From Acetobacter okinawensis (lineage in GTDB: Bacteria > Pseudomonadota > Alphaproteobacteria > Acetobacterales > Acetobacteraceae): a stretch of 52,415 nt of DNA. Shown here piece after piece: positions 1-52,415 of this stretch. The first letter of the stretch is position 1, and each line of letters begins with the position of its first letter. The notes beneath the pieces are model-generated. The model made no database searches. It saw only the letters and a program-made list of their open reading frames with translations, and was not told where the DNA came from. The stretch is taken from NCBI RefSeq assembly GCF_002153655.1, contig NZ_JOPJ01000015.1:1-52415 (forward strand). The letters run 5' to 3'. The translations under genes and the position numbers were made by a program.

Positions 1-20
1 CAGAAAACTAGGGCAAACCG

Positions 21-95
21 TGGTGGGTGCGACAGGGATTGAACCTGTGACCCCCGCCGTGTGAAGGCGATGCTCTACCGCTGAGCTACGCACCC
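21..95 (-). tRNA. tRNA-Val, anticodon CAC
   Basis: Read on the minus strand this is a complete 75-nt cloverleaf. It has a 7-bp acceptor stem (GGGTGCG with CGCACCC), a D arm GCTC/GAGC, a 5-bp anticodon stem with loop TTCACAC, a T arm ACAGG-TTCAATC-CCTGT, and an encoded 3' CCA. Loop positions 34-36 are CAC, so it reads the valine codon GTG. No duplicated 3' end or integrase gene lies nearby, so I see no sign that it serves as an integration site. Confidence 0.96.
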
Positions 96-218
96 GGTTT
101 GTGATGGCTTGATACATCTAACTTGGATGGTTTGGCAAGAGGCAAACCACCATTAAAATCAAAAAAAATCAGATATTTTGTAGATAAGACTTCATTGCCG
201 GAGTGAGCTCAGGCTTTG

Positions 219-274
219 CCCGCATTGGCCAGACACGCCACTGCCATGCAGCATGCCGGTCAGGCCAATGCGGG
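219..274 (-). terminator. Long inverted repeat just after the response-regulator stop
   Basis: Twelve perfectly paired bases (219-230 with 263-274) enclose a 32-base loop that can itself fold. It begins six bases after the stop of the response-regulator gene read on the minus strand. A short T run follows the stem only on the plus strand, so it may stop transcription poorly in the gene's own direction. A transcript-stabilising 3' hairpin is an alternative reading. Confidence 0.45.
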
Positions 275-280
275 GTGTTT

Positions 281-988
281 TTAGGCCAGTACTTCGGGGT
301 TAAGCCGGTAGCCGCCACCTTCGGTTACCAGCAAAGATGCATGGGCCGGATCGGGCTCGATTTTCTGCCGCAGGCGGTAAATATGCGTTTCCAGCGTATG
401 GGTTGTTACTGCCGCATTGTAACCCCAGACCTCATTCAGCAGAACCTGCCGTGGCACGGGGCGTGTTCCCGCACGGTACAGAAACTTCAGAATGGCTGTT
501 TCTTTTTCCGTCAGCCGAATACGGCGGTTTTTAACGGGTTCAAGCAACAGCTTGGCAGAGGGGCGGAAGGTATATGGCCCGATTGAAAAAACCGCGTCCT
601 CGCTGTTTTCAAACAGGCGCAACTGTGCACGTAACCGTGCCAGAAGTTCGGCAATACGGAACGGCTTTGCGACATAGTCGTTCGCGCCTGCATCCAGCCC
701 GCGTACAATGTCGGCTTCATCATCCGAGCCGGTCAGCATGATGACCGGCATACGCAGGCCTTCCTTGCGCAATTCAACGCAAAAATCCCGGCCATCACCG
801 TCCGGTAATGAGACATCAAGCAAGATGGCATCACACCGGGCATCTGGGCCCTTCATTTTTTCGCGTGCTTCGGCAAGAGTTGCGGCTTCCAGAACCAGAA
901 ACTCGCCATCCACCTGCAATTGTTCCGTCAAAGCGCTGCGGATGACCTGATCGTCGTCAACAACCAAAATGGGGCGTGCACCCGTCAT
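281..988 (-). CDS. OmpR-family two-component response regulator
   Basis: This 235-residue protein has an N-terminal receiver domain (about 5-118) and a C-terminal winged-helix DNA-binding domain (about 132-232). The receiver has the acidic pocket (Asp11-Asp13), the phospho-acceptor Asp58 in the LLDVSLPDGDG stretch, the switch Thr86 and the conserved Lys108 in VAKPF. The C-terminal recognition region (THTLETHIYRLRQKI, then GGGYRL near the end) is typical of OmpR/PhoB regulators. No sensor kinase gene adjoins it, so its signal is unknown. The ATG is preceded by AAGGAG at good spacing. It is transcribed away from the L,D-transpeptidase gene, with which it shares a 147-base intergenic region. Confidence 0.93.
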   Translation of the reverse strand: MTGARPILVVDDDQVIRSALTEQLQVDGEFLVLEAATLAEAREKMKGPDARCDAILLDVSLPDGDGRDFCVELRKEGLRMPVIMLTGSDDEADIVRGLDAGANDYVAKPFRIAELLARLRAQLRLFENSEDAVFSIGPYTFRPSAKLLLEPVKNRRIRLTEKETAILKFLYRAGTRPVPRQVLLNEVWGYNAAVTTHTLETHIYRLRQKIEPDPAHASLLVTEGGGYRLNPEVLA

Positions 989-1135
989 GTGGTTCCATCT
1001 CCTTGTGTCAGCCGTATAAGTATGTGGCTGCCTGACCTATTCTTTTGCTACCGTGCCACGAAACATCACGCAACGTAAGAACCGACATGATACGTGAGCC
1101 GCATGGCAGGCCATGAACAGAGGCAGGATTGTTAA

Positions 1136-1663
1136 ATGATAATACACGTGTGGCCTACGTCTGACAGCCACAGCGATGCAAAACTGCATTGCGGGCAAAC
1201 AATAATGCCCGCCGTCATTGGCAAAAATGGTGTGACCCACCGCAAGCGCGAAGGCGACATGTGCACGCCGGTTGGCCATTTCACTCTCAGAAAAGTGTAT
1301 TATCGTGCAGATCGGGTTGCGCTCCCGATGACCTCTTTGCCGGTCGCTCCCATATCGCCACAGGATGGATGGTGTGATGACCCCGGCTCCGAACTCTATA
1401 ATCATTTTCTGGCACTCCCCCACCCTGCCCGGCACGAGATGCTGTGGAGAGAGGACGCCGTTTACAATATTATAGTTGTCATTGGTTATAACGATTCACC
1501 CGCAGTGCCGGGCAAAGGCTCTGCTATTTTCATGCACCTACAGCGCCCCGACCGGACGCCTACAGAAGGATGTGTAGCCCTGAGCGAACACGACCTGTTG
1601 GCGGTTCTGGCATCTGGCGCCACTACCATAACCATTCATGCCACAGCAGATGCTCCGGCTTAG
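1136..1663 (+). CDS. L,D-transpeptidase (YkuD) family protein
   Basis: The 175-residue protein is almost entirely a YkuD catalytic domain. Its second half holds the catalytic pair His134 (in SAIFMHLQRPD) and Cys146 in TEGCVAL, the family's His...S/T-x-G-C signature. Family members cross-link peptidoglycan stem peptides (3-3 links) or attach proteins to peptidoglycan, acting on the outer side of the inner membrane. No signal peptide is visible at the N terminus, which is odd for such an enzyme; many alphaproteobacterial short YkuD proteins share this. An AGG sits a few bases before the ATG. Its stop overlaps the stop of the convergent antiporter gene by four bases. Confidence 0.85.
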   Translation: MIIHVWPTSDSHSDAKLHCGQTIMPAVIGKNGVTHRKREGDMCTPVGHFTLRKVYYRADRVALPMTSLPVAPISPQDGWCDDPGSELYNHFLALPHPARHEMLWREDAVYNIIVVIGYNDSPAVPGKGSAIFMHLQRPDRTPTEGCVALSEHDLLAVLASGATTITIHATADAPA

Positions 1664-3477
1664 GCTGTCTGCCCGGTTGCGGGCGGAGGCATGAGACCAA
1701 TAGCGACCAGACCGGGCCAGAAGGGAGGTGCTGCGTCATCTTCCAAGGAGACTACGGTAATGGCAGCACCTTTCTGGATAACCAGAAAAATCAGGAAATC
1801 ACTGTTTTCCATGAGCAGACGTTCCTTGTTTTCTTCGGTAACGTCCTTGGCAACAAAGCGCCAGCCCTGTTTGATGAGTGTTTCCAGCAGGGTAAAATTC
1901 CACCCGGGCTGCCCAAGCACCTTCCCTCGGGCATCGCGGCTGAGTCCTCGGTACTGATCCAGCCGCGCAATGCCGGGACTAACCTGATAAACACGCTGAT
2001 GCCCGAAATGAGGGGCCAGATGCGCGCAGACCAGCCCATTATAAATGGCGTCAGGCGTTGCGGCGATCAGATAATCGGCCGGTCGTTCCTCCAGACTTTC
2101 AGCCCCTTCTTCGGACAGAACCTCTGCGCACAAAACGGGTACTCCGGCAGTTTGTGCATTTTTCAGGTCTTTGGCGGAACTGTCTACCAACAGCACGGGG
2201 GCACCCACAGTATGCACGACCTGTGCCAGTTGGGTGGACCACTCATTGGCTCCGACAATAGCCAGTGCAGGCTGGTTGGAGAGAGTTAAATGCAGCTTAC
2301 GGCCCAGTGGGATAAGGGAAAAACCATGAAGAATCATGGTTGAGGCAATCACGGCAAAAACTGCGGGCATGACCAGACCAGCACCCGGGTAGCCTGCGTC
2401 TTCCAGCCTTACGCCAGCAATGCCAGCAACGGCGGCAGCGACAATGCCGCGTGGAGCAATCCAGCCAACAAAGAACCGCTCCCCCCAGCTCAGGCTGGAC
2501 CCCATGGTGGCCAAGCCTATGCCCAAAGGACGGACCAGAAACAGAACCGCCAGAGTAAGCCCGCCAATTGACCACGAAATGCTGGCGAGCTCATGGCGTT
2601 GCAGGTCTGCTGCCAAAAGCACAAACAGAACAGAAACAATCAGCACAACCAGCGCTTCTTTCATGCGCTGGAGTTCACCCATGCCGGGAATACGCAGGTT
2701 GGCCAGCCCCATGCCAAATACGGTAGATGCAATCAGCCCGGCGCCGTCCATGCTCAGTGTGCCCACCACATACAGCATGAGAGCAAGCGTAATAAAGAGC
2801 GGCATCTTCATGATTTCGGGCAGAAGATCACGTACACATACCCAGCGGACACACCACGCGGTTCCTACGCCAAGGCCAATCATCAGAATGGCGCTTACCA
2901 GCATGTGGGGAATGATCGCGGTAAAAAACGTACCCGATCCTTCGCCGGGGTGCATCAGCAGAACCTCAAGCACCAAAGTGGCGAGAATGGCACCAACCGG
3001 GTCGTTTAAAATGGCTTCCCAGCGCAAAAAAGCGGCGATGCGGGGTTTGAGCTTGGCATGCCGTAAAAGTGGAAGCACCACTGTTGGGCCAGTGACAACA
3101 ACGATCGAGCCGAACAGGAAAGCAGGCCCCCAGCCCATACCGCCAATATAATGGGCCGCCAGCCCCCCGAGGAGAAAGTTGATGGGAAGAGCAACCAGCG
3201 TCAGACGCAGGACCCCTTCCCCCGCCTCTTTGAGTTGGCGGAAATCAAGCGCCAACCCCCCTTCAAAGACAATAAGGGCTACGGCAAGGGAGACGAGAGG
3301 ATGAAAAGCCGAACCGATCATTTCTGACGGGTGCATAATCTGCAACACTGGCCCATAGAGCAGACCCAGCGAAAAGAGCAGAACAATCGCGGGCAACCGA
3401 AAGCGCCATGCCGTCCATTGTGCGAGCATACTGCCACCCAGCACAAAGAAGACGAAGAGAATTACACTATCGGTCAT
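1660..3477 (-). CDS. CPA1-type cation/proton antiporter with C-terminal RCK domain
   Basis: The protein has 605 residues. Residues 1 to about 390 form about a dozen hydrophobic segments of a Na+(K+)/H+ exchanger, with the conserved stretches FEGGLAL and GPTVVLPLLRHAKL and the core motif WEAILNDPVGA. The rest is soluble and begins with a Rossmann-type nucleotide-binding unit (IVGANEWSTQLAQVVHTVGAPVLLVD), as in RCK/TrkA-N domains that gate K+ transport. A role in pH or potassium homeostasis in the inner membrane follows from the family; the transported ion cannot be told. The ATG has a weak GAGA ribosome site. Its end overlaps the L,D-transpeptidase gene by four bases tail to tail. Confidence 0.9.
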   Translation of the reverse strand: MTDSVILFVFFVLGGSMLAQWTAWRFRLPAIVLLFSLGLLYGPVLQIMHPSEMIGSAFHPLVSLAVALIVFEGGLALDFRQLKEAGEGVLRLTLVALPINFLLGGLAAHYIGGMGWGPAFLFGSIVVVTGPTVVLPLLRHAKLKPRIAAFLRWEAILNDPVGAILATLVLEVLLMHPGEGSGTFFTAIIPHMLVSAILMIGLGVGTAWCVRWVCVRDLLPEIMKMPLFITLALMLYVVGTLSMDGAGLIASTVFGMGLANLRIPGMGELQRMKEALVVLIVSVLFVLLAADLQRHELASISWSIGGLTLAVLFLVRPLGIGLATMGSSLSWGERFFVGWIAPRGIVAAAVAGIAGVRLEDAGYPGAGLVMPAVFAVIASTMILHGFSLIPLGRKLHLTLSNQPALAIVGANEWSTQLAQVVHTVGAPVLLVDSSAKDLKNAQTAGVPVLCAEVLSEEGAESLEERPADYLIAATPDAIYNGLVCAHLAPHFGHQRVYQVSPGIARLDQYRGLSRDARGKVLGQPGWNFTLLETLIKQGWRFVAKDVTEENKERLLMENSDFLIFLVIQKGAAITVVSLEDDAAPPFWPGLVAIGLMPPPATGQTA

Positions 3478-3609
3478 GCGGGTCTATCTCGTGGTCAGAT
3501 GTGATCCATGTTCTTTTGTGCGCAAAGCATAAAGGCATGGCAGTTATACATCAAACCATGAGGATAGACCGCATGGGAACCTGAAAAACGCGTTCTTTAC
3601 GGAAAATGA

Positions 3610-4908
3610 TCAGCTTGACGGCAGGTTGCGTTCCAGAACAGCGGCAAAAAAACCATCAGTTTCATCCCGTGCTGGTGTCAGGCTGATCATGGATTTTTCA
3701 CGCAGGCTGTCGGGCAATGATGCCGACCCGGATGGCACAAGAGAAAAGTCGGGGTGGCGGGTCAGGAACTGCTCCACCTGCCCTGCATTTTCAGCCCGGA
3801 GCAGAGAGCAGGTTGCATAGATCATGCGCCCACCCGGCTTAACCAGATTGGCGGCACGGTCCATGATGGCTGCCTGCTTGACCAGCAACTCCTCCAGATC
3901 GACCTGTGTGGTACGAAAACGCGCATCCGGGTTACGGCGCCACGTGCCAGTACCGCTGCATGGTGCATCCACCAGCACACGGTCAAAGGAAGCCGCGCGC
4001 CGTTTGGCCCATTTATCACCTTCGGTCAGCAGGTGGCGTTCCACATTGTGCACACCGGCCCTGCGCAGCCTTTTAACTGCCCCTTCGAGCCGCACGACAG
4101 AAACATCGCAGGCAACAATATGGCCCTTATTTTCCATCATCATGGCCAAGGCAAGTGTTTTGCCCCCGGCGCCAGCACAGTAATCCAGCACGCGCATACT
4201 GGGATCGACCCCCGCCATAGCCGCGACGAGCTGGCTGCCTTCATCCTGAATTTCAACCAGCCCATCCCGAAAAGGTTTGCTGGCCGTTACGGGCTGACGC
4301 CCTTCAAGCCTGAGGCCCCAGGGGGAGAGCTTTGTCTCTTCCGCATGCAGTCCCTCACGCGCCAGGGCGTGCATGGCCTCAGAACGGGTGGTGCGAAGCA
4401 TGTTGATCCGCAGGTCCAGCGATGCAGGGTCCGCCATGGCCTGTATTTCGGCTTCAAGGTTATCGCCGAATGTTTCTTCCAGCCGTGGGAGGAGCCAGTC
4501 CGGCACTTCCAGCCGCACTGCGCGTGGCATGTCATCACAGGCAAGGTTTTTGCCGACCAGTGCTTCCAGCACACCCCGTTCGGCGTCACTGAGCGCACCA
4601 GCGGCAAAACGGCCCCCACCATAGATGGAGACCAGTTTTTCCATGGGGGTGCGGTCAAATACCAACTGGGCACCGGCAAGCATGCGGGGGCTGGCGGCAC
4701 TTCCATTCTGCTCCAGCCACCACCCTAGCCTGCGCCAGTTGCGCATGATGTCCCACACAAGGCCGGAAATGGCACGCCGGTCGCCGCCGCCAATGTAGCG
4801 TCTTTCCCTGAAAAAGCTGTTGGCAACGGCATCCGCAGGTTTGCGTGGTGCCGCCTCCATAGCCACCAGCAGGTCAATGCTGGCGGCAAGTCTGGCAGTA
4901 GGTGTCAT
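3610..4908 (-). CDS. rsmB: 16S rRNA (cytosine-C5)-methyltransferase, RsmB family
   Basis: This 432-residue protein has an N-terminal NusB-like helical RNA-binding region (about 1-140) and a C-terminal SAM-dependent RNA m5C methyltransferase. The SAM loop is DYCAGAGGKT (242-251). The two cysteines of the m5C mechanism are Cys317 in DAPCSGTG and Cys367 in YATCSLL. The family methylates a cytosine of 16S rRNA, position 967 in E. coli. Only nine bases separate its ATG from the guaB stop, so the two form an operon. The name RsmB rather than another m5C paralogue rests on the N-terminal helical domain and the length. Confidence 0.88.
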   Translation of the reverse strand: MTPTARLAASIDLLVAMEAAPRKPADAVANSFFRERRYIGGGDRRAISGLVWDIMRNWRRLGWWLEQNGSAASPRMLAGAQLVFDRTPMEKLVSIYGGGRFAAGALSDAERGVLEALVGKNLACDDMPRAVRLEVPDWLLPRLEETFGDNLEAEIQAMADPASLDLRINMLRTTRSEAMHALAREGLHAEETKLSPWGLRLEGRQPVTASKPFRDGLVEIQDEGSQLVAAMAGVDPSMRVLDYCAGAGGKTLALAMMMENKGHIVACDVSVVRLEGAVKRLRRAGVHNVERHLLTEGDKWAKRRAASFDRVLVDAPCSGTGTWRRNPDARFRTTQVDLEELLVKQAAIMDRAANLVKPGGRMIYATCSLLRAENAGQVEQFLTRHPDFSLVPSGSASLPDSLREKSMISLTPARDETDGFFAAVLERNLPSS

Positions 4909-4917
4909 AAAGGCTGA

Positions 4918-6417
<1,500 letters not shown>

Positions 6418-6594
6418 TTACAACGTGGCGGGTTAACCCAGTAGCAAAGCATTGCCTCAGGTCACCCGACCTTTGGCGCTTCCTCTTATGACTTTGGCCG
6501 GGTAAACGCAAGCACTCAAGCGCATTATGCTCCATGTTTTTTTAAAAGCGCGTTTTAAATGCAGGATTATAGCGGGTGTGAATGACCTAACCGC

Positions 6595-6804
6595 TTATTC
6601 ACACCCCGCATTGCTCCGGAGCATGCGTGGCTTCTGCCGCACAAAAGCGACCTTTTTTGCGCAGGCTACCAGCATGGCATTCTCTGCGCATTCGTCGCGC
6701 TCCCGCGCACTCAGCAATGTCATGCGCCACCGTTCCCGAATAGTCTCACGCGACCGGTCAGGGGTTTGCGCCTGTGCAGTTGATACTACCTGATGAACAG
6801 ACAT
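6595..6804 (-). CDS. Small conserved-looking protein of unknown function (69 aa)
   Basis: A 69-residue basic, Arg- and Ala-rich protein of no family I recognise. I take it as real because its ATG follows a very strong ribosome site (AGAGGAGG, spacing about 6), which also rules out a longer upstream start. The sequence has no signal peptide or membrane segment. The middle (residues about 17-50) could form helices and holds two cysteines, with a third near the C terminus. It is a single gene between guaB and the solute-binding protein gene, with about 190 bases on each side. Confidence 0.6.
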   Translation of the reverse strand: MSVHQVVSTAQAQTPDRSRETIRERWRMTLLSARERDECAENAMLVACAKKVAFVRQKPRMLRSNAGCE

Positions 6805-6994
6805 ATCCGCCTCCTCTTGCTGTGCCACCAACCCTATACGTAAAGAGCACAGTCCGGGTGTGACCGTTTTATGATCTGTCTTTGCTTTTCCCGCTGGTAT
6901 CATCACCCACCATGCACGTAATGAAAAACCGCCGTCTCAGGCGAAGGAATATTTCCACTTTGAACGTGGAGAGAAAGCGCGGCATACTGCGGAC

Positions 6995-8686
6995 ATGATC
7001 CATCGGTTGCCATTTATTCTGTCCTGTTTTGCGACACTAAGCTTTATGCTGCCTCTTGCGACCACAGCACAGGCCGGGGGCACTCCAGCAGATGGGCACA
7101 CAGGCGGTACGCTGCGTATTCTGGCTCAAAGCGATTCAGGCACACTTGACCCCCAGATATCCTACACTGCTCTGACTAAAATGATTGAGACGCCAGTGTA
7201 TGATACCCTGCTGGCATACCCAAAATTTGCTGGTGCAACTGCGCATCCTGTTATTGCCAATCTGGCCGAGGCCGTTCCCGTGCCAGAGGACGGTGGGCGC
7301 ACTTACCGGCTGACCCTGCGCGACGGTTTGTTTTTCTCCAATGGCAAGCCTGTAACGGTTGAGGATGTGGCAGCGTCTTTCCGGCGTTTGTTCAAGGTTG
7401 GCAGTCCAACAGCGGGGCCATATTACGGGGCCATTATTGGTGCACAGGCCTGTCTGGAAAAACCCGCAGCCTGCACACTCGCTGGTGGGGTGGAAACCAA
7501 CGCGCAGACACGGCAGATTACATTCCACCTCAGCACTCCCGACCCCGAGTTTCTGGACCGGTTGGCATGGATGCACGCAGCCATTTTACCAGCAGACACA
7601 CCCGCGACCGATATGGGCAATACGCCCATAGCTGGAACTGGTCCGTATCGTATTGCGGAATATGACCCGACAACAGTGTTACGTCTGGAGCGGAACCCGT
7701 TTTTTCATGAATGGTCGCATGATGCGCAGCCTGCCGCGTATTCTGACGAAGTGCGTATTCTGTTTGGTATGGATGCCGAATCAGCCGTAACCGCTGTGGA
7801 AAATGGGCAGGCCGACTGGATGTATGACAATATTCCTCTGGACCGTCTGGGGGAGGTCGGGGGGCGCTATGCGGGACAGGTGCGGATATTCACGCCGCTT
7901 CTGTCGTACTTTGCCATGTTAAACGTGCATGAGCCTCCCTTTACGTCCCTTAAAGTACGTCAGGCACTGAACTATGCGGTAAACCGGCATGCCATGATTA
8001 TTTATCGTGGAGGCCCCGCTGTTGCCTCCCCCCTGTGCCAAATTTTACCCAGCGGTATGCCCGAGTATCAGCCGTTCTGCTTTTATACTCTGGGGGCATC
8101 GCCTACACACCCGGCGGAAAAATGGGTCAAGCCTGACATGGAAGTCGCCCGACGCCTGGTCAGGGAGAGTGGAATGGCGGGGCAAAAAGTCACCATTATT
8201 GTACCATCTGAGCAGCACGGAAGTGCCACTGCGGAAGACATACGCTATACTCTGGAAACACTTGGATTTAAGGCAACAGTGCGCAGCATTAGTCCGGCCA
8301 TAGCATTTACTTACATCCAGAATACCCGGAACCATTATCAGATCGCCCTTGCCGGATGGAACGCAGATTACCCATCAGCCTCCAGCTTCCTGCAAACCCT
8401 GTTCTCGTGCGAGACATTTCATCCCAATTCTGACAATTCCCCCAATTATTCGGGGTTCTGTGACCCGCAGATTGACCAGTTGATGCACAAGGCCGCTACA
8501 CTGGCGCTGACGGACAGATCTGCGAGCAATCACGTTTGGGCAGATGTTGACCGGCACATCATGCAGCAGGCCCCTTTTGTGCCCCTGACCCAGACGCAAC
8601 GTGTTGTCATGTTCTCCCGCCGGGCAAAAAACATTGTCGTCACCTTGAATGATGAAATCCTCTACTCTCAAATCCAGCTCCACTAA
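6995..8686 (+). CDS. ABC transporter solute-binding protein, family 5 (peptide/nickel type)
   Basis: A 563-residue exported binding protein. Residues 1-27 form a signal peptide ending in AQA. After it come the family features: GGTLRILAQSDSGTLDPQ at the mature start, LTLRDGLFFSNGKPVTVEDVAASFRR, GTGPYRIAEYDPTTVLRLERNP and VRQALNYAVNRHAM. Such proteins deliver peptides, nickel chelates or related solutes to Dpp/Opp-type permeases in the periplasm. No permease or ATPase gene is next to it, so it is an orphan that must use a transporter encoded elsewhere. The ribosome site before the ATG is poor. It converges on the peptidase gene with only ten bases between stops. Confidence 0.9.
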   Translation: MIHRLPFILSCFATLSFMLPLATTAQAGGTPADGHTGGTLRILAQSDSGTLDPQISYTALTKMIETPVYDTLLAYPKFAGATAHPVIANLAEAVPVPEDGGRTYRLTLRDGLFFSNGKPVTVEDVAASFRRLFKVGSPTAGPYYGAIIGAQACLEKPAACTLAGGVETNAQTRQITFHLSTPDPEFLDRLAWMHAAILPADTPATDMGNTPIAGTGPYRIAEYDPTTVLRLERNPFFHEWSHDAQPAAYSDEVRILFGMDAESAVTAVENGQADWMYDNIPLDRLGEVGGRYAGQVRIFTPLLSYFAMLNVHEPPFTSLKVRQALNYAVNRHAMIIYRGGPAVASPLCQILPSGMPEYQPFCFYTLGASPTHPAEKWVKPDMEVARRLVRESGMAGQKVTIIVPSEQHGSATAEDIRYTLETLGFKATVRSISPAIAFTYIQNTRNHYQIALAGWNADYPSASSFLQTLFSCETFHPNSDNSPNYSGFCDPQIDQLMHKAATLALTDRSASNHVWADVDRHIMQQAPFVPLTQTQRVVMFSRRAKNIVVTLNDEILYSQIQLH

Positions 8687-8696
8687 GGCGGCCAGA

Positions 8697-9770
8697 CTAT
8701 CCCCCCGACTGCTGTACCTCCCGCACAACGTCATGAACAAAGCGGAGCTTTGCACGCACACCTGCGGTCAGGACAAAAGGATAAAAGTCGGCCAGCCCCA
8801 TGGAGCGGTTGAGACTATTGACGGCATAGGTCAAGGGAAGCCACGCCCGGATGATCTCATCAAACGGCATGTGCAGGTACGGATCATGCCCAGATGTGGG
8901 AATGGCCTGAGCATTGGGGGGAGCACCAATGGTCATATCGTAGGACAGGGCTGTTTCGAATGTGGAGACGATATGAAAATAATGCGCCCAGGTTTCTGCA
9001 AAATCCTCCCATGGGTGGGACATAGCATACAGGCTGACATAATTTTCGCGCCAGTTATCTGGCGGCAGGCGTGCATAATGGTTCTGTAAAGCGGCCTGAT
9101 AATCCAGACGTTCATCACCAAATACTGCGCGGCACTGCTCCAGACGGCCGCCGTCACGGATGAGCATGTTCCAGTAATAATGCCCGATTTCGTGCCGGAA
9201 GTGCCCCAGGAGAGTGCGGTAGTACTCGCCCATTTTCACGCGCATGCGTTCTCGGTACGCGTCATCCGCCTCTTTGGCTGCTATGGTAATCACGCCATGG
9301 CTATGCCCTGTCATGATCGGTGGGTCGCCATCGGCTGAATCATCCAGAAAATCGAAGACAAGCCCCTCCTGCGGGTCCTGCTGGCGGGTTTTAACAGGCA
9401 GCTTCAGGCGTAGAATGGTATAAAAAAGACGGTGTTTGGCATTCTCCAGTTTGCGCCAGCGTTCCATGTTCCCCGGTATGTTCAGGTTGGGTATGACCCT
9501 ATTGAACTGGCAAGCAAAACAGAACGCCCCTGTATCCTGCGCGCTGGGGCTCATCCAGTTACACACGTCATAGGCATGGTTGGCACAAAACACGTGGTCT
9601 TCTGTGCTGTTATTGCACCCAACCGCGCGCCATACTCCCTGCCCTACTGGCACGAGTGCTGCAAGGTTTGCCGCTTCGGGCATGTAACCCAGTGGGGAGT
9701 TACATTGGTCACAACGGGTGTTTTCAAAAAAAAGTAACTGTCCGCAAGACTGGCAGGTAAAGCGCTTCAT
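8697..9770 (-). CDS. Zinc-ribbon putative metallopeptidase (Peptidase_Mx type)
   Basis: The 357-residue protein starts with a zinc ribbon (Cys6, Cys9, Cys20, Cys23), followed by further Cys residues up to residue 87. The catalytic part contains HEIGHYYW (His193, Glu194, His197), the gluzincin HExxH signature, and WEDFAETWAHYFH downstream, which can supply the third ligand. I start it at MKRFTCQSCG because GGAGAGGGCGGA lies just before that ATG; an in-frame start eight codons earlier lacks this. No signal peptide is seen, so it is probably cytoplasmic. It follows the transglutaminase gene by about 40 bases, and the family often accompanies such ATP-grasp/transglutaminase clusters. Its substrate is unknown. 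Confidence 0.85.
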   Translation of the reverse strand: MKRFTCQSCGQLLFFENTRCDQCNSPLGYMPEAANLAALVPVGQGVWRAVGCNNSTEDHVFCANHAYDVCNWMSPSAQDTGAFCFACQFNRVIPNLNIPGNMERWRKLENAKHRLFYTILRLKLPVKTRQQDPQEGLVFDFLDDSADGDPPIMTGHSHGVITIAAKEADDAYRERMRVKMGEYYRTLLGHFRHEIGHYYWNMLIRDGGRLEQCRAVFGDERLDYQAALQNHYARLPPDNWRENYVSLYAMSHPWEDFAETWAHYFHIVSTFETALSYDMTIGAPPNAQAIPTSGHDPYLHMPFDEIIRAWLPLTYAVNSLNRSMGLADFYPFVLTAGVRAKLRFVHDVVREVQQSGG

Positions 9771-9809
9771 TCCGCCCTCTCCTTGTCTGTTCAACAGTGC
9801 TTACGGGTC

Positions 9810-10649
9810 TTATGTAAACAGGCGTTCAACCTGCATGGATACATCAAATGTTGCCTCGCAGCAGTCTAGTAGACCAGACACAGGGGCTGCGTTTTCTGGC
9901 ATAACTGCAACTGCTAACGGAATATGCCCTTCACACGCCAGTAATCCTGATGTGGTGTCAAACCCCACCCAGCCCCGCTCGGGTATGAAAATCTGGGTCC
10001 AAGCATGCAAGTCTCCCGTTAGAACTTCCGCCCCTTCGGACGTTGGGGCACTTTGAATGAGATAACCAGATACAAATCTGGCGGCATACCCCCTGCATCG
10101 CGCCATATTAACAAAGAGCCATGCGCTGTCCCGACAGGAGCCTGAACCGTTGCGCAATGTTTGCTCCGGTGACCAAATACCCGGTTCCAAACGCCGCTGA
10201 TACGCAACCCGGCTGGCAATGGCCCTGTTCAGAACCATCATATCCTCCAGCGCATCTCCTCCTGTGCATTTGGGATACTTGGCCAGAAAATCCATAACTT
10301 CAGGCGTACAATCCGGCTGGCTCAGATACTGAGCCAATGGTGTGTTCTCACATGTATCGGCTGAGCCGGTCTGAAGTAACGGGTCATAGACCGTCATATC
10401 CGCGACAAGAGAAACTTCGATATCAAAATGCGTTAAACGATTGGAAAAACCGACACAGGCTACATCGTTCCCGCAGGAGTCACGTTCCCAGCGGAGGTGG
10501 CTTCCTTCGGGGCTGATATGTAGTCCGTAAGATTCAATAGGCGTACGGCTGGTTTGCATGGGGCGCAGGCGGATGGTTTGTGGTCCCATGCTTACGGGGC
10601 GGTCATAGCGGTAGCGGGTCCGATGCAAAAGCGTGACGTGTGAACTCAT
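9810..10649 (-). CDS. Transglutaminase-like cysteine protease family protein
   Basis: This protein of 279 residues begins with the bacterial transglutaminase N-terminal beta domain (HVTLLHRTRYRYDRPVSMGPQ). The catalytic domain follows, with the triad Cys172 in GSGSCRDSAW, His215 in DLHAWTQIF and Asp231 in FDTTSG. I prefer the ATG giving MSSHVTLLHR over a TTG eleven codons upstream because the family normally begins close to this beta strand; the ribosome site (AGGA) is distant in either case. It is the first gene of a minus-strand pair with the zinc-ribbon peptidase and is divergent from the ATP-grasp gene. The group recurs as a set predicted to make, cut or cross-link peptide amide bonds. 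Confidence 0.9.
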   Translation of the reverse strand: MSSHVTLLHRTRYRYDRPVSMGPQTIRLRPMQTSRTPIESYGLHISPEGSHLRWERDSCGNDVACVGFSNRLTHFDIEVSLVADMTVYDPLLQTGSADTCENTPLAQYLSQPDCTPEVMDFLAKYPKCTGGDALEDMMVLNRAIASRVAYQRRLEPGIWSPEQTLRNGSGSCRDSAWLFVNMARCRGYAARFVSGYLIQSAPTSEGAEVLTGDLHAWTQIFIPERGWVGFDTTSGLLACEGHIPLAVAVMPENAAPVSGLLDCCEATFDVSMQVERLFT

Positions 10650-10916
10650 CAGAAATACGGTCCTGCCCTTTTTGTGACCCAACCCACTGTAAGGCTCATA
10701 TCTGTTATGGCATCAGAACAATAATTTAACGCAAAATCATAGCACTCTCTGTGCCGCGTGCAAGGGACCCATGCAGGTTTGTTCAAACAAAATGTGAGCA
10801 CGTATTTTGTGCTTGGCAAACGCTCTAAATCCTGCTCCGTTAATGCATAATCGAAACGTTTTGGCGCATGGAACCTGTCCCCGACTTCAGTCCACCACGC
10901 CAGATGGGAGGCCTTT

Positions 10917-12389
10917 ATGACGAATGCTTTACACCTAGCCCCTCCCCCAACGCATGGATTGCTGGACGACTACAGGACGCCCGATTTTTTTTGCGAACTC
11001 ATGAACCGTAAAGTGCCCGCGCCCCCTATTATTGACTGCATAAAAAAACGGCTTTCATCACTACAAATACAGGAACTTCAGAACCGTACCGCATCTGCTG
11101 AAGCGCAGCTTTATAGAATGGGCATTACCTTTACTGTTTATACTGACCGCGAAGCCATTGACCGTATTCTGCCGTTTGACGCCATTCCCCGTATTATTAC
11201 GGCGGATGAGTGGCAACATATCGAGCGCGGTGTGCAACAACGTATTCAGGCCATCAATCTTTTTTTGCATGATATTTACCATGAGCGGCATATCTTAAAT
11301 GATGGCATAGTTCCTGCTGACTTGGTGCTGCAAAATGCCAATTACTGTCAGGCTATGGTCGGACTGGATGTACCCGGCGGTGTGTATGTTCATATTAACG
11401 GTACTGACCTTATTCGTGACCAGCAAGGCCGCTTTCTGGTGCTGGAGGACAATGCCCGTACCCCCTCTGGCGTATCCTACGTTATAGAAAACAGGCACAT
11501 GATGCTCAGGCTTATGCCTGATCTGGCATCCGGGCTGCCCATCCGATCCGTTGAGGAATACGGACCACGGCTGCACAATGCCCTGTGCGAGGTTGCACCC
11601 ACGGGGGTGGATGACCCACAGGTTGTTCTGCTTTCTCCCGGAATTTACAATTCTGCCTATTTTGAACATGTTTTTCTATCGCGGGAGATGGGTGTTCCTC
11701 TGGTGGAAGGCAAAGACCTGTTTGTGCATGAGCATAAAGTGTTCATGCGCACGGTTATGGGGCCAAAGCCGGTTCATTCCATTTACCGACGCCTGAATGA
11801 TGAATTTCTGGACCCCCTTGCATTCAATGCGGATAGCCTGCTTGGTGTGCCCGGACTTGTGGAGGCCTACCGCCGAGGCAATGTTACGTTGGCCAATGCA
11901 CTGGGTACAGGCGTTGCGGATGACAAGGCCGTTTATGCCTATATGCCCCGTATTATCCGTTACTACCTGAATGAAGACCCGATACTGGACAGCGTGGAAA
12001 CCCATATATGCGCAGAGCCGGAAGGGCTGGCCTATACTCTGGAAAACCTTGATAAACTGGTTGTTAAACCCGTAGGAGAATCAGGCGGATATGGGTTGCT
12101 TATAGGCCCGCAGGCTACTCGGGCCGAACTGGATGATTTTGCCAGAAAACTGCGGGATAATCCCGCCAACTACATCAGCCAGCCTACAATTGGCCTGTCT
12201 GTAACGCCAACACTGTGCGGCACTTCCGTGGAAGCGCGGCATGTGGACCTTAGACCGTTTGCTGTAACCGGTCGGTCCGTATGGGTTCTGCCCGGTGGTC
12301 TGTCCCGCGTTGCATTGCGCAAAGGTTCGCTGGTGGTCAACTCGTCCCAAGGTGGCGGCTCCAAAGATACATGGGTCATGGCATCATGA
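10917..12389 (+). CDS. Circularly permuted ATP-grasp protein (type 2)
   Basis: The 490-residue protein matches the circularly permuted ATP-grasp family in length and in motifs such as GVYVHINGTDLIRDQQGRFLVLEDNARTPSGVSYVIENR and LVVKPVGESGGYGLLIG, which form the nucleotide- and metal-binding parts. ATP-grasp enzymes activate a carboxylate as acyl phosphate and join it to an amine or similar group; for this family the substrate is not established. An excellent ribosome site (GGGAGG) precedes the ATG. The stop overlaps the start of the Alpha-E gene as ATGA, implying coupled translation and a stoichiometric partnership. Confidence 0.92.
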   Translation: MTNALHLAPPPTHGLLDDYRTPDFFCELMNRKVPAPPIIDCIKKRLSSLQIQELQNRTASAEAQLYRMGITFTVYTDREAIDRILPFDAIPRIITADEWQHIERGVQQRIQAINLFLHDIYHERHILNDGIVPADLVLQNANYCQAMVGLDVPGGVYVHINGTDLIRDQQGRFLVLEDNARTPSGVSYVIENRHMMLRLMPDLASGLPIRSVEEYGPRLHNALCEVAPTGVDDPQVVLLSPGIYNSAYFEHVFLSREMGVPLVEGKDLFVHEHKVFMRTVMGPKPVHSIYRRLNDEFLDPLAFNADSLLGVPGLVEAYRRGNVTLANALGTGVADDKAVYAYMPRIIRYYLNEDPILDSVETHICAEPEGLAYTLENLDKLVVKPVGESGGYGLLIGPQATRAELDDFARKLRDNPANYISQPTIGLSVTPTLCGTSVEARHVDLRPFAVTGRSVWVLPGGLSRVALRKGSLVVNSSQGGGSKDTWVMAS

Positions 12390-13402
12390 TAATTGTTTCC
12401 CCCACTCCCCTCCTGTCCCGTTATGCGGAATGTATGATGTGGCTGGCGCGCTATATGGAGCGCATGGAGAATCTGGCCCGGCTGCTGGAAGTTACGGAAA
12501 CATTTGTCCGAAATGCTGAGGGACAGACAGCTTGGGATTCCATTCTGGCCATCAACTCGGACGAGAGCCTGTTTGAGCATCTTCATACCACTGCGCAGCC
12601 TGCTGAAATTGTGCCGTTTTACGTAACCGAAAGCCGCAATCCGTCCTCTCTGGTGTCGCTCGCCCAGGCAGTGCGTGAAAACGCACGGGCCGTACGCCCC
12701 CTTGTGTCCATTGAGTTATGGACGCAGCTTAATGTTTTTTCACGCAATCTGCTTAATCTCAGAAATGGGGACATGGCAGAGCATAACCTTGCAGAGTTGT
12801 GCACACGGGTCCGGCAGGATTGTCAGACTCACTTTGGTATTGCCGAGGGCACACTCTACCGCGATCAGGCGTGGCTGTTCTACCGGCTGGGCAAGGCATT
12901 GGAACGGAGCGACCAGATTACACGGCTGATTGATATTCGCTATCATATGCTCCTGCCCCGCTCCGAAGCGCCGGGATCGGATATTGATCTGACGCAATGG
13001 ACATCTGTCCTGCGTTCGGCCGCTGCGTATCATGCCTTCCGGCGCTTGCGCCCTGTAACACTGACACCAGCCAATATTGTTGGTTTTCTGCTTAAAAATG
13101 ATGGCTTCCCGCGCTCACTCAGTACAAATCTGCGGCAGATAGATGAGACACTGACCCTGCTGGCAGCCCATGATAACCTGCGCAAAATATGCTCCCCGCT
13201 GCGGGAATGTGTGGCAGAACTTCGTGCAAGCCTACAGGACCAGACAGCAGAAGAAATTATTATCCGTGGCCTGCATGATTATATGAACTGGATACAGAAC
13301 CAGATCAGCCATTTACAAAACGCCATAGCGGCAACATTCTGGCCAGCACCTGTTTGTCCCGATGCTGCTGCAGCGATCATAGCAGATCAGGAGCAGAATT
13401 AA
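12386..13402 (+). CDS. Alpha-E domain-containing protein
   Basis: A 338-residue, largely helical protein beginning MIIVSPTPLLSRYAECMMWLARYMERMENLARLLEV, the hallmark start of the Alpha-E family, and including RDQAWLFYRLGKALERSDQITRLID. The family is almost always encoded beside circularly permuted ATP-grasp and transglutaminase genes. It has conserved charged residues but no proven activity. The ATG overlaps the ATP-grasp stop by four bases. A start 35 codons further upstream would lie inside the ATP-grasp gene and is unlikely. Confidence 0.9.
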   Translation: MIIVSPTPLLSRYAECMMWLARYMERMENLARLLEVTETFVRNAEGQTAWDSILAINSDESLFEHLHTTAQPAEIVPFYVTESRNPSSLVSLAQAVRENARAVRPLVSIELWTQLNVFSRNLLNLRNGDMAEHNLAELCTRVRQDCQTHFGIAEGTLYRDQAWLFYRLGKALERSDQITRLIDIRYHMLLPRSEAPGSDIDLTQWTSVLRSAAAYHAFRRLRPVTLTPANIVGFLLKNDGFPRSLSTNLRQIDETLTLLAAHDNLRKICSPLRECVAELRASLQDQTAEEIIIRGLHDYMNWIQNQISHLQNAIAATFWPAPVCPDAAAAIIADQEQN

Positions 13403-13456
13403 ATGAAGGCAGGCTGAGAACTGCCATTTGGAATGCATGGGCGGAGCGCAGATATC

Positions 13457-14041
13457 ATGATTGGAAAACTCTTTTCTCCAAAAGTTTTCATACCTGTTTT
13501 GGCCGCCAGTTTTTGCATAATCAGCCTGCCATCCCTGAACCGGCCGGCCCATGCGGCTTTGGCTGAGGGTGCAAAAGCACCAAATTTTACACTCGAAGGC
13601 GCATTGGCGGGGAAAAACATAACGTTTTCCCTTAGGGCTGCCCTTACCAAAGGGCCAGTCGTTCTTTATTTTTTTCCAGCGGCCTTCACCGCAGGCTGCA
13701 CGCAGGAGGCCCATGACTTTGCTGCGGCTGCCGATCAGTTCAAAGCTCAGGGGGCCACGCTGGTAGGCATAACGGCTGGCAACACCGACAGGGTCGCAGA
13801 GTTTTCTAAAGTTGAATGTCGGGACCGTTTTGCTGTGCTGGCTGACCCTGGGGCTCTGACTGCTGTGCTGTATCACTCGGTCAACACCGAGCATCAGACT
13901 TTGCTTTCACAACGCACATCATATGTTATTGCACCCGATGGCACTATTTTGTTGAGCTTCACCAGCAATAATCCGGAGCAGCATGTGGCGGAAACACTGG
14001 ATGCCTTAAAAAAGTGGCACAACAATAAAATGCAAAAATAA
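13457..14041 (+). CDS. Exported peroxiredoxin (AhpC/TSA, Bcp-like)
   Basis: Peroxiredoxins reduce peroxides through a reactive cysteine. Here the peroxidatic Cys81 lies in FPAAFTAGC, which fits PxxxTxxC. The 194-residue protein carries an N-terminal signal peptide (about 1-34, ending AHA), so it should act in the periplasm. I use the ATG giving MIGKLFSPK, which places the basic residues directly before the hydrophobic core; an ATG eight codons earlier is possible. The gene sits 54 bases after the Alpha-E gene on the same strand and may be cotranscribed with the ATP-grasp pair. A resolving cysteine may be Cys128 in VECRDRFAVLADP, but this is unsure. Confidence 0.87.
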   Translation: MIGKLFSPKVFIPVLAASFCIISLPSLNRPAHAALAEGAKAPNFTLEGALAGKNITFSLRAALTKGPVVLYFFPAAFTAGCTQEAHDFAAAADQFKAQGATLVGITAGNTDRVAEFSKVECRDRFAVLADPGALTAVLYHSVNTEHQTLLSQRTSYVIAPDGTILLSFTSNNPEQHVAETLDALKKWHNNKMQK

Positions 14042-14054
14042 CACTACGCTGCCT

Positions 14055-14117
14055 AAAAGGTCATGCTGCATGTGGGCCCAACTCCAATAAATATTGGAAA
14101 ATTGCGCATGACCTTTT
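14055..14117 (+). terminator. 12-bp inverted repeat with internal hairpin after peroxiredoxin gene
   Basis: AAAAGGTCATGC (14055-14066) pairs perfectly with GCATGACCTTTT (14106-14117). The 39-base loop contains a second small hairpin, CCAAT-AAAT-ATTGG. The right arm ends in TTTT, as in an intrinsic terminator for the peroxiredoxin gene. It ends only 12 bases before the lactonase ATG, so the structure could also shape the leader or translation start of that gene. Confidence 0.6.
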
Positions 14118-14129
14118 AATATAAGTCCC

Positions 14130-15434
14130 ATGAAGCACAAACAGAATATGATCAGCCGCCGTATTTTTGGCTTTTCGCTTGTGGGTATTGGTCTGTCGTC
14201 TTCCTTTGACAAAGTGCTGGCCGACAGCGCCCCACCGCCTGCGCCCATTCCCAAAGCGGCTTTACCTCGGGCCAACCCGGATAAGGCTGCAAAAAAATCG
14301 GGGCCGCGTATTTTATGCTATGTTGGCGGCTATACACGTTCCGGTCCTGCTGAAAGTAATGCCACAGGTATTACGCTGTTTGAAATGAATGCACAAAATG
14401 GCATTCTAACGCAGTTGGGCCACGTAACGCCCGCAGACAACCCGTCTTTTCTGGCTTTATCACCTGACCAGAACACCTTGTACACCGTAAACGAAATGAG
14501 TGATTTTGAAGGCGGCCATACGGGCTCCGTTACAGCCTTCAGGGTTGATCGCCATACAGGTGTTCTAACTAAACTGAATGTCATGAGTAGTGGTGGAGCG
14601 GACCCGGCTCATTTGAGTGTCCATCCATCCGGACGATATTTGTTTATTGCCAATTACACTGGCGGCAGCGCCGCTGTCATGCGTATCCAACCAGATGGCA
14701 GTCTGGGCCTGCTGACGGATCTTGTGCATAATACCGGGCCTAAAATGCCTGAGCGGGCAGCAGATAATCCTCCCGGCAATTATGCGGTGAGCGATCATTC
14801 GGCCTCTCATGTCCATATGATTCAGACAGATGTTGGCGGAAAATTTGTCCTAGCCTGTGATGCTGGGCTGGACAGGGTTTATGTGTGGTCGTTTGATATG
14901 CAGAGCGGCACCTTAAAACCGGCAGAAAAACCATGGTTGGCCATGGAGCCCGGCTCCGCCCCCCGCCATTTCTGTTTCAGCCATGATGGCAAAGTAATTT
15001 ACATTCTGGGTGAGCAGGACTCCCGCGTTGTCGTGGCAGATTATGACACACAGACAGGGGCAATGCAGGTTAAACAGACAGCATCAACCGTAACGGCCCA
15101 GTTCCGCGGCAGCACACTGGCGGCTGAAATCATTCTTCATCCAAACGGAAAATTTTTATATGTAACCAACAGGCTGGGTAATGCCATTGCCTGCTTTAAG
15201 GTGCATGAAGATGGGTCCATCACCTTGTTTGATGAGGTCTGGGCACATGCGGATTACGGGCGTGCGTTAAGCTTTGACCCATCTGGTCAGTTCGTATTTG
15301 TGGCCAACCAGCGCAGTGATTGTATTACGTCTTTTCACGTCAACCCAGACACAGGATTGCTAGAATTTACCTGGCATTTTGTGCCCATAGGCACACCAAC
15401 ATCGTTTGTTTTTACAGTGCTTGATTCTGAGTAG
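14130..15434 (+). CDS. Tat-exported lactonase-family beta-propeller protein
   Basis: The 434-residue protein starts with a twin-arginine signal (SRRIFGF at about residues 9-15, a hydrophobic stretch, then a cut near VLA). The rest is a seven-bladed propeller of the 6-phosphogluconolactonase (Pgl/YbhE) superfamily, with repeats such as YVGGYTRSG, NPSFLALSPDQNTLYTVNE, DPAHLSVHPSGRYLFIANY and APRHFCFSHDGKVIYILGE. In acetic acid bacteria glucose is oxidised in the periplasm to gluconolactone, and an exported lactonase would hydrolyse it. That role is inferred, since the phosphorylated substrate of cytosolic Pgl would not be found there. The ribosome site is weak. A hairpin follows the gene. Confidence 0.85.
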   Translation: MKHKQNMISRRIFGFSLVGIGLSSSFDKVLADSAPPPAPIPKAALPRANPDKAAKKSGPRILCYVGGYTRSGPAESNATGITLFEMNAQNGILTQLGHVTPADNPSFLALSPDQNTLYTVNEMSDFEGGHTGSVTAFRVDRHTGVLTKLNVMSSGGADPAHLSVHPSGRYLFIANYTGGSAAVMRIQPDGSLGLLTDLVHNTGPKMPERAADNPPGNYAVSDHSASHVHMIQTDVGGKFVLACDAGLDRVYVWSFDMQSGTLKPAEKPWLAMEPGSAPRHFCFSHDGKVIYILGEQDSRVVVADYDTQTGAMQVKQTASTVTAQFRGSTLAAEIILHPNGKFLYVTNRLGNAIACFKVHEDGSITLFDEVWAHADYGRALSFDPSGQFVFVANQRSDCITSFHVNPDTGLLEFTWHFVPIGTPTSFVFTVLDSE

Positions 15435-15447
15435 GTATAAGAAAAAA

Positions 15448-15471
15448 GCGCCGCACCCAAAGGTGCGGCGC
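15448..15471 (-). terminator. Strong intrinsic terminator of the sulfate-binding protein gene
   Basis: A perfect 10-bp GC-rich stem (GCGCCGCACC with GGTGCGGCGC) closes a four-base loop. On the minus strand it is followed at once by TTTTTT, placing it 12 bases after the stop at 15483. On the plus strand it may also help end the lactonase transcript. Confidence 0.92.
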
Positions 15472-15482
15472 ATAAGCCTGTT

Positions 15483-16517
15483 TTACTTGTAGAGGCTGTC
15501 AAAAACCCCACCGTCCGAAAAATGCTCTTTTTGCAACTTGGTCCACCCACCAAGGCTTTTAACATCAAATGTATCCACTTTGGGGAACAAGGCTTTGCTT
15601 TCTTCCAAAATGGCAGGGTCAACTGGCCGGAAGTAATGCTTTACACCAATTCTCTGACCTTCTGGAGTGAACAGAAAATCCAGATATGCTTTGGCCACCT
15701 CTTCCGTACCATGAGCTTTGACGTTTTTATCCACAATAGAAGCCGGAGGCTCTGCCAGAATGGTCTGGGAGGGAACAACAATTTCAAACTTGTCCGGGCC
15801 GATATCCCGCGCAGCAAGCAGGGCTTCGTCCTCCCATGCCAGCAGAACGTCCCCCAGATTGCGCTGAACAAAGCTGTTGGTTGCACCTCGGGCTCCCGTA
15901 TCCAGCACGGGCACGTGCTTGAACAGGTTTTTGAGGTACGCTTTAGCCGTTTCTGGCGTACCATCTTTCTGATGCAGCGCCCAACCCCAGGCCGCCAGAT
16001 AGTTCCAGCGCGCTCCGCCAGAGGTTTTGGGGTTGGGTGTAATGACCTGCACACCATCACGGATCAGATCGGGCCAGTCATGAATGTTCTTGGGATTGCC
16101 TTTGCGGACCAAAAACACAATGGTGCTGGTGTATGGCGTTGCATTGTGGGGCAGCCGGCTCTGCCAGTCGGCTGCGATCAGGCCATGCTGGGCAAGTAGA
16201 TCAATGTCATAGGCCAGCCCAAGCGTTACAACATCTGCCGGGGCGCCTTCAAGCACGGAGCGAGCCTGCGCGCCAGAGCCGCCATGTGCTGACTTGACGC
16301 TCACGGTATCCGCAGGGTGTTCCTTGTGCCACTGAGCGCCAAATGCCTTGTTGACATCAGCATACAGCTCACGCGTCGGGTCGTAGGAGACATTCAAAAG
16401 ATGATAGGATTCCGCGTAACTGGCCGAAGCCTGAAGCCCGACAAGAAGGGAAACACCCAAAACAGCCGTTGTTTTAAGAACGGCGCGGCGGATCTGAGAA
16501 AAGCTGTTCTGTTTCAT
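15483..16517 (-). CDS. Periplasmic sulfate/thiosulfate-binding protein
   Basis: The 344-residue protein has a signal peptide (about 1-35, ending SYA) and the features of the Sbp/CysP family: LLNVSYDPTRELYADVNKAF at the mature start, SVKSAHGGSGAQARSVLEGAPADVVTLGLAYDID and ITPNPKTSGGARWNYLAAWG, whose backbone holds the oxyanion. It would capture sulfate or thiosulfate for a CysTWA permease. No permease genes are adjacent. The ATG giving MKQNSF has AAGGAA at good spacing; the frame extends upstream without such support. It lies 28 bases after the OprO-like porin gene, so the two are one operon, pairing outer-membrane entry with periplasmic capture of the anion. Confidence 0.9.
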   Translation of the reverse strand: MKQNSFSQIRRAVLKTTAVLGVSLLVGLQASASYAESYHLLNVSYDPTRELYADVNKAFGAQWHKEHPADTVSVKSAHGGSGAQARSVLEGAPADVVTLGLAYDIDLLAQHGLIAADWQSRLPHNATPYTSTIVFLVRKGNPKNIHDWPDLIRDGVQVITPNPKTSGGARWNYLAAWGWALHQKDGTPETAKAYLKNLFKHVPVLDTGARGATNSFVQRNLGDVLLAWEDEALLAARDIGPDKFEIVVPSQTILAEPPASIVDKNVKAHGTEEVAKAYLDFLFTPEGQRIGVKHYFRPVDPAILEESKALFPKVDTFDVKSLGGWTKLQKEHFSDGGVFDSLYK

Positions 16518-16545
16518 AAGTCTGTTCCTTAATAATAGCATCAGA

Positions 16546-18225
16546 TTAGAAAGCGGCCTGCACACGACCGACAACCGCATTGCCACTCCGTCCCAGCAAG
16601 TCCGTGCTCACACCTGCTGCACTTGAAACACTGAAATGCGTGTAATCAAGCATGATCTTGATATGCTGATTGGGGTACCAGTTCAGCCCACCTTGCCAGA
16701 CAGTCTGTTTATTTCCACCTGTTTTGCCATCAGCAGCCACAAGGGTTCCTGCGCTGTTGATTGTAGTACCAGATGTGCGCAGGTCAGTTACGCTCCAACG
16801 CCCACTGATTTCCAAAGCCCCCCAGTGTCCCTTTGCCGGGTCAAAGTCATATTCAACGCCGGGGGTCGTAAAGGCACCAATTTTTTCATTATATCCGCGC
16901 CCGTGGCCGAGTAGTGTATAGTTGGCAGCAACGTACCAGCCATCGAAATTGAGGGATGGTAGGGTTGCATTCCCTGCGACGTTATCATGCTGCACACCAA
17001 TGTGATAATATTCGCCTTTGAGCAGGAATTTTTTATACCGGAAGCCAAACTGTGGCCCCGCCGCCCAGACTTGGGAAATATTGGTTAATGCACCAGAGGT
17101 CAGCAACTGGGTTTCACCCAGCGGCACCTCGGGGTTATCTTTAAGTGCTGTATAGTTTCTGCCACTGCCAGTCTGGTTGACCTTAAAGGCTGCTGTTGCG
17201 CCCACACCAACATGCACATCAATGTTTTTAGAGACATAAGGCCGACCTGTGGCGCGGAATACACCACCTGTCTGGCTGTCTGTGATCGTGGTTGTGTTCG
17301 TGCGGTCACCATACTTCTGTCCGGTGAAATATCCCGCAACCAGCCAGCGTTTTTCGTAATGTTCGCCGCCAACACTAAACCGGCCAACGCCACCGGCAAT
17401 GTTACGCACCAGATCAACAATGGTCGGGCGTTCCAGAAACTCAAATGCCCCAGAACGCTCTGCGCTGTCTTCTTCCATACGTGGTTGAAAATACCCGACT
17501 GTCAGGGTTGTGTTATGCAGCCCCGTGTAATTCAGGTTCGCCTCAAACAGGCTTACATTACCATCACTATTATTGGCACCAAAATCGGGGGTTACGTTAA
17601 CAACCCAGTCTTTATAACGCCAGGATAGATACAGGCGAAGCCGGCGGGCATTTTCTGTGAATTTGTTAAAATTCCCAGCAGATTCATGCCCGCGCTGACC
17701 TACGCCCATAAAGCCGCCAAAATCTTCCTGCGCCAGAAGGCCAATGGAAAAAGCATAGGCTTTATCATCAGACGCAATCGTCGGGCGGCCTTTGGGGAAG
17801 CCGATCTTGATTCCCCCCACATCCACACTCTCATCCTTGGCAGAAGCGGCTTTAAATGCCCCCCATGACTGGACCGGGCTTTCCGGCAAAGCAATCCTGC
17901 TTTCATTAGGGCTACGCGGCCCATTGTTTACAGGCACCACCGGGTCTTCCCTGAACCGCGGCTGAGCATCATCTTCATTGCCAGCTATGAGGGTGTGTGG
18001 TTTACGGGCAAGCCTGTGGTTTTGCGGTGCAGATGCATGCTCATATTTGTCGACACGTGCTTGCAGACGATGGATTTCCCCCATCATCTCACGATGCATT
18101 GCAGCAATTTCCCGCCTCAGGGCTGCATTTTCAGCATCTGATGATGCAGCCATAGTGACGGAAGGCAAAAAAAGGCTAGAAACCGTTGTTGTTAACAGAA
18201 TGCTCGCCCGAACAGACACAGCCAT
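16546..18225 (-). CDS. OprO/OprP-type anion-selective outer-membrane porin
   Basis: A 559-residue outer-membrane protein. It has a signal peptide (about 1-27, ending in MAA), a short predicted coiled coil (AENAALRREIAAMHREMMGEIHRLQARVDKYEH) and a long beta-barrel with alternating hydrophobic residues and a terminal Phe (VGRVQAAF). The pattern FNKFTENARRLRLYLSWRYKDWVVNVTPDFG fits phosphate-selective porins O and P. Because it is cotranscribed with a sulfate-binding protein, I infer that it admits sulfate or organosulfur anions rather than phosphate. I use the ATG preceded by GGGGGA; a TTG four codons upstream lacks this. An inverted repeat lies about 50 bases upstream. Confidence 0.88.
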   Translation of the reverse strand: MAVSVRASILLTTTVSSLFLPSVTMAASSDAENAALRREIAAMHREMMGEIHRLQARVDKYEHASAPQNHRLARKPHTLIAGNEDDAQPRFREDPVVPVNNGPRSPNESRIALPESPVQSWGAFKAASAKDESVDVGGIKIGFPKGRPTIASDDKAYAFSIGLLAQEDFGGFMGVGQRGHESAGNFNKFTENARRLRLYLSWRYKDWVVNVTPDFGANNSDGNVSLFEANLNYTGLHNTTLTVGYFQPRMEEDSAERSGAFEFLERPTIVDLVRNIAGGVGRFSVGGEHYEKRWLVAGYFTGQKYGDRTNTTTITDSQTGGVFRATGRPYVSKNIDVHVGVGATAAFKVNQTGSGRNYTALKDNPEVPLGETQLLTSGALTNISQVWAAGPQFGFRYKKFLLKGEYYHIGVQHDNVAGNATLPSLNFDGWYVAANYTLLGHGRGYNEKIGAFTTPGVEYDFDPAKGHWGALEISGRWSVTDLRTSGTTINSAGTLVAADGKTGGNKQTVWQGGLNWYPNQHIKIMLDYTHFSVSSAAGVSTDLLGRSGNAVVGRVQAAF

Positions 18226-18274
18226 AAGTTCCCCCAAAACTTAAACATTTTTACTTGGACATATTTCAATTCAA

Positions 18275-18296
18275 CAAAACAGAATTTCTTGTTTTG
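18275..18296 (-). promoter_or_regulatory. Inverted repeat upstream of the porin-sbp operon, possible operator
   Basis: CAAAAC (18275-18280) and GTTTTG (18291-18296) flank the near-symmetrical core AGAATTTCTT. The repeat lies 50-71 bases upstream of the porin ATG, a usual place for an operator or activator site. A CysB-like LysR protein would be a natural candidate given the sulfate genes, but nothing in the sequence proves this. Confidence 0.35.
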
Positions 18297-18392
18297 GAAT
18301 CGTATCATTCACAACATGAAAGACGCATCATTACCCAGCTTTACCTAAAAAGCACATGAAATGGTTATGGGAAAACAAAGTGTGCACCGCAG

Positions 18393-18422
18393 GCGTTCTA
18401 CAGATCACAACGTGTAGAACGC
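18393..18422 (-). terminator. Perfect 10-bp hairpin after the 69-aa gene
   Basis: GCGTTCTACA (18393-18402) and TGTAGAACGC (18413-18422) are perfect inverted repeats with a ten-base loop. Read on the minus strand it begins ten bases after the stop of the small gene. No T tract follows directly, so it could be a factor-dependent terminator or a 3' stabilising structure. Confidence 0.55.
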
Positions 18423-18431
18423 GCCACCCAC

Positions 18432-18641
18432 TCAAGCTATGTTCTGGTTATATTGCTCAAAAGTCGTTTTGAATTTACGGATAACGGAAGTCCGCAGGTC
18501 CTGCCCACTGGGGTAGCGCTTGTTATGCAGACTTTGAACGCTTTCATGTGCTGCATAAAAACGACGGGTCCGGCGGTCTTCTTCAAGAATAATGGCACCA
18601 ACAAATGTGCCGTTGATTTCAATAATACGCGATTCAAACAT
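18432..18641 (-). CDS. Small basic protein of unknown function (69 aa)
   Basis: The 69-residue protein is soluble and looks like a compact domain: a beta-rich start (ESRIIEINGTFVGAIILEE), a basic turn (DRRTRRFYAAHESV) and a helical C terminus. I do not recognise the family. A clear ribosome site (GGAAGGA) precedes the ATG, and a perfect hairpin follows the stop, which together argue for a real single-gene transcript. The neighbouring 206 bases towards the porin and 269 bases towards the metallo-hydrolase hold no other gene I can support. Confidence 0.72.
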   Translation of the reverse strand: MFESRIIEINGTFVGAIILEEDRRTRRFYAAHESVQSLHNKRYPSGQDLRTSVIRKFKTTFEQYNQNIA

Positions 18642-18910
18642 CTTTTTAATCCTTCCGGGTAATATCTGACCCAGAAGGTTATTAAACCCACTGGTCAGGT
18701 GCTGGTATTTTCAACATCACTACATCGGCAAAGCCGACACATTCGACCAAACGGGTTTGTCATCTTGTTACGCTCCTTGTGGGCCACGCTGTTAACGCGT
18801 GGTTTTGTATCCACCATATTTCCACGATAGTCAATTATATAATTTTAGAAATCGTTGTTTTTTTATACCACTATAATTGTTGTTATTTATTTATGCTCCG
18901 GTATCCCCTG

Positions 18911-19891
18911 TCATGCAAATGGATAAACACCTCCGGGCTCAGCCGCCCGAAACTGATCCAAACCGCATTTTTCTGCCATGAGCGCAGCTACAAGGGCGTC
19001 TTTGGGGGCCTGAATGGCCTCATCTGTCAGTTGAAATGTACCCCAATGAATGCCCAGCGCTTGTGTTGCGTGAATGTCCTTATATATCCGCACGGCTTCA
19101 TGTGGATTAACGTGCTGCCCGGACATAAACCAGCGTGGTTCGTAGGCACCTATGGGAATCAGGGCAACGTCGGGCGCGCCATATCGGGCATGGAGATTGT
19201 GGAAGATCGCCCCATCTCCGTAGGCTGTATCTCCCGCAAACCAGAGTTTGTGTTCGGGTGTATCCAACCAAAACCCTGACCACAGCGCCATGCGCCTGTC
19301 AAAAACACCCCTAGCAGACCAATGATATGCCGGTGTCAACGTGACGTTGAATGTCGCATTGAGCGCTATCTGGTCGTGCCAGTCCCCTGCCATGATCCGT
19401 GCGTCAGGCAGAAAGCGCCTGATAATACGATCATTCCCTAACGGCACAATCATGAGCGGATCATGGATCGCATGGAGACGCTGGAGTGTGGCTTGGTCAA
19501 GGTGATCATAGTGATTGTGACTGATAAGAACCACATCAATAGGAGGAAGATTCTCAAAAGCCACGCCCGGAGCCGTAACCCGCTTTGGTCCGGCCCATGC
19601 CACGGGACTGGCCCGCTCTGACCAGACGGGGTCGGTAAGAATATTCACCCCGGCGAGTTGAATGAGCACTGTTGCATGGCCAACCATGGTTATACTCAGG
19701 CCAGCTACGTTTTTTTCCGGCATAACGGGTTGAGTAGCAACCGACGTGGGCCATTGCGCAGGCTGAGAGGAGCGCCTCCACCGCCATATGTCGCGCAAGG
19801 AGCGGTCGGTCGACGCTTGGCCGGGGTTAAAAAACCGGGACCCGTTAAAATGGTCGGTAACAGGCCCAGCATAGTAGCGATTACGGGACAT
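18911..19891 (-). CDS. MBL-fold metallo-hydrolase (NAPE-PLD/UlaG-like)
   Basis: The 326-residue cytoplasmic protein has the beta-lactamase-fold dinuclear metal motif HNHYDHLD (His125, His127, Asp129, His130), the early strand GHATVLIQLAGVNILTDPVWSERASP, and later ligands in the TPAYHWSARG and FAGDTAYGD stretches. These are the features of the NAPE-hydrolysing phospholipase D-like and UlaG-like branch. Bacterial relatives often act as phosphodiesterases or lactonases; the substrate here is unknown. It seems to be a lone gene. The upstream hydrophilic stretch holds no signal peptide. Confidence 0.87.
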   Translation of the reverse strand: MSRNRYYAGPVTDHFNGSRFFNPGQASTDRSLRDIWRWRRSSQPAQWPTSVATQPVMPEKNVAGLSITMVGHATVLIQLAGVNILTDPVWSERASPVAWAGPKRVTAPGVAFENLPPIDVVLISHNHYDHLDQATLQRLHAIHDPLMIVPLGNDRIIRRFLPDARIMAGDWHDQIALNATFNVTLTPAYHWSARGVFDRRMALWSGFWLDTPEHKLWFAGDTAYGDGAIFHNLHARYGAPDVALIPIGAYEPRWFMSGQHVNPHEAVRIYKDIHATQALGIHWGTFQLTDEAIQAPKDALVAALMAEKCGLDQFRAAEPGGVYPFA

Positions 19892-19990
19892 AGTCAGCGT
19901 GATACCGCTCAGGCGTTAAATGCTGGGGGGAGAGAACTCCATTCCGCAGCATCTAACGCCCAAGACAAGAGAGATTTATAAGAGCCTGGC

Positions 19991-21010
19991 CTACTGCTTT
20001 AAGGCTGCATCAATTTCCAGCGCACGTTTTGCCATGGTCAAAGCGCCTTCCCGGCTTGCTGCGCCGCAAATAAAGCGCGCCGGATGAGCAAAGACCGCGT
20101 CGCTGACACCGCACGCTTTGGCCAGATTTGCTCCATCCAGCCCAGCCCATGCTTCTGGCAAGGAAATGCGTTGGCCAAAAGCCCCACGCTCTGGTGGTAC
20201 CGCCTTAACATTCCATTGCCCGCCCCCCGTAGGAGAGACGACATAAATGACAGGCAAGTCATGCTCGAAAATAACTTTTTCGGTTGGCATGCCTGTGTCC
20301 ATAAGCAGAATGCGCTTATCTTCCGCCGCAGCGTAAGCAGAAAGAACACGATCCATAGCCTTTAAGCTGGCACGGACACGGTCAATGGTGTTGACTAGAT
20401 GGGATGCAACTGCGGTGGCCGCATTGGCAAACCCCAATGTTTCACGCCGCTTGGCTTCTTCCGGCCCATGGAGTTCGGCCGTGTCCCATGGCGGGCTACA
20501 GGCGGAGACAATATCGGCCAAAGACAGCTTGCCCATTTTGGCAACGCCGTTGTCGTCCTGATCGATTGGCACGACCAGTGATTTGTCAATGCTCTGCCAG
20601 ATTGCTGCAATCGTAGCGTCATCAACCTGTGTTCTGACGAGGTTGCGCACAGCGGCCTTGCCATAGTCCTTCCACAGCAGCCCTGCCGCACTATATGGTG
20701 TGCCATCCTCGCGCAGGGGCTTGTTTTTCATATGGTGGTCATAGCGCCCCTTGGTGGGGTCATAAATGCCACCAACGTCAAAAACGATATCTGCGGCCTG
20801 AATTTGCTCAGGGTTGCGGGAGCGATAGAATTTCAGGCAGTCATCGGACGTACCGTTCAGAATACGCGCACGCAGATCCCCCATTGGGGCAAGCGCATAA
20901 TGCAGCACAACGTAACCCAGTGTTTCGTCAACATGGAAGTTGCCCGAGTGGGTCAATGCCGTTGTGGTTGTGGCCTCATGACCAAGGCCGATAGGAGTGT
21001 ATTCTGACAT
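19991..21010 (-). CDS. MYG1 family protein (UPF0160)
   Basis: A 339-residue member of the DHH-like MYG1 family. Metal-binding motifs are THSGNFHVDETLGYVVL near the N terminus, then VFDVGGIYDPTKGRYDHHMK with the DHH-type triad, and PIDQDDNG. Eukaryotic MYG1 is a 3'-5' RNA exonuclease; the bacterial function is not settled. I choose the ATG giving MSEYTPIGLG, which sits just before the conserved start and has an AGGT upstream; an in-frame start 18 codons earlier is less likely. The gene is followed on the same strand, about 100 bases on, by the metallo-hydrolase gene. Confidence 0.88.
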   Translation of the reverse strand: MSEYTPIGLGHEATTTTALTHSGNFHVDETLGYVVLHYALAPMGDLRARILNGTSDDCLKFYRSRNPEQIQAADIVFDVGGIYDPTKGRYDHHMKNKPLREDGTPYSAAGLLWKDYGKAAVRNLVRTQVDDATIAAIWQSIDKSLVVPIDQDDNGVAKMGKLSLADIVSACSPPWDTAELHGPEEAKRRETLGFANAATAVASHLVNTIDRVRASLKAMDRVLSAYAAAEDKRILLMDTGMPTEKVIFEHDLPVIYVVSPTGGGQWNVKAVPPERGAFGQRISLPEAWAGLDGANLAKACGVSDAVFAHPARFICGAASREGALTMAKRALEIDAALKQ

Positions 21011-21124
21011 TATGACTACCTGCAAAACTGAAGATACGCGTTTGTAAGCCTTCTCATGCCGCACAGCCTGACATGAGACAACCGGCTTCCTTCGGATATA
21101 TGAAGGGAGCGTGGATTTTTCTTG

Positions 21125-21175
21125 GTTCCAGTGGGCCAGGCCTAAGCCTTATCAGGGGGCCGGACGCACTGGAAC
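21125..21175 (-). terminator. 9-bp inverted repeat between sodC and the MYG1 gene
   Basis: GTTCCAGTG (21125-21133) pairs with CACTGGAAC (21167-21175) around a GC-rich interior that can pair further (GGCC with GGCC). It lies 26 bases downstream of the sodC stop on the minus strand. A-rich rather than T-rich sequence follows on that strand, so termination is uncertain. It could instead be a leader structure for the MYG1 gene, whose start is 115 bases further on. Confidence 0.4.
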
Positions 21176-21200
21176 TCAGGCTTGCAGGTATGTGCTGTTA

Positions 21201-21731
21201 TTATTTAATGACCGCGCAGGCTACCCGGTCCCCTGCCCCACCAATAGGCTGGCTCTGATAATCGTCAGGGTGGGCATGGATCACCAGCGAGGAGCCATCT
21301 GCATCAAGCAATGCGGGCTTCCCTTTCCCTGCCTTGAGGGAGACGAGGGGCGAGAACAGTTCGACCGTGGCGGTGCCGTCTGCCCCGACGAACACATTGG
21401 TCAAATCGCCTGCATCGTTCGCATTTGCATTAAGCAGACCATGCACAACTGGTGTGCTGGCATGGACATGAGGCCCTGCACTTGTAAATTTGGGGGCATC
21501 ACATGCTGCTTTCTCGTGGAAATGCATGCCATGCCAGCCCGGCGTCAGCCCTTTTGCCTCCACGCGTAAGACAACCCCTTTGGGGGCTTCGGTAATCGTA
21601 ACAGTGCCATGGGCCGCGCCATCTGCACCAACTAGTGCGCCAGAAGCCGTGTCCGCCGCATGGGCCAGAGACGGAAGCAGAGCCATTGCGCATGAGAGGA
21701 GAACAAAACGCTTGGTACGAGCTATAACCAC
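21201..21731 (-). CDS. sodC: Periplasmic Cu/Zn superoxide dismutase with an altered zinc site
   Basis: SodC dismutates superoxide in the periplasm. With a GTG start (eight bases after AGGA) the protein is 176 residues with a clean signal peptide ending in LAHA; an ATG ten codons upstream has no ribosome site. Copper ligands are intact: GMHFH supplies two His, GPH the bridging His, and SLVIHAHPDDY the fourth. The active-site arginine lies in GAGDRVACAVI. For zinc, the bridging His, the His in VVHG and the Asp in GDLTN are present. However, the third zinc His, normally in H-x-G-D, is Asp here (NDAGDL). Weaker or absent zinc binding is an inference from that change. Confidence 0.9.
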   Translation of the reverse strand: MVIARTKRFVLLSCAMALLPSLAHAADTASGALVGADGAAHGTVTITEAPKGVVLRVEAKGLTPGWHGMHFHEKAACDAPKFTSAGPHVHASTPVVHGLLNANANDAGDLTNVFVGADGTATVELFSPLVSLKAGKGKPALLDADGSSLVIHAHPDDYQSQPIGGAGDRVACAVIK

Positions 21732-22136
21732 TGTGCATGTCCTTATAAAATAAACATTCATGCGCTACGGAAGAATGGGAAAAATGGATCCGCAGGCTCT
21801 TATTGCGCATGAGTCCAAGACCCTAAACCATAGCGCACCTGTCTACCATACACCAACTCAGGCACATCTTCCTGTTGTGACTGATAAGGGCCGAACGCAG
21901 CGTGTTGCGTATGAGTTCCCGTTGTCTTTATCGACCAGTATTCTGGCTTACAGCTATTGTCACATAAATAATCAAATTTCTGACAGGGCTGAAACTATTT
22001 CAGTTCATAAAATACCAACAAAAAATTGATACTTGTCCCATTAAAACTGGTTTTGATGAGCCGAATTATATGGACAAACATATTTTTTGGAAAGAAGATC
22101 ATAATCAAAACAAGATCAAGCAGGCCGAGCCAAATA
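21732..22136. other. 405-base divergent intergenic region between sodC and antiporter genes
   Basis: This AT-rich stretch should hold the promoters of both divergent genes. It contains a perfect small palindrome, CTGAAA-CTA-TTTCAG (21989-22003), which might be an operator. A reading frame from 21760 to 22029 is open, but it has no ribosome site and no protein-like composition. I see no RNA gene or mobile element. Confidence 0.4.
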
Positions 22137-23888
22137 ATGCATATAACTTCAGTCGTTCTTCTGCTGCTACTTGTTACTGCCGTATCGGGGCCAGTGGCAC
22201 GGTTGCTGCGGGTTCCCCTGCCGCTTCTGCTTATTACCTGCGGGGTTGTGGCCTCACTCCTTGGGCTGCACATAGAATTCGAGCCTGAAACTTTTCTTCT
22301 GCTGTTTATTCCACCGCTCCTTTTTTCAGATGCTTACCTGATGCCCCTGCGCGATTTTGGGGAGTTGCGCTGGCCCATTCTTTTGCTGGCGGTGGGGCTG
22401 GTCATTTTTAGTACGCTCGTCGGTGGTTATTTTATTCACTGGCTTTTGCCGGTTGTGCCTCTTGCCGCAGCATTTGCTCTGGCTGCCATTCTCTCCCCCA
22501 CCGACCCGGTGGCTGTAGGGGGCATGATAGACGCAGACAATGTCCCTCGACGTTTTTTGCATATCCTGCACGGTGAAGCCTTGCTGAATGATGCATCAGG
22601 GCTTGTCTGTTTTAAGTTTGCAGTTGCCGCTGCCGTAACTGGTACGTTTTCTGTTCTCAATGCGTCTTTGGGGTTTGTGCTGGTTTCTGTGGGGGGCATT
22701 GTTGTGGGCATAGTGCTCACCTTTGGCTTTAATTTTGTTAATCGCATTCTCTCCCGCCATGGTTTTGATGAGCCGACAACACAGATCACTCTGATGACTC
22801 TGTTACCGTTTGCCGCCTACCTGCTTGCAGAACACATGGAGCTGTCGGGCATTCTCGCTGCGGTCAGTGCCGGGTTGAGCCTGAACCAGAGCCGCGTCTT
22901 TGGTGCAGCACAAACCGCTACACGCCTGCGTGGCAGTGCAGTGTGGGAAATGATTACTTTTGTTTTTAATGGTCTGGTTTTTCTGCTTCTGGGCTTACAA
23001 CTGCCTGATATTGCCAAGCAGGGAATTTACATGGCCAACAAGGCGGGAGACAGCACATGGTCCTTGGTTAGTACTATTGTGCTGCTTACCGGCGTGTTGC
23101 TTCTGCTGCGTCTGGTATGGATATTTCTTCTTGGTGGGGGCCGCGAACTTATTGCAAAAGCCCGTGGCCATAAGTCTGTCCCGGTCCCGTTTATGGAGAC
23201 AGCCGCCATGACCATAGGCGGCGTGCGGGGCGCCGTAACGCTTGCTGGTATTCTCTCCCTCCCCATTGCGCACGACGGTATGCCGGAATTCCCCATGAGG
23301 GACCTGCTGGTTACATTTGCTGCGGGGGTCATTATTACCTCCCTTTTGCTGGCTGCCGTGCTTTTGCCTGCTTTAAGCCGCTCGCTCCGCCATGATGGGG
23401 GTGACCCGGTTAACCGGGAAGCAGATGAGGTACGCCGCCTGCTGGCCCTTGAGGCCATTGCTGAAATGGAACGCCAATCCGCCCTTGTGACAAAACAACT
23501 GGATGAAACGGCAGCGCAGCAACGTGCGGAGGTGACTGCGGCCCTGATTGCGGAATATCGCTTCCGGCTCAGGTTGCTAGAAGATACGCAGGACGAAAAA
23601 CGGCAGGATGAGGATACATCCAGCACGCATGATATGACACATAGAGAGACGGCTCTGGCCAGACGGCGGTTTGAGGCGGCCCTGCGCCTCCACCTGCTCC
23701 GAACCGAGCGTAAAGCCCTGACCCGCATGCGGCATGAAGGACTGGTCAGTGACGAAACCGAGCGTCTGTTAACCCAAGACCTTGATTTGGAAGAAACCGT
23801 GCTCTCAGGAAGTGCCAGAGCATTGCCGCGGCATCTGGATTATAAAGGCGAACCGAAGCTGAGTAGTCCGTTGCTCTACACGGGCTGA
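22137..23888 (+). CDS. CPA1-family Na+/H+ antiporter
   Basis: The 583-residue inner-membrane protein has about twelve hydrophobic segments up to residue 435 or so. It includes FIPPLLFSDAYLMPLRDF, the ion-site motif SPTDPVAVGGM and HGEALLNDASGLVCFKFAVA, the usual markers of NhaP/NHE-like exchangers, and GVRGAVTLAGILSLP. The last 140 residues are a charged, helical cytoplasmic tail. I start it at MHITSVVLLLLL, directly before the first membrane helix and with AGGCCGAG upstream; the longer frame adds a basic stretch that does not fit the family. It is a different subfamily from the RCK-bearing antiporter at 1660-3477. Confidence 0.9.
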   Translation: MHITSVVLLLLLVTAVSGPVARLLRVPLPLLLITCGVVASLLGLHIEFEPETFLLLFIPPLLFSDAYLMPLRDFGELRWPILLLAVGLVIFSTLVGGYFIHWLLPVVPLAAAFALAAILSPTDPVAVGGMIDADNVPRRFLHILHGEALLNDASGLVCFKFAVAAAVTGTFSVLNASLGFVLVSVGGIVVGIVLTFGFNFVNRILSRHGFDEPTTQITLMTLLPFAAYLLAEHMELSGILAAVSAGLSLNQSRVFGAAQTATRLRGSAVWEMITFVFNGLVFLLLGLQLPDIAKQGIYMANKAGDSTWSLVSTIVLLTGVLLLLRLVWIFLLGGGRELIAKARGHKSVPVPFMETAAMTIGGVRGAVTLAGILSLPIAHDGMPEFPMRDLLVTFAAGVIITSLLLAAVLLPALSRSLRHDGGDPVNREADEVRRLLALEAIAEMERQSALVTKQLDETAAQQRAEVTAALIAEYRFRLRLLEDTQDEKRQDEDTSSTHDMTHRETALARRRFEAALRLHLLRTERKALTRMRHEGLVSDETERLLTQDLDLEETVLSGSARALPRHLDYKGEPKLSSPLLYTG

Positions 23889-23898
23889 TCGCACGATG

Positions 23899-24648
23899 TT
23901 ACGAGGCAATGTCTGTCAGAAGAACCACAGAAGCCTGTGTGGCCAGTACCACTACACTGCTGGTGTGTTCAAGCATGGCGCCATCGCCGCACGACAGAAC
24001 CGTGCCGGATAGTGTAACCTCCCCCGATACAACCAGAATATGTAGGTCCCGCCCCTGCGTTGTCTGGTAGGCCGCTCCCTGCCCTTTGGGAATTTGTGCA
24101 TGTAACAAGCGGTTGCGACCACTCAAGGCAACCGGGGCTCCATCTGCTATGACCTCCATTGTCTCAGGGTCATCCTCGGGGAAGCCAGAGGCAATAATAC
24201 GGAAGCCACCATCCTCTAATTGTGGAAACTCCTCACGGCTTTCCTGCTTCGGGCTGTCTCCTTCCGTATCAGCCAGCAGCCAGAACTGGATAAAGGAAGC
24301 ACCACTCTGCCCGGCTTGCCACATTGCAGCGTTTACCCCTGCCCCAGCACTTAACAGGTGCAGGCCGCCTGCATGTATGGTCTCGGATGCAAAACCTTCA
24401 GCTTCGACCTGCACGCTCCCTGCCTGTAGCCATGTGACAATATCCACATTGGCCTGTGGTCCCAGCGCATAAGACCCATTGGGGGGGAGAGAGCCCAGAT
24501 TGATCGCGCGCAGCCGCCCCTCGTGGCCATATTCTGAGGCTTGATAATCTGCAAAGGCAAAATGGCAGCGCAGTATCAATGTATCCGAATGAGCGTGCCC
24601 CAGACTATCCGCCCGCCGGATTTTTAGTGTGTGGGTGTTCTCAGGCAT
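23899..24648 (-). CDS. Pirin-like bicupin protein lacking usual metal ligands
   Basis: A 249-residue two-cupin protein of the pirin/YhaK family, soluble and cytoplasmic. The fold signature IVTWLQAGSVQVEAEG...IHAGGLHLLSAGAGVNAAMW is clear. However, the metal-binding His-Pro-His of pirins is Gly-Pro-Gln here, and the later His-x-Glu is replaced by Ala/Met. A metal-dependent quercetinase activity is therefore unlikely, and a redox-sensing or structural role is more plausible (inference). The ATG has AAGGA at slightly long spacing and overlaps the end of the NodT gene by eight bases, so it is the last gene of the efflux operon. Confidence 0.82.
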   Translation of the reverse strand: MPENTHTLKIRRADSLGHAHSDTLILRCHFAFADYQASEYGHEGRLRAINLGSLPPNGSYALGPQANVDIVTWLQAGSVQVEAEGFASETIHAGGLHLLSAGAGVNAAMWQAGQSGASFIQFWLLADTEGDSPKQESREEFPQLEDGGFRIIASGFPEDDPETMEVIADGAPVALSGRNRLLHAQIPKGQGAAYQTTQGRDLHILVVSGEVTLSGTVLSCGDGAMLEHTSSVVVLATQASVVLLTDIAS

Positions 24649-26194
24649 GCGTCTTTTTTCCTTCGGCTTCAGGGTAGAGCGTTTCCCACCCCCCACCAAT
24701 GGCGCGGTACAGGTGCGTAATGGACCCAGCCACATTGGCCGTAGCCTCGACCAAAGCGCTTTGCGAGGCAAGCAGGGCATTCTGCACGGTCAGCACATTC
24801 AAAAAATCCGATGCGCCTTGCACATACTGTGCTTTGGCGACAGTGAGAGCTGTCTCGTTCTCCTGCACTGCCAGAGCCAGAGCATCTCGCCTATTTTGCG
24901 CAGCCGCAAAGTCGGCCATTGCATCATCTATTTCCTGCCAGGCTTTGAGCACCGTGCGCTGGAATAGAACAGATGCCTCCTGTTGCTGGGCCTTGCGTAG
25001 GTGAAGCTGCCCTGTCAGGCGGCCGCCTTCAAAAATGGGCAAGGTTGCCGTAGGGCCAAATCCATACTGGCGGGATGCCCATGACCCAAGACCACTGAAC
25101 TGCAGCGCCTGTACATCCAGACTACCAGACAATGTAACACGCGGGAAAAAGTCAGCCACAGCAACACCTATGCTGGCTGTGGCGGCATGTAGCCTATCTG
25201 CAGCCATACGAATATCAGGTCGCCGCTGCGCCAGGTCTGATGGCAGGCCCACAGGTACAAATGCAGGTATGGGTGGCAGAGCCTGCGGTTGCCCCAACTC
25301 CGCGTCCAAAGCGCCGGGGGCCCGCGCGACCAGAAAGCTCAGGCTGTTCAGCAAATGTGTGGCCTGTGCATGCAGGGGAGCGGAGCGGGATTCAAACAGG
25401 TGTAACTGCCCCGTTGCTTCCGCAACATCTAGACGGGTCGCCGCACCCTGCTCCAGACGCATTGCCGTCAACTGCACACTGTGGCGGGCAATGGCTATGT
25501 TGTGGTCCAGTATGCCAATCTGCGCCTGTGTTGCGCGCAGGTCTATATAGGTCTGCGCCGTTTCGGCCATGAGGGAGACAAGAATGTCACGCTGCATGTC
25601 TTCCGTTGCACGCACGGCGGCTGTTGCCGCCTCGACCTGCCGACGCACATGGCCCCATAGGTCCACCTCCCACGAGGCGTTCATTCCATACTGCGGCAGA
25701 TTGAAGGAGGGGTTCCCCACACTGCCGGGTAGTGCGGCCGGGCCGAACCCCTGAGTGCCGCTGGCAATACGCCCCGCTCCAGCCTGCTCCATATTGCCCA
25801 TGAGCCCCAGAATGCCGTTGCTACTTGCACGCTCACGCGCATAAGACGCATTGGCCTCCATGTGTGGAAGTTGCGCAGCACTGGCAATGCGTCGCTCAGC
25901 CCGGCTTTGCATCAACCGCAGGCTTGCTGCTTGCAGGTCCAGGTTAGACCCTGCAACCTCCTGCTCCAGATGGGTCAGGAGCGGATCATGGAACAGGGTC
26001 CACCATGCAGGATCGGTTGAGGCGGTACTAACACGGCTTTGGGCGGGCGGCTGAATGGCGCGCCATGTCGCGGGAGCCTTGACCTGTGGCGGGTGATAGT
26101 CCGGCCCCACAGTGCAACCAGCCAGAACAGACAACCCAAGGCCTGCGAGGAAAAACTGCCTCATTCCATTACTGCCAGAGATAGCGTGCATCAT
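24641..26194 (-). CDS. NodT-family outer-membrane efflux lipoprotein
   Basis: This is the outer-membrane channel of a three-part efflux pump. The start used here follows GGAAGGAG by nine bases and gives 517 residues with a lipoprotein signal (LSVLAGC, lipid Cys at about residue 27). Two tandem TolC-like halves follow, with long amphipathic helices (for example LQAASLRLMQSRAERRIASA and LNVLTVQNALLASQSALVEA) and the family start VGPDYHPP. A shorter start giving MRQFFLAGLG is also possible. The chosen start lies inside the end of the HlyD gene, an overlap of 26 bases that suggests coupled translation. Confidence 0.9.
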   Translation of the reverse strand: MMHAISGSNGMRQFFLAGLGLSVLAGCTVGPDYHPPQVKAPATWRAIQPPAQSRVSTASTDPAWWTLFHDPLLTHLEQEVAGSNLDLQAASLRLMQSRAERRIASAAQLPHMEANASYARERASSNGILGLMGNMEQAGAGRIASGTQGFGPAALPGSVGNPSFNLPQYGMNASWEVDLWGHVRRQVEAATAAVRATEDMQRDILVSLMAETAQTYIDLRATQAQIGILDHNIAIARHSVQLTAMRLEQGAATRLDVAEATGQLHLFESRSAPLHAQATHLLNSLSFLVARAPGALDAELGQPQALPPIPAFVPVGLPSDLAQRRPDIRMAADRLHAATASIGVAVADFFPRVTLSGSLDVQALQFSGLGSWASRQYGFGPTATLPIFEGGRLTGQLHLRKAQQQEASVLFQRTVLKAWQEIDDAMADFAAAQNRRDALALAVQENETALTVAKAQYVQGASDFLNVLTVQNALLASQSALVEATANVAGSITHLYRAIGGGWETLYPEAEGKKTHA

Positions 26195-27245
26195 GAGCAT
26201 GCGCTCCTTCCGGTTGGGAGGCTGTGTCAAGTTCTGCTTCCACGGACATGCCGACCCTCACCCTGCCAGCCAGGGGCTGGCCCGGATCAAACACCAGCTT
26301 GACCGGAATACGCTGCACCACTTTGGTAAAATTGCCCGTGGCGTTGTCGGGCTGAATGGGCGCAAAAGCGACACCTGTAGCAGGAGCCAGTGAGTCCACA
26401 TGTGCCGCAAGCGGATGGTTGGGGAATGTATCCACCCATACAGTCGCACGCTGGCCCGCCTGCACATGAGTGAGTTGTGTTTCCTGAAAATTGGCCAGCA
26501 CGTAGGCAGCCTGTGTGGGCACGACGGCCAGAATCCCCGTGCCGGGGTGAACATATGCCCCAACGCGCACACCGCGCTCTCCGACAACACCATCTACTGG
26601 TGCTGGAATGGAGCAGTAGGAAAGGTTAAGTTCTGCCTGTCTGGCGTCCCCCTGTGCATGCAGCAAGGCTCCACGCGCCCGCTCCAGCCGGGCCTGAATA
26701 ACCGCAACCTGCCTGATGGCAGCCTCCACGCCAGCCTGATCGCGGGCAATAGCGGCCTGCGCCTCTTTTTCATGCGCCTCGGACGACTGCTTCTGCTCAA
26801 TGGTGCCTGCACCACCAGAGGAGAGATTACGGTAACGGGTGCTATTCTGCCGTGCGAACAGCAATTCGGCCTGATCCGCCATTACCGCCGCACGGGCTTG
26901 CGTAATAAGGGCATCCTGGCGTGCGAGTTCAGCACTCAGGTTGGCGACATCTCCCTGAGCTGCCAGCATGTTGCCTCTGGCAACGTCCAGAGCGGCCCTG
27001 TAATCATCATCTTCGATATGTGCCAGTTCCTCACCTGCATGTACGCGCTCATTATCCTGTGCGCTCACGCGGTCTATGCGACCAGCTACCTTGGGAGCAA
27101 CGGTAGTAAAATCGGCCGTGATATAAGCATCATTGGTGTACTGGTGAACACCATCTCCATTAACCAGACGCGCCCCGCCCCATGCGACAAGGGCAAGCGC
27201 ACATGCAGCGCATCCAGCATAAAGCAGCGGTTTTTTGTAAATCAT
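26169..27245 (-). CDS. HlyD/EmrA-type membrane fusion protein
   Basis: The 358-residue periplasmic adaptor links the inner-membrane transporter to the outer-membrane channel. One N-terminal membrane anchor (about 9-30) is followed by YTNDAYITADFTTVAPKVAGRIDRVSAQDNERVHAGEELAHIEDDDY, the first half of the lipoyl domain. A long coiled-coil hairpin comes next (about 85-210), then IPAPVDGVVGERGVRVGAYVHPG, the second lipoyl half, and a beta-barrel. The pattern is that of EmrA-type adaptors that partner with DHA2 MFS pumps. It starts 17 bases after the transporter stop. Confidence 0.92.
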   Translation of the reverse strand: MIYKKPLLYAGCAACALALVAWGGARLVNGDGVHQYTNDAYITADFTTVAPKVAGRIDRVSAQDNERVHAGEELAHIEDDDYRAALDVARGNMLAAQGDVANLSAELARQDALITQARAAVMADQAELLFARQNSTRYRNLSSGGAGTIEQKQSSEAHEKEAQAAIARDQAGVEAAIRQVAVIQARLERARGALLHAQGDARQAELNLSYCSIPAPVDGVVGERGVRVGAYVHPGTGILAVVPTQAAYVLANFQETQLTHVQAGQRATVWVDTFPNHPLAAHVDSLAPATGVAFAPIQPDNATGNFTKVVQRIPVKLVFDPGQPLAGRVRVGMSVEAELDTASQPEGAHAHDARYLWQ

Positions 27246-27262
27246 GGTCTTGTTGTTCCGGG

Positions 27263-28942
27263 TTAACGGGCAGGAATGTTGGGGGACGGCGCGCGGGGCG
27301 GATACACACGGTGTGGCAGCACAAGATTCATGGCTGCATAGCCAAGGCAGACCCAGATCAGCACGTAGTAGATGTCAGTCAGCGCCAGAACGAGCGATTG
27401 CTCATGCACAAAGGTATGAAAAACCTGCAACCCGTTCCATGCGACATGCGCACCATCGGGGGAGGTGCCGCCAAGCTGCTGTGTAATGGGGTTGCCCATC
27501 CCCTCCAGCGCCAGTTGATGTGTACCATGCTGGTCCAGCAGCATGGTGGAGTGGTATTGCTCCCGCCTGCGGGTGGCGGCGGAAAACAGGGCAAATGCCA
27601 CAGCATTGGCCAGCCCCTTGAGCATGTTGACCATGCCAGAAATAAAGGGCCCATCGGCCGGGCCCATGGCCATGGTTGCGAGCATGAGGGTTGGAATAAC
27701 CGTCATGGGCTGGCCAAAGACCTGCAATATCTGAAGCAGGTAAAAATTATCGCGGACCCAGTCGACCGTAAGCCATGTGCCAAGCCACGCGGATGCGGCA
27801 AGGCATACCATGCCGCCTGCCAGCACAAGGCGGCAGTCTACCTTGCGGTTGTTACATATCCACGCGATCAGGGGCAGCATAAGCAGTTGCGGCAAGGCAA
27901 CGACGAGCGATACAGGGGCCGCCTGTATAGGTCTGTAGCCACGTATGGCCTCCAGATAGGTCGCTGGGATTTCCCCCATGATGGAGCAGATGGCCAGAAT
28001 ACCGACCAGAGAGAGCAGCGCCGCCTGAATGTTGCGCGAACGCCAGTACTGAATTCTAAAATACGGGCTGGGATGGAACGCCTCGTTAATAACAAACACA
28101 ATAAAGGCGGCAGTGCCCCAGAACGTCAGATTGGTAATGATGGATGACCGGAACCAGTCCAGCCGGTCCCCCTGATACAGCACAATAACAAGCGAGCAGA
28201 TGGCGGGCAGGCCGACAAGAATGCCCAGCCAGTTGAATTTTTCAAACCGCTCAAAATGCATGGGATCACGGGGCAGGCCATAGGCCATCATGCCAATTGC
28301 AAGGGCCGCGGTTGGTATGATTTCCCAATACAGCCAATGCCAGCCCACATGCTCGAACCAGAATGCCTCCAGCGGCAGGCCCAGATTGGGGCCAAAGGTC
28401 GCACTCATGGCATAACCACCAATACCGAACACACGGATCTGTGGAGGTAGGTATTTGAGCATGACGGTCATGAGCACCGGCGGCAGGCACCCTCCGGCAA
28501 GTCCCTGAAATGCCCGTAAGATACACAACGAAACAACATCAGGCATAAAGGGTGCTGGAATGGAGAGCAGCGCCAGAACTGCTGTCATGAAAATGGAAAA
28601 ACGGTAGATCGAGAACGTCATGTAGAACCACGGCGTAAAAGCCATGGCAGCAATATTGAACGCTTCGTAAATAGCAATGACCCACGTGCCTTCATCATGC
28701 CCTATGTGCATGGCGCCACGGATGTCGGAAAGACCGATTTCCGTTACGTGCTCGTTAAACCCAGCGACATGCACGGCCAAAAGCATGCCAAGGCAGCCAA
28801 CAACCGTGCGCAGACCAAACGGAGGAATATAAGAGGGCAGCGGCGGTGAAGCATGAATAACAGGCCCACCCGCCGCCAGTGCAGGAGCGGCATTTGTCAT
28901 GCCCGGCATGTTGACGATCCGGGATGGAGAGACAACCCTCAT
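27263..28942 (-). CDS. DHA2-family MFS multidrug transporter (EmrB-like)
   Basis: The 559-residue inner-membrane protein has about fourteen hydrophobic helices, as DHA2 drug/proton antiporters do. Examples are the first helix LRTVVGCLGMLLAVHVAG, EGTWVIAIYEAFNIAAMAF and ILRAFQGLAGGCLPPVLMTVML in the motif C region. In this operon it works with the HlyD adaptor and NodT channel to move compounds across both membranes; the substrate is unknown. The N terminus is uncertain: ATGs at residues 12 and 15 are alternatives, and none has a strong ribosome site. Its promoter faces the LysR gene across a short region with a candidate operator. Confidence 0.9.
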   Translation of the reverse strand: MRVVSPSRIVNMPGMTNAAPALAAGGPVIHASPPLPSYIPPFGLRTVVGCLGMLLAVHVAGFNEHVTEIGLSDIRGAMHIGHDEGTWVIAIYEAFNIAAMAFTPWFYMTFSIYRFSIFMTAVLALLSIPAPFMPDVVSLCILRAFQGLAGGCLPPVLMTVMLKYLPPQIRVFGIGGYAMSATFGPNLGLPLEAFWFEHVGWHWLYWEIIPTAALAIGMMAYGLPRDPMHFERFEKFNWLGILVGLPAICSLVIVLYQGDRLDWFRSSIITNLTFWGTAAFIVFVINEAFHPSPYFRIQYWRSRNIQAALLSLVGILAICSIMGEIPATYLEAIRGYRPIQAAPVSLVVALPQLLMLPLIAWICNNRKVDCRLVLAGGMVCLAASAWLGTWLTVDWVRDNFYLLQILQVFGQPMTVIPTLMLATMAMGPADGPFISGMVNMLKGLANAVAFALFSAATRRREQYHSTMLLDQHGTHQLALEGMGNPITQQLGGTSPDGAHVAWNGLQVFHTFVHEQSLVLALTDIYYVLIWVCLGYAAMNLVLPHRVYPPRAPSPNIPAR

Positions 28943-28957
28943 TAACCGTAAGCAACG

Positions 28958-28974
28958 ATTCCACTTTCTGGAAT
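28958..28974. promoter_or_regulatory. Candidate LysR-type operator between efflux operon and its regulator
   Basis: ATTCCA-CTTTC-TGGAAT is a perfect 6-bp inverted repeat that contains the T-N11-A pattern bound by LysR-type regulators. It lies in the 77-base gap between the divergent starts of the MFS gene and the LysR gene, where such a regulator normally binds to control both promoters. Confidence 0.6.
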
Positions 28975-29019
28975 GATAAACGATGGTGCCTGCGCCAGAT
29001 AAAGTCTATTTCTGTAAGG

Positions 29020-29943
29020 ATGAGAGGCTACGACCTAGATCTGCTGCGCTACCTTCAGGTTCTTATTGAGGAGGAGAGTGTCTCGCTCGCCGCAAGACGG
29101 CTGAAGGTGAGTGAACCAGCCATGAGCCGCCATCTGGCCAAGCTGCGCGTGGCTTTTGCCGACCCTATTCTGGTGCAGTCAGGCAGGCGGATGAGTGCGT
29201 CCGTTTTTGCTTTGGGTATTCTTGACCGCGTGCAGGAACTCGTCCGTAACGCTGATAGCCTGATAGAAACACGCGCGCTCGCCAATCTGGCCAACATGGC
29301 CCCGACTTTTACCATCCGCGCAAATGATCTGGTCGTGGCAGCTCTTGCTCTGCCGCTTTTACAGGCCCTTAAAAAAGAATGCCCACGATGTGAGGTTATC
29401 TGGGCGCCAGAAGTGGATGACCCGGCCTCCGACCCACTAAGGCATGGACGTGTTGACCTGTATATTGGTGCAACAGATGTGATGAAGCCTGAAATCAGGC
29501 GGCAAACCCTTTTTCGGGATCATATGCAGGGCGTTGTTCGTAAGGACCACCCCATACTGGCAACGCCAGTGACACCCCAGAGCATGGTGCTTTACGATTA
29601 CATCAGCGTGTCCCGCCGGGGGCGGGCGCAGGGGCCAATTGACTGGGTGCTACGGGCGCAGTACGGCCTTGCCCGGCGCATAGCCATGGTGGTTCCCAAT
29701 TACCATTGCATGGTGGAAAGCCTGAAGGATTCCGACCTTATTCTGCCACTACCCGGTATTGTTATAGACCATATATCGGTCAAGGCGCTGGGGTTGGCCA
29801 CTTTTCAGTTCCCGCTCCCCCTACCCAGCATAGATGCGTTTCAGGCGTGGCATCCCCGACGCGATACGGACCCGGTACACCGATGGTTGCGGGAGACTCT
29901 TTTTCGTGTTTCGCATCGTGTTTTGGGAAACAAAGCTGCTTAG
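29020..29943 (+). CDS. LysR-family regulator divergent from the efflux operon
   Basis: A 307-residue LysR protein with an N-terminal winged helix-turn-helix (LDLLRYLQVLIEEESVSLAARRLKVSEPAMSRHLAKLR) and a C-terminal effector-binding domain of two Rossmann-like lobes. The domain includes YIGATDVMKPEIRRQTLFRDHMQGVVRKDHP, a stretch typical of NodD/SyrM-like members. I begin it at MRGYDLDLL, since family members start a few residues before the first helix; the longer frame would overlap the MFS gene start. By position it should control the efflux genes in response to an aromatic or similar compound (inference). Confidence 0.88.
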   Translation: MRGYDLDLLRYLQVLIEEESVSLAARRLKVSEPAMSRHLAKLRVAFADPILVQSGRRMSASVFALGILDRVQELVRNADSLIETRALANLANMAPTFTIRANDLVVAALALPLLQALKKECPRCEVIWAPEVDDPASDPLRHGRVDLYIGATDVMKPEIRRQTLFRDHMQGVVRKDHPILATPVTPQSMVLYDYISVSRRGRAQGPIDWVLRAQYGLARRIAMVVPNYHCMVESLKDSDLILPLPGIVIDHISVKALGLATFQFPLPLPSIDAFQAWHPRRDTDPVHRWLRETLFRVSHRVLGNKAA

Positions 29944-29952
29944 CAAGAGAGT

Positions 29953-30864
29953 TTACAAAAAACCTGCTGTTCGGATATAGGGGCGCAAATCGCTCAGAAA
30001 CGCTTTGACACTGGCACGGGTGTGCTGCCGTGTTGGTAGAACGGCGTACAGATCAATTTTTTCGCCCTGCAAATCAGGCAGAATACGCACCAGCTTGCCT
30101 TCCTCAAGGTCCTGATAAACGTCACACAGCAGTTTGTAGGCAATACCCTGCCCCGAAAGCGCCCAGTCATGAATAATTTCGGCATTGGTTGTGGACAGGC
30201 GCGGTTCCACCATAACCACGTCGGTTTCTGTCTCGTTCCCAATAACCCACTTGTTCAGTAGCGCCATGGTTTTGTTTTTCCGCAGGCACAAACAATCATG
30301 TTTTGGAATATCGCGTGGATGTGTCGGCATGGAGCGGCGGGCGATATAAGCCGGAGAGGCACACAGGACACGCATTGTGGAGGCAAGGCGGGTTACAACA
30401 GCCCCCGGTGTTTCTGGCAGACCAAGCCTGAGCACCACATCCAGATAATCGTTAAAATCATAGTTGCCTTCAGGCGCAAGAGCCAGATTGATCATCAGGC
30501 GGGGGTGCCTGGCACTGAATGCCTCAATAAAAGGGGCAATCTGCCTGCGGCCCAGTTCTACCGGTGCACCAATGCTCAATGTGCCACGTGGTGCATTGGT
30601 GCTGGAAGATATCTCCTCCTCCAGTTGGTCAATATCGGCAACAATGGTCAAAGCGCGCTCGTAATAGAGTCTGCCTGTCTCGCTCAGTCCAAAATGCCGC
30701 GTATTGCGGATGACCAGTGTGCTCCCTAACCGCGTTTCCAACCGGGCAAGACGGCGTGACGCAGCTGCGGGCGATGTACCCAGACTGCGCGCACCGGCTG
30801 AAAGACTACCGGCGTCCACCAGACTGATGAAAAAACGTAAATCCCCTGTTTCATCATAGGGCAT
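29953..30864 (-). CDS. LysR-family regulator divergent from a lipocalin-like gene
   Basis: A 303-residue LysR protein. Its helix-turn-helix is FFISLVDAGSLSAGARSLGTSPAAASRRLARLETRLG, followed by the linker and an effector domain of the CrgA-like branch (RGTLSIGAPVELGRRQIAPFIEAFSARHPRL). GGGAGAG precedes the ATG. It converges on the other LysR gene with nine bases between stops. Upstream it faces the lipocalin-like gene across about 195 bases that contain a palindrome. Control of that gene and of itself is the natural reading, though no effector can be named. Confidence 0.9.
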   Translation of the reverse strand: MPYDETGDLRFFISLVDAGSLSAGARSLGTSPAAASRRLARLETRLGSTLVIRNTRHFGLSETGRLYYERALTIVADIDQLEEEISSSTNAPRGTLSIGAPVELGRRQIAPFIEAFSARHPRLMINLALAPEGNYDFNDYLDVVLRLGLPETPGAVVTRLASTMRVLCASPAYIARRSMPTHPRDIPKHDCLCLRKNKTMALLNKWVIGNETETDVVMVEPRLSTTNAEIIHDWALSGQGIAYKLLCDVYQDLEEGKLVRILPDLQGEKIDLYAVLPTRQHTRASVKAFLSDLRPYIRTAGFL

Positions 30865-30966
30865 GGGCTCGGCTCTCCCTGAGCGTTTGGTGCAGGCTTA
30901 TTTTTGCGTCTAGCGTAATATTATTTTTCCTTAATTGTCACTACCGAAGAAGTGAAATGGAAGGCA

Positions 30967-30984
30967 TGTTTGTTTCAACAAACA
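30967..30984. promoter_or_regulatory. Candidate LysR operator upstream of the lipocalin-like gene
   Basis: TGTTTGT-TTCA-ACAAACA is a perfect 7-bp inverted repeat containing a T-N11-A spacing. It sits about midway between the divergent LysR and lipocalin-like starts, the position expected for the operator of the adjoining regulator. Confidence 0.55.
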
Positions 30985-31060
30985 ACATTAAGCGCAAAAC
31001 CTCCTTTGCGGATCTGTCAAAACTCCGACAGACGATACGAACTAGCAACGGAATGAGACT

Positions 31061-31561
31061 ATGCCCATGCAAGCGACCGTCCAGCGGATTATGGATAATG
31101 ACAATGAGCTGCCCTGCACAAAGGAAGACGCTCTGAGACAGAACCTTATCGGCACGTGGGAACTGGTCTCCTATCAGGTGGAAGAAAAAGAGAGCGGCAA
31201 TTTTATTAACGCCATGGGCCCTGCCCCGCGTGGCCGTGTTGTTTTTACCCCCGATGGTTGGGTGGCTTTCAATCTTGAAGGGAGCAACCGCCTTGCCGCA
31301 ACCACAGACACCGATCGCGCCCAGTTAATGAAAACACTGGTCGCTTATATTGGTCGTTATCGCGTGGAGGGAGATCAGTGGATTACCACCGTACAGACCG
31401 CGTGGGCACCGGAGTGGGTTGGCACGGAACAGCGCAGAACAGTCACGGTTGATGGCCAATATGCTGATGTTGTGACCCCATGGCGCAAAATGCCTAATTG
31501 GGCCGCAGGCAAGCTGTCACGCAGTATTATCCGTTTTCGCCGCGCACAGATGGCCGCCTGA
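31061..31561 (+). CDS. Lipocalin-like domain protein
   Basis: The 166-residue protein resembles the bacterial lipocalin-like family: LIGTWELVSYQVEEKESG at the start of the barrel, then PRGRVVFTPDGWVAFNLEGSNR and YIGRYRVEGDQWITTVQTAWAPEWVGTEQRR as successive strands. Members are small calycin barrels of mostly unknown ligand, some encoded with oxidoreductases for small organic compounds. No signal peptide is present, so it is likely cytoplasmic. The ATG has a GGAATGAG upstream. It is divergent from a LysR gene, which suggests inducible expression. Confidence 0.8.
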   Translation: MPMQATVQRIMDNDNELPCTKEDALRQNLIGTWELVSYQVEEKESGNFINAMGPAPRGRVVFTPDGWVAFNLEGSNRLAATTDTDRAQLMKTLVAYIGRYRVEGDQWITTVQTAWAPEWVGTEQRRTVTVDGQYADVVTPWRKMPNWAAGKLSRSIIRFRRAQMAA

Positions 31562-31567
31562 TACACT

Positions 31568-31616
31568 GCGTATGCAGAGCATGCTGCCCCCAAAGCGGTA
31601 CGCTCTGCATATACGC
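31568..31616. terminator. Shared hairpin between convergent lipocalin and nrdJ genes
   Basis: TATGCAGAGC (31571-31580) pairs with GCTCTGCATA (31602-31611). An outer GCG/CGC pairing with a two-base bulge extends the stem. The hairpin fills the 76-base gap between two stops that face each other, so it could end both transcripts, although neither side has a long T tract. Confidence 0.6.
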
Positions 31617-31637
31617 GTTGTGGCTTGATGCCTGCCA

Positions 31638-34049
31638 CTATAACGGGCAGGCACCACTTACGCATTGCAGATGCGCCCAATCCACAACTTCGCGCACATT
31701 GTCATCCTTGATTTTGGCAGTAATGGCGGCAAACCTGCCGGGGGAGACTTCTTCTTCCGGTAAGTATTCATATCCCAGATCAGAATCTGCACGGCTTGGC
31801 AGCACGGCACAGCACCGTATTTTTGGCTGATTTTGCGCCACCATGGCACGAAAGCCCTCCAGATCATGCCGATCTGTATAAATTTTGAGCGTGTAGGAAA
31901 CCTGATTCCCCTGCTCAGCACCAATCCAGTATTTTTCCAGCAGGCCAAGCCAGCGATACTGTTCTTCCGGGGTTGCTTCCGGGGCAGTGAGAACACGCTC
32001 CCCCATACCAAGGCGCTGGATGAGCGGAACCGTGGGAAAACCAACAACACTCATACCGGGAAAACTGCGCAATGAGCGAACCGGGTATCCCTTGCTTTCA
32101 TAAGTGTGGAGCAACGGGTCAGCCCCATGCTCCCACACTCCATCTGCGCGCCGGACGCCTTTAAATTGCACCCAGCGCAAATACTGCCGTCTGGCGGGTA
32201 GATGTGCACCCTCTGTCAGACCAAACAGTTTGGAAGTTGTGCCTGCGGGTTTAACGGTGGTGACCGTTACCGGTCGGGCCGTGCCTGTTTCTTGCGCATA
32301 GGCATTGGCTTCTGCCTTGGCGATGGCGGAAAGCGCACGCACCGCCTGCCAGAACGGTGCTGCACGCTCCTCATCCAGCATATCGTGGAAGTCCAGCCCA
32401 AAACGTAGCCAAGCCCATTCATGCAACCCTGTCGGGCCAATGCCGATGCGGTTTGTTCGGGCGACTTCCTGCCCGTACAACGCATCCATCCTGTTTGCCC
32501 GCAGCAAAAAACGAACGCCCAACCGCACAGCATCCCGGACACGGGCATCCCATTGCTCTGCAAGCTCTGGTGCAGGGCGCCCCGGTGTAACCTCGTCTAA
32601 TGGTATTGGGCAGGCCAGCAAGGGAGCAAAGTCGCCTATCACGCAGTACCCACCCGTAACATGCAACGTAATTTCGCCACACGGGTTAGTGGTGACGGGA
32701 AAATGAGCCTGTGCAGCACACTCCGCCAGCTTTGCAAGCAGGGTTGCTGCCTGCGTTGCATGGTAGCGTGTGGAACAAAAATCCCGACCATCCGTATAGA
32801 CCGGCTTGTCCCGCGCACTTCCTGTACGGCTGTCTTCCAGCCTGTCACCGTTAATGAAGCCCGGCTCACCATTAATCCAGGCGCAGCGGGTCGCTTCGGC
32901 AAAAACAGCCCGTGCATGCTCAGCCAAGGGGTTGGCAGGTATGGGGGCGTTGACATACCCCCAGAACTCCTGATCGACCATGACCGAGTGGTTGGCGGTC
33001 CATAACCCGCCTTCCTCCTTTGCACGAATAAAATGCAGCACATCTGCATCACGCCAGGATTTGGTGGCCATACGCGCCGCACGGCGTGCACCCCCCACCT
33101 GTACCTCAACAGACAAATAGTGATCTACCCGCAGTGCCTGCTCCCAACGGGGCATGCCGTTCTTGCGTGCAGGCTCAATCACATTGCGGTAAACATTCAG
33201 CAGCCCACGCAGCAGAGACACCGGACCTGCCGCCGGTCGCCCCTGCATGCCAGCAATAGGGCTACCCGCGCAGCGAATATGGCTAAAGTCCAGCACAAGA
33301 TGGCAGTCCCGATTTTGGGCGAATGCCATGGCTTCCATCACCTCTACCGCCTTGGCCCAGCCTTCCCGGCTATCTTCTATAACATGCACGACCCTGTTAG
33401 GTACGTCCGGCACCACAGGCTGAACGGACTGTTCCAGAAACTGGGTGACCTGTGCCTCCATCCCGGCGTCGAACGCATCTGGCACTGTCCCCCACGGTAG
33501 TATCTGCATTTCCAGCCCAAAACGTAGCAGGGCTGCGCGGTCACGTGGATAGTCGGGGTGTTGCATATCCAGCACAAAATGCAGTTCCGGCGCCTGCGCC
33601 CAGTCCACAATGCACAGCTCATCATCATAAGCCCTGCCAACACCCGAGCCGTTTAGCAGCAAATAGAACTTGGCAAAGGAGCAGATGGCAGTCGCACAGT
33701 TGGTGAACACTTCCATGTTCCGTGTGGACTGCTCTGAATCTCCATGCTGGAGGTGGCGGCCAGAAGTCAGCAGCGCTCCCGAGGCTATGGCGTTACGCAG
33801 CTGCATAACCTCCCGCTTATCCACTCCCGCCAGGAGCCCGGTGTTGCCTTGGGCAACCCGGTCGGCCACTGCGCCAAAATCCTCGTTGTCCGATGGGCGG
33901 AAGACGGTGCGCCGCCCCACTGCCTCCCCCATGCCCGGATCAAGCTGGCGGGCAATGCCTGATTGTGCACCATAGGCCCCTTCAAACGGAAAACGGGCCT
34001 GGACGGCTTGTGTCGCACGAGGCTCCGTGAGTGAAAAATGCCCGTTCAT
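31638..34049 (-). CDS. nrdJ: Adenosylcobalamin-dependent (class II) ribonucleotide reductase, RTPR-like
   Basis: This enzyme makes deoxyribonucleotides using a B12-derived radical and needs no oxygen. The 803-residue protein is a single chain of the monomeric type. Cys118 (in FTNCATAICSF) and Cys469 would form the substrate-reducing pair. NPCGE carries the radical Cys457 and Glu459, and the C-terminal shuttle pair is Cys796/Cys801 in CVSGACPL. The assignment of the residues follows the Lactobacillus enzyme by motif. GGAG precedes the ATG at good spacing. The upstream region was examined for a cobalamin riboswitch without success. It is divergent from the peroxidase-encapsulin operon. Confidence 0.92.
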   Translation of the reverse strand: MNGHFSLTEPRATQAVQARFPFEGAYGAQSGIARQLDPGMGEAVGRRTVFRPSDNEDFGAVADRVAQGNTGLLAGVDKREVMQLRNAIASGALLTSGRHLQHGDSEQSTRNMEVFTNCATAICSFAKFYLLLNGSGVGRAYDDELCIVDWAQAPELHFVLDMQHPDYPRDRAALLRFGLEMQILPWGTVPDAFDAGMEAQVTQFLEQSVQPVVPDVPNRVVHVIEDSREGWAKAVEVMEAMAFAQNRDCHLVLDFSHIRCAGSPIAGMQGRPAAGPVSLLRGLLNVYRNVIEPARKNGMPRWEQALRVDHYLSVEVQVGGARRAARMATKSWRDADVLHFIRAKEEGGLWTANHSVMVDQEFWGYVNAPIPANPLAEHARAVFAEATRCAWINGEPGFINGDRLEDSRTGSARDKPVYTDGRDFCSTRYHATQAATLLAKLAECAAQAHFPVTTNPCGEITLHVTGGYCVIGDFAPLLACPIPLDEVTPGRPAPELAEQWDARVRDAVRLGVRFLLRANRMDALYGQEVARTNRIGIGPTGLHEWAWLRFGLDFHDMLDEERAAPFWQAVRALSAIAKAEANAYAQETGTARPVTVTTVKPAGTTSKLFGLTEGAHLPARRQYLRWVQFKGVRRADGVWEHGADPLLHTYESKGYPVRSLRSFPGMSVVGFPTVPLIQRLGMGERVLTAPEATPEEQYRWLGLLEKYWIGAEQGNQVSYTLKIYTDRHDLEGFRAMVAQNQPKIRCCAVLPSRADSDLGYEYLPEEEVSPGRFAAITAKIKDDNVREVVDWAHLQCVSGACPL

Positions 34050-34384
34050 GCTCTAGCTCCATCCTTTGGCGCATACCGTATGCCCGCCGCTGAAAATCGT
34101 TCATTTTGTGTGTATTTAAAATTCATACCACCATATATAGTGCTGCGCACGTCCAAAATGCAGTGCGCACATGGGGCGGTCCTCCAAAGTTCAAGGTTTG
34201 CCTAGCCCGACTCAGGAAAATTTTTTTGAGAATGATCCGCATTACGAGTCTTGGCTGGGCGCAGCCTTCAAGCAGGTCATGATACGTACGCACGCGCCAC
34301 ATGCACCCTGCCCTTGCCATGCTTGAGCAGAAGCCTATGTTAGTTCCTGTTGCTGTCACGTGTGATTTTGTCAGGAGCTTCAGT
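34050..34384. other. 335-base divergent region between nrdJ and the DyP-encapsulin operon
   Basis: This holds the promoters of both directions. It has an AT-rich stretch around 34105-34140, a perfect 7-bp hairpin TGCGCAC/GTGCGCA (34144-34150 with 34163-34169) on the nrdJ side, and a Fur-box-like sequence near 34228. An in-frame extension of the peroxidase reaches back to an ATG at 34301, but the strong ribosome site at 34373-34377 argues against it. I see no B12 box in either orientation. Confidence 0.5.
34228..34246. promoter_or_regulatory. Fur-box-like sequence upstream of the encapsulin operon
   Basis: GAGAATGATCCGCATTACG matches the classical 19-base Fur consensus at 14 positions. A match this good is expected about once by chance in a window this size, so the support comes mainly from its place upstream of a haem peroxidase-encapsulin operon. 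Alphaproteobacteria often use other iron regulators (RirA, Irr), which weakens the call. Confidence 0.25.
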
Positions 34385-35422
34385 TTGTCGTCCACACCCC
34401 AACTTGTTGATCCAAGATTGACACAGGCCGCAGTTTTCCTTGTTCTGACCCTGAATACCGAGACCCCGGCCTCGCCTCAGGTTCTGGACCTGCTGGGGGA
34501 TATCTCCTCCCTTGTCCGTGGCATTGGCTTTCGGATTCCAGATGGCCGACTCAGTTGCGTCACAGGCATTGGGTCACAGGCATGGGACCAGCTTTTCGGC
34601 ACACCGCGCCCCAAGGAGTTGCACCCTTTCCGTGAGATTACGGGTGTGCACCATGCGCCATCTACCGCTGGTGATCTGCTTTTCCATATCCGCGCGACCC
34701 AGATGGACCTTTGCTTTGAGCTTGCAACAGCGCTTGTTGCCCGGCTGGAGGGGGTAGCCAGCGTGGTGGATGAGGTACATGGGTTCAAATATTTTGATGC
34801 CCGGGACCTCCTTGGCTTTGTCGATGGCACGGAAAACCCTTCTGGCGCAGTTGCCACGCAGGCAACTATCGTTGGGGATGAAGACCCGGCCTTTGCAGGC
34901 GGGAGTTATGTGATCGTCCAGAAATACCTGCATGACCTTAAAAAATGGGATGCCATTCCAACAGAGGTGCAGGAGCATATTATCGGCCGCAAAAAGGTCT
35001 CGGACATAGAACTGCCAGAAGCAGAAAAACCCAGCTACGCCCATAACGTGCTCACCAATATTGAAGAAAATGGCGAGCAGCTCCAGATCGTGCGTGAAAA
35101 CATGCCTTTTGGAACCGTGGGCAAGGGGGAGTTCGGCACATATTTTATTGGCTATGCCCGCTCCCCTGCCCGCACGGAGCAGATGCTCCAGAACATGTTT
35201 ATTGGTAAGCCACCGGGCAATTATGACAGATTGCTTGACGTCAGCACCGCAGTGACCGGAACGCTCTTTTTTACGCCGACAAGTGAGTTTTTGGACGCAG
35301 CACCGGATATGGTCATTGTAGCGCCACAGCCTGCCCCCCTTACGGGAGAGCAGGCCCGGCCCGCCCGCAACACTCAAGACGGTTCCCTTGGTATTGGATC
35401 ACTAAAAGAGAAGGACGCCTGA
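34385..35422 (+). CDS. DyP-type haem peroxidase with encapsulin targeting peptide
   Basis: The 345-residue dye-decolourising peroxidase belongs to the YfeX/DypB branch. It uses H2O2 and haem to oxidise a range of substrates. Markers are GFVDGTENP with catalytic Asp147, the likely proximal haem His220 (SYAHNV) and distal Arg237 (IVRENMPFG). The last 15 residues, DGSLGIGSLKEKDA with its lead-in, are the classic peptide that docks cargo on the inner wall of an encapsulin shell. I choose a TTG start because AGGAG lies seven bases before it and the result, MSSTPQLVDPRLTQAAVFLVLTL, fits the family; ATG codons upstream lack a ribosome site. One base separates its stop from the encapsulin ATG. Confidence 0.93.
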   Translation: MSSTPQLVDPRLTQAAVFLVLTLNTETPASPQVLDLLGDISSLVRGIGFRIPDGRLSCVTGIGSQAWDQLFGTPRPKELHPFREITGVHHAPSTAGDLLFHIRATQMDLCFELATALVARLEGVASVVDEVHGFKYFDARDLLGFVDGTENPSGAVATQATIVGDEDPAFAGGSYVIVQKYLHDLKKWDAIPTEVQEHIIGRKKVSDIELPEAEKPSYAHNVLTNIEENGEQLQIVRENMPFGTVGKGEFGTYFIGYARSPARTEQMLQNMFIGKPPGNYDRLLDVSTAVTGTLFFTPTSEFLDAAPDMVIVAPQPAPLTGEQARPARNTQDGSLGIGSLKEKDA

Positions 35423-35423
35423 T

Positions 35424-36230
35424 ATGAACAATCTGCACAAACATCTCGCTCCCATTTCCGCCGAAGCGTGGGCTCAGATTGAGGAAGAGGCAGGTCGCAC
35501 CATCCGCCGCCACCTTGCAGGCCGTCGCGTGGTGGATACCCCTGAACCCAAGGGCACGGCATTTGCCGGTGTTGGTACCGGACGAGGCAAAAAAATCGAT
35601 GCGCCGGATAACGGTGTGTTAGCAACGCAGCGTGAAGTGCTGCCTCTGGTCGAACTGCGCGTCCCCTTCACGCTCTCGCGTGATGAGATTGATGCGGTGG
35701 AACGCGGGGCACTTGATTCAGACTGGCAGACAGTCAAAGACGCCGCCCAGAAAATTGCCTTTGCCGAGGACCATGCCATTTTCAATGGCTTTGAGGCAGC
35801 AGGTATCTGCGGTATGCGGAAAGGCACTTCCAACCCCCATCTCAAACTCCCGGCCATGGCGAAGGATTACCCCCATGCCATTGCCGAAGCCCTGAACACC
35901 CTGCGTCTTGCCGGTGTTAATGGTCCTTATTCTGTTGTGCTGGGTGCACAGGCCCATCTGGCCGTCAGCAGTGGGGATGATGATGGCTACCCCGTCAAAA
36001 AGCACATTGAGAGCATGATTGACGGCAAAATTATCTGGGCACCTGCTCTGGAAGGCGCATTTGTCGTCTCCATGCGCGGGGGAGACTTTACCCTTGATAT
36101 TGGTCAGGACCTTTCAATCGGTTATCTGGGCCATACAGCCGAGACTGTTGAGCTGTATTTGCAGGAGAGCTTTGTTTTTCGGGTACTGACCAGCGAAGCC
36201 ACGGTCACACTCAACCATACTGCGGGCTGA
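35424..36230 (+). CDS. Encapsulin nanocompartment shell protein (family 1, linocin M18-like)
   Basis: The 268-residue protein has the HK97-capsid-like fold of family 1 encapsulins, at the usual length. Diagnostic stretches are LHKHLAPISAEAWAQIEEEAGRTIRRHLAGRRVVD at the N terminus, REVLPLVELRVPFTLSRDEIDAVERGALDSDWQ and GGDFTLDIGQDLSIGYLGH near the C terminus. Sixty copies would form a small icosahedral shell. Its cargo is encoded directly upstream and carries the docking peptide. The start has an AAGGA inside the end of the peroxidase gene, so translation is probably coupled. A hairpin terminator follows. Confidence 0.95.
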   Translation: MNNLHKHLAPISAEAWAQIEEEAGRTIRRHLAGRRVVDTPEPKGTAFAGVGTGRGKKIDAPDNGVLATQREVLPLVELRVPFTLSRDEIDAVERGALDSDWQTVKDAAQKIAFAEDHAIFNGFEAAGICGMRKGTSNPHLKLPAMAKDYPHAIAEALNTLRLAGVNGPYSVVLGAQAHLAVSSGDDDGYPVKKHIESMIDGKIIWAPALEGAFVVSMRGGDFTLDIGQDLSIGYLGHTAETVELYLQESFVFRVLTSEATVTLNHTAG

Positions 36231-36255
36231 ACCCCCTCCATTATTTAAAGCCCAT

Positions 36256-36275
36256 CCCTGCTCAAAGCAGGGTTT
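36256..36275 (+). terminator. Intrinsic terminator of the DyP-encapsulin operon
   Basis: CCCTGCT-CAA-AGCAGGG followed by TTT forms a compact 7-bp stem with a three-base loop, 25 bases after the encapsulin stop. Confidence 0.8.
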
Positions 36276-36445
36276 GAGACGGTGGCGCCGGGTATGGGGC
36301 ATATCTCCCCAGCCCGGCATCGTTATCAGCAATGCTGACACGTGTCCCCCAGACCATCATGCGACCAGCGGTTTACGAAGCTGCGATGTTAGGCGATAAG
36401 GCTGTCTGTCGCCCATATCCCCTTCCCTGCGTTTTCCGAGGTCCC

Positions 36446-38068
36446 ATGATCCGTCTTGATAATATCAGCAAATATAATGGTCACCGCGTGATCTTTATCG
36501 AGGCATCAGCAGCCTTGCAGAAGGGGGAAAAAATTGGATTGGTTGGCCCCAATGGCGCTGGCAAAACCACCCTTTTTCGCCTGATTACAAAGCAGGAAGA
36601 ACCAGATGAAGGACATGTTCTGACTGACCGCGGCATAACTGTGGGTTTTTTCAATCAGGATGTGGGAGAAATGACGGGGCGTAGCGCCGTGGCCGAAGTC
36701 ATGGACGGCGCTGGCCCCGTAGCGGAAGTCGGGGCAGAACTCAGCAGGCTTGAAGCCGCTATGGCCGACCCCGAGCGTATGGATGAACTGGACGCCATAC
36801 TGGAACAGTTTGGTGAAATTCAGGCCCGTTTTGAAGAACTGGGGGGCTATGCGCTGGATGGTCGCGCGCGTGAGGTTTTGCACGGGCTGGGCTTTAGTCA
36901 GGAAATGATGGACGGGGATGTGGGGCGCCTGTCCGGTGGTTGGAAAATGCGTGTTGCACTGGCACGCATCCTGCTCATGAAGCCCGATGTCATGCTGCTG
37001 GACGAACCAAGCAACCATCTGGACCTTGAAAGCCTGATTTGGCTTGAACAGTTTTTGGCCGGATACGATGGTGCCTTGCTCATGACATCCCATGACCGGG
37101 CTTTTATGAACCGTATCATCAACAAAGTGATTGAAATTGATGGCGGAACCCTCACCAGTTTTTCGGGCGATTATGAGTTTTATGAACAGCAGCGGGCGCT
37201 GAACGAAAAACACCAGCAAGCCCAGTTTGACCGGCAGCAGGCTATGCTTGCCAAGGAAGTTGCTTTTATTGAACGCTTCAAGGCGCGTGCATCTCATGCT
37301 GCACAAGTGCAGAGCCGGGTTAAAAAACTGGATAAAATTGACCGGGTGGAACCACCCAAACGCCGGCAGGCCCTGTCCTTTACCTTCCCGCAGGCACCAC
37401 GGTCGGGGGATTCCGTGGTTAATCTGCGTGGTGTGGACAAAAGCTACGGGAGCCGCGTTATTTATAAAGGCCTTGATCTGCTTATCCGGCGGCAGGAGCG
37501 CTGCTGCGTGCTTGGGGTGAACGGGGCTGGCAAATCCACCCTTCTCAAGCTGGTTACGGGCACAACAGAACCCGACGCCGGAACTGTAACACTGGGTGGC
37601 AGCGTTAAAATGGGGTACTTCGCCCAGCATGCCATGGACCTGCTGGATGGAGAGCGCACTGTTTTTGAAACATTGAGCGATACTTTTCCCCTTGCTGCTC
37701 AAGGCGCATTGCGCACACTGGCCGGCGGGTTTGGTTTTTCAGGCGATGATGTGGATAAAAGCTGCCGGGTCCTGTCTGGCGGGGAAAAAGCCCGACTTGT
37801 CATGGCGATGATGCTCTTTGACCCGCCCAATTTTTTGGTGCTGGATGAACCTACCAACCATCTGGACATTGCAACAAAAGAGATGCTGATAGCGGCTCTA
37901 GCCGATTATGATGGCACAATGCTGTTTGTCTCGCATGATCGGCACTTTCTGGCAGCGTTGTCCAACCGTGTTTTAGAACTCACTCCACAAGGGCTCCTGC
38001 GCTACGATGGTGGCTACACAGAATACGTTGCCCGCACAGGGCGTGAAGCCCCAGGCTTGCATGAATAA
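36446..38068 (+). CDS. ABC-F family ATPase
   Basis: The 540-residue protein has two ABC ATPase domains in one chain and no membrane segments, so it is an ABC-F protein. Such proteins act on ribosomes rather than as transporters. Domain one has Walker A GPNGAGKTT, signature LSGGWKMRVALARIL and Walker B VMLLDEPSNHLD. Domain two has GVNGAGKST, LSGGEKARLVMAMM and FLVLDEPTNHLD. The linker between (about residues 240-330) is helical and charged, as for the ribosome-touching P-site tRNA interaction motif. The ATG giving MIRLDNISK has GAGG at good spacing. The closest described subgroup is Uup/YheS-like, but I would not name it further. Confidence 0.93.
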   Translation: MIRLDNISKYNGHRVIFIEASAALQKGEKIGLVGPNGAGKTTLFRLITKQEEPDEGHVLTDRGITVGFFNQDVGEMTGRSAVAEVMDGAGPVAEVGAELSRLEAAMADPERMDELDAILEQFGEIQARFEELGGYALDGRAREVLHGLGFSQEMMDGDVGRLSGGWKMRVALARILLMKPDVMLLDEPSNHLDLESLIWLEQFLAGYDGALLMTSHDRAFMNRIINKVIEIDGGTLTSFSGDYEFYEQQRALNEKHQQAQFDRQQAMLAKEVAFIERFKARASHAAQVQSRVKKLDKIDRVEPPKRRQALSFTFPQAPRSGDSVVNLRGVDKSYGSRVIYKGLDLLIRRQERCCVLGVNGAGKSTLLKLVTGTTEPDAGTVTLGGSVKMGYFAQHAMDLLDGERTVFETLSDTFPLAAQGALRTLAGGFGFSGDDVDKSCRVLSGGEKARLVMAMMLFDPPNFLVLDEPTNHLDIATKEMLIAALADYDGTMLFVSHDRHFLAALSNRVLELTPQGLLRYDGGYTEYVARTGREAPGLHE

Positions 38069-38241
38069 CGATATTTTTTGCATCCTCGTTGGTATAGGGA
38101 AAGGCTGCATGACAATCACAAACGCATAAAGTGCTGTGATGCGGCCCCCATGGGGCATGGAGCGCAAAAAGCCTTTGCTCCCAACCATGTTAAAGTCTTT
38201 TCGTGTTTGCGCTAGAAACGCGCCTGCGGCAGATTGGGTAT

Positions 38242-38721
38242 ATGATCCGTATATTTATCGATTCCGACGCCTGCCCTGTAAAAGACGAAGTATACCGTGT
38301 TGCAGCACGCTATAAACTGAAGGTTTTTGTCGTCTCCAACCGCATGATTGCCGTGCCCGACAGCCCTCTTGTTGAACGTATTGTTGTAGAACATGGGCCA
38401 GATGTTGCCGATGACTGGATTGCGGAACACGCATTGGAAAGAGACATTGTCATTACCTCAGATATTCCATTGGCGGCCCGTTGTGTTGAAAAAGCAGCGT
38501 ATGTTCTGGAACCAAAAGGAAGGTTGCTGGACGAAAGCACAATAGGCATGGCGCTGGCCATGCGAAACCTGATGACCGACCTGCGTTCTGCTGGCATGAT
38601 GACACCCGGCGGCAGCGGGTTTGGAAAAGCTGATCGGTCCCGCTTTCTATCAGAACTCGACACTCTCGCAGTCAAGGCACAAAAACCAAAGCCTCGTTTG
38701 TTCACTATGCCGCCCCAATAA
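38242..38721 (+). CDS. YaiI/YqxD family protein (UPF0178)
   Basis: This 159-residue cytoplasmic protein matches the widespread UPF0178 family. It starts MIRIFIDSDACPVKDEVYRVA and continues with VERIVVEHGPDVADDWIAEHALERDIVITSDIPLAARCVEKAA and a basic C terminus. The pattern of conserved Asp residues (IDSDACP, DVADDWI, TSDIPLA) resembles PIN/NYN-type nuclease folds, but no activity has been established. I start it at the conserved Met with a GGG-rich stretch upstream; the frame extends 13 codons further without support. It is a single gene after the ABC-F gene. Confidence 0.88.
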   Translation: MIRIFIDSDACPVKDEVYRVAARYKLKVFVVSNRMIAVPDSPLVERIVVEHGPDVADDWIAEHALERDIVITSDIPLAARCVEKAAYVLEPKGRLLDESTIGMALAMRNLMTDLRSAGMMTPGGSGFGKADRSRFLSELDTLAVKAQKPKPRLFTMPPQ

Positions 38722-38922
38722 ATGTCATCACTTTAAAAATTTCTTTATAATATTTTCGATATTGGAATATTTATATTTTCATATGCCCCAAAAATATCCA
38801 TCGCACGCAATGCTATAACAAAAGTAAACTTTCTCTTTCACATATTCCACCCTCCTTTGTGATCCTTCTATCTTGGTCATAGCAACATCCTGTCTGCAAC
38901 GATGTTTAAAAGGAGATATGCC

Positions 38923-40104
38923 ATGGTTGCCCCCCTGCCCGCACAGGCACAGCAAGAGCTTACCGAGCGTGGTTATTCCCGTCGGCAGATCGGTCGCATT
39001 TCTCTTATGCTGGGTGTCGGCACCGTTATGGCTGGCTTGCCATGGCACAAAAGCCGGGCCGATACCCTGTCTGTTGGTGGCACTTACCCGCCGGGTTCCA
39101 TTTTACTCAACAGTAACGAGTTTTGGACTGGTCCCTTCCCTTCCGCTCTGCCTGCAGGGCAAAAAGCATTGCTCAACGGCAACCGCTACCTGACTGGCCA
39201 GGAACGCCAGACTTTGGTTGAAACCGCGGCGGCCTATGACCATATTGCACCGGAATTGATAACACCCTGGCCCGGCTCCAGCGACCCGTTATGCAGAACA
39301 GTCATTTCTTTTTGCTCACCAACACAGGGGCTCGTGACCTGCGACCCCACTTATGAAACTGTTTGGGGAGTTGCGGAATGGCTGAAAATTCCCTTAACCA
39401 AAGTTCCGTTGCGACCGGATAATGGTTATAAAGCAGACGTAAGGGCTATGTTAAAGGCTAACCCACATGCGGGAATGTATTACATATGTAGTCCCAACAA
39501 TCCGACCGGCACAGTTACTCCGCTTGAAGATATTGCTTGGCTATCGCGCCATATACCCCCCAATGCCGTTCTGGTGGTGGATGAGGCGTATTTACATTTC
39601 AGCAATGCTCCGTCTGCGGTTTCTCTGCTTGGTTCGTGCCGCAATCTGATTGTTTTGCGCACATTTTCCAAATTATTTGCCATGGCGGGGCTTCGTCTAG
39701 GGTTCAGTATTGCTCACCCCAATCTGCATGACAGAATGATGCGTTATGATGGCATTTACCAGACAACCATGCTGTCCGTTCCGGCAGTTGCTATCGGCAC
39801 CGATAGTTTGAAGGACAGGGCAGAAATTGAAAAACGTCGTTTTGAAACAAAGCAGAACCGCAAGGTGATGCAGGCATGTTTAAGTCATTATGGTGTTAAT
39901 ACCATTCCCAGTGATGCCAACATGCTTATGGCTGACTGGCGTAAGGCACCAGAGCCAATTGTTGCAAAGCTTGCGCAAAACAATGTTATTATTGGGCGCA
40001 GTTGGGCTATATGGCCGACATGTTCCAGAATTACTGTTGGTTCGGCTCATGATGTGCAGGTTTTCTGCAAAGCCATGGAGAGCATTGGCCCATTACTTAA
40101 ATAA
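38923..40104 (+). CDS. Histidinol-phosphate aminotransferase-like protein with a Tat signal
   Basis: The 393-residue protein is a fold-type I PLP aminotransferase of the HisC kind. It has Asn193 (SPNNPTG), Asp220 and Tyr223 (VVDEAYLHF) and Lys250 (LRTFSKLFAMAGLRLGF) as the Schiff-base lysine. Ahead of it stands a twin-arginine-like signal: SRRQIGRI at residues 19-26, then a hydrophobic stretch to about residue 41. Tat export would fit a protein that folds around PLP before leaving the cytoplasm. A periplasmic aminotransferase is unusual, and its amino-group donor is unclear. The start follows AGGAG at seven bases. The gene has an AT-rich leader and a strong terminator, and its neighbours seem unrelated. 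Confidence 0.85.
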   Translation: MVAPLPAQAQQELTERGYSRRQIGRISLMLGVGTVMAGLPWHKSRADTLSVGGTYPPGSILLNSNEFWTGPFPSALPAGQKALLNGNRYLTGQERQTLVETAAAYDHIAPELITPWPGSSDPLCRTVISFCSPTQGLVTCDPTYETVWGVAEWLKIPLTKVPLRPDNGYKADVRAMLKANPHAGMYYICSPNNPTGTVTPLEDIAWLSRHIPPNAVLVVDEAYLHFSNAPSAVSLLGSCRNLIVLRTFSKLFAMAGLRLGFSIAHPNLHDRMMRYDGIYQTTMLSVPAVAIGTDSLKDRAEIEKRRFETKQNRKVMQACLSHYGVNTIPSDANMLMADWRKAPEPIVAKLAQNNVIIGRSWAIWPTCSRITVGSAHDVQVFCKAMESIGPLLK

Positions 40105-40112
40105 AAAAAACA

Positions 40113-40149
40113 CACCCAAAAAGGGAGACTATTCTCCCCTTTTTGGGTG
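40113..40149. terminator. Bidirectional terminator between convergent genes
   Basis: CACCCAAAAAGGGAGA pairs with TCTCCCCTTTTTGGGTG with one bulged base and a four-base loop. On the minus strand eight T residues follow closely, so it ends the amidohydrolase operon. On the plus strand the right arm itself is T-rich and serves the aminotransferase gene. Confidence 0.88.
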
Positions 40150-40216
40150 CTTACCAATTGCTCGGCATTAGAAAAACATTGCTGAGAACGCCAGTAATTT
40201 CTGGCTTAAGGGCGTT

Positions 40217-41461
40217 CTAGAATATTTTATCGGCCTTTAGCACTGCATGCAAAAGAACATTGCTACCTGCTGTTACATCTTCTGGCGTCGCACTTTCTGC
40301 CTCATTATGGCTAATGCCATGCAGACATGGCACAAAGATCATAGCGGTTGGCACTACCCGGGAGACATACACGGCGTCATGTCCGGCGCCAGAGACAATC
40401 TCGCGCATGGTATAACCGAAATCTTCCGCACTTGTTTTAACACTATCGATACATCTTGGATCAAAATGTACGGCGGGAGAATTCCATGTTGGTACAATGT
40501 CTACCTGTACATCATTGGCTTCAGCACAGTTTTGCATACGCTGTAAAAAATCTTCTTCCATAACCTGCAAAATCGATTCAGACGGATTGCGTAGGTCCAC
40601 GGTAAAACGCACTTCTCTTGGCACAACATTACTACTGGCTGGAAGGGCCGTAATAATGCCAATTGTGCTGAGTCCTTCCGGCGCATGGGCAAGTGCGACG
40701 GCATTCACCTGTTCAATCATACGGGCCGCAGCCAGCAATGCATCCTTGCGCATGGGCATGGGGGTTGTACCCGCATGGGCTGAACGCCCACGCACAATAA
40801 CCTCGTACCAGCGCATTCCCTGCACACCGGTTACAATGCCTATGGTGCGTTCTTCGGCTTCCAGCACTGGGCCTTGCTCAATATGCAGTTCAAAATACGC
40901 ACTTGCCGGGTGCTGGCCACATTGCTCCTGACCGACAAAACCACCTTGTTCAAGCTCATGCCGCAAGGTTACGCCGTTCGTATCGGCCCGGCTACCGGCG
41001 AACTCTTCCGTAAAAGCGCCACCAAAAACACCTGACGCCAGCATGGGTGGAGCAAACCGAGCACCTTCCTCGTTTGTCCAGTTTACGACTTCAAGCGGAT
41101 GATCCGTGCTTATGTCGGCTGCGTGCAACGCCCGAAGAACAGCAATACCACCCAAAACGCCCAAAATACCATCAAAACGGCCACCAGTTACCTGTGTGTC
41201 CAGGTGGCTTCCCATCATAATGGGGGGGAGGTCATTGCGCGTGCCAGCGCGGCGGGCAAACTGATTACCCATGGAATCATAAGTGACTGTGCAGCCCAAT
41301 GCCTTGCATGTCTGCTCAAACCAGGCACGGACCTGCCGATCTTCATGTGTCAGGGCAAGGCGGCAGATACCCCCTTTTTCTGTGCCACCAAAAGCTGCGG
41401 TTGTCACAAGATCCTGCCACAGGTCCTGTCCATTAACTGTCAGGTTGGCGTACTGGCTCAT
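40217..41461 (-). CDS. M20-family N-carbamoyl-amino acid / allantoate-type amidohydrolase
   Basis: The 414-residue Zn-dependent hydrolase belongs to the HyuC/AllC branch of peptidase family M20. These cleave ureido (carbamoyl) groups to an amine, CO2 and ammonia. Metal ligands are His86 and Asp97 (GSHLDTQVTGGRFDG), a Glu in NEEGARF, a His in HIEQGPVLE and a His in LHGISHNEAE. The dimerisation domain includes GRSAHAGTTPMPMRKDAL. I start at MSQYANLT, which has GGA at six bases; a GTG further up would overlap the dehydrogenase gene. It is the last gene of a three-gene operon behind a guanidino-group hydrolase, whose product would be exactly the kind of ureido compound this family cuts. Confidence 0.88.
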   Translation of the reverse strand: MSQYANLTVNGQDLWQDLVTTAAFGGTEKGGICRLALTHEDRQVRAWFEQTCKALGCTVTYDSMGNQFARRAGTRNDLPPIMMGSHLDTQVTGGRFDGILGVLGGIAVLRALHAADISTDHPLEVVNWTNEEGARFAPPMLASGVFGGAFTEEFAGSRADTNGVTLRHELEQGGFVGQEQCGQHPASAYFELHIEQGPVLEAEERTIGIVTGVQGMRWYEVIVRGRSAHAGTTPMPMRKDALLAAARMIEQVNAVALAHAPEGLSTIGIITALPASSNVVPREVRFTVDLRNPSESILQVMEEDFLQRMQNCAEANDVQVDIVPTWNSPAVHFDPRCIDSVKTSAEDFGYTMREIVSGAGHDAVYVSRVVPTAMIFVPCLHGISHNEAESATPEDVTAGSNVLLHAVLKADKIF

Positions 41462-41495
41462 ATCCTGTCCATTCCCTGTTCGAACTGTTATATCT

Positions 41496-42440
41496 TCAGT
41501 AGCCACGTGTTACATCACACAGCAAAGCAGGCTTTTCGCCCCGGACCAGACAGGCCACGACATCGGCCACATAGCGTGCCTGTACCTCACGCGATGCTTC
41601 AGAGGCTACATGCGGCGTTATGGTCAGCCTGGGGTGGTGCCATAGTGCGCTGTCTTCTGGCAGAGGTTCAGGGCTCACCACATCCAGCACCGCACCACAT
41701 AATGTACCATCATCCAATGCACTCAGCAGATCATTCTGCACCACGTGGCGTCCACGTCCGACGTTTACAAAACCAGCGCCTTTTGGCAGGTGGCTGAACA
41801 GAACATGGTTGATCAGCCCGTCTGTTGCGGGGGTTGCTGGCAGCAGATTAACCAGCACGTCCAACTCACCCAAAAAATCAGGCAGTGCGTCAACGCCGCT
41901 CCAAACCGTTATGCCGTCCAGCTCAGCGGGCGTTCTTTTCCAGCCGGATACGCAAAACCCGACATGGGCCAGAGCCTGAGCGACATATGCTCCAAGATGC
42001 CCAAGCCCCATAATGCCTACCCGGGTTGTATTGGAGGTGCGACTGCACACATTGTTGCGCCATTGGCCCTGCTGTTGTTGCAGTGCCCATGTTCGCGCAT
42101 CCCGCAACAGACTAATGACCGCCCACAGCACATAATCCGCCATAAGGCGGGCTGTCTGCTCTCCTCCCATCCGTACCAGCGGTACAGCGCGCGGGAAGTC
42201 TGCATGTGCCAGAAGGTGGTCCACGCCAGCCCCCGTGCACACAATGCCCTTCATGCGTGCAAGGCGCTCCATGTGGTCTGGTCGCGGGCTCCAGACCAGT
42301 GCATAATCATCCTCCCCGACGGTATAAGCCGGATCATACCATGAGCATACACTGAGCTGTGGAGCGACTGAAGCAAAGGCCAGACGCCAACTTTCAAACG
42401 CTTTTCTACCGTCCGCGCTGATAACAATACGTGCTGGCAT
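41496..42440 (-). CDS. D-2-hydroxyacid dehydrogenase (GhrA-like)
   Basis: The 314-residue NAD(P)H-dependent enzyme reduces 2-keto acids such as glyoxylate or hydroxypyruvate, or oxidises the matching hydroxy acids. The Rossmann domain holds TRVGIMGLGHLGAYVAQAL. The catalytic Arg lies in FVNVGRGRHVVQ, followed by an acidic residue in LDVVSPEPLP and the active-site His in ITPHVASE. Length and motifs are closest to glyoxylate/hydroxypyruvate reductase A. AAGGAG precedes the ATG. It is the middle gene of the operon, 26 bases after the guanidino hydrolase and 34 bases before the amidohydrolase, so it probably handles a keto acid released in that pathway. Confidence 0.87.
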   Translation of the reverse strand: MPARIVISADGRKAFESWRLAFASVAPQLSVCSWYDPAYTVGEDDYALVWSPRPDHMERLARMKGIVCTGAGVDHLLAHADFPRAVPLVRMGGEQTARLMADYVLWAVISLLRDARTWALQQQQGQWRNNVCSRTSNTTRVGIMGLGHLGAYVAQALAHVGFCVSGWKRTPAELDGITVWSGVDALPDFLGELDVLVNLLPATPATDGLINHVLFSHLPKGAGFVNVGRGRHVVQNDLLSALDDGTLCGAVLDVVSPEPLPEDSALWHHPRLTITPHVASEASREVQARYVADVVACLVRGEKPALLCDVTRGY

Positions 42441-42466
42441 CCACCTTGCTCCTTATACGTTCCCTC

Positions 42467-43339
42467 TTACGCAGTCTGCAAAGATTGACGACGCAGAGGC
42501 ATGGTCATGCAATGAATACTACCGCCACCGCGGGAGAACTGGTTAAGCTCGGGGTCAAGCACATTGAGCCCTTCAGCCCGTAGCATCGCGTTAATCCGTG
42601 TGGAATGGCGCGGACTGACCACACGGTCCCGCCCCAGCGCCAGCACGTTACAGCCCATGTCACGCATGGCTTCGCGGTAGGTTACGGGCAGAATGCGAAT
42701 ACCCTGCTCCCGGAACCACTCCAGATCAGCCTCATCCAGCACGTCCACCGCAGCAATGGCCAGATTTTCTGCCACCATGCAAAAAATAACATCCAGATGC
42801 AAAAAATGCTCAGGAAAATGGATCATCCGGCAGGTCCAGCCGGCCTCTTCAAACCAACTGATAAACTCGGCCGCGCCTTTTGTATCCGTGCGTCCCCCGC
42901 TCACCCCAACAGCCAGCAGGCCGGGGCGGATAATATGAATATCCCCCCCTTCTATACGCCCTGCGGTGCAGGTGCGCCAGATTTCATCCGGAGCGTAAAA
43001 AGTGCGGATTTCCTTTTCTTCCCCCACCCGCTCCGCGCGCGACAGGCTGGTCACAACCGTGCCAAAAGGCGTTGTCTGTGAGCTGTCACGGGTATAAACC
43101 TCATAAGGCATATCCTTGTGCGGCGTAAGAAAATGGCAGGAAACATCAGCCCCCTTCAAGGTTGATACCAGTTCGTCAAACTGGCTGTGCAGGGTTGTCC
43201 TGTCTATGCTGCCACCATGCGCCATTGTCTGGATAGCGATGTCATTGCTTGGTATCCATTCGTAATAATCTGGCGGGCAAAGAAGGACATCTGTCAGCAC
43301 ACCGGTTTCACTATCAATAAACCATCTGTTCGCTGCCAT
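42467..43339 (-). CDS. Guanidino-group hydrolase/deiminase of the DDAH-amidinotransferase superfamily
   Basis: A 290-residue member of the guanidine-modifying superfamily (arginine deiminase, dimethylarginase, amidinotransferase). The catalytic set is visible: Asp85 in YTRDSS, Glu130/Asp133 in RIEGGDIHI, His181 in FLHLD and the nucleophile Cys277 in GGGSIHCMTMPLRR. Such enzymes attack the guanidino carbon and usually release ammonia or an alkylamine to leave a ureido group. I start at MAANRWFID, which has GAGGA ten bases upstream; an in-frame TTG 13 codons earlier is possible. It is first in its operon and faces the LysR gene. The exact substrate is unknown: dimethylarginine, agmatine-like or another guanidino acid. 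Confidence 0.85.
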   Translation of the reverse strand: MAANRWFIDSETGVLTDVLLCPPDYYEWIPSNDIAIQTMAHGGSIDRTTLHSQFDELVSTLKGADVSCHFLTPHKDMPYEVYTRDSSQTTPFGTVVTSLSRAERVGEEKEIRTFYAPDEIWRTCTAGRIEGGDIHIIRPGLLAVGVSGGRTDTKGAAEFISWFEEAGWTCRMIHFPEHFLHLDVIFCMVAENLAIAAVDVLDEADLEWFREQGIRILPVTYREAMRDMGCNVLALGRDRVVSPRHSTRINAMLRAEGLNVLDPELNQFSRGGGSIHCMTMPLRRQSLQTA

Positions 43340-43647
43340 GTCTTGAAAATCCTCAAGGTATCTAAGTTGCTCCTGCAAGCTATCCGAGGCTTATTACGGC
43401 CCCAATACGAACAGACATGAGTTTACTTTAGTTTTTTCGCAATTATGGGAAAATAACGCAGAAAACCGTCATTCTGCCCCTTTTATGCACTGCCATGTTT
43501 ATATGTGCCGAGCGGTTCGCCCTTCACATCATATATTTTCCACGCCATAATTATTTTGATAAAAGAACAATAACGGTTTGCCCGTAAAAACAGGAGGTTG
43601 GGCAACCCGCCCTCCTTGACGCCCCACTCTGCAGGAGCATTCAGACC
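43340..43647. promoter_or_regulatory. 308-base divergent control region of the guanidino island
   Basis: This stretch lies between the guanidino hydrolase gene and the LysR gene and should carry both promoters. Its centre (about 43420-43590) is AT-rich. Near the LysR start a GC-rich element, AGGAGG (43592-43597) with CCTCCT (43611-43616), can form a hairpin, and the nested GGTTG-GG-CAACC is an alternative pairing. It might be an operator or an RNA element in the LysR leader. Confidence 0.5.
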
Positions 43648-44601
43648 ATGACGGGAAGCAGCCATAAAACACCTCGCCCAAGAAAAAGAGTACGTGGTTT
43701 TCAGGGGCATGTTTCAGAGATTGACCTCCGGCTGCTCCGCGTCTTTCATACAGTGGCCGAACAGGGGGGCTTCAGTGCTGCGGAAATTACGCTGGGCAAA
43801 AGCAAATCCTCCATCAGTCTCGATATCTCGGCACTGGAAACCCGCCTTGGCCTGACGCTCTGCCTGCGCGGACGTAGTGGCTTCGCCCTGACTGATGAAG
43901 GGCGGGAGGTGCTGGAAGCAACCCGCTCGCTTTTTATCAATCTTGAACACTTCCGCCAGCAGATCAATCAGGCGAGTGGCGTGCTGAGCGGCACATTTAC
44001 CCTGTATGTGCCCGACAATATTCAAACCCATGGTGAAACGGCGTTGGTCAAAGCCATTCACACCTTTACGCAAAGCCATCCGGGCGTGTTCATGCACCTG
44101 CATTCCGCCTCAACCAAGGAGGTGGAGGTAGCTGTGATGAATGGTCAGGCTACGGCGGGTATTGCGCTTTACGCACAGGGGCGGGCGCCGCAGGGCTGTC
44201 GCCCCCTTGTGGCCGAAGCCTCCTATCTCTTCTGCGGTGCGCGGCATCCCCTCTTCCATGTGCCGGAAGAAGACATCACTCTGGACGTTCTGGCCAGCCA
44301 GAGCATGGTGAGTGTTGGAGAAGTCGCGACATCCGATATGTGGGAGAGCATACGCCACCATTTTACCTACCGCGCCAAAGCCGACAAACTGGACGCCCGC
44401 GCGCTGCTTATTCTGTCTGGCAGTTACATTGGGTTTCTGCCCGAAGTTTTTGCAGCGCCCCTTGTGGCCCAAGGGCTGCTGCGCCGGATTGCGTTCAATA
44501 ACCTGCGCCTGATTACCTGCTGTCACCTACTGACACGCACCTCGCCCGAAACCAGCCTGATGGTCGAAACGTTCCGTTCCCTTCTGGAAGCTTCCTATTG
44601 A
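43648..44601 (+). CDS. LysR-family regulator of the guanidino island
   Basis: The 317-residue protein has a basic N-terminal tail (about 1-20). Then come the LysR helix-turn-helix (LRLLRVFHTVAEQGGFSAAEITLGKSKSSISLDISALETRLGLTLC) and the effector domain. Residues such as LRGRSGFALTDEGREVL are standard for the family. CAGGAG precedes the ATG. Its stop codon overlaps the start of the ABC transporter gene as TGATG, so regulator and transporter are translated together. It is divergent from the guanidino hydrolase operon, so it probably controls both directions in response to the imported compound or a product of it (inference). Confidence 0.9.
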   Translation: MTGSSHKTPRPRKRVRGFQGHVSEIDLRLLRVFHTVAEQGGFSAAEITLGKSKSSISLDISALETRLGLTLCLRGRSGFALTDEGREVLEATRSLFINLEHFRQQINQASGVLSGTFTLYVPDNIQTHGETALVKAIHTFTQSHPGVFMHLHSASTKEVEVAVMNGQATAGIALYAQGRAPQGCRPLVAEASYLFCGARHPLFHVPEEDITLDVLASQSMVSVGEVATSDMWESIRHHFTYRAKADKLDARALLILSGSYIGFLPEVFAAPLVAQGLLRRIAFNNLRLITCCHLLTRTSPETSLMVETFRSLLEASY

Positions 44602-46178
44602 TGATCAGCTCTTTCTCCCTCTCACCGCTCATGCGGTGTTTCCGTTCTGTTGCAGCCCTTGCTGGCATCCTCGTAGCAACTGCTGGGCTGCACGGACTGG
44701 CTCTGGCCGAACAAGCTCCCTCGTTTGTGCAAAATGGCGTGCTGACCATTTGTACAAACCCAACACTCCCCCCGATGACCTTTGTCAAAGGCCAAGATGT
44801 CAGCCACCCGGAAGGGTTTGATATTGACGTAGCACAAGCTCTGGCCAACCGCTGGCGGGCGCGGCTGTCCGTTATTACCATGGACTTTACCGGCCTGTTT
44901 CCCAGCCTTTCCGCTCAGCGGTGCGGGTTGGTCATGAGTGGTATTATCCGCACACCCGCGCGGGAAAAAAGCTTTGATGCGGTCACTTATCAGGATACCG
45001 CACTGGTTGTTGTCGGCCGTAAGGGTACCCCCTCCCTGACCAGCATGGATGAGCTTGCGGGCAAAAGTATCGCCGTTGAATCCGGCACCAGCTATATTAC
45101 CAGACTGGGACTTATTAACGATACTCTGGTGGCGGCAGGCAAACCGCCCATGATTATTCAGCAATACCCGACTGAAGAACAGGTGGTGCAGCAGGTCCTG
45201 ATTGGCCGTGTGTTTGCTTTTGTCAGTCAGGACGTAGAACTCTTTTTTCGCATGCGCCAACTGGGGGACAAGCTTCATGTCCTGATCACCCCGGATATTC
45301 CTGATTACCACCATTTTGCCATCTACCTGCGGCCAAATGCCGCGGACCAGACGCAGCTTCAGTCCGCGATCAGTGCGTTGGAAACGGATGGCACGCTACC
45401 AGCACTGCGCTCCAAATGGTCCGTGACAGACCAGTCCACAAAAAATGGCGCGGCAAACGCTACTTCCAGTTCCATGTTTGACTGGAATGCCTTTTTTTCC
45501 GCTCTTACCTCCACCGCTTTTCTGCACGGTGCGCTTATCACACTGAGCGTGGCCCTGATTTCACATATCATCGCCATCACCATCTCGGTGCCGATTGCCA
45601 TTGTACTGAACAGCCCGCAGAAATCTGTGCTTAAAATTGCGCTGGAAGGCTATGTCTCCCTTTTTCGTGCGGCACCAACCCTGCTTCAGCTCCTTTTTAT
45701 ATGGAACGCTGTGCCGCAGTTTTTCCCCATTTTCCGGGAGCAGTGGTTTACGCCGTTTTTGGCCACCATTCTTGCATTGTCCGTGAATGAATCAGCCTAT
45801 CAGGTAGAAATCAACCGCGCCGCACTCAGTGCTGTGGACCCAGGTCAGGAGCTTGGCGCCAGTGCGCTCGGGTTGAGCAGGCGCGATATTTACTGGCGTG
45901 TTATTTTCCCGCAGGCTTTCCGCATTGCTCTCCCCCCCACCATTAACGAATTTATCAATCTGTTAAAAATTACCTCCCTTGCGTCTGTTATCTCGCTCCA
46001 GGAACTTCTGGCTGTGACACAGATACAGGTTGCACGCACTTTTGCATTCACTGAGTATTATGCTGCGGCCCTGGTTTATTATCTGGTCATGGTATTTTTC
46101 TTCCTTTTCCTGCAAAAACGGGTGGAACGCCGTTTTGCCTGGTCTGACCGTAAAAAGGTTGTTTCCAATGCAGCATGA
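44601..46178 (+). CDS. Amino-acid ABC transporter, fused binding protein and permease
   Basis: The 525-residue protein joins two parts. First comes a signal peptide or anchor (to about residue 37) and a family 3 periplasmic binding domain (about 44-275, with NGVLTICTNPTLPPMTF, GFDIDVAQALANRW and GKSIAVESGTSY). Next is a His/Glu/Gln-type permease domain with about five membrane helices (about 300-510) and the coupling loop ELGASALGLSRRDIYWRVIFPQAFRIALPP. It imports a polar amino acid or opine-like compound. The ATG overlaps the LysR stop by one base. Given its partners, a guanidino or ureido amino acid is the likely substrate (inference). Confidence 0.93.
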   Translation: MISSFSLSPLMRCFRSVAALAGILVATAGLHGLALAEQAPSFVQNGVLTICTNPTLPPMTFVKGQDVSHPEGFDIDVAQALANRWRARLSVITMDFTGLFPSLSAQRCGLVMSGIIRTPAREKSFDAVTYQDTALVVVGRKGTPSLTSMDELAGKSIAVESGTSYITRLGLINDTLVAAGKPPMIIQQYPTEEQVVQQVLIGRVFAFVSQDVELFFRMRQLGDKLHVLITPDIPDYHHFAIYLRPNAADQTQLQSAISALETDGTLPALRSKWSVTDQSTKNGAANATSSSMFDWNAFFSALTSTAFLHGALITLSVALISHIIAITISVPIAIVLNSPQKSVLKIALEGYVSLFRAAPTLLQLLFIWNAVPQFFPIFREQWFTPFLATILALSVNESAYQVEINRAALSAVDPGQELGASALGLSRRDIYWRVIFPQAFRIALPPTINEFINLLKITSLASVISLQELLAVTQIQVARTFAFTEYYAAALVYYLVMVFFFLFLQKRVERRFAWSDRKKVVSNAA

Positions 46179-46920
46179 AGCAACAGACCTCCCCATGATT
46201 TCCGTGCGGGGTATGAGCAAACTGTTTGGTGAGTTCGTCGCTCTCGACCGTGTGGATTTTGATGTCAGTCGTGGTGAAAAAATTGTGGTGCTTGGGCCAT
46301 CCGGGTCAGGAAAATCAACCCTGATCCGGACCCTCAACCGTATTGAGCCACACGACATTGGCACGTTGAACATCAATGGCAAGTTGATCAATGAGAAAAC
46401 CGACCCTATCCAGCTCCGCTGTATGGTGGGTATGGTCTTTCAGAACTACAACCTGTTCCCGCACCTAAGTGTGCTGGAAAACTGTATTCTTGCCCCCATG
46501 CGGGTCAAGCATATGAGCCGGGCCGAAGCAACGGCTCTTGCGCGCCGCTATCTGGAGCAGGTGGGTATTCCTGACCAGGCAGACAAATATCCTATTCAGC
46601 TTTCAGGCGGGCAACAGCAACGCGTGGCCATAGCCCGTGCGCTGTGCATGCAGCCACAGGTCATGCTGTTTGACGAGCCTACAGCAGCCCTGGACCCAGA
46701 GGCTATTGTTGGCGTGGTCAGTATTATGGATGAACTGGCAGAACAGGGCATTACAACTGTTTGCGTAACGCATGAAATGGCTTTTAGCCGCCGTATTGCA
46801 GACCGTATTATTTTTATGGATCAGGGGAAAATAGTTGAGATTACCCCCCCTGAAACTTTTTTCACCACCCCCCAAACTGACCGGGCCCAGAATTTTCTTA
46901 ACCAAATGCTCCGATATTGA
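46168..46920 (+). CDS. Amino-acid ABC transporter ATPase
   Basis: The 250-residue ATPase powers the permease encoded just upstream. It has Walker A GPSGSGKST, the Q-loop in VGMVFQNYNLFPHL, the signature LSGGQQQRVAIARAL, Walker B VMLFDEPTAALDPE and the switch His in VCVTHEMAF. It is a close fit to GlnQ/HisP-like proteins of the polar amino acid group. The ATG, with AAAAGG upstream, lies inside the last codons of the permease gene (11-base overlap), so the two are coupled. A shorter start at MISVRGMSK is possible. Confidence 0.94.
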   Translation: MQHEATDLPMISVRGMSKLFGEFVALDRVDFDVSRGEKIVVLGPSGSGKSTLIRTLNRIEPHDIGTLNINGKLINEKTDPIQLRCMVGMVFQNYNLFPHLSVLENCILAPMRVKHMSRAEATALARRYLEQVGIPDQADKYPIQLSGGQQQRVAIARALCMQPQVMLFDEPTAALDPEAIVGVVSIMDELAEQGITTVCVTHEMAFSRRIADRIIFMDQGKIVEITPPETFFTTPQTDRAQNFLNQMLRY

Positions 46921-46973
46921 ACGTCTGTGCCCCCCGCATGCCAATCAACAAAAGTATGATTTAATTATTTTCA

Positions 46974-46997
46974 AACGAATGTAAGGGATATTTCGTT
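46974..46997. promoter_or_regulatory. Inverted repeat ahead of the TonB-dependent receptor gene
   Basis: AACGAA (46974-46979) and TTCGTT (46992-46997) flank a 12-base spacer in the AT-rich stretch 80-100 bases before the receptor ATG. Its place suggests an operator of a separate promoter for the receptor and the downstream enzymes, but the arms are short. Confidence 0.35.
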
Positions 46998-47075
46998 ATG
47001 AAATGAAAACGAAAAGACCGGTCATCTTTGCGCCCCAGGAGCCGGTTCCAACGGGAATGAAACAGGAAAACGGGC

Positions 47076-49361
47076 ATGAAATCATATTTTTTACGTCGGT
47101 CCTTCCGCCTTCTGGCTTCAGTGCCAAGATATGTAAGCCTGCCAGCTTTGCCCTGCCTGCTTCTGGCATCGACCTCAACACTGGCAACCGCTGCAACACC
47201 TGTTGCCAGTAGCCAGCCTGTTGCAAAAAGCCACGTCAGCGCAAACGGCAAGCATGCATCCGCCCCTTCCAGACGTAAAAACACCGCACCACGCAATGGT
47301 GCCACCGAAGAAGTTGAGGTCAGCCAGACCCACACGCACCGCTACCTGTCCCAGCCTGCCACAGTGAACGTCATCAGCGGGCAGGAACTGCGTGCTCTTC
47401 ATCTGGAGAGCCCCAAGGATATTGCTTCCTTCACCCCCGGTGTAACCGCTTCCAATGCTGTGTCCGGTTCAGCTCCCATTTTTTCAATCCGCGGCGTCGG
47501 GCTGGATGACTATGTCGGTACCAACATGGGGGGGATTGGCATTTATCTGGATGGGTTGCTTGCTCCTTTCCCGGTTTTCTACACCGGGCAAATGCTGGAT
47601 ATTGAGAGTGTCTCCACAGAAAAAGGCCCACAGGGCTTTGATATGGGACGCAGCACAACGGGTGGCAGCATCAATATCCAGTCCGTAAAGCCTTCCGATA
47701 AGTTTGGGGGTTATGCAGAGTGGGGTTACAGCAGCTACAATACCAACCATGGCCGCTTTGCCATTAACACACCTATTACAAATAAAATCTTCAACCGCTT
47801 CGCCTTCAACTATGTCAAAGGCGATGGCTGGCAAAAAGACATCAGTACCGGAGATCGCTACGGCTCGCAGGACCTGCTTGCACTGCGCAACCTGACCAAA
47901 TTTGTGGTGGATGATACATCCTCCGTGCTGCTTAACATCCACTACACACGCGATAAAGGCCGCTCGACCTCCCCGCAGGATATTTCACAGCCCAGCGATG
48001 GGGGAGCGGGCCTTCATCCCAGCGCCAACTCCGTTAACGTGGGGAATTCGCCCCCGCACCGGAACGAAAACGGTGGTGGCGTGTCCGTCAATTACACCAA
48101 AGCATTTGACTTTGGTACTTTTTCGTCCACGACCGGGATCGATTTTTACCGTCGCAACGATCTGGATAACTACGACGGCGTTGATACGCAGGTCGCTGAC
48201 TATCGCTGGAATGACACGGCCATTGCGCAGTCTCATGACATGCACCTGCGTATGAACTTGGCAAAAATCTTTCATCTGACCGTAGGGGTTTACGAATCTT
48301 ACGACAAGATTGATGGGGAATACACCAGCTATCGTGGGGCTACCAAAGACCCGCATGCAAACTTTACAAATCATTTTTCCCAGCAGAACGTCTCCACGGG
48401 GCTGTATATCAATACAGTTACCAATATTACCAAAAAGCTCGACTTCCTTGCCGGTGGTCGTCTGTCTTATGATGAGCGAGGCTTTAATGGTGGCACCAGA
48501 AGCTACCCTATTGGGTCTGCCAGCAGCTCCCAGCTTAGCTACCTGAACACAACCCATAGCTACCATCGCTTTACCGGGCGCGTTGGGCTGCGTTACGAAA
48601 TTGTGCCAAACACCTATGCTTACGGTACAATCTCCAATGGCTACAAAGCAGGTTCTTACTTTGTCGCTCCTGTACTGCTGCCTCAGGCGCTTGACTACGT
48701 TAAACCGGAAAACCTGATCGCTTACGAAATCGGCATTAAATCCTCCCTGCTCCATAATAAAGTGCAGCTTGAAGGCTCTTTGTTCGATTATGAATACCAT
48801 AACCGGCAGACTTTGTTCTTTGAAGTGTTTGACCCGGTGAACAGCCTGAACTCACTCACTTTGGGCACCATTCCGCGCGCACGCACACGAGGGGGCGAAA
48901 TTTCCGGCACGTTCCATGATGTTATCCCCAATCTTGATCTGCACGGCTCCTTTGCATATCTGGATGCGCAATCCAAAAGCACCGTGCTTGATGATGGGGG
49001 CAACGCCCTTGTTACCAAGAACTCTTCTCTCCCGTTCTCTCCGCGTTTCTCATGGAGTGCTGTGGCGCGTTACGGCATAGACATCAGCCGTTACCGCACC
49101 ACTTTGCAGGCCAGCTTTACATGGAAGGATAACATGTGGGCCGCTCTGGGTGACCCCAACGCACAGAACGGGAAAATCAGCTCCCTTGGCCTGCGTATGG
49201 AATTCGGCCCCAAAACCGGCAAGTGGAATGCAGCAGTTTATGTAGACAACCTGCAGAACAATGCCCGTAGCAACTATTCCTTTACCGGGAACGATGGCAA
49301 CCGCGTACAGTACATCCAGACACCCCGCTGGATTGGTTGTGACTTGCACTACAACTTCTGA
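47076..49361 (+). CDS. TonB-dependent outer-membrane receptor
   Basis: The 761-residue receptor draws a bound ligand across the outer membrane using TonB energy. It has a signal peptide (about 1-40, ending TAA), a linker rich in Ser, Ala and Lys, and a TonB-box-like EEVEVSQT (about 78-85). The plug domain is TVNVISGQELRALHLESPKDIASFTPGV...FSIRGVGLDDY, and the 22-strand barrel ends in CDLHYNF with a terminal Phe. No sigma/anti-sigma signalling domain precedes the plug. AGGA lies before the ATG. It sits 155 bases after the ABC ATPase and 28 bases before the isomerase, so its ligand is probably the island's substrate or a chelated form of it, rather than a plain siderophore. Confidence 0.92.
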   Translation: MKSYFLRRSFRLLASVPRYVSLPALPCLLLASTSTLATAATPVASSQPVAKSHVSANGKHASAPSRRKNTAPRNGATEEVEVSQTHTHRYLSQPATVNVISGQELRALHLESPKDIASFTPGVTASNAVSGSAPIFSIRGVGLDDYVGTNMGGIGIYLDGLLAPFPVFYTGQMLDIESVSTEKGPQGFDMGRSTTGGSINIQSVKPSDKFGGYAEWGYSSYNTNHGRFAINTPITNKIFNRFAFNYVKGDGWQKDISTGDRYGSQDLLALRNLTKFVVDDTSSVLLNIHYTRDKGRSTSPQDISQPSDGGAGLHPSANSVNVGNSPPHRNENGGGVSVNYTKAFDFGTFSSTTGIDFYRRNDLDNYDGVDTQVADYRWNDTAIAQSHDMHLRMNLAKIFHLTVGVYESYDKIDGEYTSYRGATKDPHANFTNHFSQQNVSTGLYINTVTNITKKLDFLAGGRLSYDERGFNGGTRSYPIGSASSSQLSYLNTTHSYHRFTGRVGLRYEIVPNTYAYGTISNGYKAGSYFVAPVLLPQALDYVKPENLIAYEIGIKSSLLHNKVQLEGSLFDYEYHNRQTLFFEVFDPVNSLNSLTLGTIPRARTRGGEISGTFHDVIPNLDLHGSFAYLDAQSKSTVLDDGGNALVTKNSSLPFSPRFSWSAVARYGIDISRYRTTLQASFTWKDNMWAALGDPNAQNGKISSLGLRMEFGPKTGKWNAAVYVDNLQNNARSNYSFTGNDGNRVQYIQTPRWIGCDLHYNF

Positions 49362-49389
49362 ACGACTGGCCTGTATCAGGAGCGCGTAA

Positions 49390-50244
49390 ATGCAGCTTGA
49401 ACTTTTCCGGACTTTATGGGGGGATAACCGCCGGTGGGATTACCCACTGGCGGAAGCCCGCGCGGCAGGTTTTGAAGGGCTGGAAGCCCGTATTCCATCC
49501 ACAACGGCTCAGGCCCGCGCGTGCGCCACCATTTTACACGACGCGGGAGCGCCCTATATCGCCATCGCCATGACCGGCGGAGGCGTTATTCCCGCCCAGA
49601 GTGCCACAGTGCAGGACCACTTGAATGACCTGCGGGAGGCGATAGACCGGGCACTACTCATGGAGCCCCGGTTTGTCACCATTCTTGGCGGAAATGATCG
49701 CTGGCCTGCCAGCCAGCAGGTTGAGTTTATGGCTCAGGCGCAGACTATCTGCCATTCAGCCGGCCTGCTCTGCTGCTTTGAAACACATCGCTCCCGCATT
49801 CTGGCAACACCATGGGTGACACTGGACGTTATTGCGCAGCTACCAGACGTGCTGTTTACAGCCGACATAAGTCACTGGGTTGTCTGCTGTGAACGCCTGC
49901 TGAATGACCCGGCGGATGACCTGTCCACTTTTGTGGAGCGTGTGCACCATATTCAGGCACGCGTTGGTTATGATCAGGGGCCACAGGCCCCTCACCCCGG
50001 CGCACCGGAATATGCACCAGCACTGCACTTTCACCAGAACATCTGGCAGCAGATCTGGTTAAGCCAGCATGCGCGTGGATACACCACCACCACCATGACG
50101 CCTGAATGTGGACCAGATGGTTACCTGCACACCCTGCCATTTACCAACATGCCGGTAGCCGACCTATGGTCGCTCAATATCTGGACAGGCCAGACCGAGC
50201 GCGAGCACTTTCAACATGTGCTGTCAAACACGGACAGCAAATAA
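49390..50244 (+). CDS. Sugar-phosphate isomerase/epimerase-type TIM-barrel protein
   Basis: The 284-residue protein has the xylose-isomerase-like TIM barrel found in hexulose/inosose isomerases and AP endonuclease 2 relatives. Likely metal ligands are Glu in CCFETHRS, Asp and His in FTADISHWV, and Glu in TMTPECGPD. No export signal is present. AGGAGCG precedes the ATG. It is part of the enzyme string between the receptor and the 2-oxoglutarate oxygenase, with a gap of 12 bases to the next gene. An isomerase, epimerase or dehydratase step on the carbon skeleton is possible; the substrate cannot be read from sequence. Confidence 0.82.
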   Translation: MQLELFRTLWGDNRRWDYPLAEARAAGFEGLEARIPSTTAQARACATILHDAGAPYIAIAMTGGGVIPAQSATVQDHLNDLREAIDRALLMEPRFVTILGGNDRWPASQQVEFMAQAQTICHSAGLLCCFETHRSRILATPWVTLDVIAQLPDVLFTADISHWVVCCERLLNDPADDLSTFVERVHHIQARVGYDQGPQAPHPGAPEYAPALHFHQNIWQQIWLSQHARGYTTTTMTPECGPDGYLHTLPFTNMPVADLWSLNIWTGQTEREHFQHVLSNTDSK

Positions 50245-50256
50245 GGAACTGGGTTG

Positions 50257-51303
50257 ATGTCTGTTTCCAAAACCACTGACACCTTCACCCGCATTCCGGT
50301 CATTGATATCAGTGATCTGTACAGCGACAACATTGTACAGCGTCAGGCTGTTGCTGAAAAACTGGGAGAGGCTGCACGCAATGTCGGCTTCCTTTATATT
50401 TCCGGTCATCAGGTCGGGGCGGACCTGATCGAAGGTGTCCGTAAGGCTGCGCGGGGTTTTTTTGCCCAGCCTTTTGACAGGAAAATGGAGTATTACATCG
50501 GCACATCCGCCACCCACAAAGGCTTTGTCCCTGAAGGGGAAGAAGTATATTCCGCCGGTCGCCCCGACCATAAGGAAGCCTTTGATATCGGCTACGAAGT
50601 GCCAGCCAATCATCCTCTGGTGCAAGCGGGCACGCCTTTGCTGGGGCCAAACAACTGGCCGGATATTCCCGGTTTTCGGGCTGAAGCGGAAGCCTATTAC
50701 CGTGCAGTGTTCGATCTGGGACGCACCCTTTTTCGTGGGTTTGCACTGGCTCTGGGGCTGGACGAAAAGTATTTTGATACTGTTGCCAACTTCCCGCCCT
50801 CCAAACTCCGCATGATTCACTATCCGTATGATGCCGACGTGCAGGATGCACCCGGAATTGGCGCCCATACCGATTACGAGTGCTTTACAATCCTTCTGGC
50901 AGACAAACCGGGACTAGAGGTGATGAACGGCCATGGGGAGTGGATTGATGCCCCCCCGATCCCCGGTGCTTTTGTCGTGAATATCGGCGATATGCTCGAA
51001 GTCATGACCGCAGGGGAATTTGTGGCAACGGCACACAGGGTCCGCAAGGTGGCGGAGGAACGCTACTCTTTCCCACTTTTTTATGCCTGCGATTACCATA
51101 CCCAGATCCGCCCCCTGCCCGCCTTTGCAAAAGGTGATGAGGCATCATACGAGACCATTACCATTGGGGAGCATATGTGGTCACAAGCCTTGCAAACGTA
51201 CCAGTACCTTGTGCGCAAGGTTGAAAAAGGCGACCTCAAACTCCCTCAAGGTGCGCGCAAAACGGCTACCTTCGGCCATTTTAAGCGCGTTACCTCTGCC
51301 TGA
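50257..51303 (+). CDS. 2-oxoglutarate/Fe(II)-dependent oxygenase, isopenicillin-N-synthase family
   Basis: A 348-residue non-haem iron oxygenase. The facial triad is His204 and Asp206 in GAHTDYECF plus His260 in ATAHRV. Arg269 and Ser271 in ERYSFPLF would hold 2-oxoglutarate. The N-terminal domain begins [10 protein letters not shown] and includes [10 protein letters not shown], as in the plant-type DIOX_N fold. Related enzymes hydroxylate amino acids or split guanidino amino acids such as arginine and homoarginine, which fits the island. The start is the ATG with AAGGA nine bases upstream. The next gene follows 33 bases later with its own ribosome site. Confidence 0.9.
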
Positions 51304-51336
51304 AATAGTTATTTTATCTCCAAGGACCATAAAGCC

Positions 51337-52074
51337 ATGACCACTCAACAGACCGAACAGGAACTGCGCGAAGACCTTGCCGCAGCGTACCGGCTTATTG
51401 CCCATTTTGGGATGACCGATATGGTGTACACCCATCTGTCCCTGCGGTTACCCGGTGGTGGACACCGCTATCTGGTAAACCCCTACGGCCTTCTGTTTGA
51501 AGAAATCACGGCAAGTTCTCTGGTTATTGTAGATGCTGACGGTATTCCGCAGCAAGAAACAAGCTGGGCCATTAACCCGGCCGGCTTTGTTATTCACTCC
51601 GCCATCCACGCCAACAGGCCGGATGCCGCCTGTGTCATCCACACCCACACTGTGCCCGGCATGGTGGTTGCGGCACAGGACAAGGGTATTCTCCCCCTGA
51701 ACCAGATCAATATCGAATTTTATGGTGCTGTGGCCTTCCATGCCTATGAAGGGATTGCAGCGGATGACAACCTGAGTGAACGTGAACGTCTTGTGCGTGA
51801 TCTTGGCAACCACAACGCCATTATTTTGCAAAACCATGGCTTGCTGACAGTTGGCAGCACCGTAGCACAGGCTTTTTACCGCATATATTACATGGAGCAG
51901 GCCTGCAAAATCCAGATTGCGGCCCAGGCCACCGGGGTGCCATTACATGTTCCCTCGGAAGAAAAACTCCTGCGTACAAAAAATCAGTTTGTAACAGACC
52001 CCGATCAGGGGCAGATGATCTGGAAAGCCCTGCGCCGCAAACTCGACCGGGAGCAGCCAGACTATAAAAACTAA
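51337..52074 (+). CDS. Class II aldolase/adducin family protein
   Basis: The 245-residue protein matches zinc-dependent class II aldolases of the fuculose-phosphate type. Zn ligands would be His102 and His104 (CVIHTHTVPG) and His167 (AIILQNHGLLTVG). An N-terminal MTDMVYTHLSLRLPG and the active-site Glu in FEEITASSL fit too. Family members split carbon-carbon bonds next to a hydroxyl group or decarboxylate hydroxy acids. In this operon it could cleave the hydroxylated product of the preceding oxygenase (inference). AAGGA precedes the ATG, and a hairpin terminator follows the stop. Confidence 0.88.
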   Translation: MTTQQTEQELREDLAAAYRLIAHFGMTDMVYTHLSLRLPGGGHRYLVNPYGLLFEEITASSLVIVDADGIPQQETSWAINPAGFVIHSAIHANRPDAACVIHTHTVPGMVVAAQDKGILPLNQINIEFYGAVAFHAYEGIAADDNLSERERLVRDLGNHNAIILQNHGLLTVGSTVAQAFYRIYYMEQACKIQIAAQATGVPLHVPSEEKLLRTKNQFVTDPDQGQMIWKALRRKLDREQPDYKN

Positions 52075-52102
52075 AAGCCTGATCCTCCAATGTATTACCT
52101 GA

Positions 52103-52129
52103 GGGGAAGAGCTGCTCTTCCCCTTATTT
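52103..52129 (+). terminator. Terminator after the class II aldolase gene
   Basis: GGGGAAGAG (52103-52111) and CTCTTCCCC (52115-52123) form a 9-bp stem with a tight loop, followed by TTATTTG. It should end the island's enzyme operon, so the next gene probably has its own promoter. Confidence 0.85.
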
Positions 52130-52213
52130 GTTGTCGGCTTTTGCTTGCCCCGATCGTGCTCATAGACACGTGTATGTATTACTCCGCCGCCCAGACAGAC
52201 AGGACCGCGCGTG

Positions 52214-52415
52214 ATGAAACACACATCAGGACCATACAGCTTGAAACGTAGAGACCTGTTTGCGGCTTCTCTGGCAGCCGGAATGATGGGAGTTGCACGC
52301 CGGAGCTGGAGTGCGGCGCCAAACGGGGCAGCCCCTCAGGCCGCCGTAGCCCTTGGCCGCACGGCCCTGCACGGCACCATCCCCCGGCTGGTGCCCATTC
52401 GCGCCCATGCCGACC
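52214..52415 (+). CDS. Tat-signal protein, partial (runs off the window)
   Basis: The frame is open from an ATG with AGGA nine bases upstream to the end of the window, giving the first 67 residues only. It starts with a clear twin-arginine signal (LKRRDLFAASLAAGMMG at about residues 10-26). The region after it, ending LVPIRAHAD, resembles the beginning of exported FAD-dependent oxidoreductases of the D-amino-acid oxidase kind, but too little is present to be sure. It follows the aldolase terminator and could belong to the same island. Confidence 0.65.
   Translation, partial: MKHTSGPYSLKRRDLFAASLAAGMMGVARRSWSAAPNGAAPQAAVALGRTALHGTIPRLVPIRAHAD

Follow-up and report, generated by a model that had tools for sequence, protein, structure and literature searches.

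The conserved island described here probably allows vinegar bacteria to take up and dismantle a nitrogen-rich guanidino acid. Judged from its genes, the island of Acetobacter okinawensis would serve to break down a carboxylic acid with a guanidino group, most likely one like 4-guanidinobutyrate and possibly N-substituted, by means of an oxygenase/TIM barrel pair, deimination and decarbamoylation, a reading to which we assign a probability of about 0.5. The TIM barrel, which carries a sugar-isomerase label, seems to belong to an undescribed pairing of an oxygenase with a partner enzyme, found beside guanidine riboswitches in some other bacteria, and a protein of sugar-isomerase type may here be doing something else entirely.

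Gene content of the island

The window, i.e. the whole stretch of DNA that was analysed, is the entire contig C53 of 52,415 bases. Searches with Pfam and NCBIfam profiles bore out the gene inventory of the original prediction, with all the named genes found on the strands given and a LysR regulator (43648..44601, plus strand; PF00126 and PF03466) between two divergent sets; the genes are as described, except that the hydrolase and ATPase starts have been shifted and the Tat gene is incomplete. On the minus strand lie an M20 carbamoylase of the hydantoinase/carbamoylase family, HyuC/AllC-like (40217..41506; PF01546), a GhrA-like D-2-hydroxyacid dehydrogenase (41496..42440; PF02826; 212 bits to the GhrA model NF012013, below its cut-off of 403), and a pentein-fold guanidino hydrolase (42467..43339). 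The plus strand carries a fused solute-binding protein/permease of the polar amino-acid ABC type (44598..46178; PF00497 and PF00528, with TIGR01726 at 56.6 bits against a cut-off of 42.2 in a profile search), an ABC ATPase of the same type (46168..46920; PF00005; best NCBIfam models GlnQ and ArtP, each below its own cut-off), a TonB-dependent outer-membrane receptor (47076..49361; PF00593 and PF07715), a xylose-isomerase-like TIM barrel whose predicted substrate is what the oxygenase makes (49390..50244), an Fe(II)/2-oxoglutarate (2OG) oxygenase of the DIOX_N/isopenicillin-N-synthase type (50254..51303) and a class II aldolase/adducin-type enzyme (51337..52074; PF00596; NF005451 at 336 bits against a cut-off of 207). 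Motifs to which we assign active-site roles were found in the hydrolase, M20 (metal site), oxygenase and TIM barrel sequences.

For the ATPase, a start near 46168 is the most likely, as judged from relatives, and gives the 250 residues called in L011-L015 (236-266 in other relatives). The Tat-signal gene begins at 52214 on the plus strand and runs off the contig end, leaving only its 5' part (52214..52415); the product is probably a DAO-family FAD oxidoreductase, the counterpart at this position in A. fabarum (L012) being such a protein (PF01266), with the match to the window judged by eye. A Tat-signal aminotransferase (38902..40104, plus strand; NF006580 at 409 bits, below the cut-off of 444), convergent with the M20 gene, is a possible extra member that the original prediction did not include; three Novacetimonas loci (L042, L047, L051) have a homologue 51-52% identical to it, placed between the hydrolase and aldolase genes.

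The hydrolase and the carbamoylase

The hydrolase reading frame reaches back to a TTG at 43378; the ATG at 43339 is most likely the true start, since the resulting 290 residues match the length of most among the closest homologues listed. The protein falls within the pentein guanidino-modifying superfamily (PF02274 and PF19420, at 89 and 66.6 bits against gathering scores of 22.8 and 23), and H194, D98, E143 and D196 are kept in all 80 loci compared and C290 in 79, the remaining one not being aligned; we take these five to be the catalytic residues of a guanidino-group deiminase. On family and residues the enzyme is predicted to be such a deiminase, with its substrate read from the setting. 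It shares fold and catalytic residues with arginine deiminase, dimethylargininase (DDAH) and the arginine dihydrolases ArgZ/AgrE, and differs from them in its length of about 290 residues, in missing their equivalog cut-offs and in an invariant Tyr92 (80/80 loci), which aligns to Asn160 of arginine deiminase and Asp60 of DDAH. The scores were 64.4 against 489.1 bits for arginine deiminase (arcA; TIGR01078), 55.4 against 450, 56 against 300 and 43.3 against 340 bits for DDAH (NF045658, NF045659 and NF045660), and 52.8 against 450 bits for arginine dihydrolase (NF052232). In addition, Asp98 stands in 80/80 loci where ArgZ/AgrE have Asn71, presumably a hallmark of the dihydrolases. Elsewhere, a Sinorhizobium locus (L010) has, close to its hydrolase homologue, a class III aminotransferase that is similar to glutamate-1-semialdehyde aminomutase (240 bits, under the cut-off) and not to 4-aminobutyrate transaminase, and in locus L089 an NCS1-type permease comes after the hydrolase.

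The M20 protein scores 436 bits against the hydantoinase/carbamoylase model TIGR01879 (cut-off 204) and 589 bits against NF006769 (cut-off 452). It misses the equivalog cut-off of the allantoate deiminase AllC (TIGR03176; 258 against 598 bits).

Conservation within Acetobacteraceae

Co-occurrence of the ten genes across the family, as originally proposed, was observed in part: all ten are together in 12 of 48 Acetobacteraceae loci, and oxygenase and TIM barrel are both present in 31, the aldolase in 34, LysR in 32 and the TonB receptor in 29, but M20 in just 17 and GhrA in 25 (missing at 31 and 23 loci, respectively, some loci ending at contig ends). When 249 Acetobacteraceae genomes were sampled, with thresholds of E <= 1e-110 for the oxygenase and E <= 1e-80 for the hydrolase, 11 held the oxygenase and all 11 also the hydrolase (Fisher p = 3e-7, a value that ignores relatedness); in 10 of these the two genes are within about 9 kb on one contig, and in G516 they are on different contigs. 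This linkage is more than expected by chance.

The halves do also occur separately in relatives, an outcome that had been named as grounds for abandoning the idea and that was observed in part. Komagataeibacter xylinus and Gluconacetobacter relatives have the hydrolase alone or with GhrA only, and TIM barrel, oxygenase, ABC transporter and aldolase occur without hydrolase in Klebsiella and other genomes. In A. oeni (L027), the only one of the 48 loci with this gene, GhrA is followed by a 4-aminobutyrate transaminase (TIGR00700, 542 against 507 bits).

The oxygenase and TIM barrel pair beyond the family

The oxygenase belongs to the Fe(II)/2OG superfamily (PF14226 at 99 against 27 bits, PF03171 at 81 against 23), and its best PDB match is 9ovh (224 bits), named an ethylene/succinate-forming enzyme by the depositors. 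H205, D207, H261, R270 and S272, which we take to be the Fe and 2OG ligand motifs, are invariant in eight aligned sequences. The TIM barrel shares its fold with sugar epimerases.

Outside Acetobacteraceae, the TIM gene occurs in genomes without the hydrolase (8/8). An oxygenase is nearby in 16 of 17 TIM loci outside the family, nine of the 2OG type and seven of the unrelated PF00487 type, and in 14 of the 15 within this set that were picked by the TIM barrel alone. Guanidine-I/II riboswitches are found at five of the 17; in L133, L134 and L137 one lies directly upstream of the PF00487-type gene, and in L091 the TIM barrel and oxygenase genes have riboswitches on either side, with none immediately before them. 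Urea/guanidine-carboxylase sets accompany the TIM barrel in L091, L132 and L137, and no local guanidine marker was seen at seven of the 17 loci. At the level of genomes, Gd-II riboswitches were found in 14 of 15 TIM-bearing genomes and Gd-I in 9 of 15, against 2 and 1 of 14 controls, which are few and distant.

A ureohydrolase precedes the TIM-oxygenase pair in three of the 17 loci (Klebsiella L092, L109 and L135). Compared with ureohydrolases of known structure, the one from L135 reaches 522 bits to guanidinobutyrase 3nio, 300 to guanidinopropionase 3nip and 234 to 1gq6, and is thus closest to GbuA and a predicted guanidinobutyrase; those of L092 and L109 are 81% identical to it. In L092, L105-L109 and L135 the order is TIM barrel, oxygenase, binding protein, ABC transporter, followed by an aldolase in L092, L105, L109 and L135; a GhrA homologue is also present in L092, L109 and L135, in L092 and L135 3' of the aldolase. 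This block resembles the window in its TIM barrel, oxygenase, ABC, aldolase and GhrA content, but differs in having no hydrolase or M20 and no recognised TonB receptor, and in a separate binding protein, with a permease and ATPase that apparently share a reading frame.

Comparison with known guanidine systems

In Vreelandella boliviensis, MgdH and MgdL demethylate methylguanidine by hydroxylation and subsequent hemiaminal breakage (PMC12508155), and the window is similar in that a 2OG oxygenase goes together with another small enzyme against a background of guanidine metabolism. It differs in its xylose-isomerase-like partner, its other ABC type, its aldolase, GhrA, TonB receptor and hydrolase, and in that an aptamer search of 36000-52415 returned no guanidine-I/II riboswitch. 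Relatives of the window oxygenase occur in guanidine settings in L091 and L093; in L093 and L094 the homologues (43% and 47%) are followed by a hypothetical protein that we infer to be MgdL-like from a D-x-R motif resembling D49/R51 of MgdL, as read by eye. No similarity was detectable between the window TIM barrel and this L093 protein.

Guanidine carboxylase operons with guanidine-I/II riboswitches have TIM homologues inside or beside them (L091, L132, L137); unlike these, the A. okinawensis genome yielded neither a full-length urea/guanidine carboxylase nor urease, and no Gd-I riboswitch in a genome-wide search, so that the host might be unable to take urea or free guanidine any further. 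The guanidinobutyrase GbuA has an arginase fold and releases urea. A homologous guanidino-acid hydrolase adjoins the TIM-oxygenase pair in L092, L109 and L135, whereas the window uses a pentein hydrolase and M20.

Proposed pathway and alternatives

The original prediction as a whole is partly supported. Its guanidino theme gained from the deiminase residues of the hydrolase and, independently, from the TIM/oxygenase half, which was traced in part to guanidine riboswitches, carboxylase operons and a guanidinobutyrase-like ureohydrolase. The substrate and the order of steps are inferred. The substrate would be imported by the TonB receptor, the binding-protein/permease fusion and the ATPase. Hydroxylation of the carbon skeleton after nitrogen removal, as first suggested, gives way to attack at the carbon bound to the guanidino nitrogen as the more likely course, because guanidine operons contain relatives of both the oxygenase and its TIM partner; the TIM barrel would then break the resulting hemiaminal, like the MgdL step after MgdH. 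The pair might either trim the guanidino nitrogen ahead of the hydrolase step or form a parallel, guanidine-freeing route. It is plausible that a ureido group is formed and its carbamoyl then removed: the pentein hydrolase would deiminate a guanidino acid, yielding ammonia and a ureido acid, from which M20 would leave an omega-amino acid. GhrA, aldolase and aminotransferase may handle the carbon pieces, the weakest part of the scheme, with the roles of aldolase and GhrA unsettled. LysR, from its position, probably switches the two sides. More tentatively, and short of an even chance, the TIM barrel may found an undescribed lyase class that breaks hydroxylated N-alkylguanidines; two unrelated oxygenases (2OG and PF00487) would have recruited it within guanidine-riboswitch regulons, and acetic acid bacteria would have placed it in a new guanidino-acid pathway of oxidation, deimination and decarbamoylation.

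Oxidative guanidine release would have the oxygenase hydroxylate 4-guanidinobutyrate at C4 (or a different guanidino acid at the corresponding carbon) and the TIM barrel split the product into guanidine and an aldehyde acid, reduced by GhrA or another reductase, with hydrolase and M20 as a second, separate route. The TIM homologues in carboxylase and riboswitch operons, the riboswitch frequencies among TIM-bearing genomes and the existence of guanidine-releasing 2OG enzymes (reported in PMC12186494) are consistent with this, but the host genome, with neither the urease and carboxylase nor the Gd-I riboswitch, makes it unlikely. Two unrelated sets sharing LysR by accident of position, for example a sugar-acid set (TIM isomerase, aldolase, GhrA) and a hydrolase set, would agree with the sugar-epimerase fold and with sets separable in relatives; this we consider distinctly unlikely, given the hydrolase in 11/11 oxygenase-bearing genomes, nearby in 10, and the guanidine links that the TIM set has of its own.

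Scavenging of ureides or hydantoins, with M20 truly hydrolysing allantoate or an N-carbamoyl amino acid and the pentein enzyme acting on a ureide-pathway intermediate, appears very improbable: M20 does pass NF006769 and NF006771, both named allantoate amidohydrolase, and L089 has its permease, but the AllC equivalog is missed, M20 is missing at most of the 48 loci, and the families of the ten genes include no allantoinase or ureidoglycolate enzyme. Ordinary arginine catabolism, with the hydrolase as arginine deiminase, is likewise very improbable in view of the arcA score (64 against 489 bits), the Tyr at the Asn160 position and a ten-gene set without arcB or arcC.

Implications

Where guanidine and guanidino acids come from in nature, and by which routes, has yet to be answered by work on guanidine riboswitches (review PMC12186494). 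The catabolic reading of the island ties a family labelled 'sugar phosphate isomerase' to guanidine chemistry, proposes another type of partner for guanidine oxygenases besides the known one and predicts a deiminase and carbamoylase route in place of guanidinobutyrase, each predicted step being open to a simple enzyme assay.

Gene content of the island

The window is the whole of contig C53 (52,415 bases) in a genome assembly of 2.72 Mb and 147 contigs. Profile matches showed the ten genes listed in the original prediction to be genuine open reading frames of the expected families. The minus strand carries the M20 carbamoylase (40217-41506), the GhrA-like dehydrogenase (41496-42440) and the pentein hydrolase (42467 to about 43339), a predicted deiminase. 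On the plus strand follow, in order, LysR, a binding-protein/permease fusion, an ATPase, a TonB receptor, the xylose-isomerase-like TIM barrel (49390-50244), the Fe(II)/2-oxoglutarate (2OG) oxygenase (50254-51303) and a class II aldolase; only the first 202 bases of the Tat-signal gene, on the same strand, are present at the contig end, and the corresponding A. fabarum gene (L012) encodes an FAD oxidoreductase of the DAO type. An aminotransferase gene convergent with M20 (38902-40104) may be part of the set, since three Novacetimonas loci (L042, L047, L051) have a homologue (51-52% identity) between their hydrolase and aldolase genes.

For the hydrolase, identity is 95-96% with the A. syzygii, A. 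fabarum, A. lambici and A. lovaniensis proteins and 98%, counted over the best segment, with the A. okinawensis one. Alignment of ten hydrolase-LysR gaps revealed conserved stretches among the closest Acetobacter, and no shared LysR box could be established from it. Rfam matches in the window at E values up to 5 were under the gathering scores and were taken as chance.

Conservation in Acetobacteraceae

One-genome-per-species contigs were scanned with a 19-hydrolase alignment; this gave 354 confirmed stretches, of which the best 80 were used, 48 of them from Acetobacteraceae (L011-L057 and L065). By tblastn, these 48 loci hold the hydrolase (48), binding-protein/permease (39), ATPase (39), aldolase (34), LysR (32), TIM barrel (31), oxygenase (31), TonB receptor (29), GhrA (25) and M20 (17), all counts being lower bounds because several loci stop at contig ends. 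All ten genes were found at 12 of the 48 loci; the hydrolase stands alone at five and with GhrA only at four. In a separate sample of 249 Acetobacteraceae genomes, 68 had a hydrolase match (E ≤ 1e-80) and 11 an oxygenase match (E ≤ 1e-110); every one of the 11 also carries the hydrolase (Fisher p = 3e-7, uncorrected for relatedness). The two genes lie on the same contig within about 9 kb in ten of these genomes and on different contigs in the remaining one (G516).

Local variants were also seen. In Acetobacter nitrogenifigens an amidohydrolase gene (PF07969, profile match in L036) lies between TIM barrel and oxygenase (L036:917-2782), and a gene of the same cluster occupies that place in two relatives (L036, L037 and L038 being the loci concerned). 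On a Komagataeibacter saccharivorans plasmid all that the gene table, the sole basis here, shows of M20 next to hydrolase and GhrA is a 93-base piece (L006:18354-18446), as if M20 were being lost.

The two halves outside the family

Taken literally, the separate occurrence of the two gene sets in relatives, which the original prediction had named as its refutation, was found in part: the hydrolase occurs without the TIM block, and the TIM block without the hydrolase. Outside Acetobacteraceae, several Rhizobiales- and Rhodobacter-type loci combine the hydrolase with putrescine-type ABC genes, LysR and a metallo-beta-lactamase, and M20 accompanies it in five loci of Sphingomonadales (L069, L077, L078, L081, L083) and in L080. 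On Rhizobium and Sinorhizobium plasmids, at L008:10402-16194 (Rhizobium) and L010:6627-14212 (Sinorhizobium), a 45-46% homologue lies within an ABC operon that also holds genes for an amidase, a class III aminotransferase and a 3-keto-acid cleavage enzyme (BKACE type). Conversely, none of the eight TIM-bearing genomes outside Acetobacteraceae in a 398-genome phylum sample had a hydrolase match at E ≤ 1e-20; the query itself works, as it gives the matches in 68 of 249 Acetobacteraceae genomes.

The TIM barrel was followed at 17 loci outside Acetobacteraceae (L091, L092, L105-L112, L131-L137). L091 and L092 are plasmid-collection records chosen by oxygenase match, and the presence of that gene there is therefore no independent evidence; TIM alone was the basis of choice for the remaining 15. 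L105-L112 come from 398 genomes of the phylum (TIM match in nine, the window's genome among them; E ≤ 1e-30 kept) and L131-L137 from a single class, 369 genomes of which were searched (match in eight, one overlapping the earlier set; E ≤ 1e-40 kept). TIM matches on a second Klebsiella record and on Spirosoma and Runella plasmids were left out. Gene calls in GC-rich loci are approximate, coming from a codon-scored ORF caller; the L109 TIM gene was missed there and recovered by tblastn. The TIM proteins of L105-L108 are 57-58% identical to that of the window, and Pseudomonas TIM proteins about 60%, a resemblance from which the L105-L108 genomes are supposed to be Pseudomonas-like.

An oxygenase lies near TIM at 16 of the 17 loci (14 of the 15 chosen by TIM alone). 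At nine it is a 2OG enzyme homologous to that of the window (L091, L092, L105-L110, L135), 15-50 bases from TIM in eight and 1.1 kb away in L110. At seven it is of the PF00487 'fatty acid desaturase' type (L111, L112, L132, L133, L134, L136, L137; Pfam match for L111, L132 and L137, tblastn homologues of 43-72% elsewhere), within 63 bases of TIM in four, at 0.8 kb in L136, and about 1.7-1.8 kb away on the opposite strand in L132 and L133. The L137 protein of this type has no similarity to the window oxygenase, and neither type was near TIM on the 4 kb contig L131. In two of the papers on guanidine riboswitches that use the word 'desaturase', it denotes NapI. PF00487-type/TIM pairs repeatedly have a metallo-beta-lactamase-fold protein and an EamA transporter as neighbours (L132:10161-11857, L136:8502-11060). 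The L136 metallo-beta-lactamase is 59% identical to that beside the guanidine genes of L091, and the latter did not match that beside the hydrolase in Rhizobiales-type loci at E ≤ 1e-5.

Guanidine markers at TIM loci

All 17 TIM loci were scanned for riboswitches at Rfam gathering scores. Guanidine-I (Gd-I) and/or guanidine-II (Gd-II) aptamers were present at five (L091, L132, L133, L134, L137), four of which are among the 15 chosen by TIM alone. The Gd-II aptamer is immediately upstream of the PF00487-type gene in L133, L134 and L137; in L091 the TIM-oxygenase pair lies between two Gd-I aptamers, neither directly preceding it. Urea/guanidine-carboxylase sets (carboxylase, UAAP1, UAAP2, allophanate hydrolase) occur in L091, L132 and L137, and six loci (L131-L134, L136, L137) have a binding protein that shares 57-63% identity with the L091 one. 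At genome level Gd-II was found in 14/15 TIM-bearing genomes against 2/14 controls, and Gd-I in 9/15 against 1/14, the controls being few and distant. Seven of the 17 loci (L105-L108, L110-L112) had no local guanidine marker, whether riboswitch, carboxylase set or guanidinobutyrase-like gene. The guanidine regulon at L137:4156-16674, with two Gd-I aptamers and one Gd-II, combines creatininase-family and type III glutamine-synthetase genes with the PF00487 oxygenase, TIM and the carboxylase set, and may process creatinine-derived guanidines.

The open-access literature yielded no report of a TIM barrel in guanidine metabolism, subscription journals being mostly outside coverage. 'Xylose isomerase' and 'TIM barrel' are absent from the main text of PMC12508155, PMC11410670 and PMC12186494, and the one open-access paper found to combine guanidine, riboswitch and xylose isomerase is a review, unrelated by its listing. 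Likewise, no open-access paper was found combining at least three of class II aldolase, isopenicillin N synthase, amino acid ABC transporter and hydroxypyruvate reductase.

Nature of the substrate

Three loci, L092 (Klebsiella), L109 and L135, carry a ureohydrolase gene 14-126 bases ahead of TIM and in the same orientation. For the L135 protein the bit score is 522 with the solved guanidinobutyrase 3nio, compared with 300 for guanidinopropionase 3nip and 234 for 1gq6; the L092 and L109 proteins are 81% identical to the L135 one. The block at these loci (ureohydrolase-TIM-oxygenase-binding protein-ABC-aldolase-GhrA) is much like that of the acetic acid bacteria, except that in the latter the pentein hydrolase, sometimes with M20, replaces the ureohydrolase. 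That two non-homologous guanidino hydrolases keep the same gene company is the best single argument that the island compound bears a guanidino group. Two Gluconacetobacter species also have an arginase-family gene (L045:7399-8289, L046:6866-7777), 46-47% identical to the L135 ureohydrolase, some 2 kb away from the hydrolase; both loci lack the TIM-oxygenase block. NnhA, a fold neighbour of the pentein hydrolase, is a 2-nitroimidazole nitrohydrolase. The CATCH-N paper (PMC7268258), in the portion available, treats ureohydrolases and ArcA and names no enzyme that equates with the window hydrolase.

The most likely substrate is 4-guanidinobutyrate or a guanidino acid akin to it, perhaps with an N-substituent. 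A guanidinoacetate-type substrate, the initial idea, in which glyoxylate would pass to GhrA, is possible; guanidinoacetate, hydroxylase, guanidine and glyoxylate together returned nothing on bacteria in the open-access literature. 4-Guanidinobutyrate is favoured over it because of the guanidinobutyrase-like gene and a 4-aminobutyrate transaminase, over the equivalog cut-off, that follows GhrA in Acetobacter oeni (L027), one of the 48 Acetobacteraceae loci. Counting against this reading are the seven TIM loci that lack a local guanidine marker and the class III aminotransferase of Sinorhizobium L010, which is of another kind than that for 4-aminobutyrate. Guanidino acids that are N-methylated or of the N-carboxymethyl-arginine type are further candidates.

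Overall, the original prediction is supported in part: its guanidino theme is upheld, and its fixed ten-gene pathway and step order are not supported. A genome search of the A. okinawensis assembly found no urease, full-length urea/guanidine carboxylase or Gd-I riboswitch, and a single arginase-family gene. This gene complement favours a deiminase-carbamoylase route over free guanidine as the nitrogen source in this organism.
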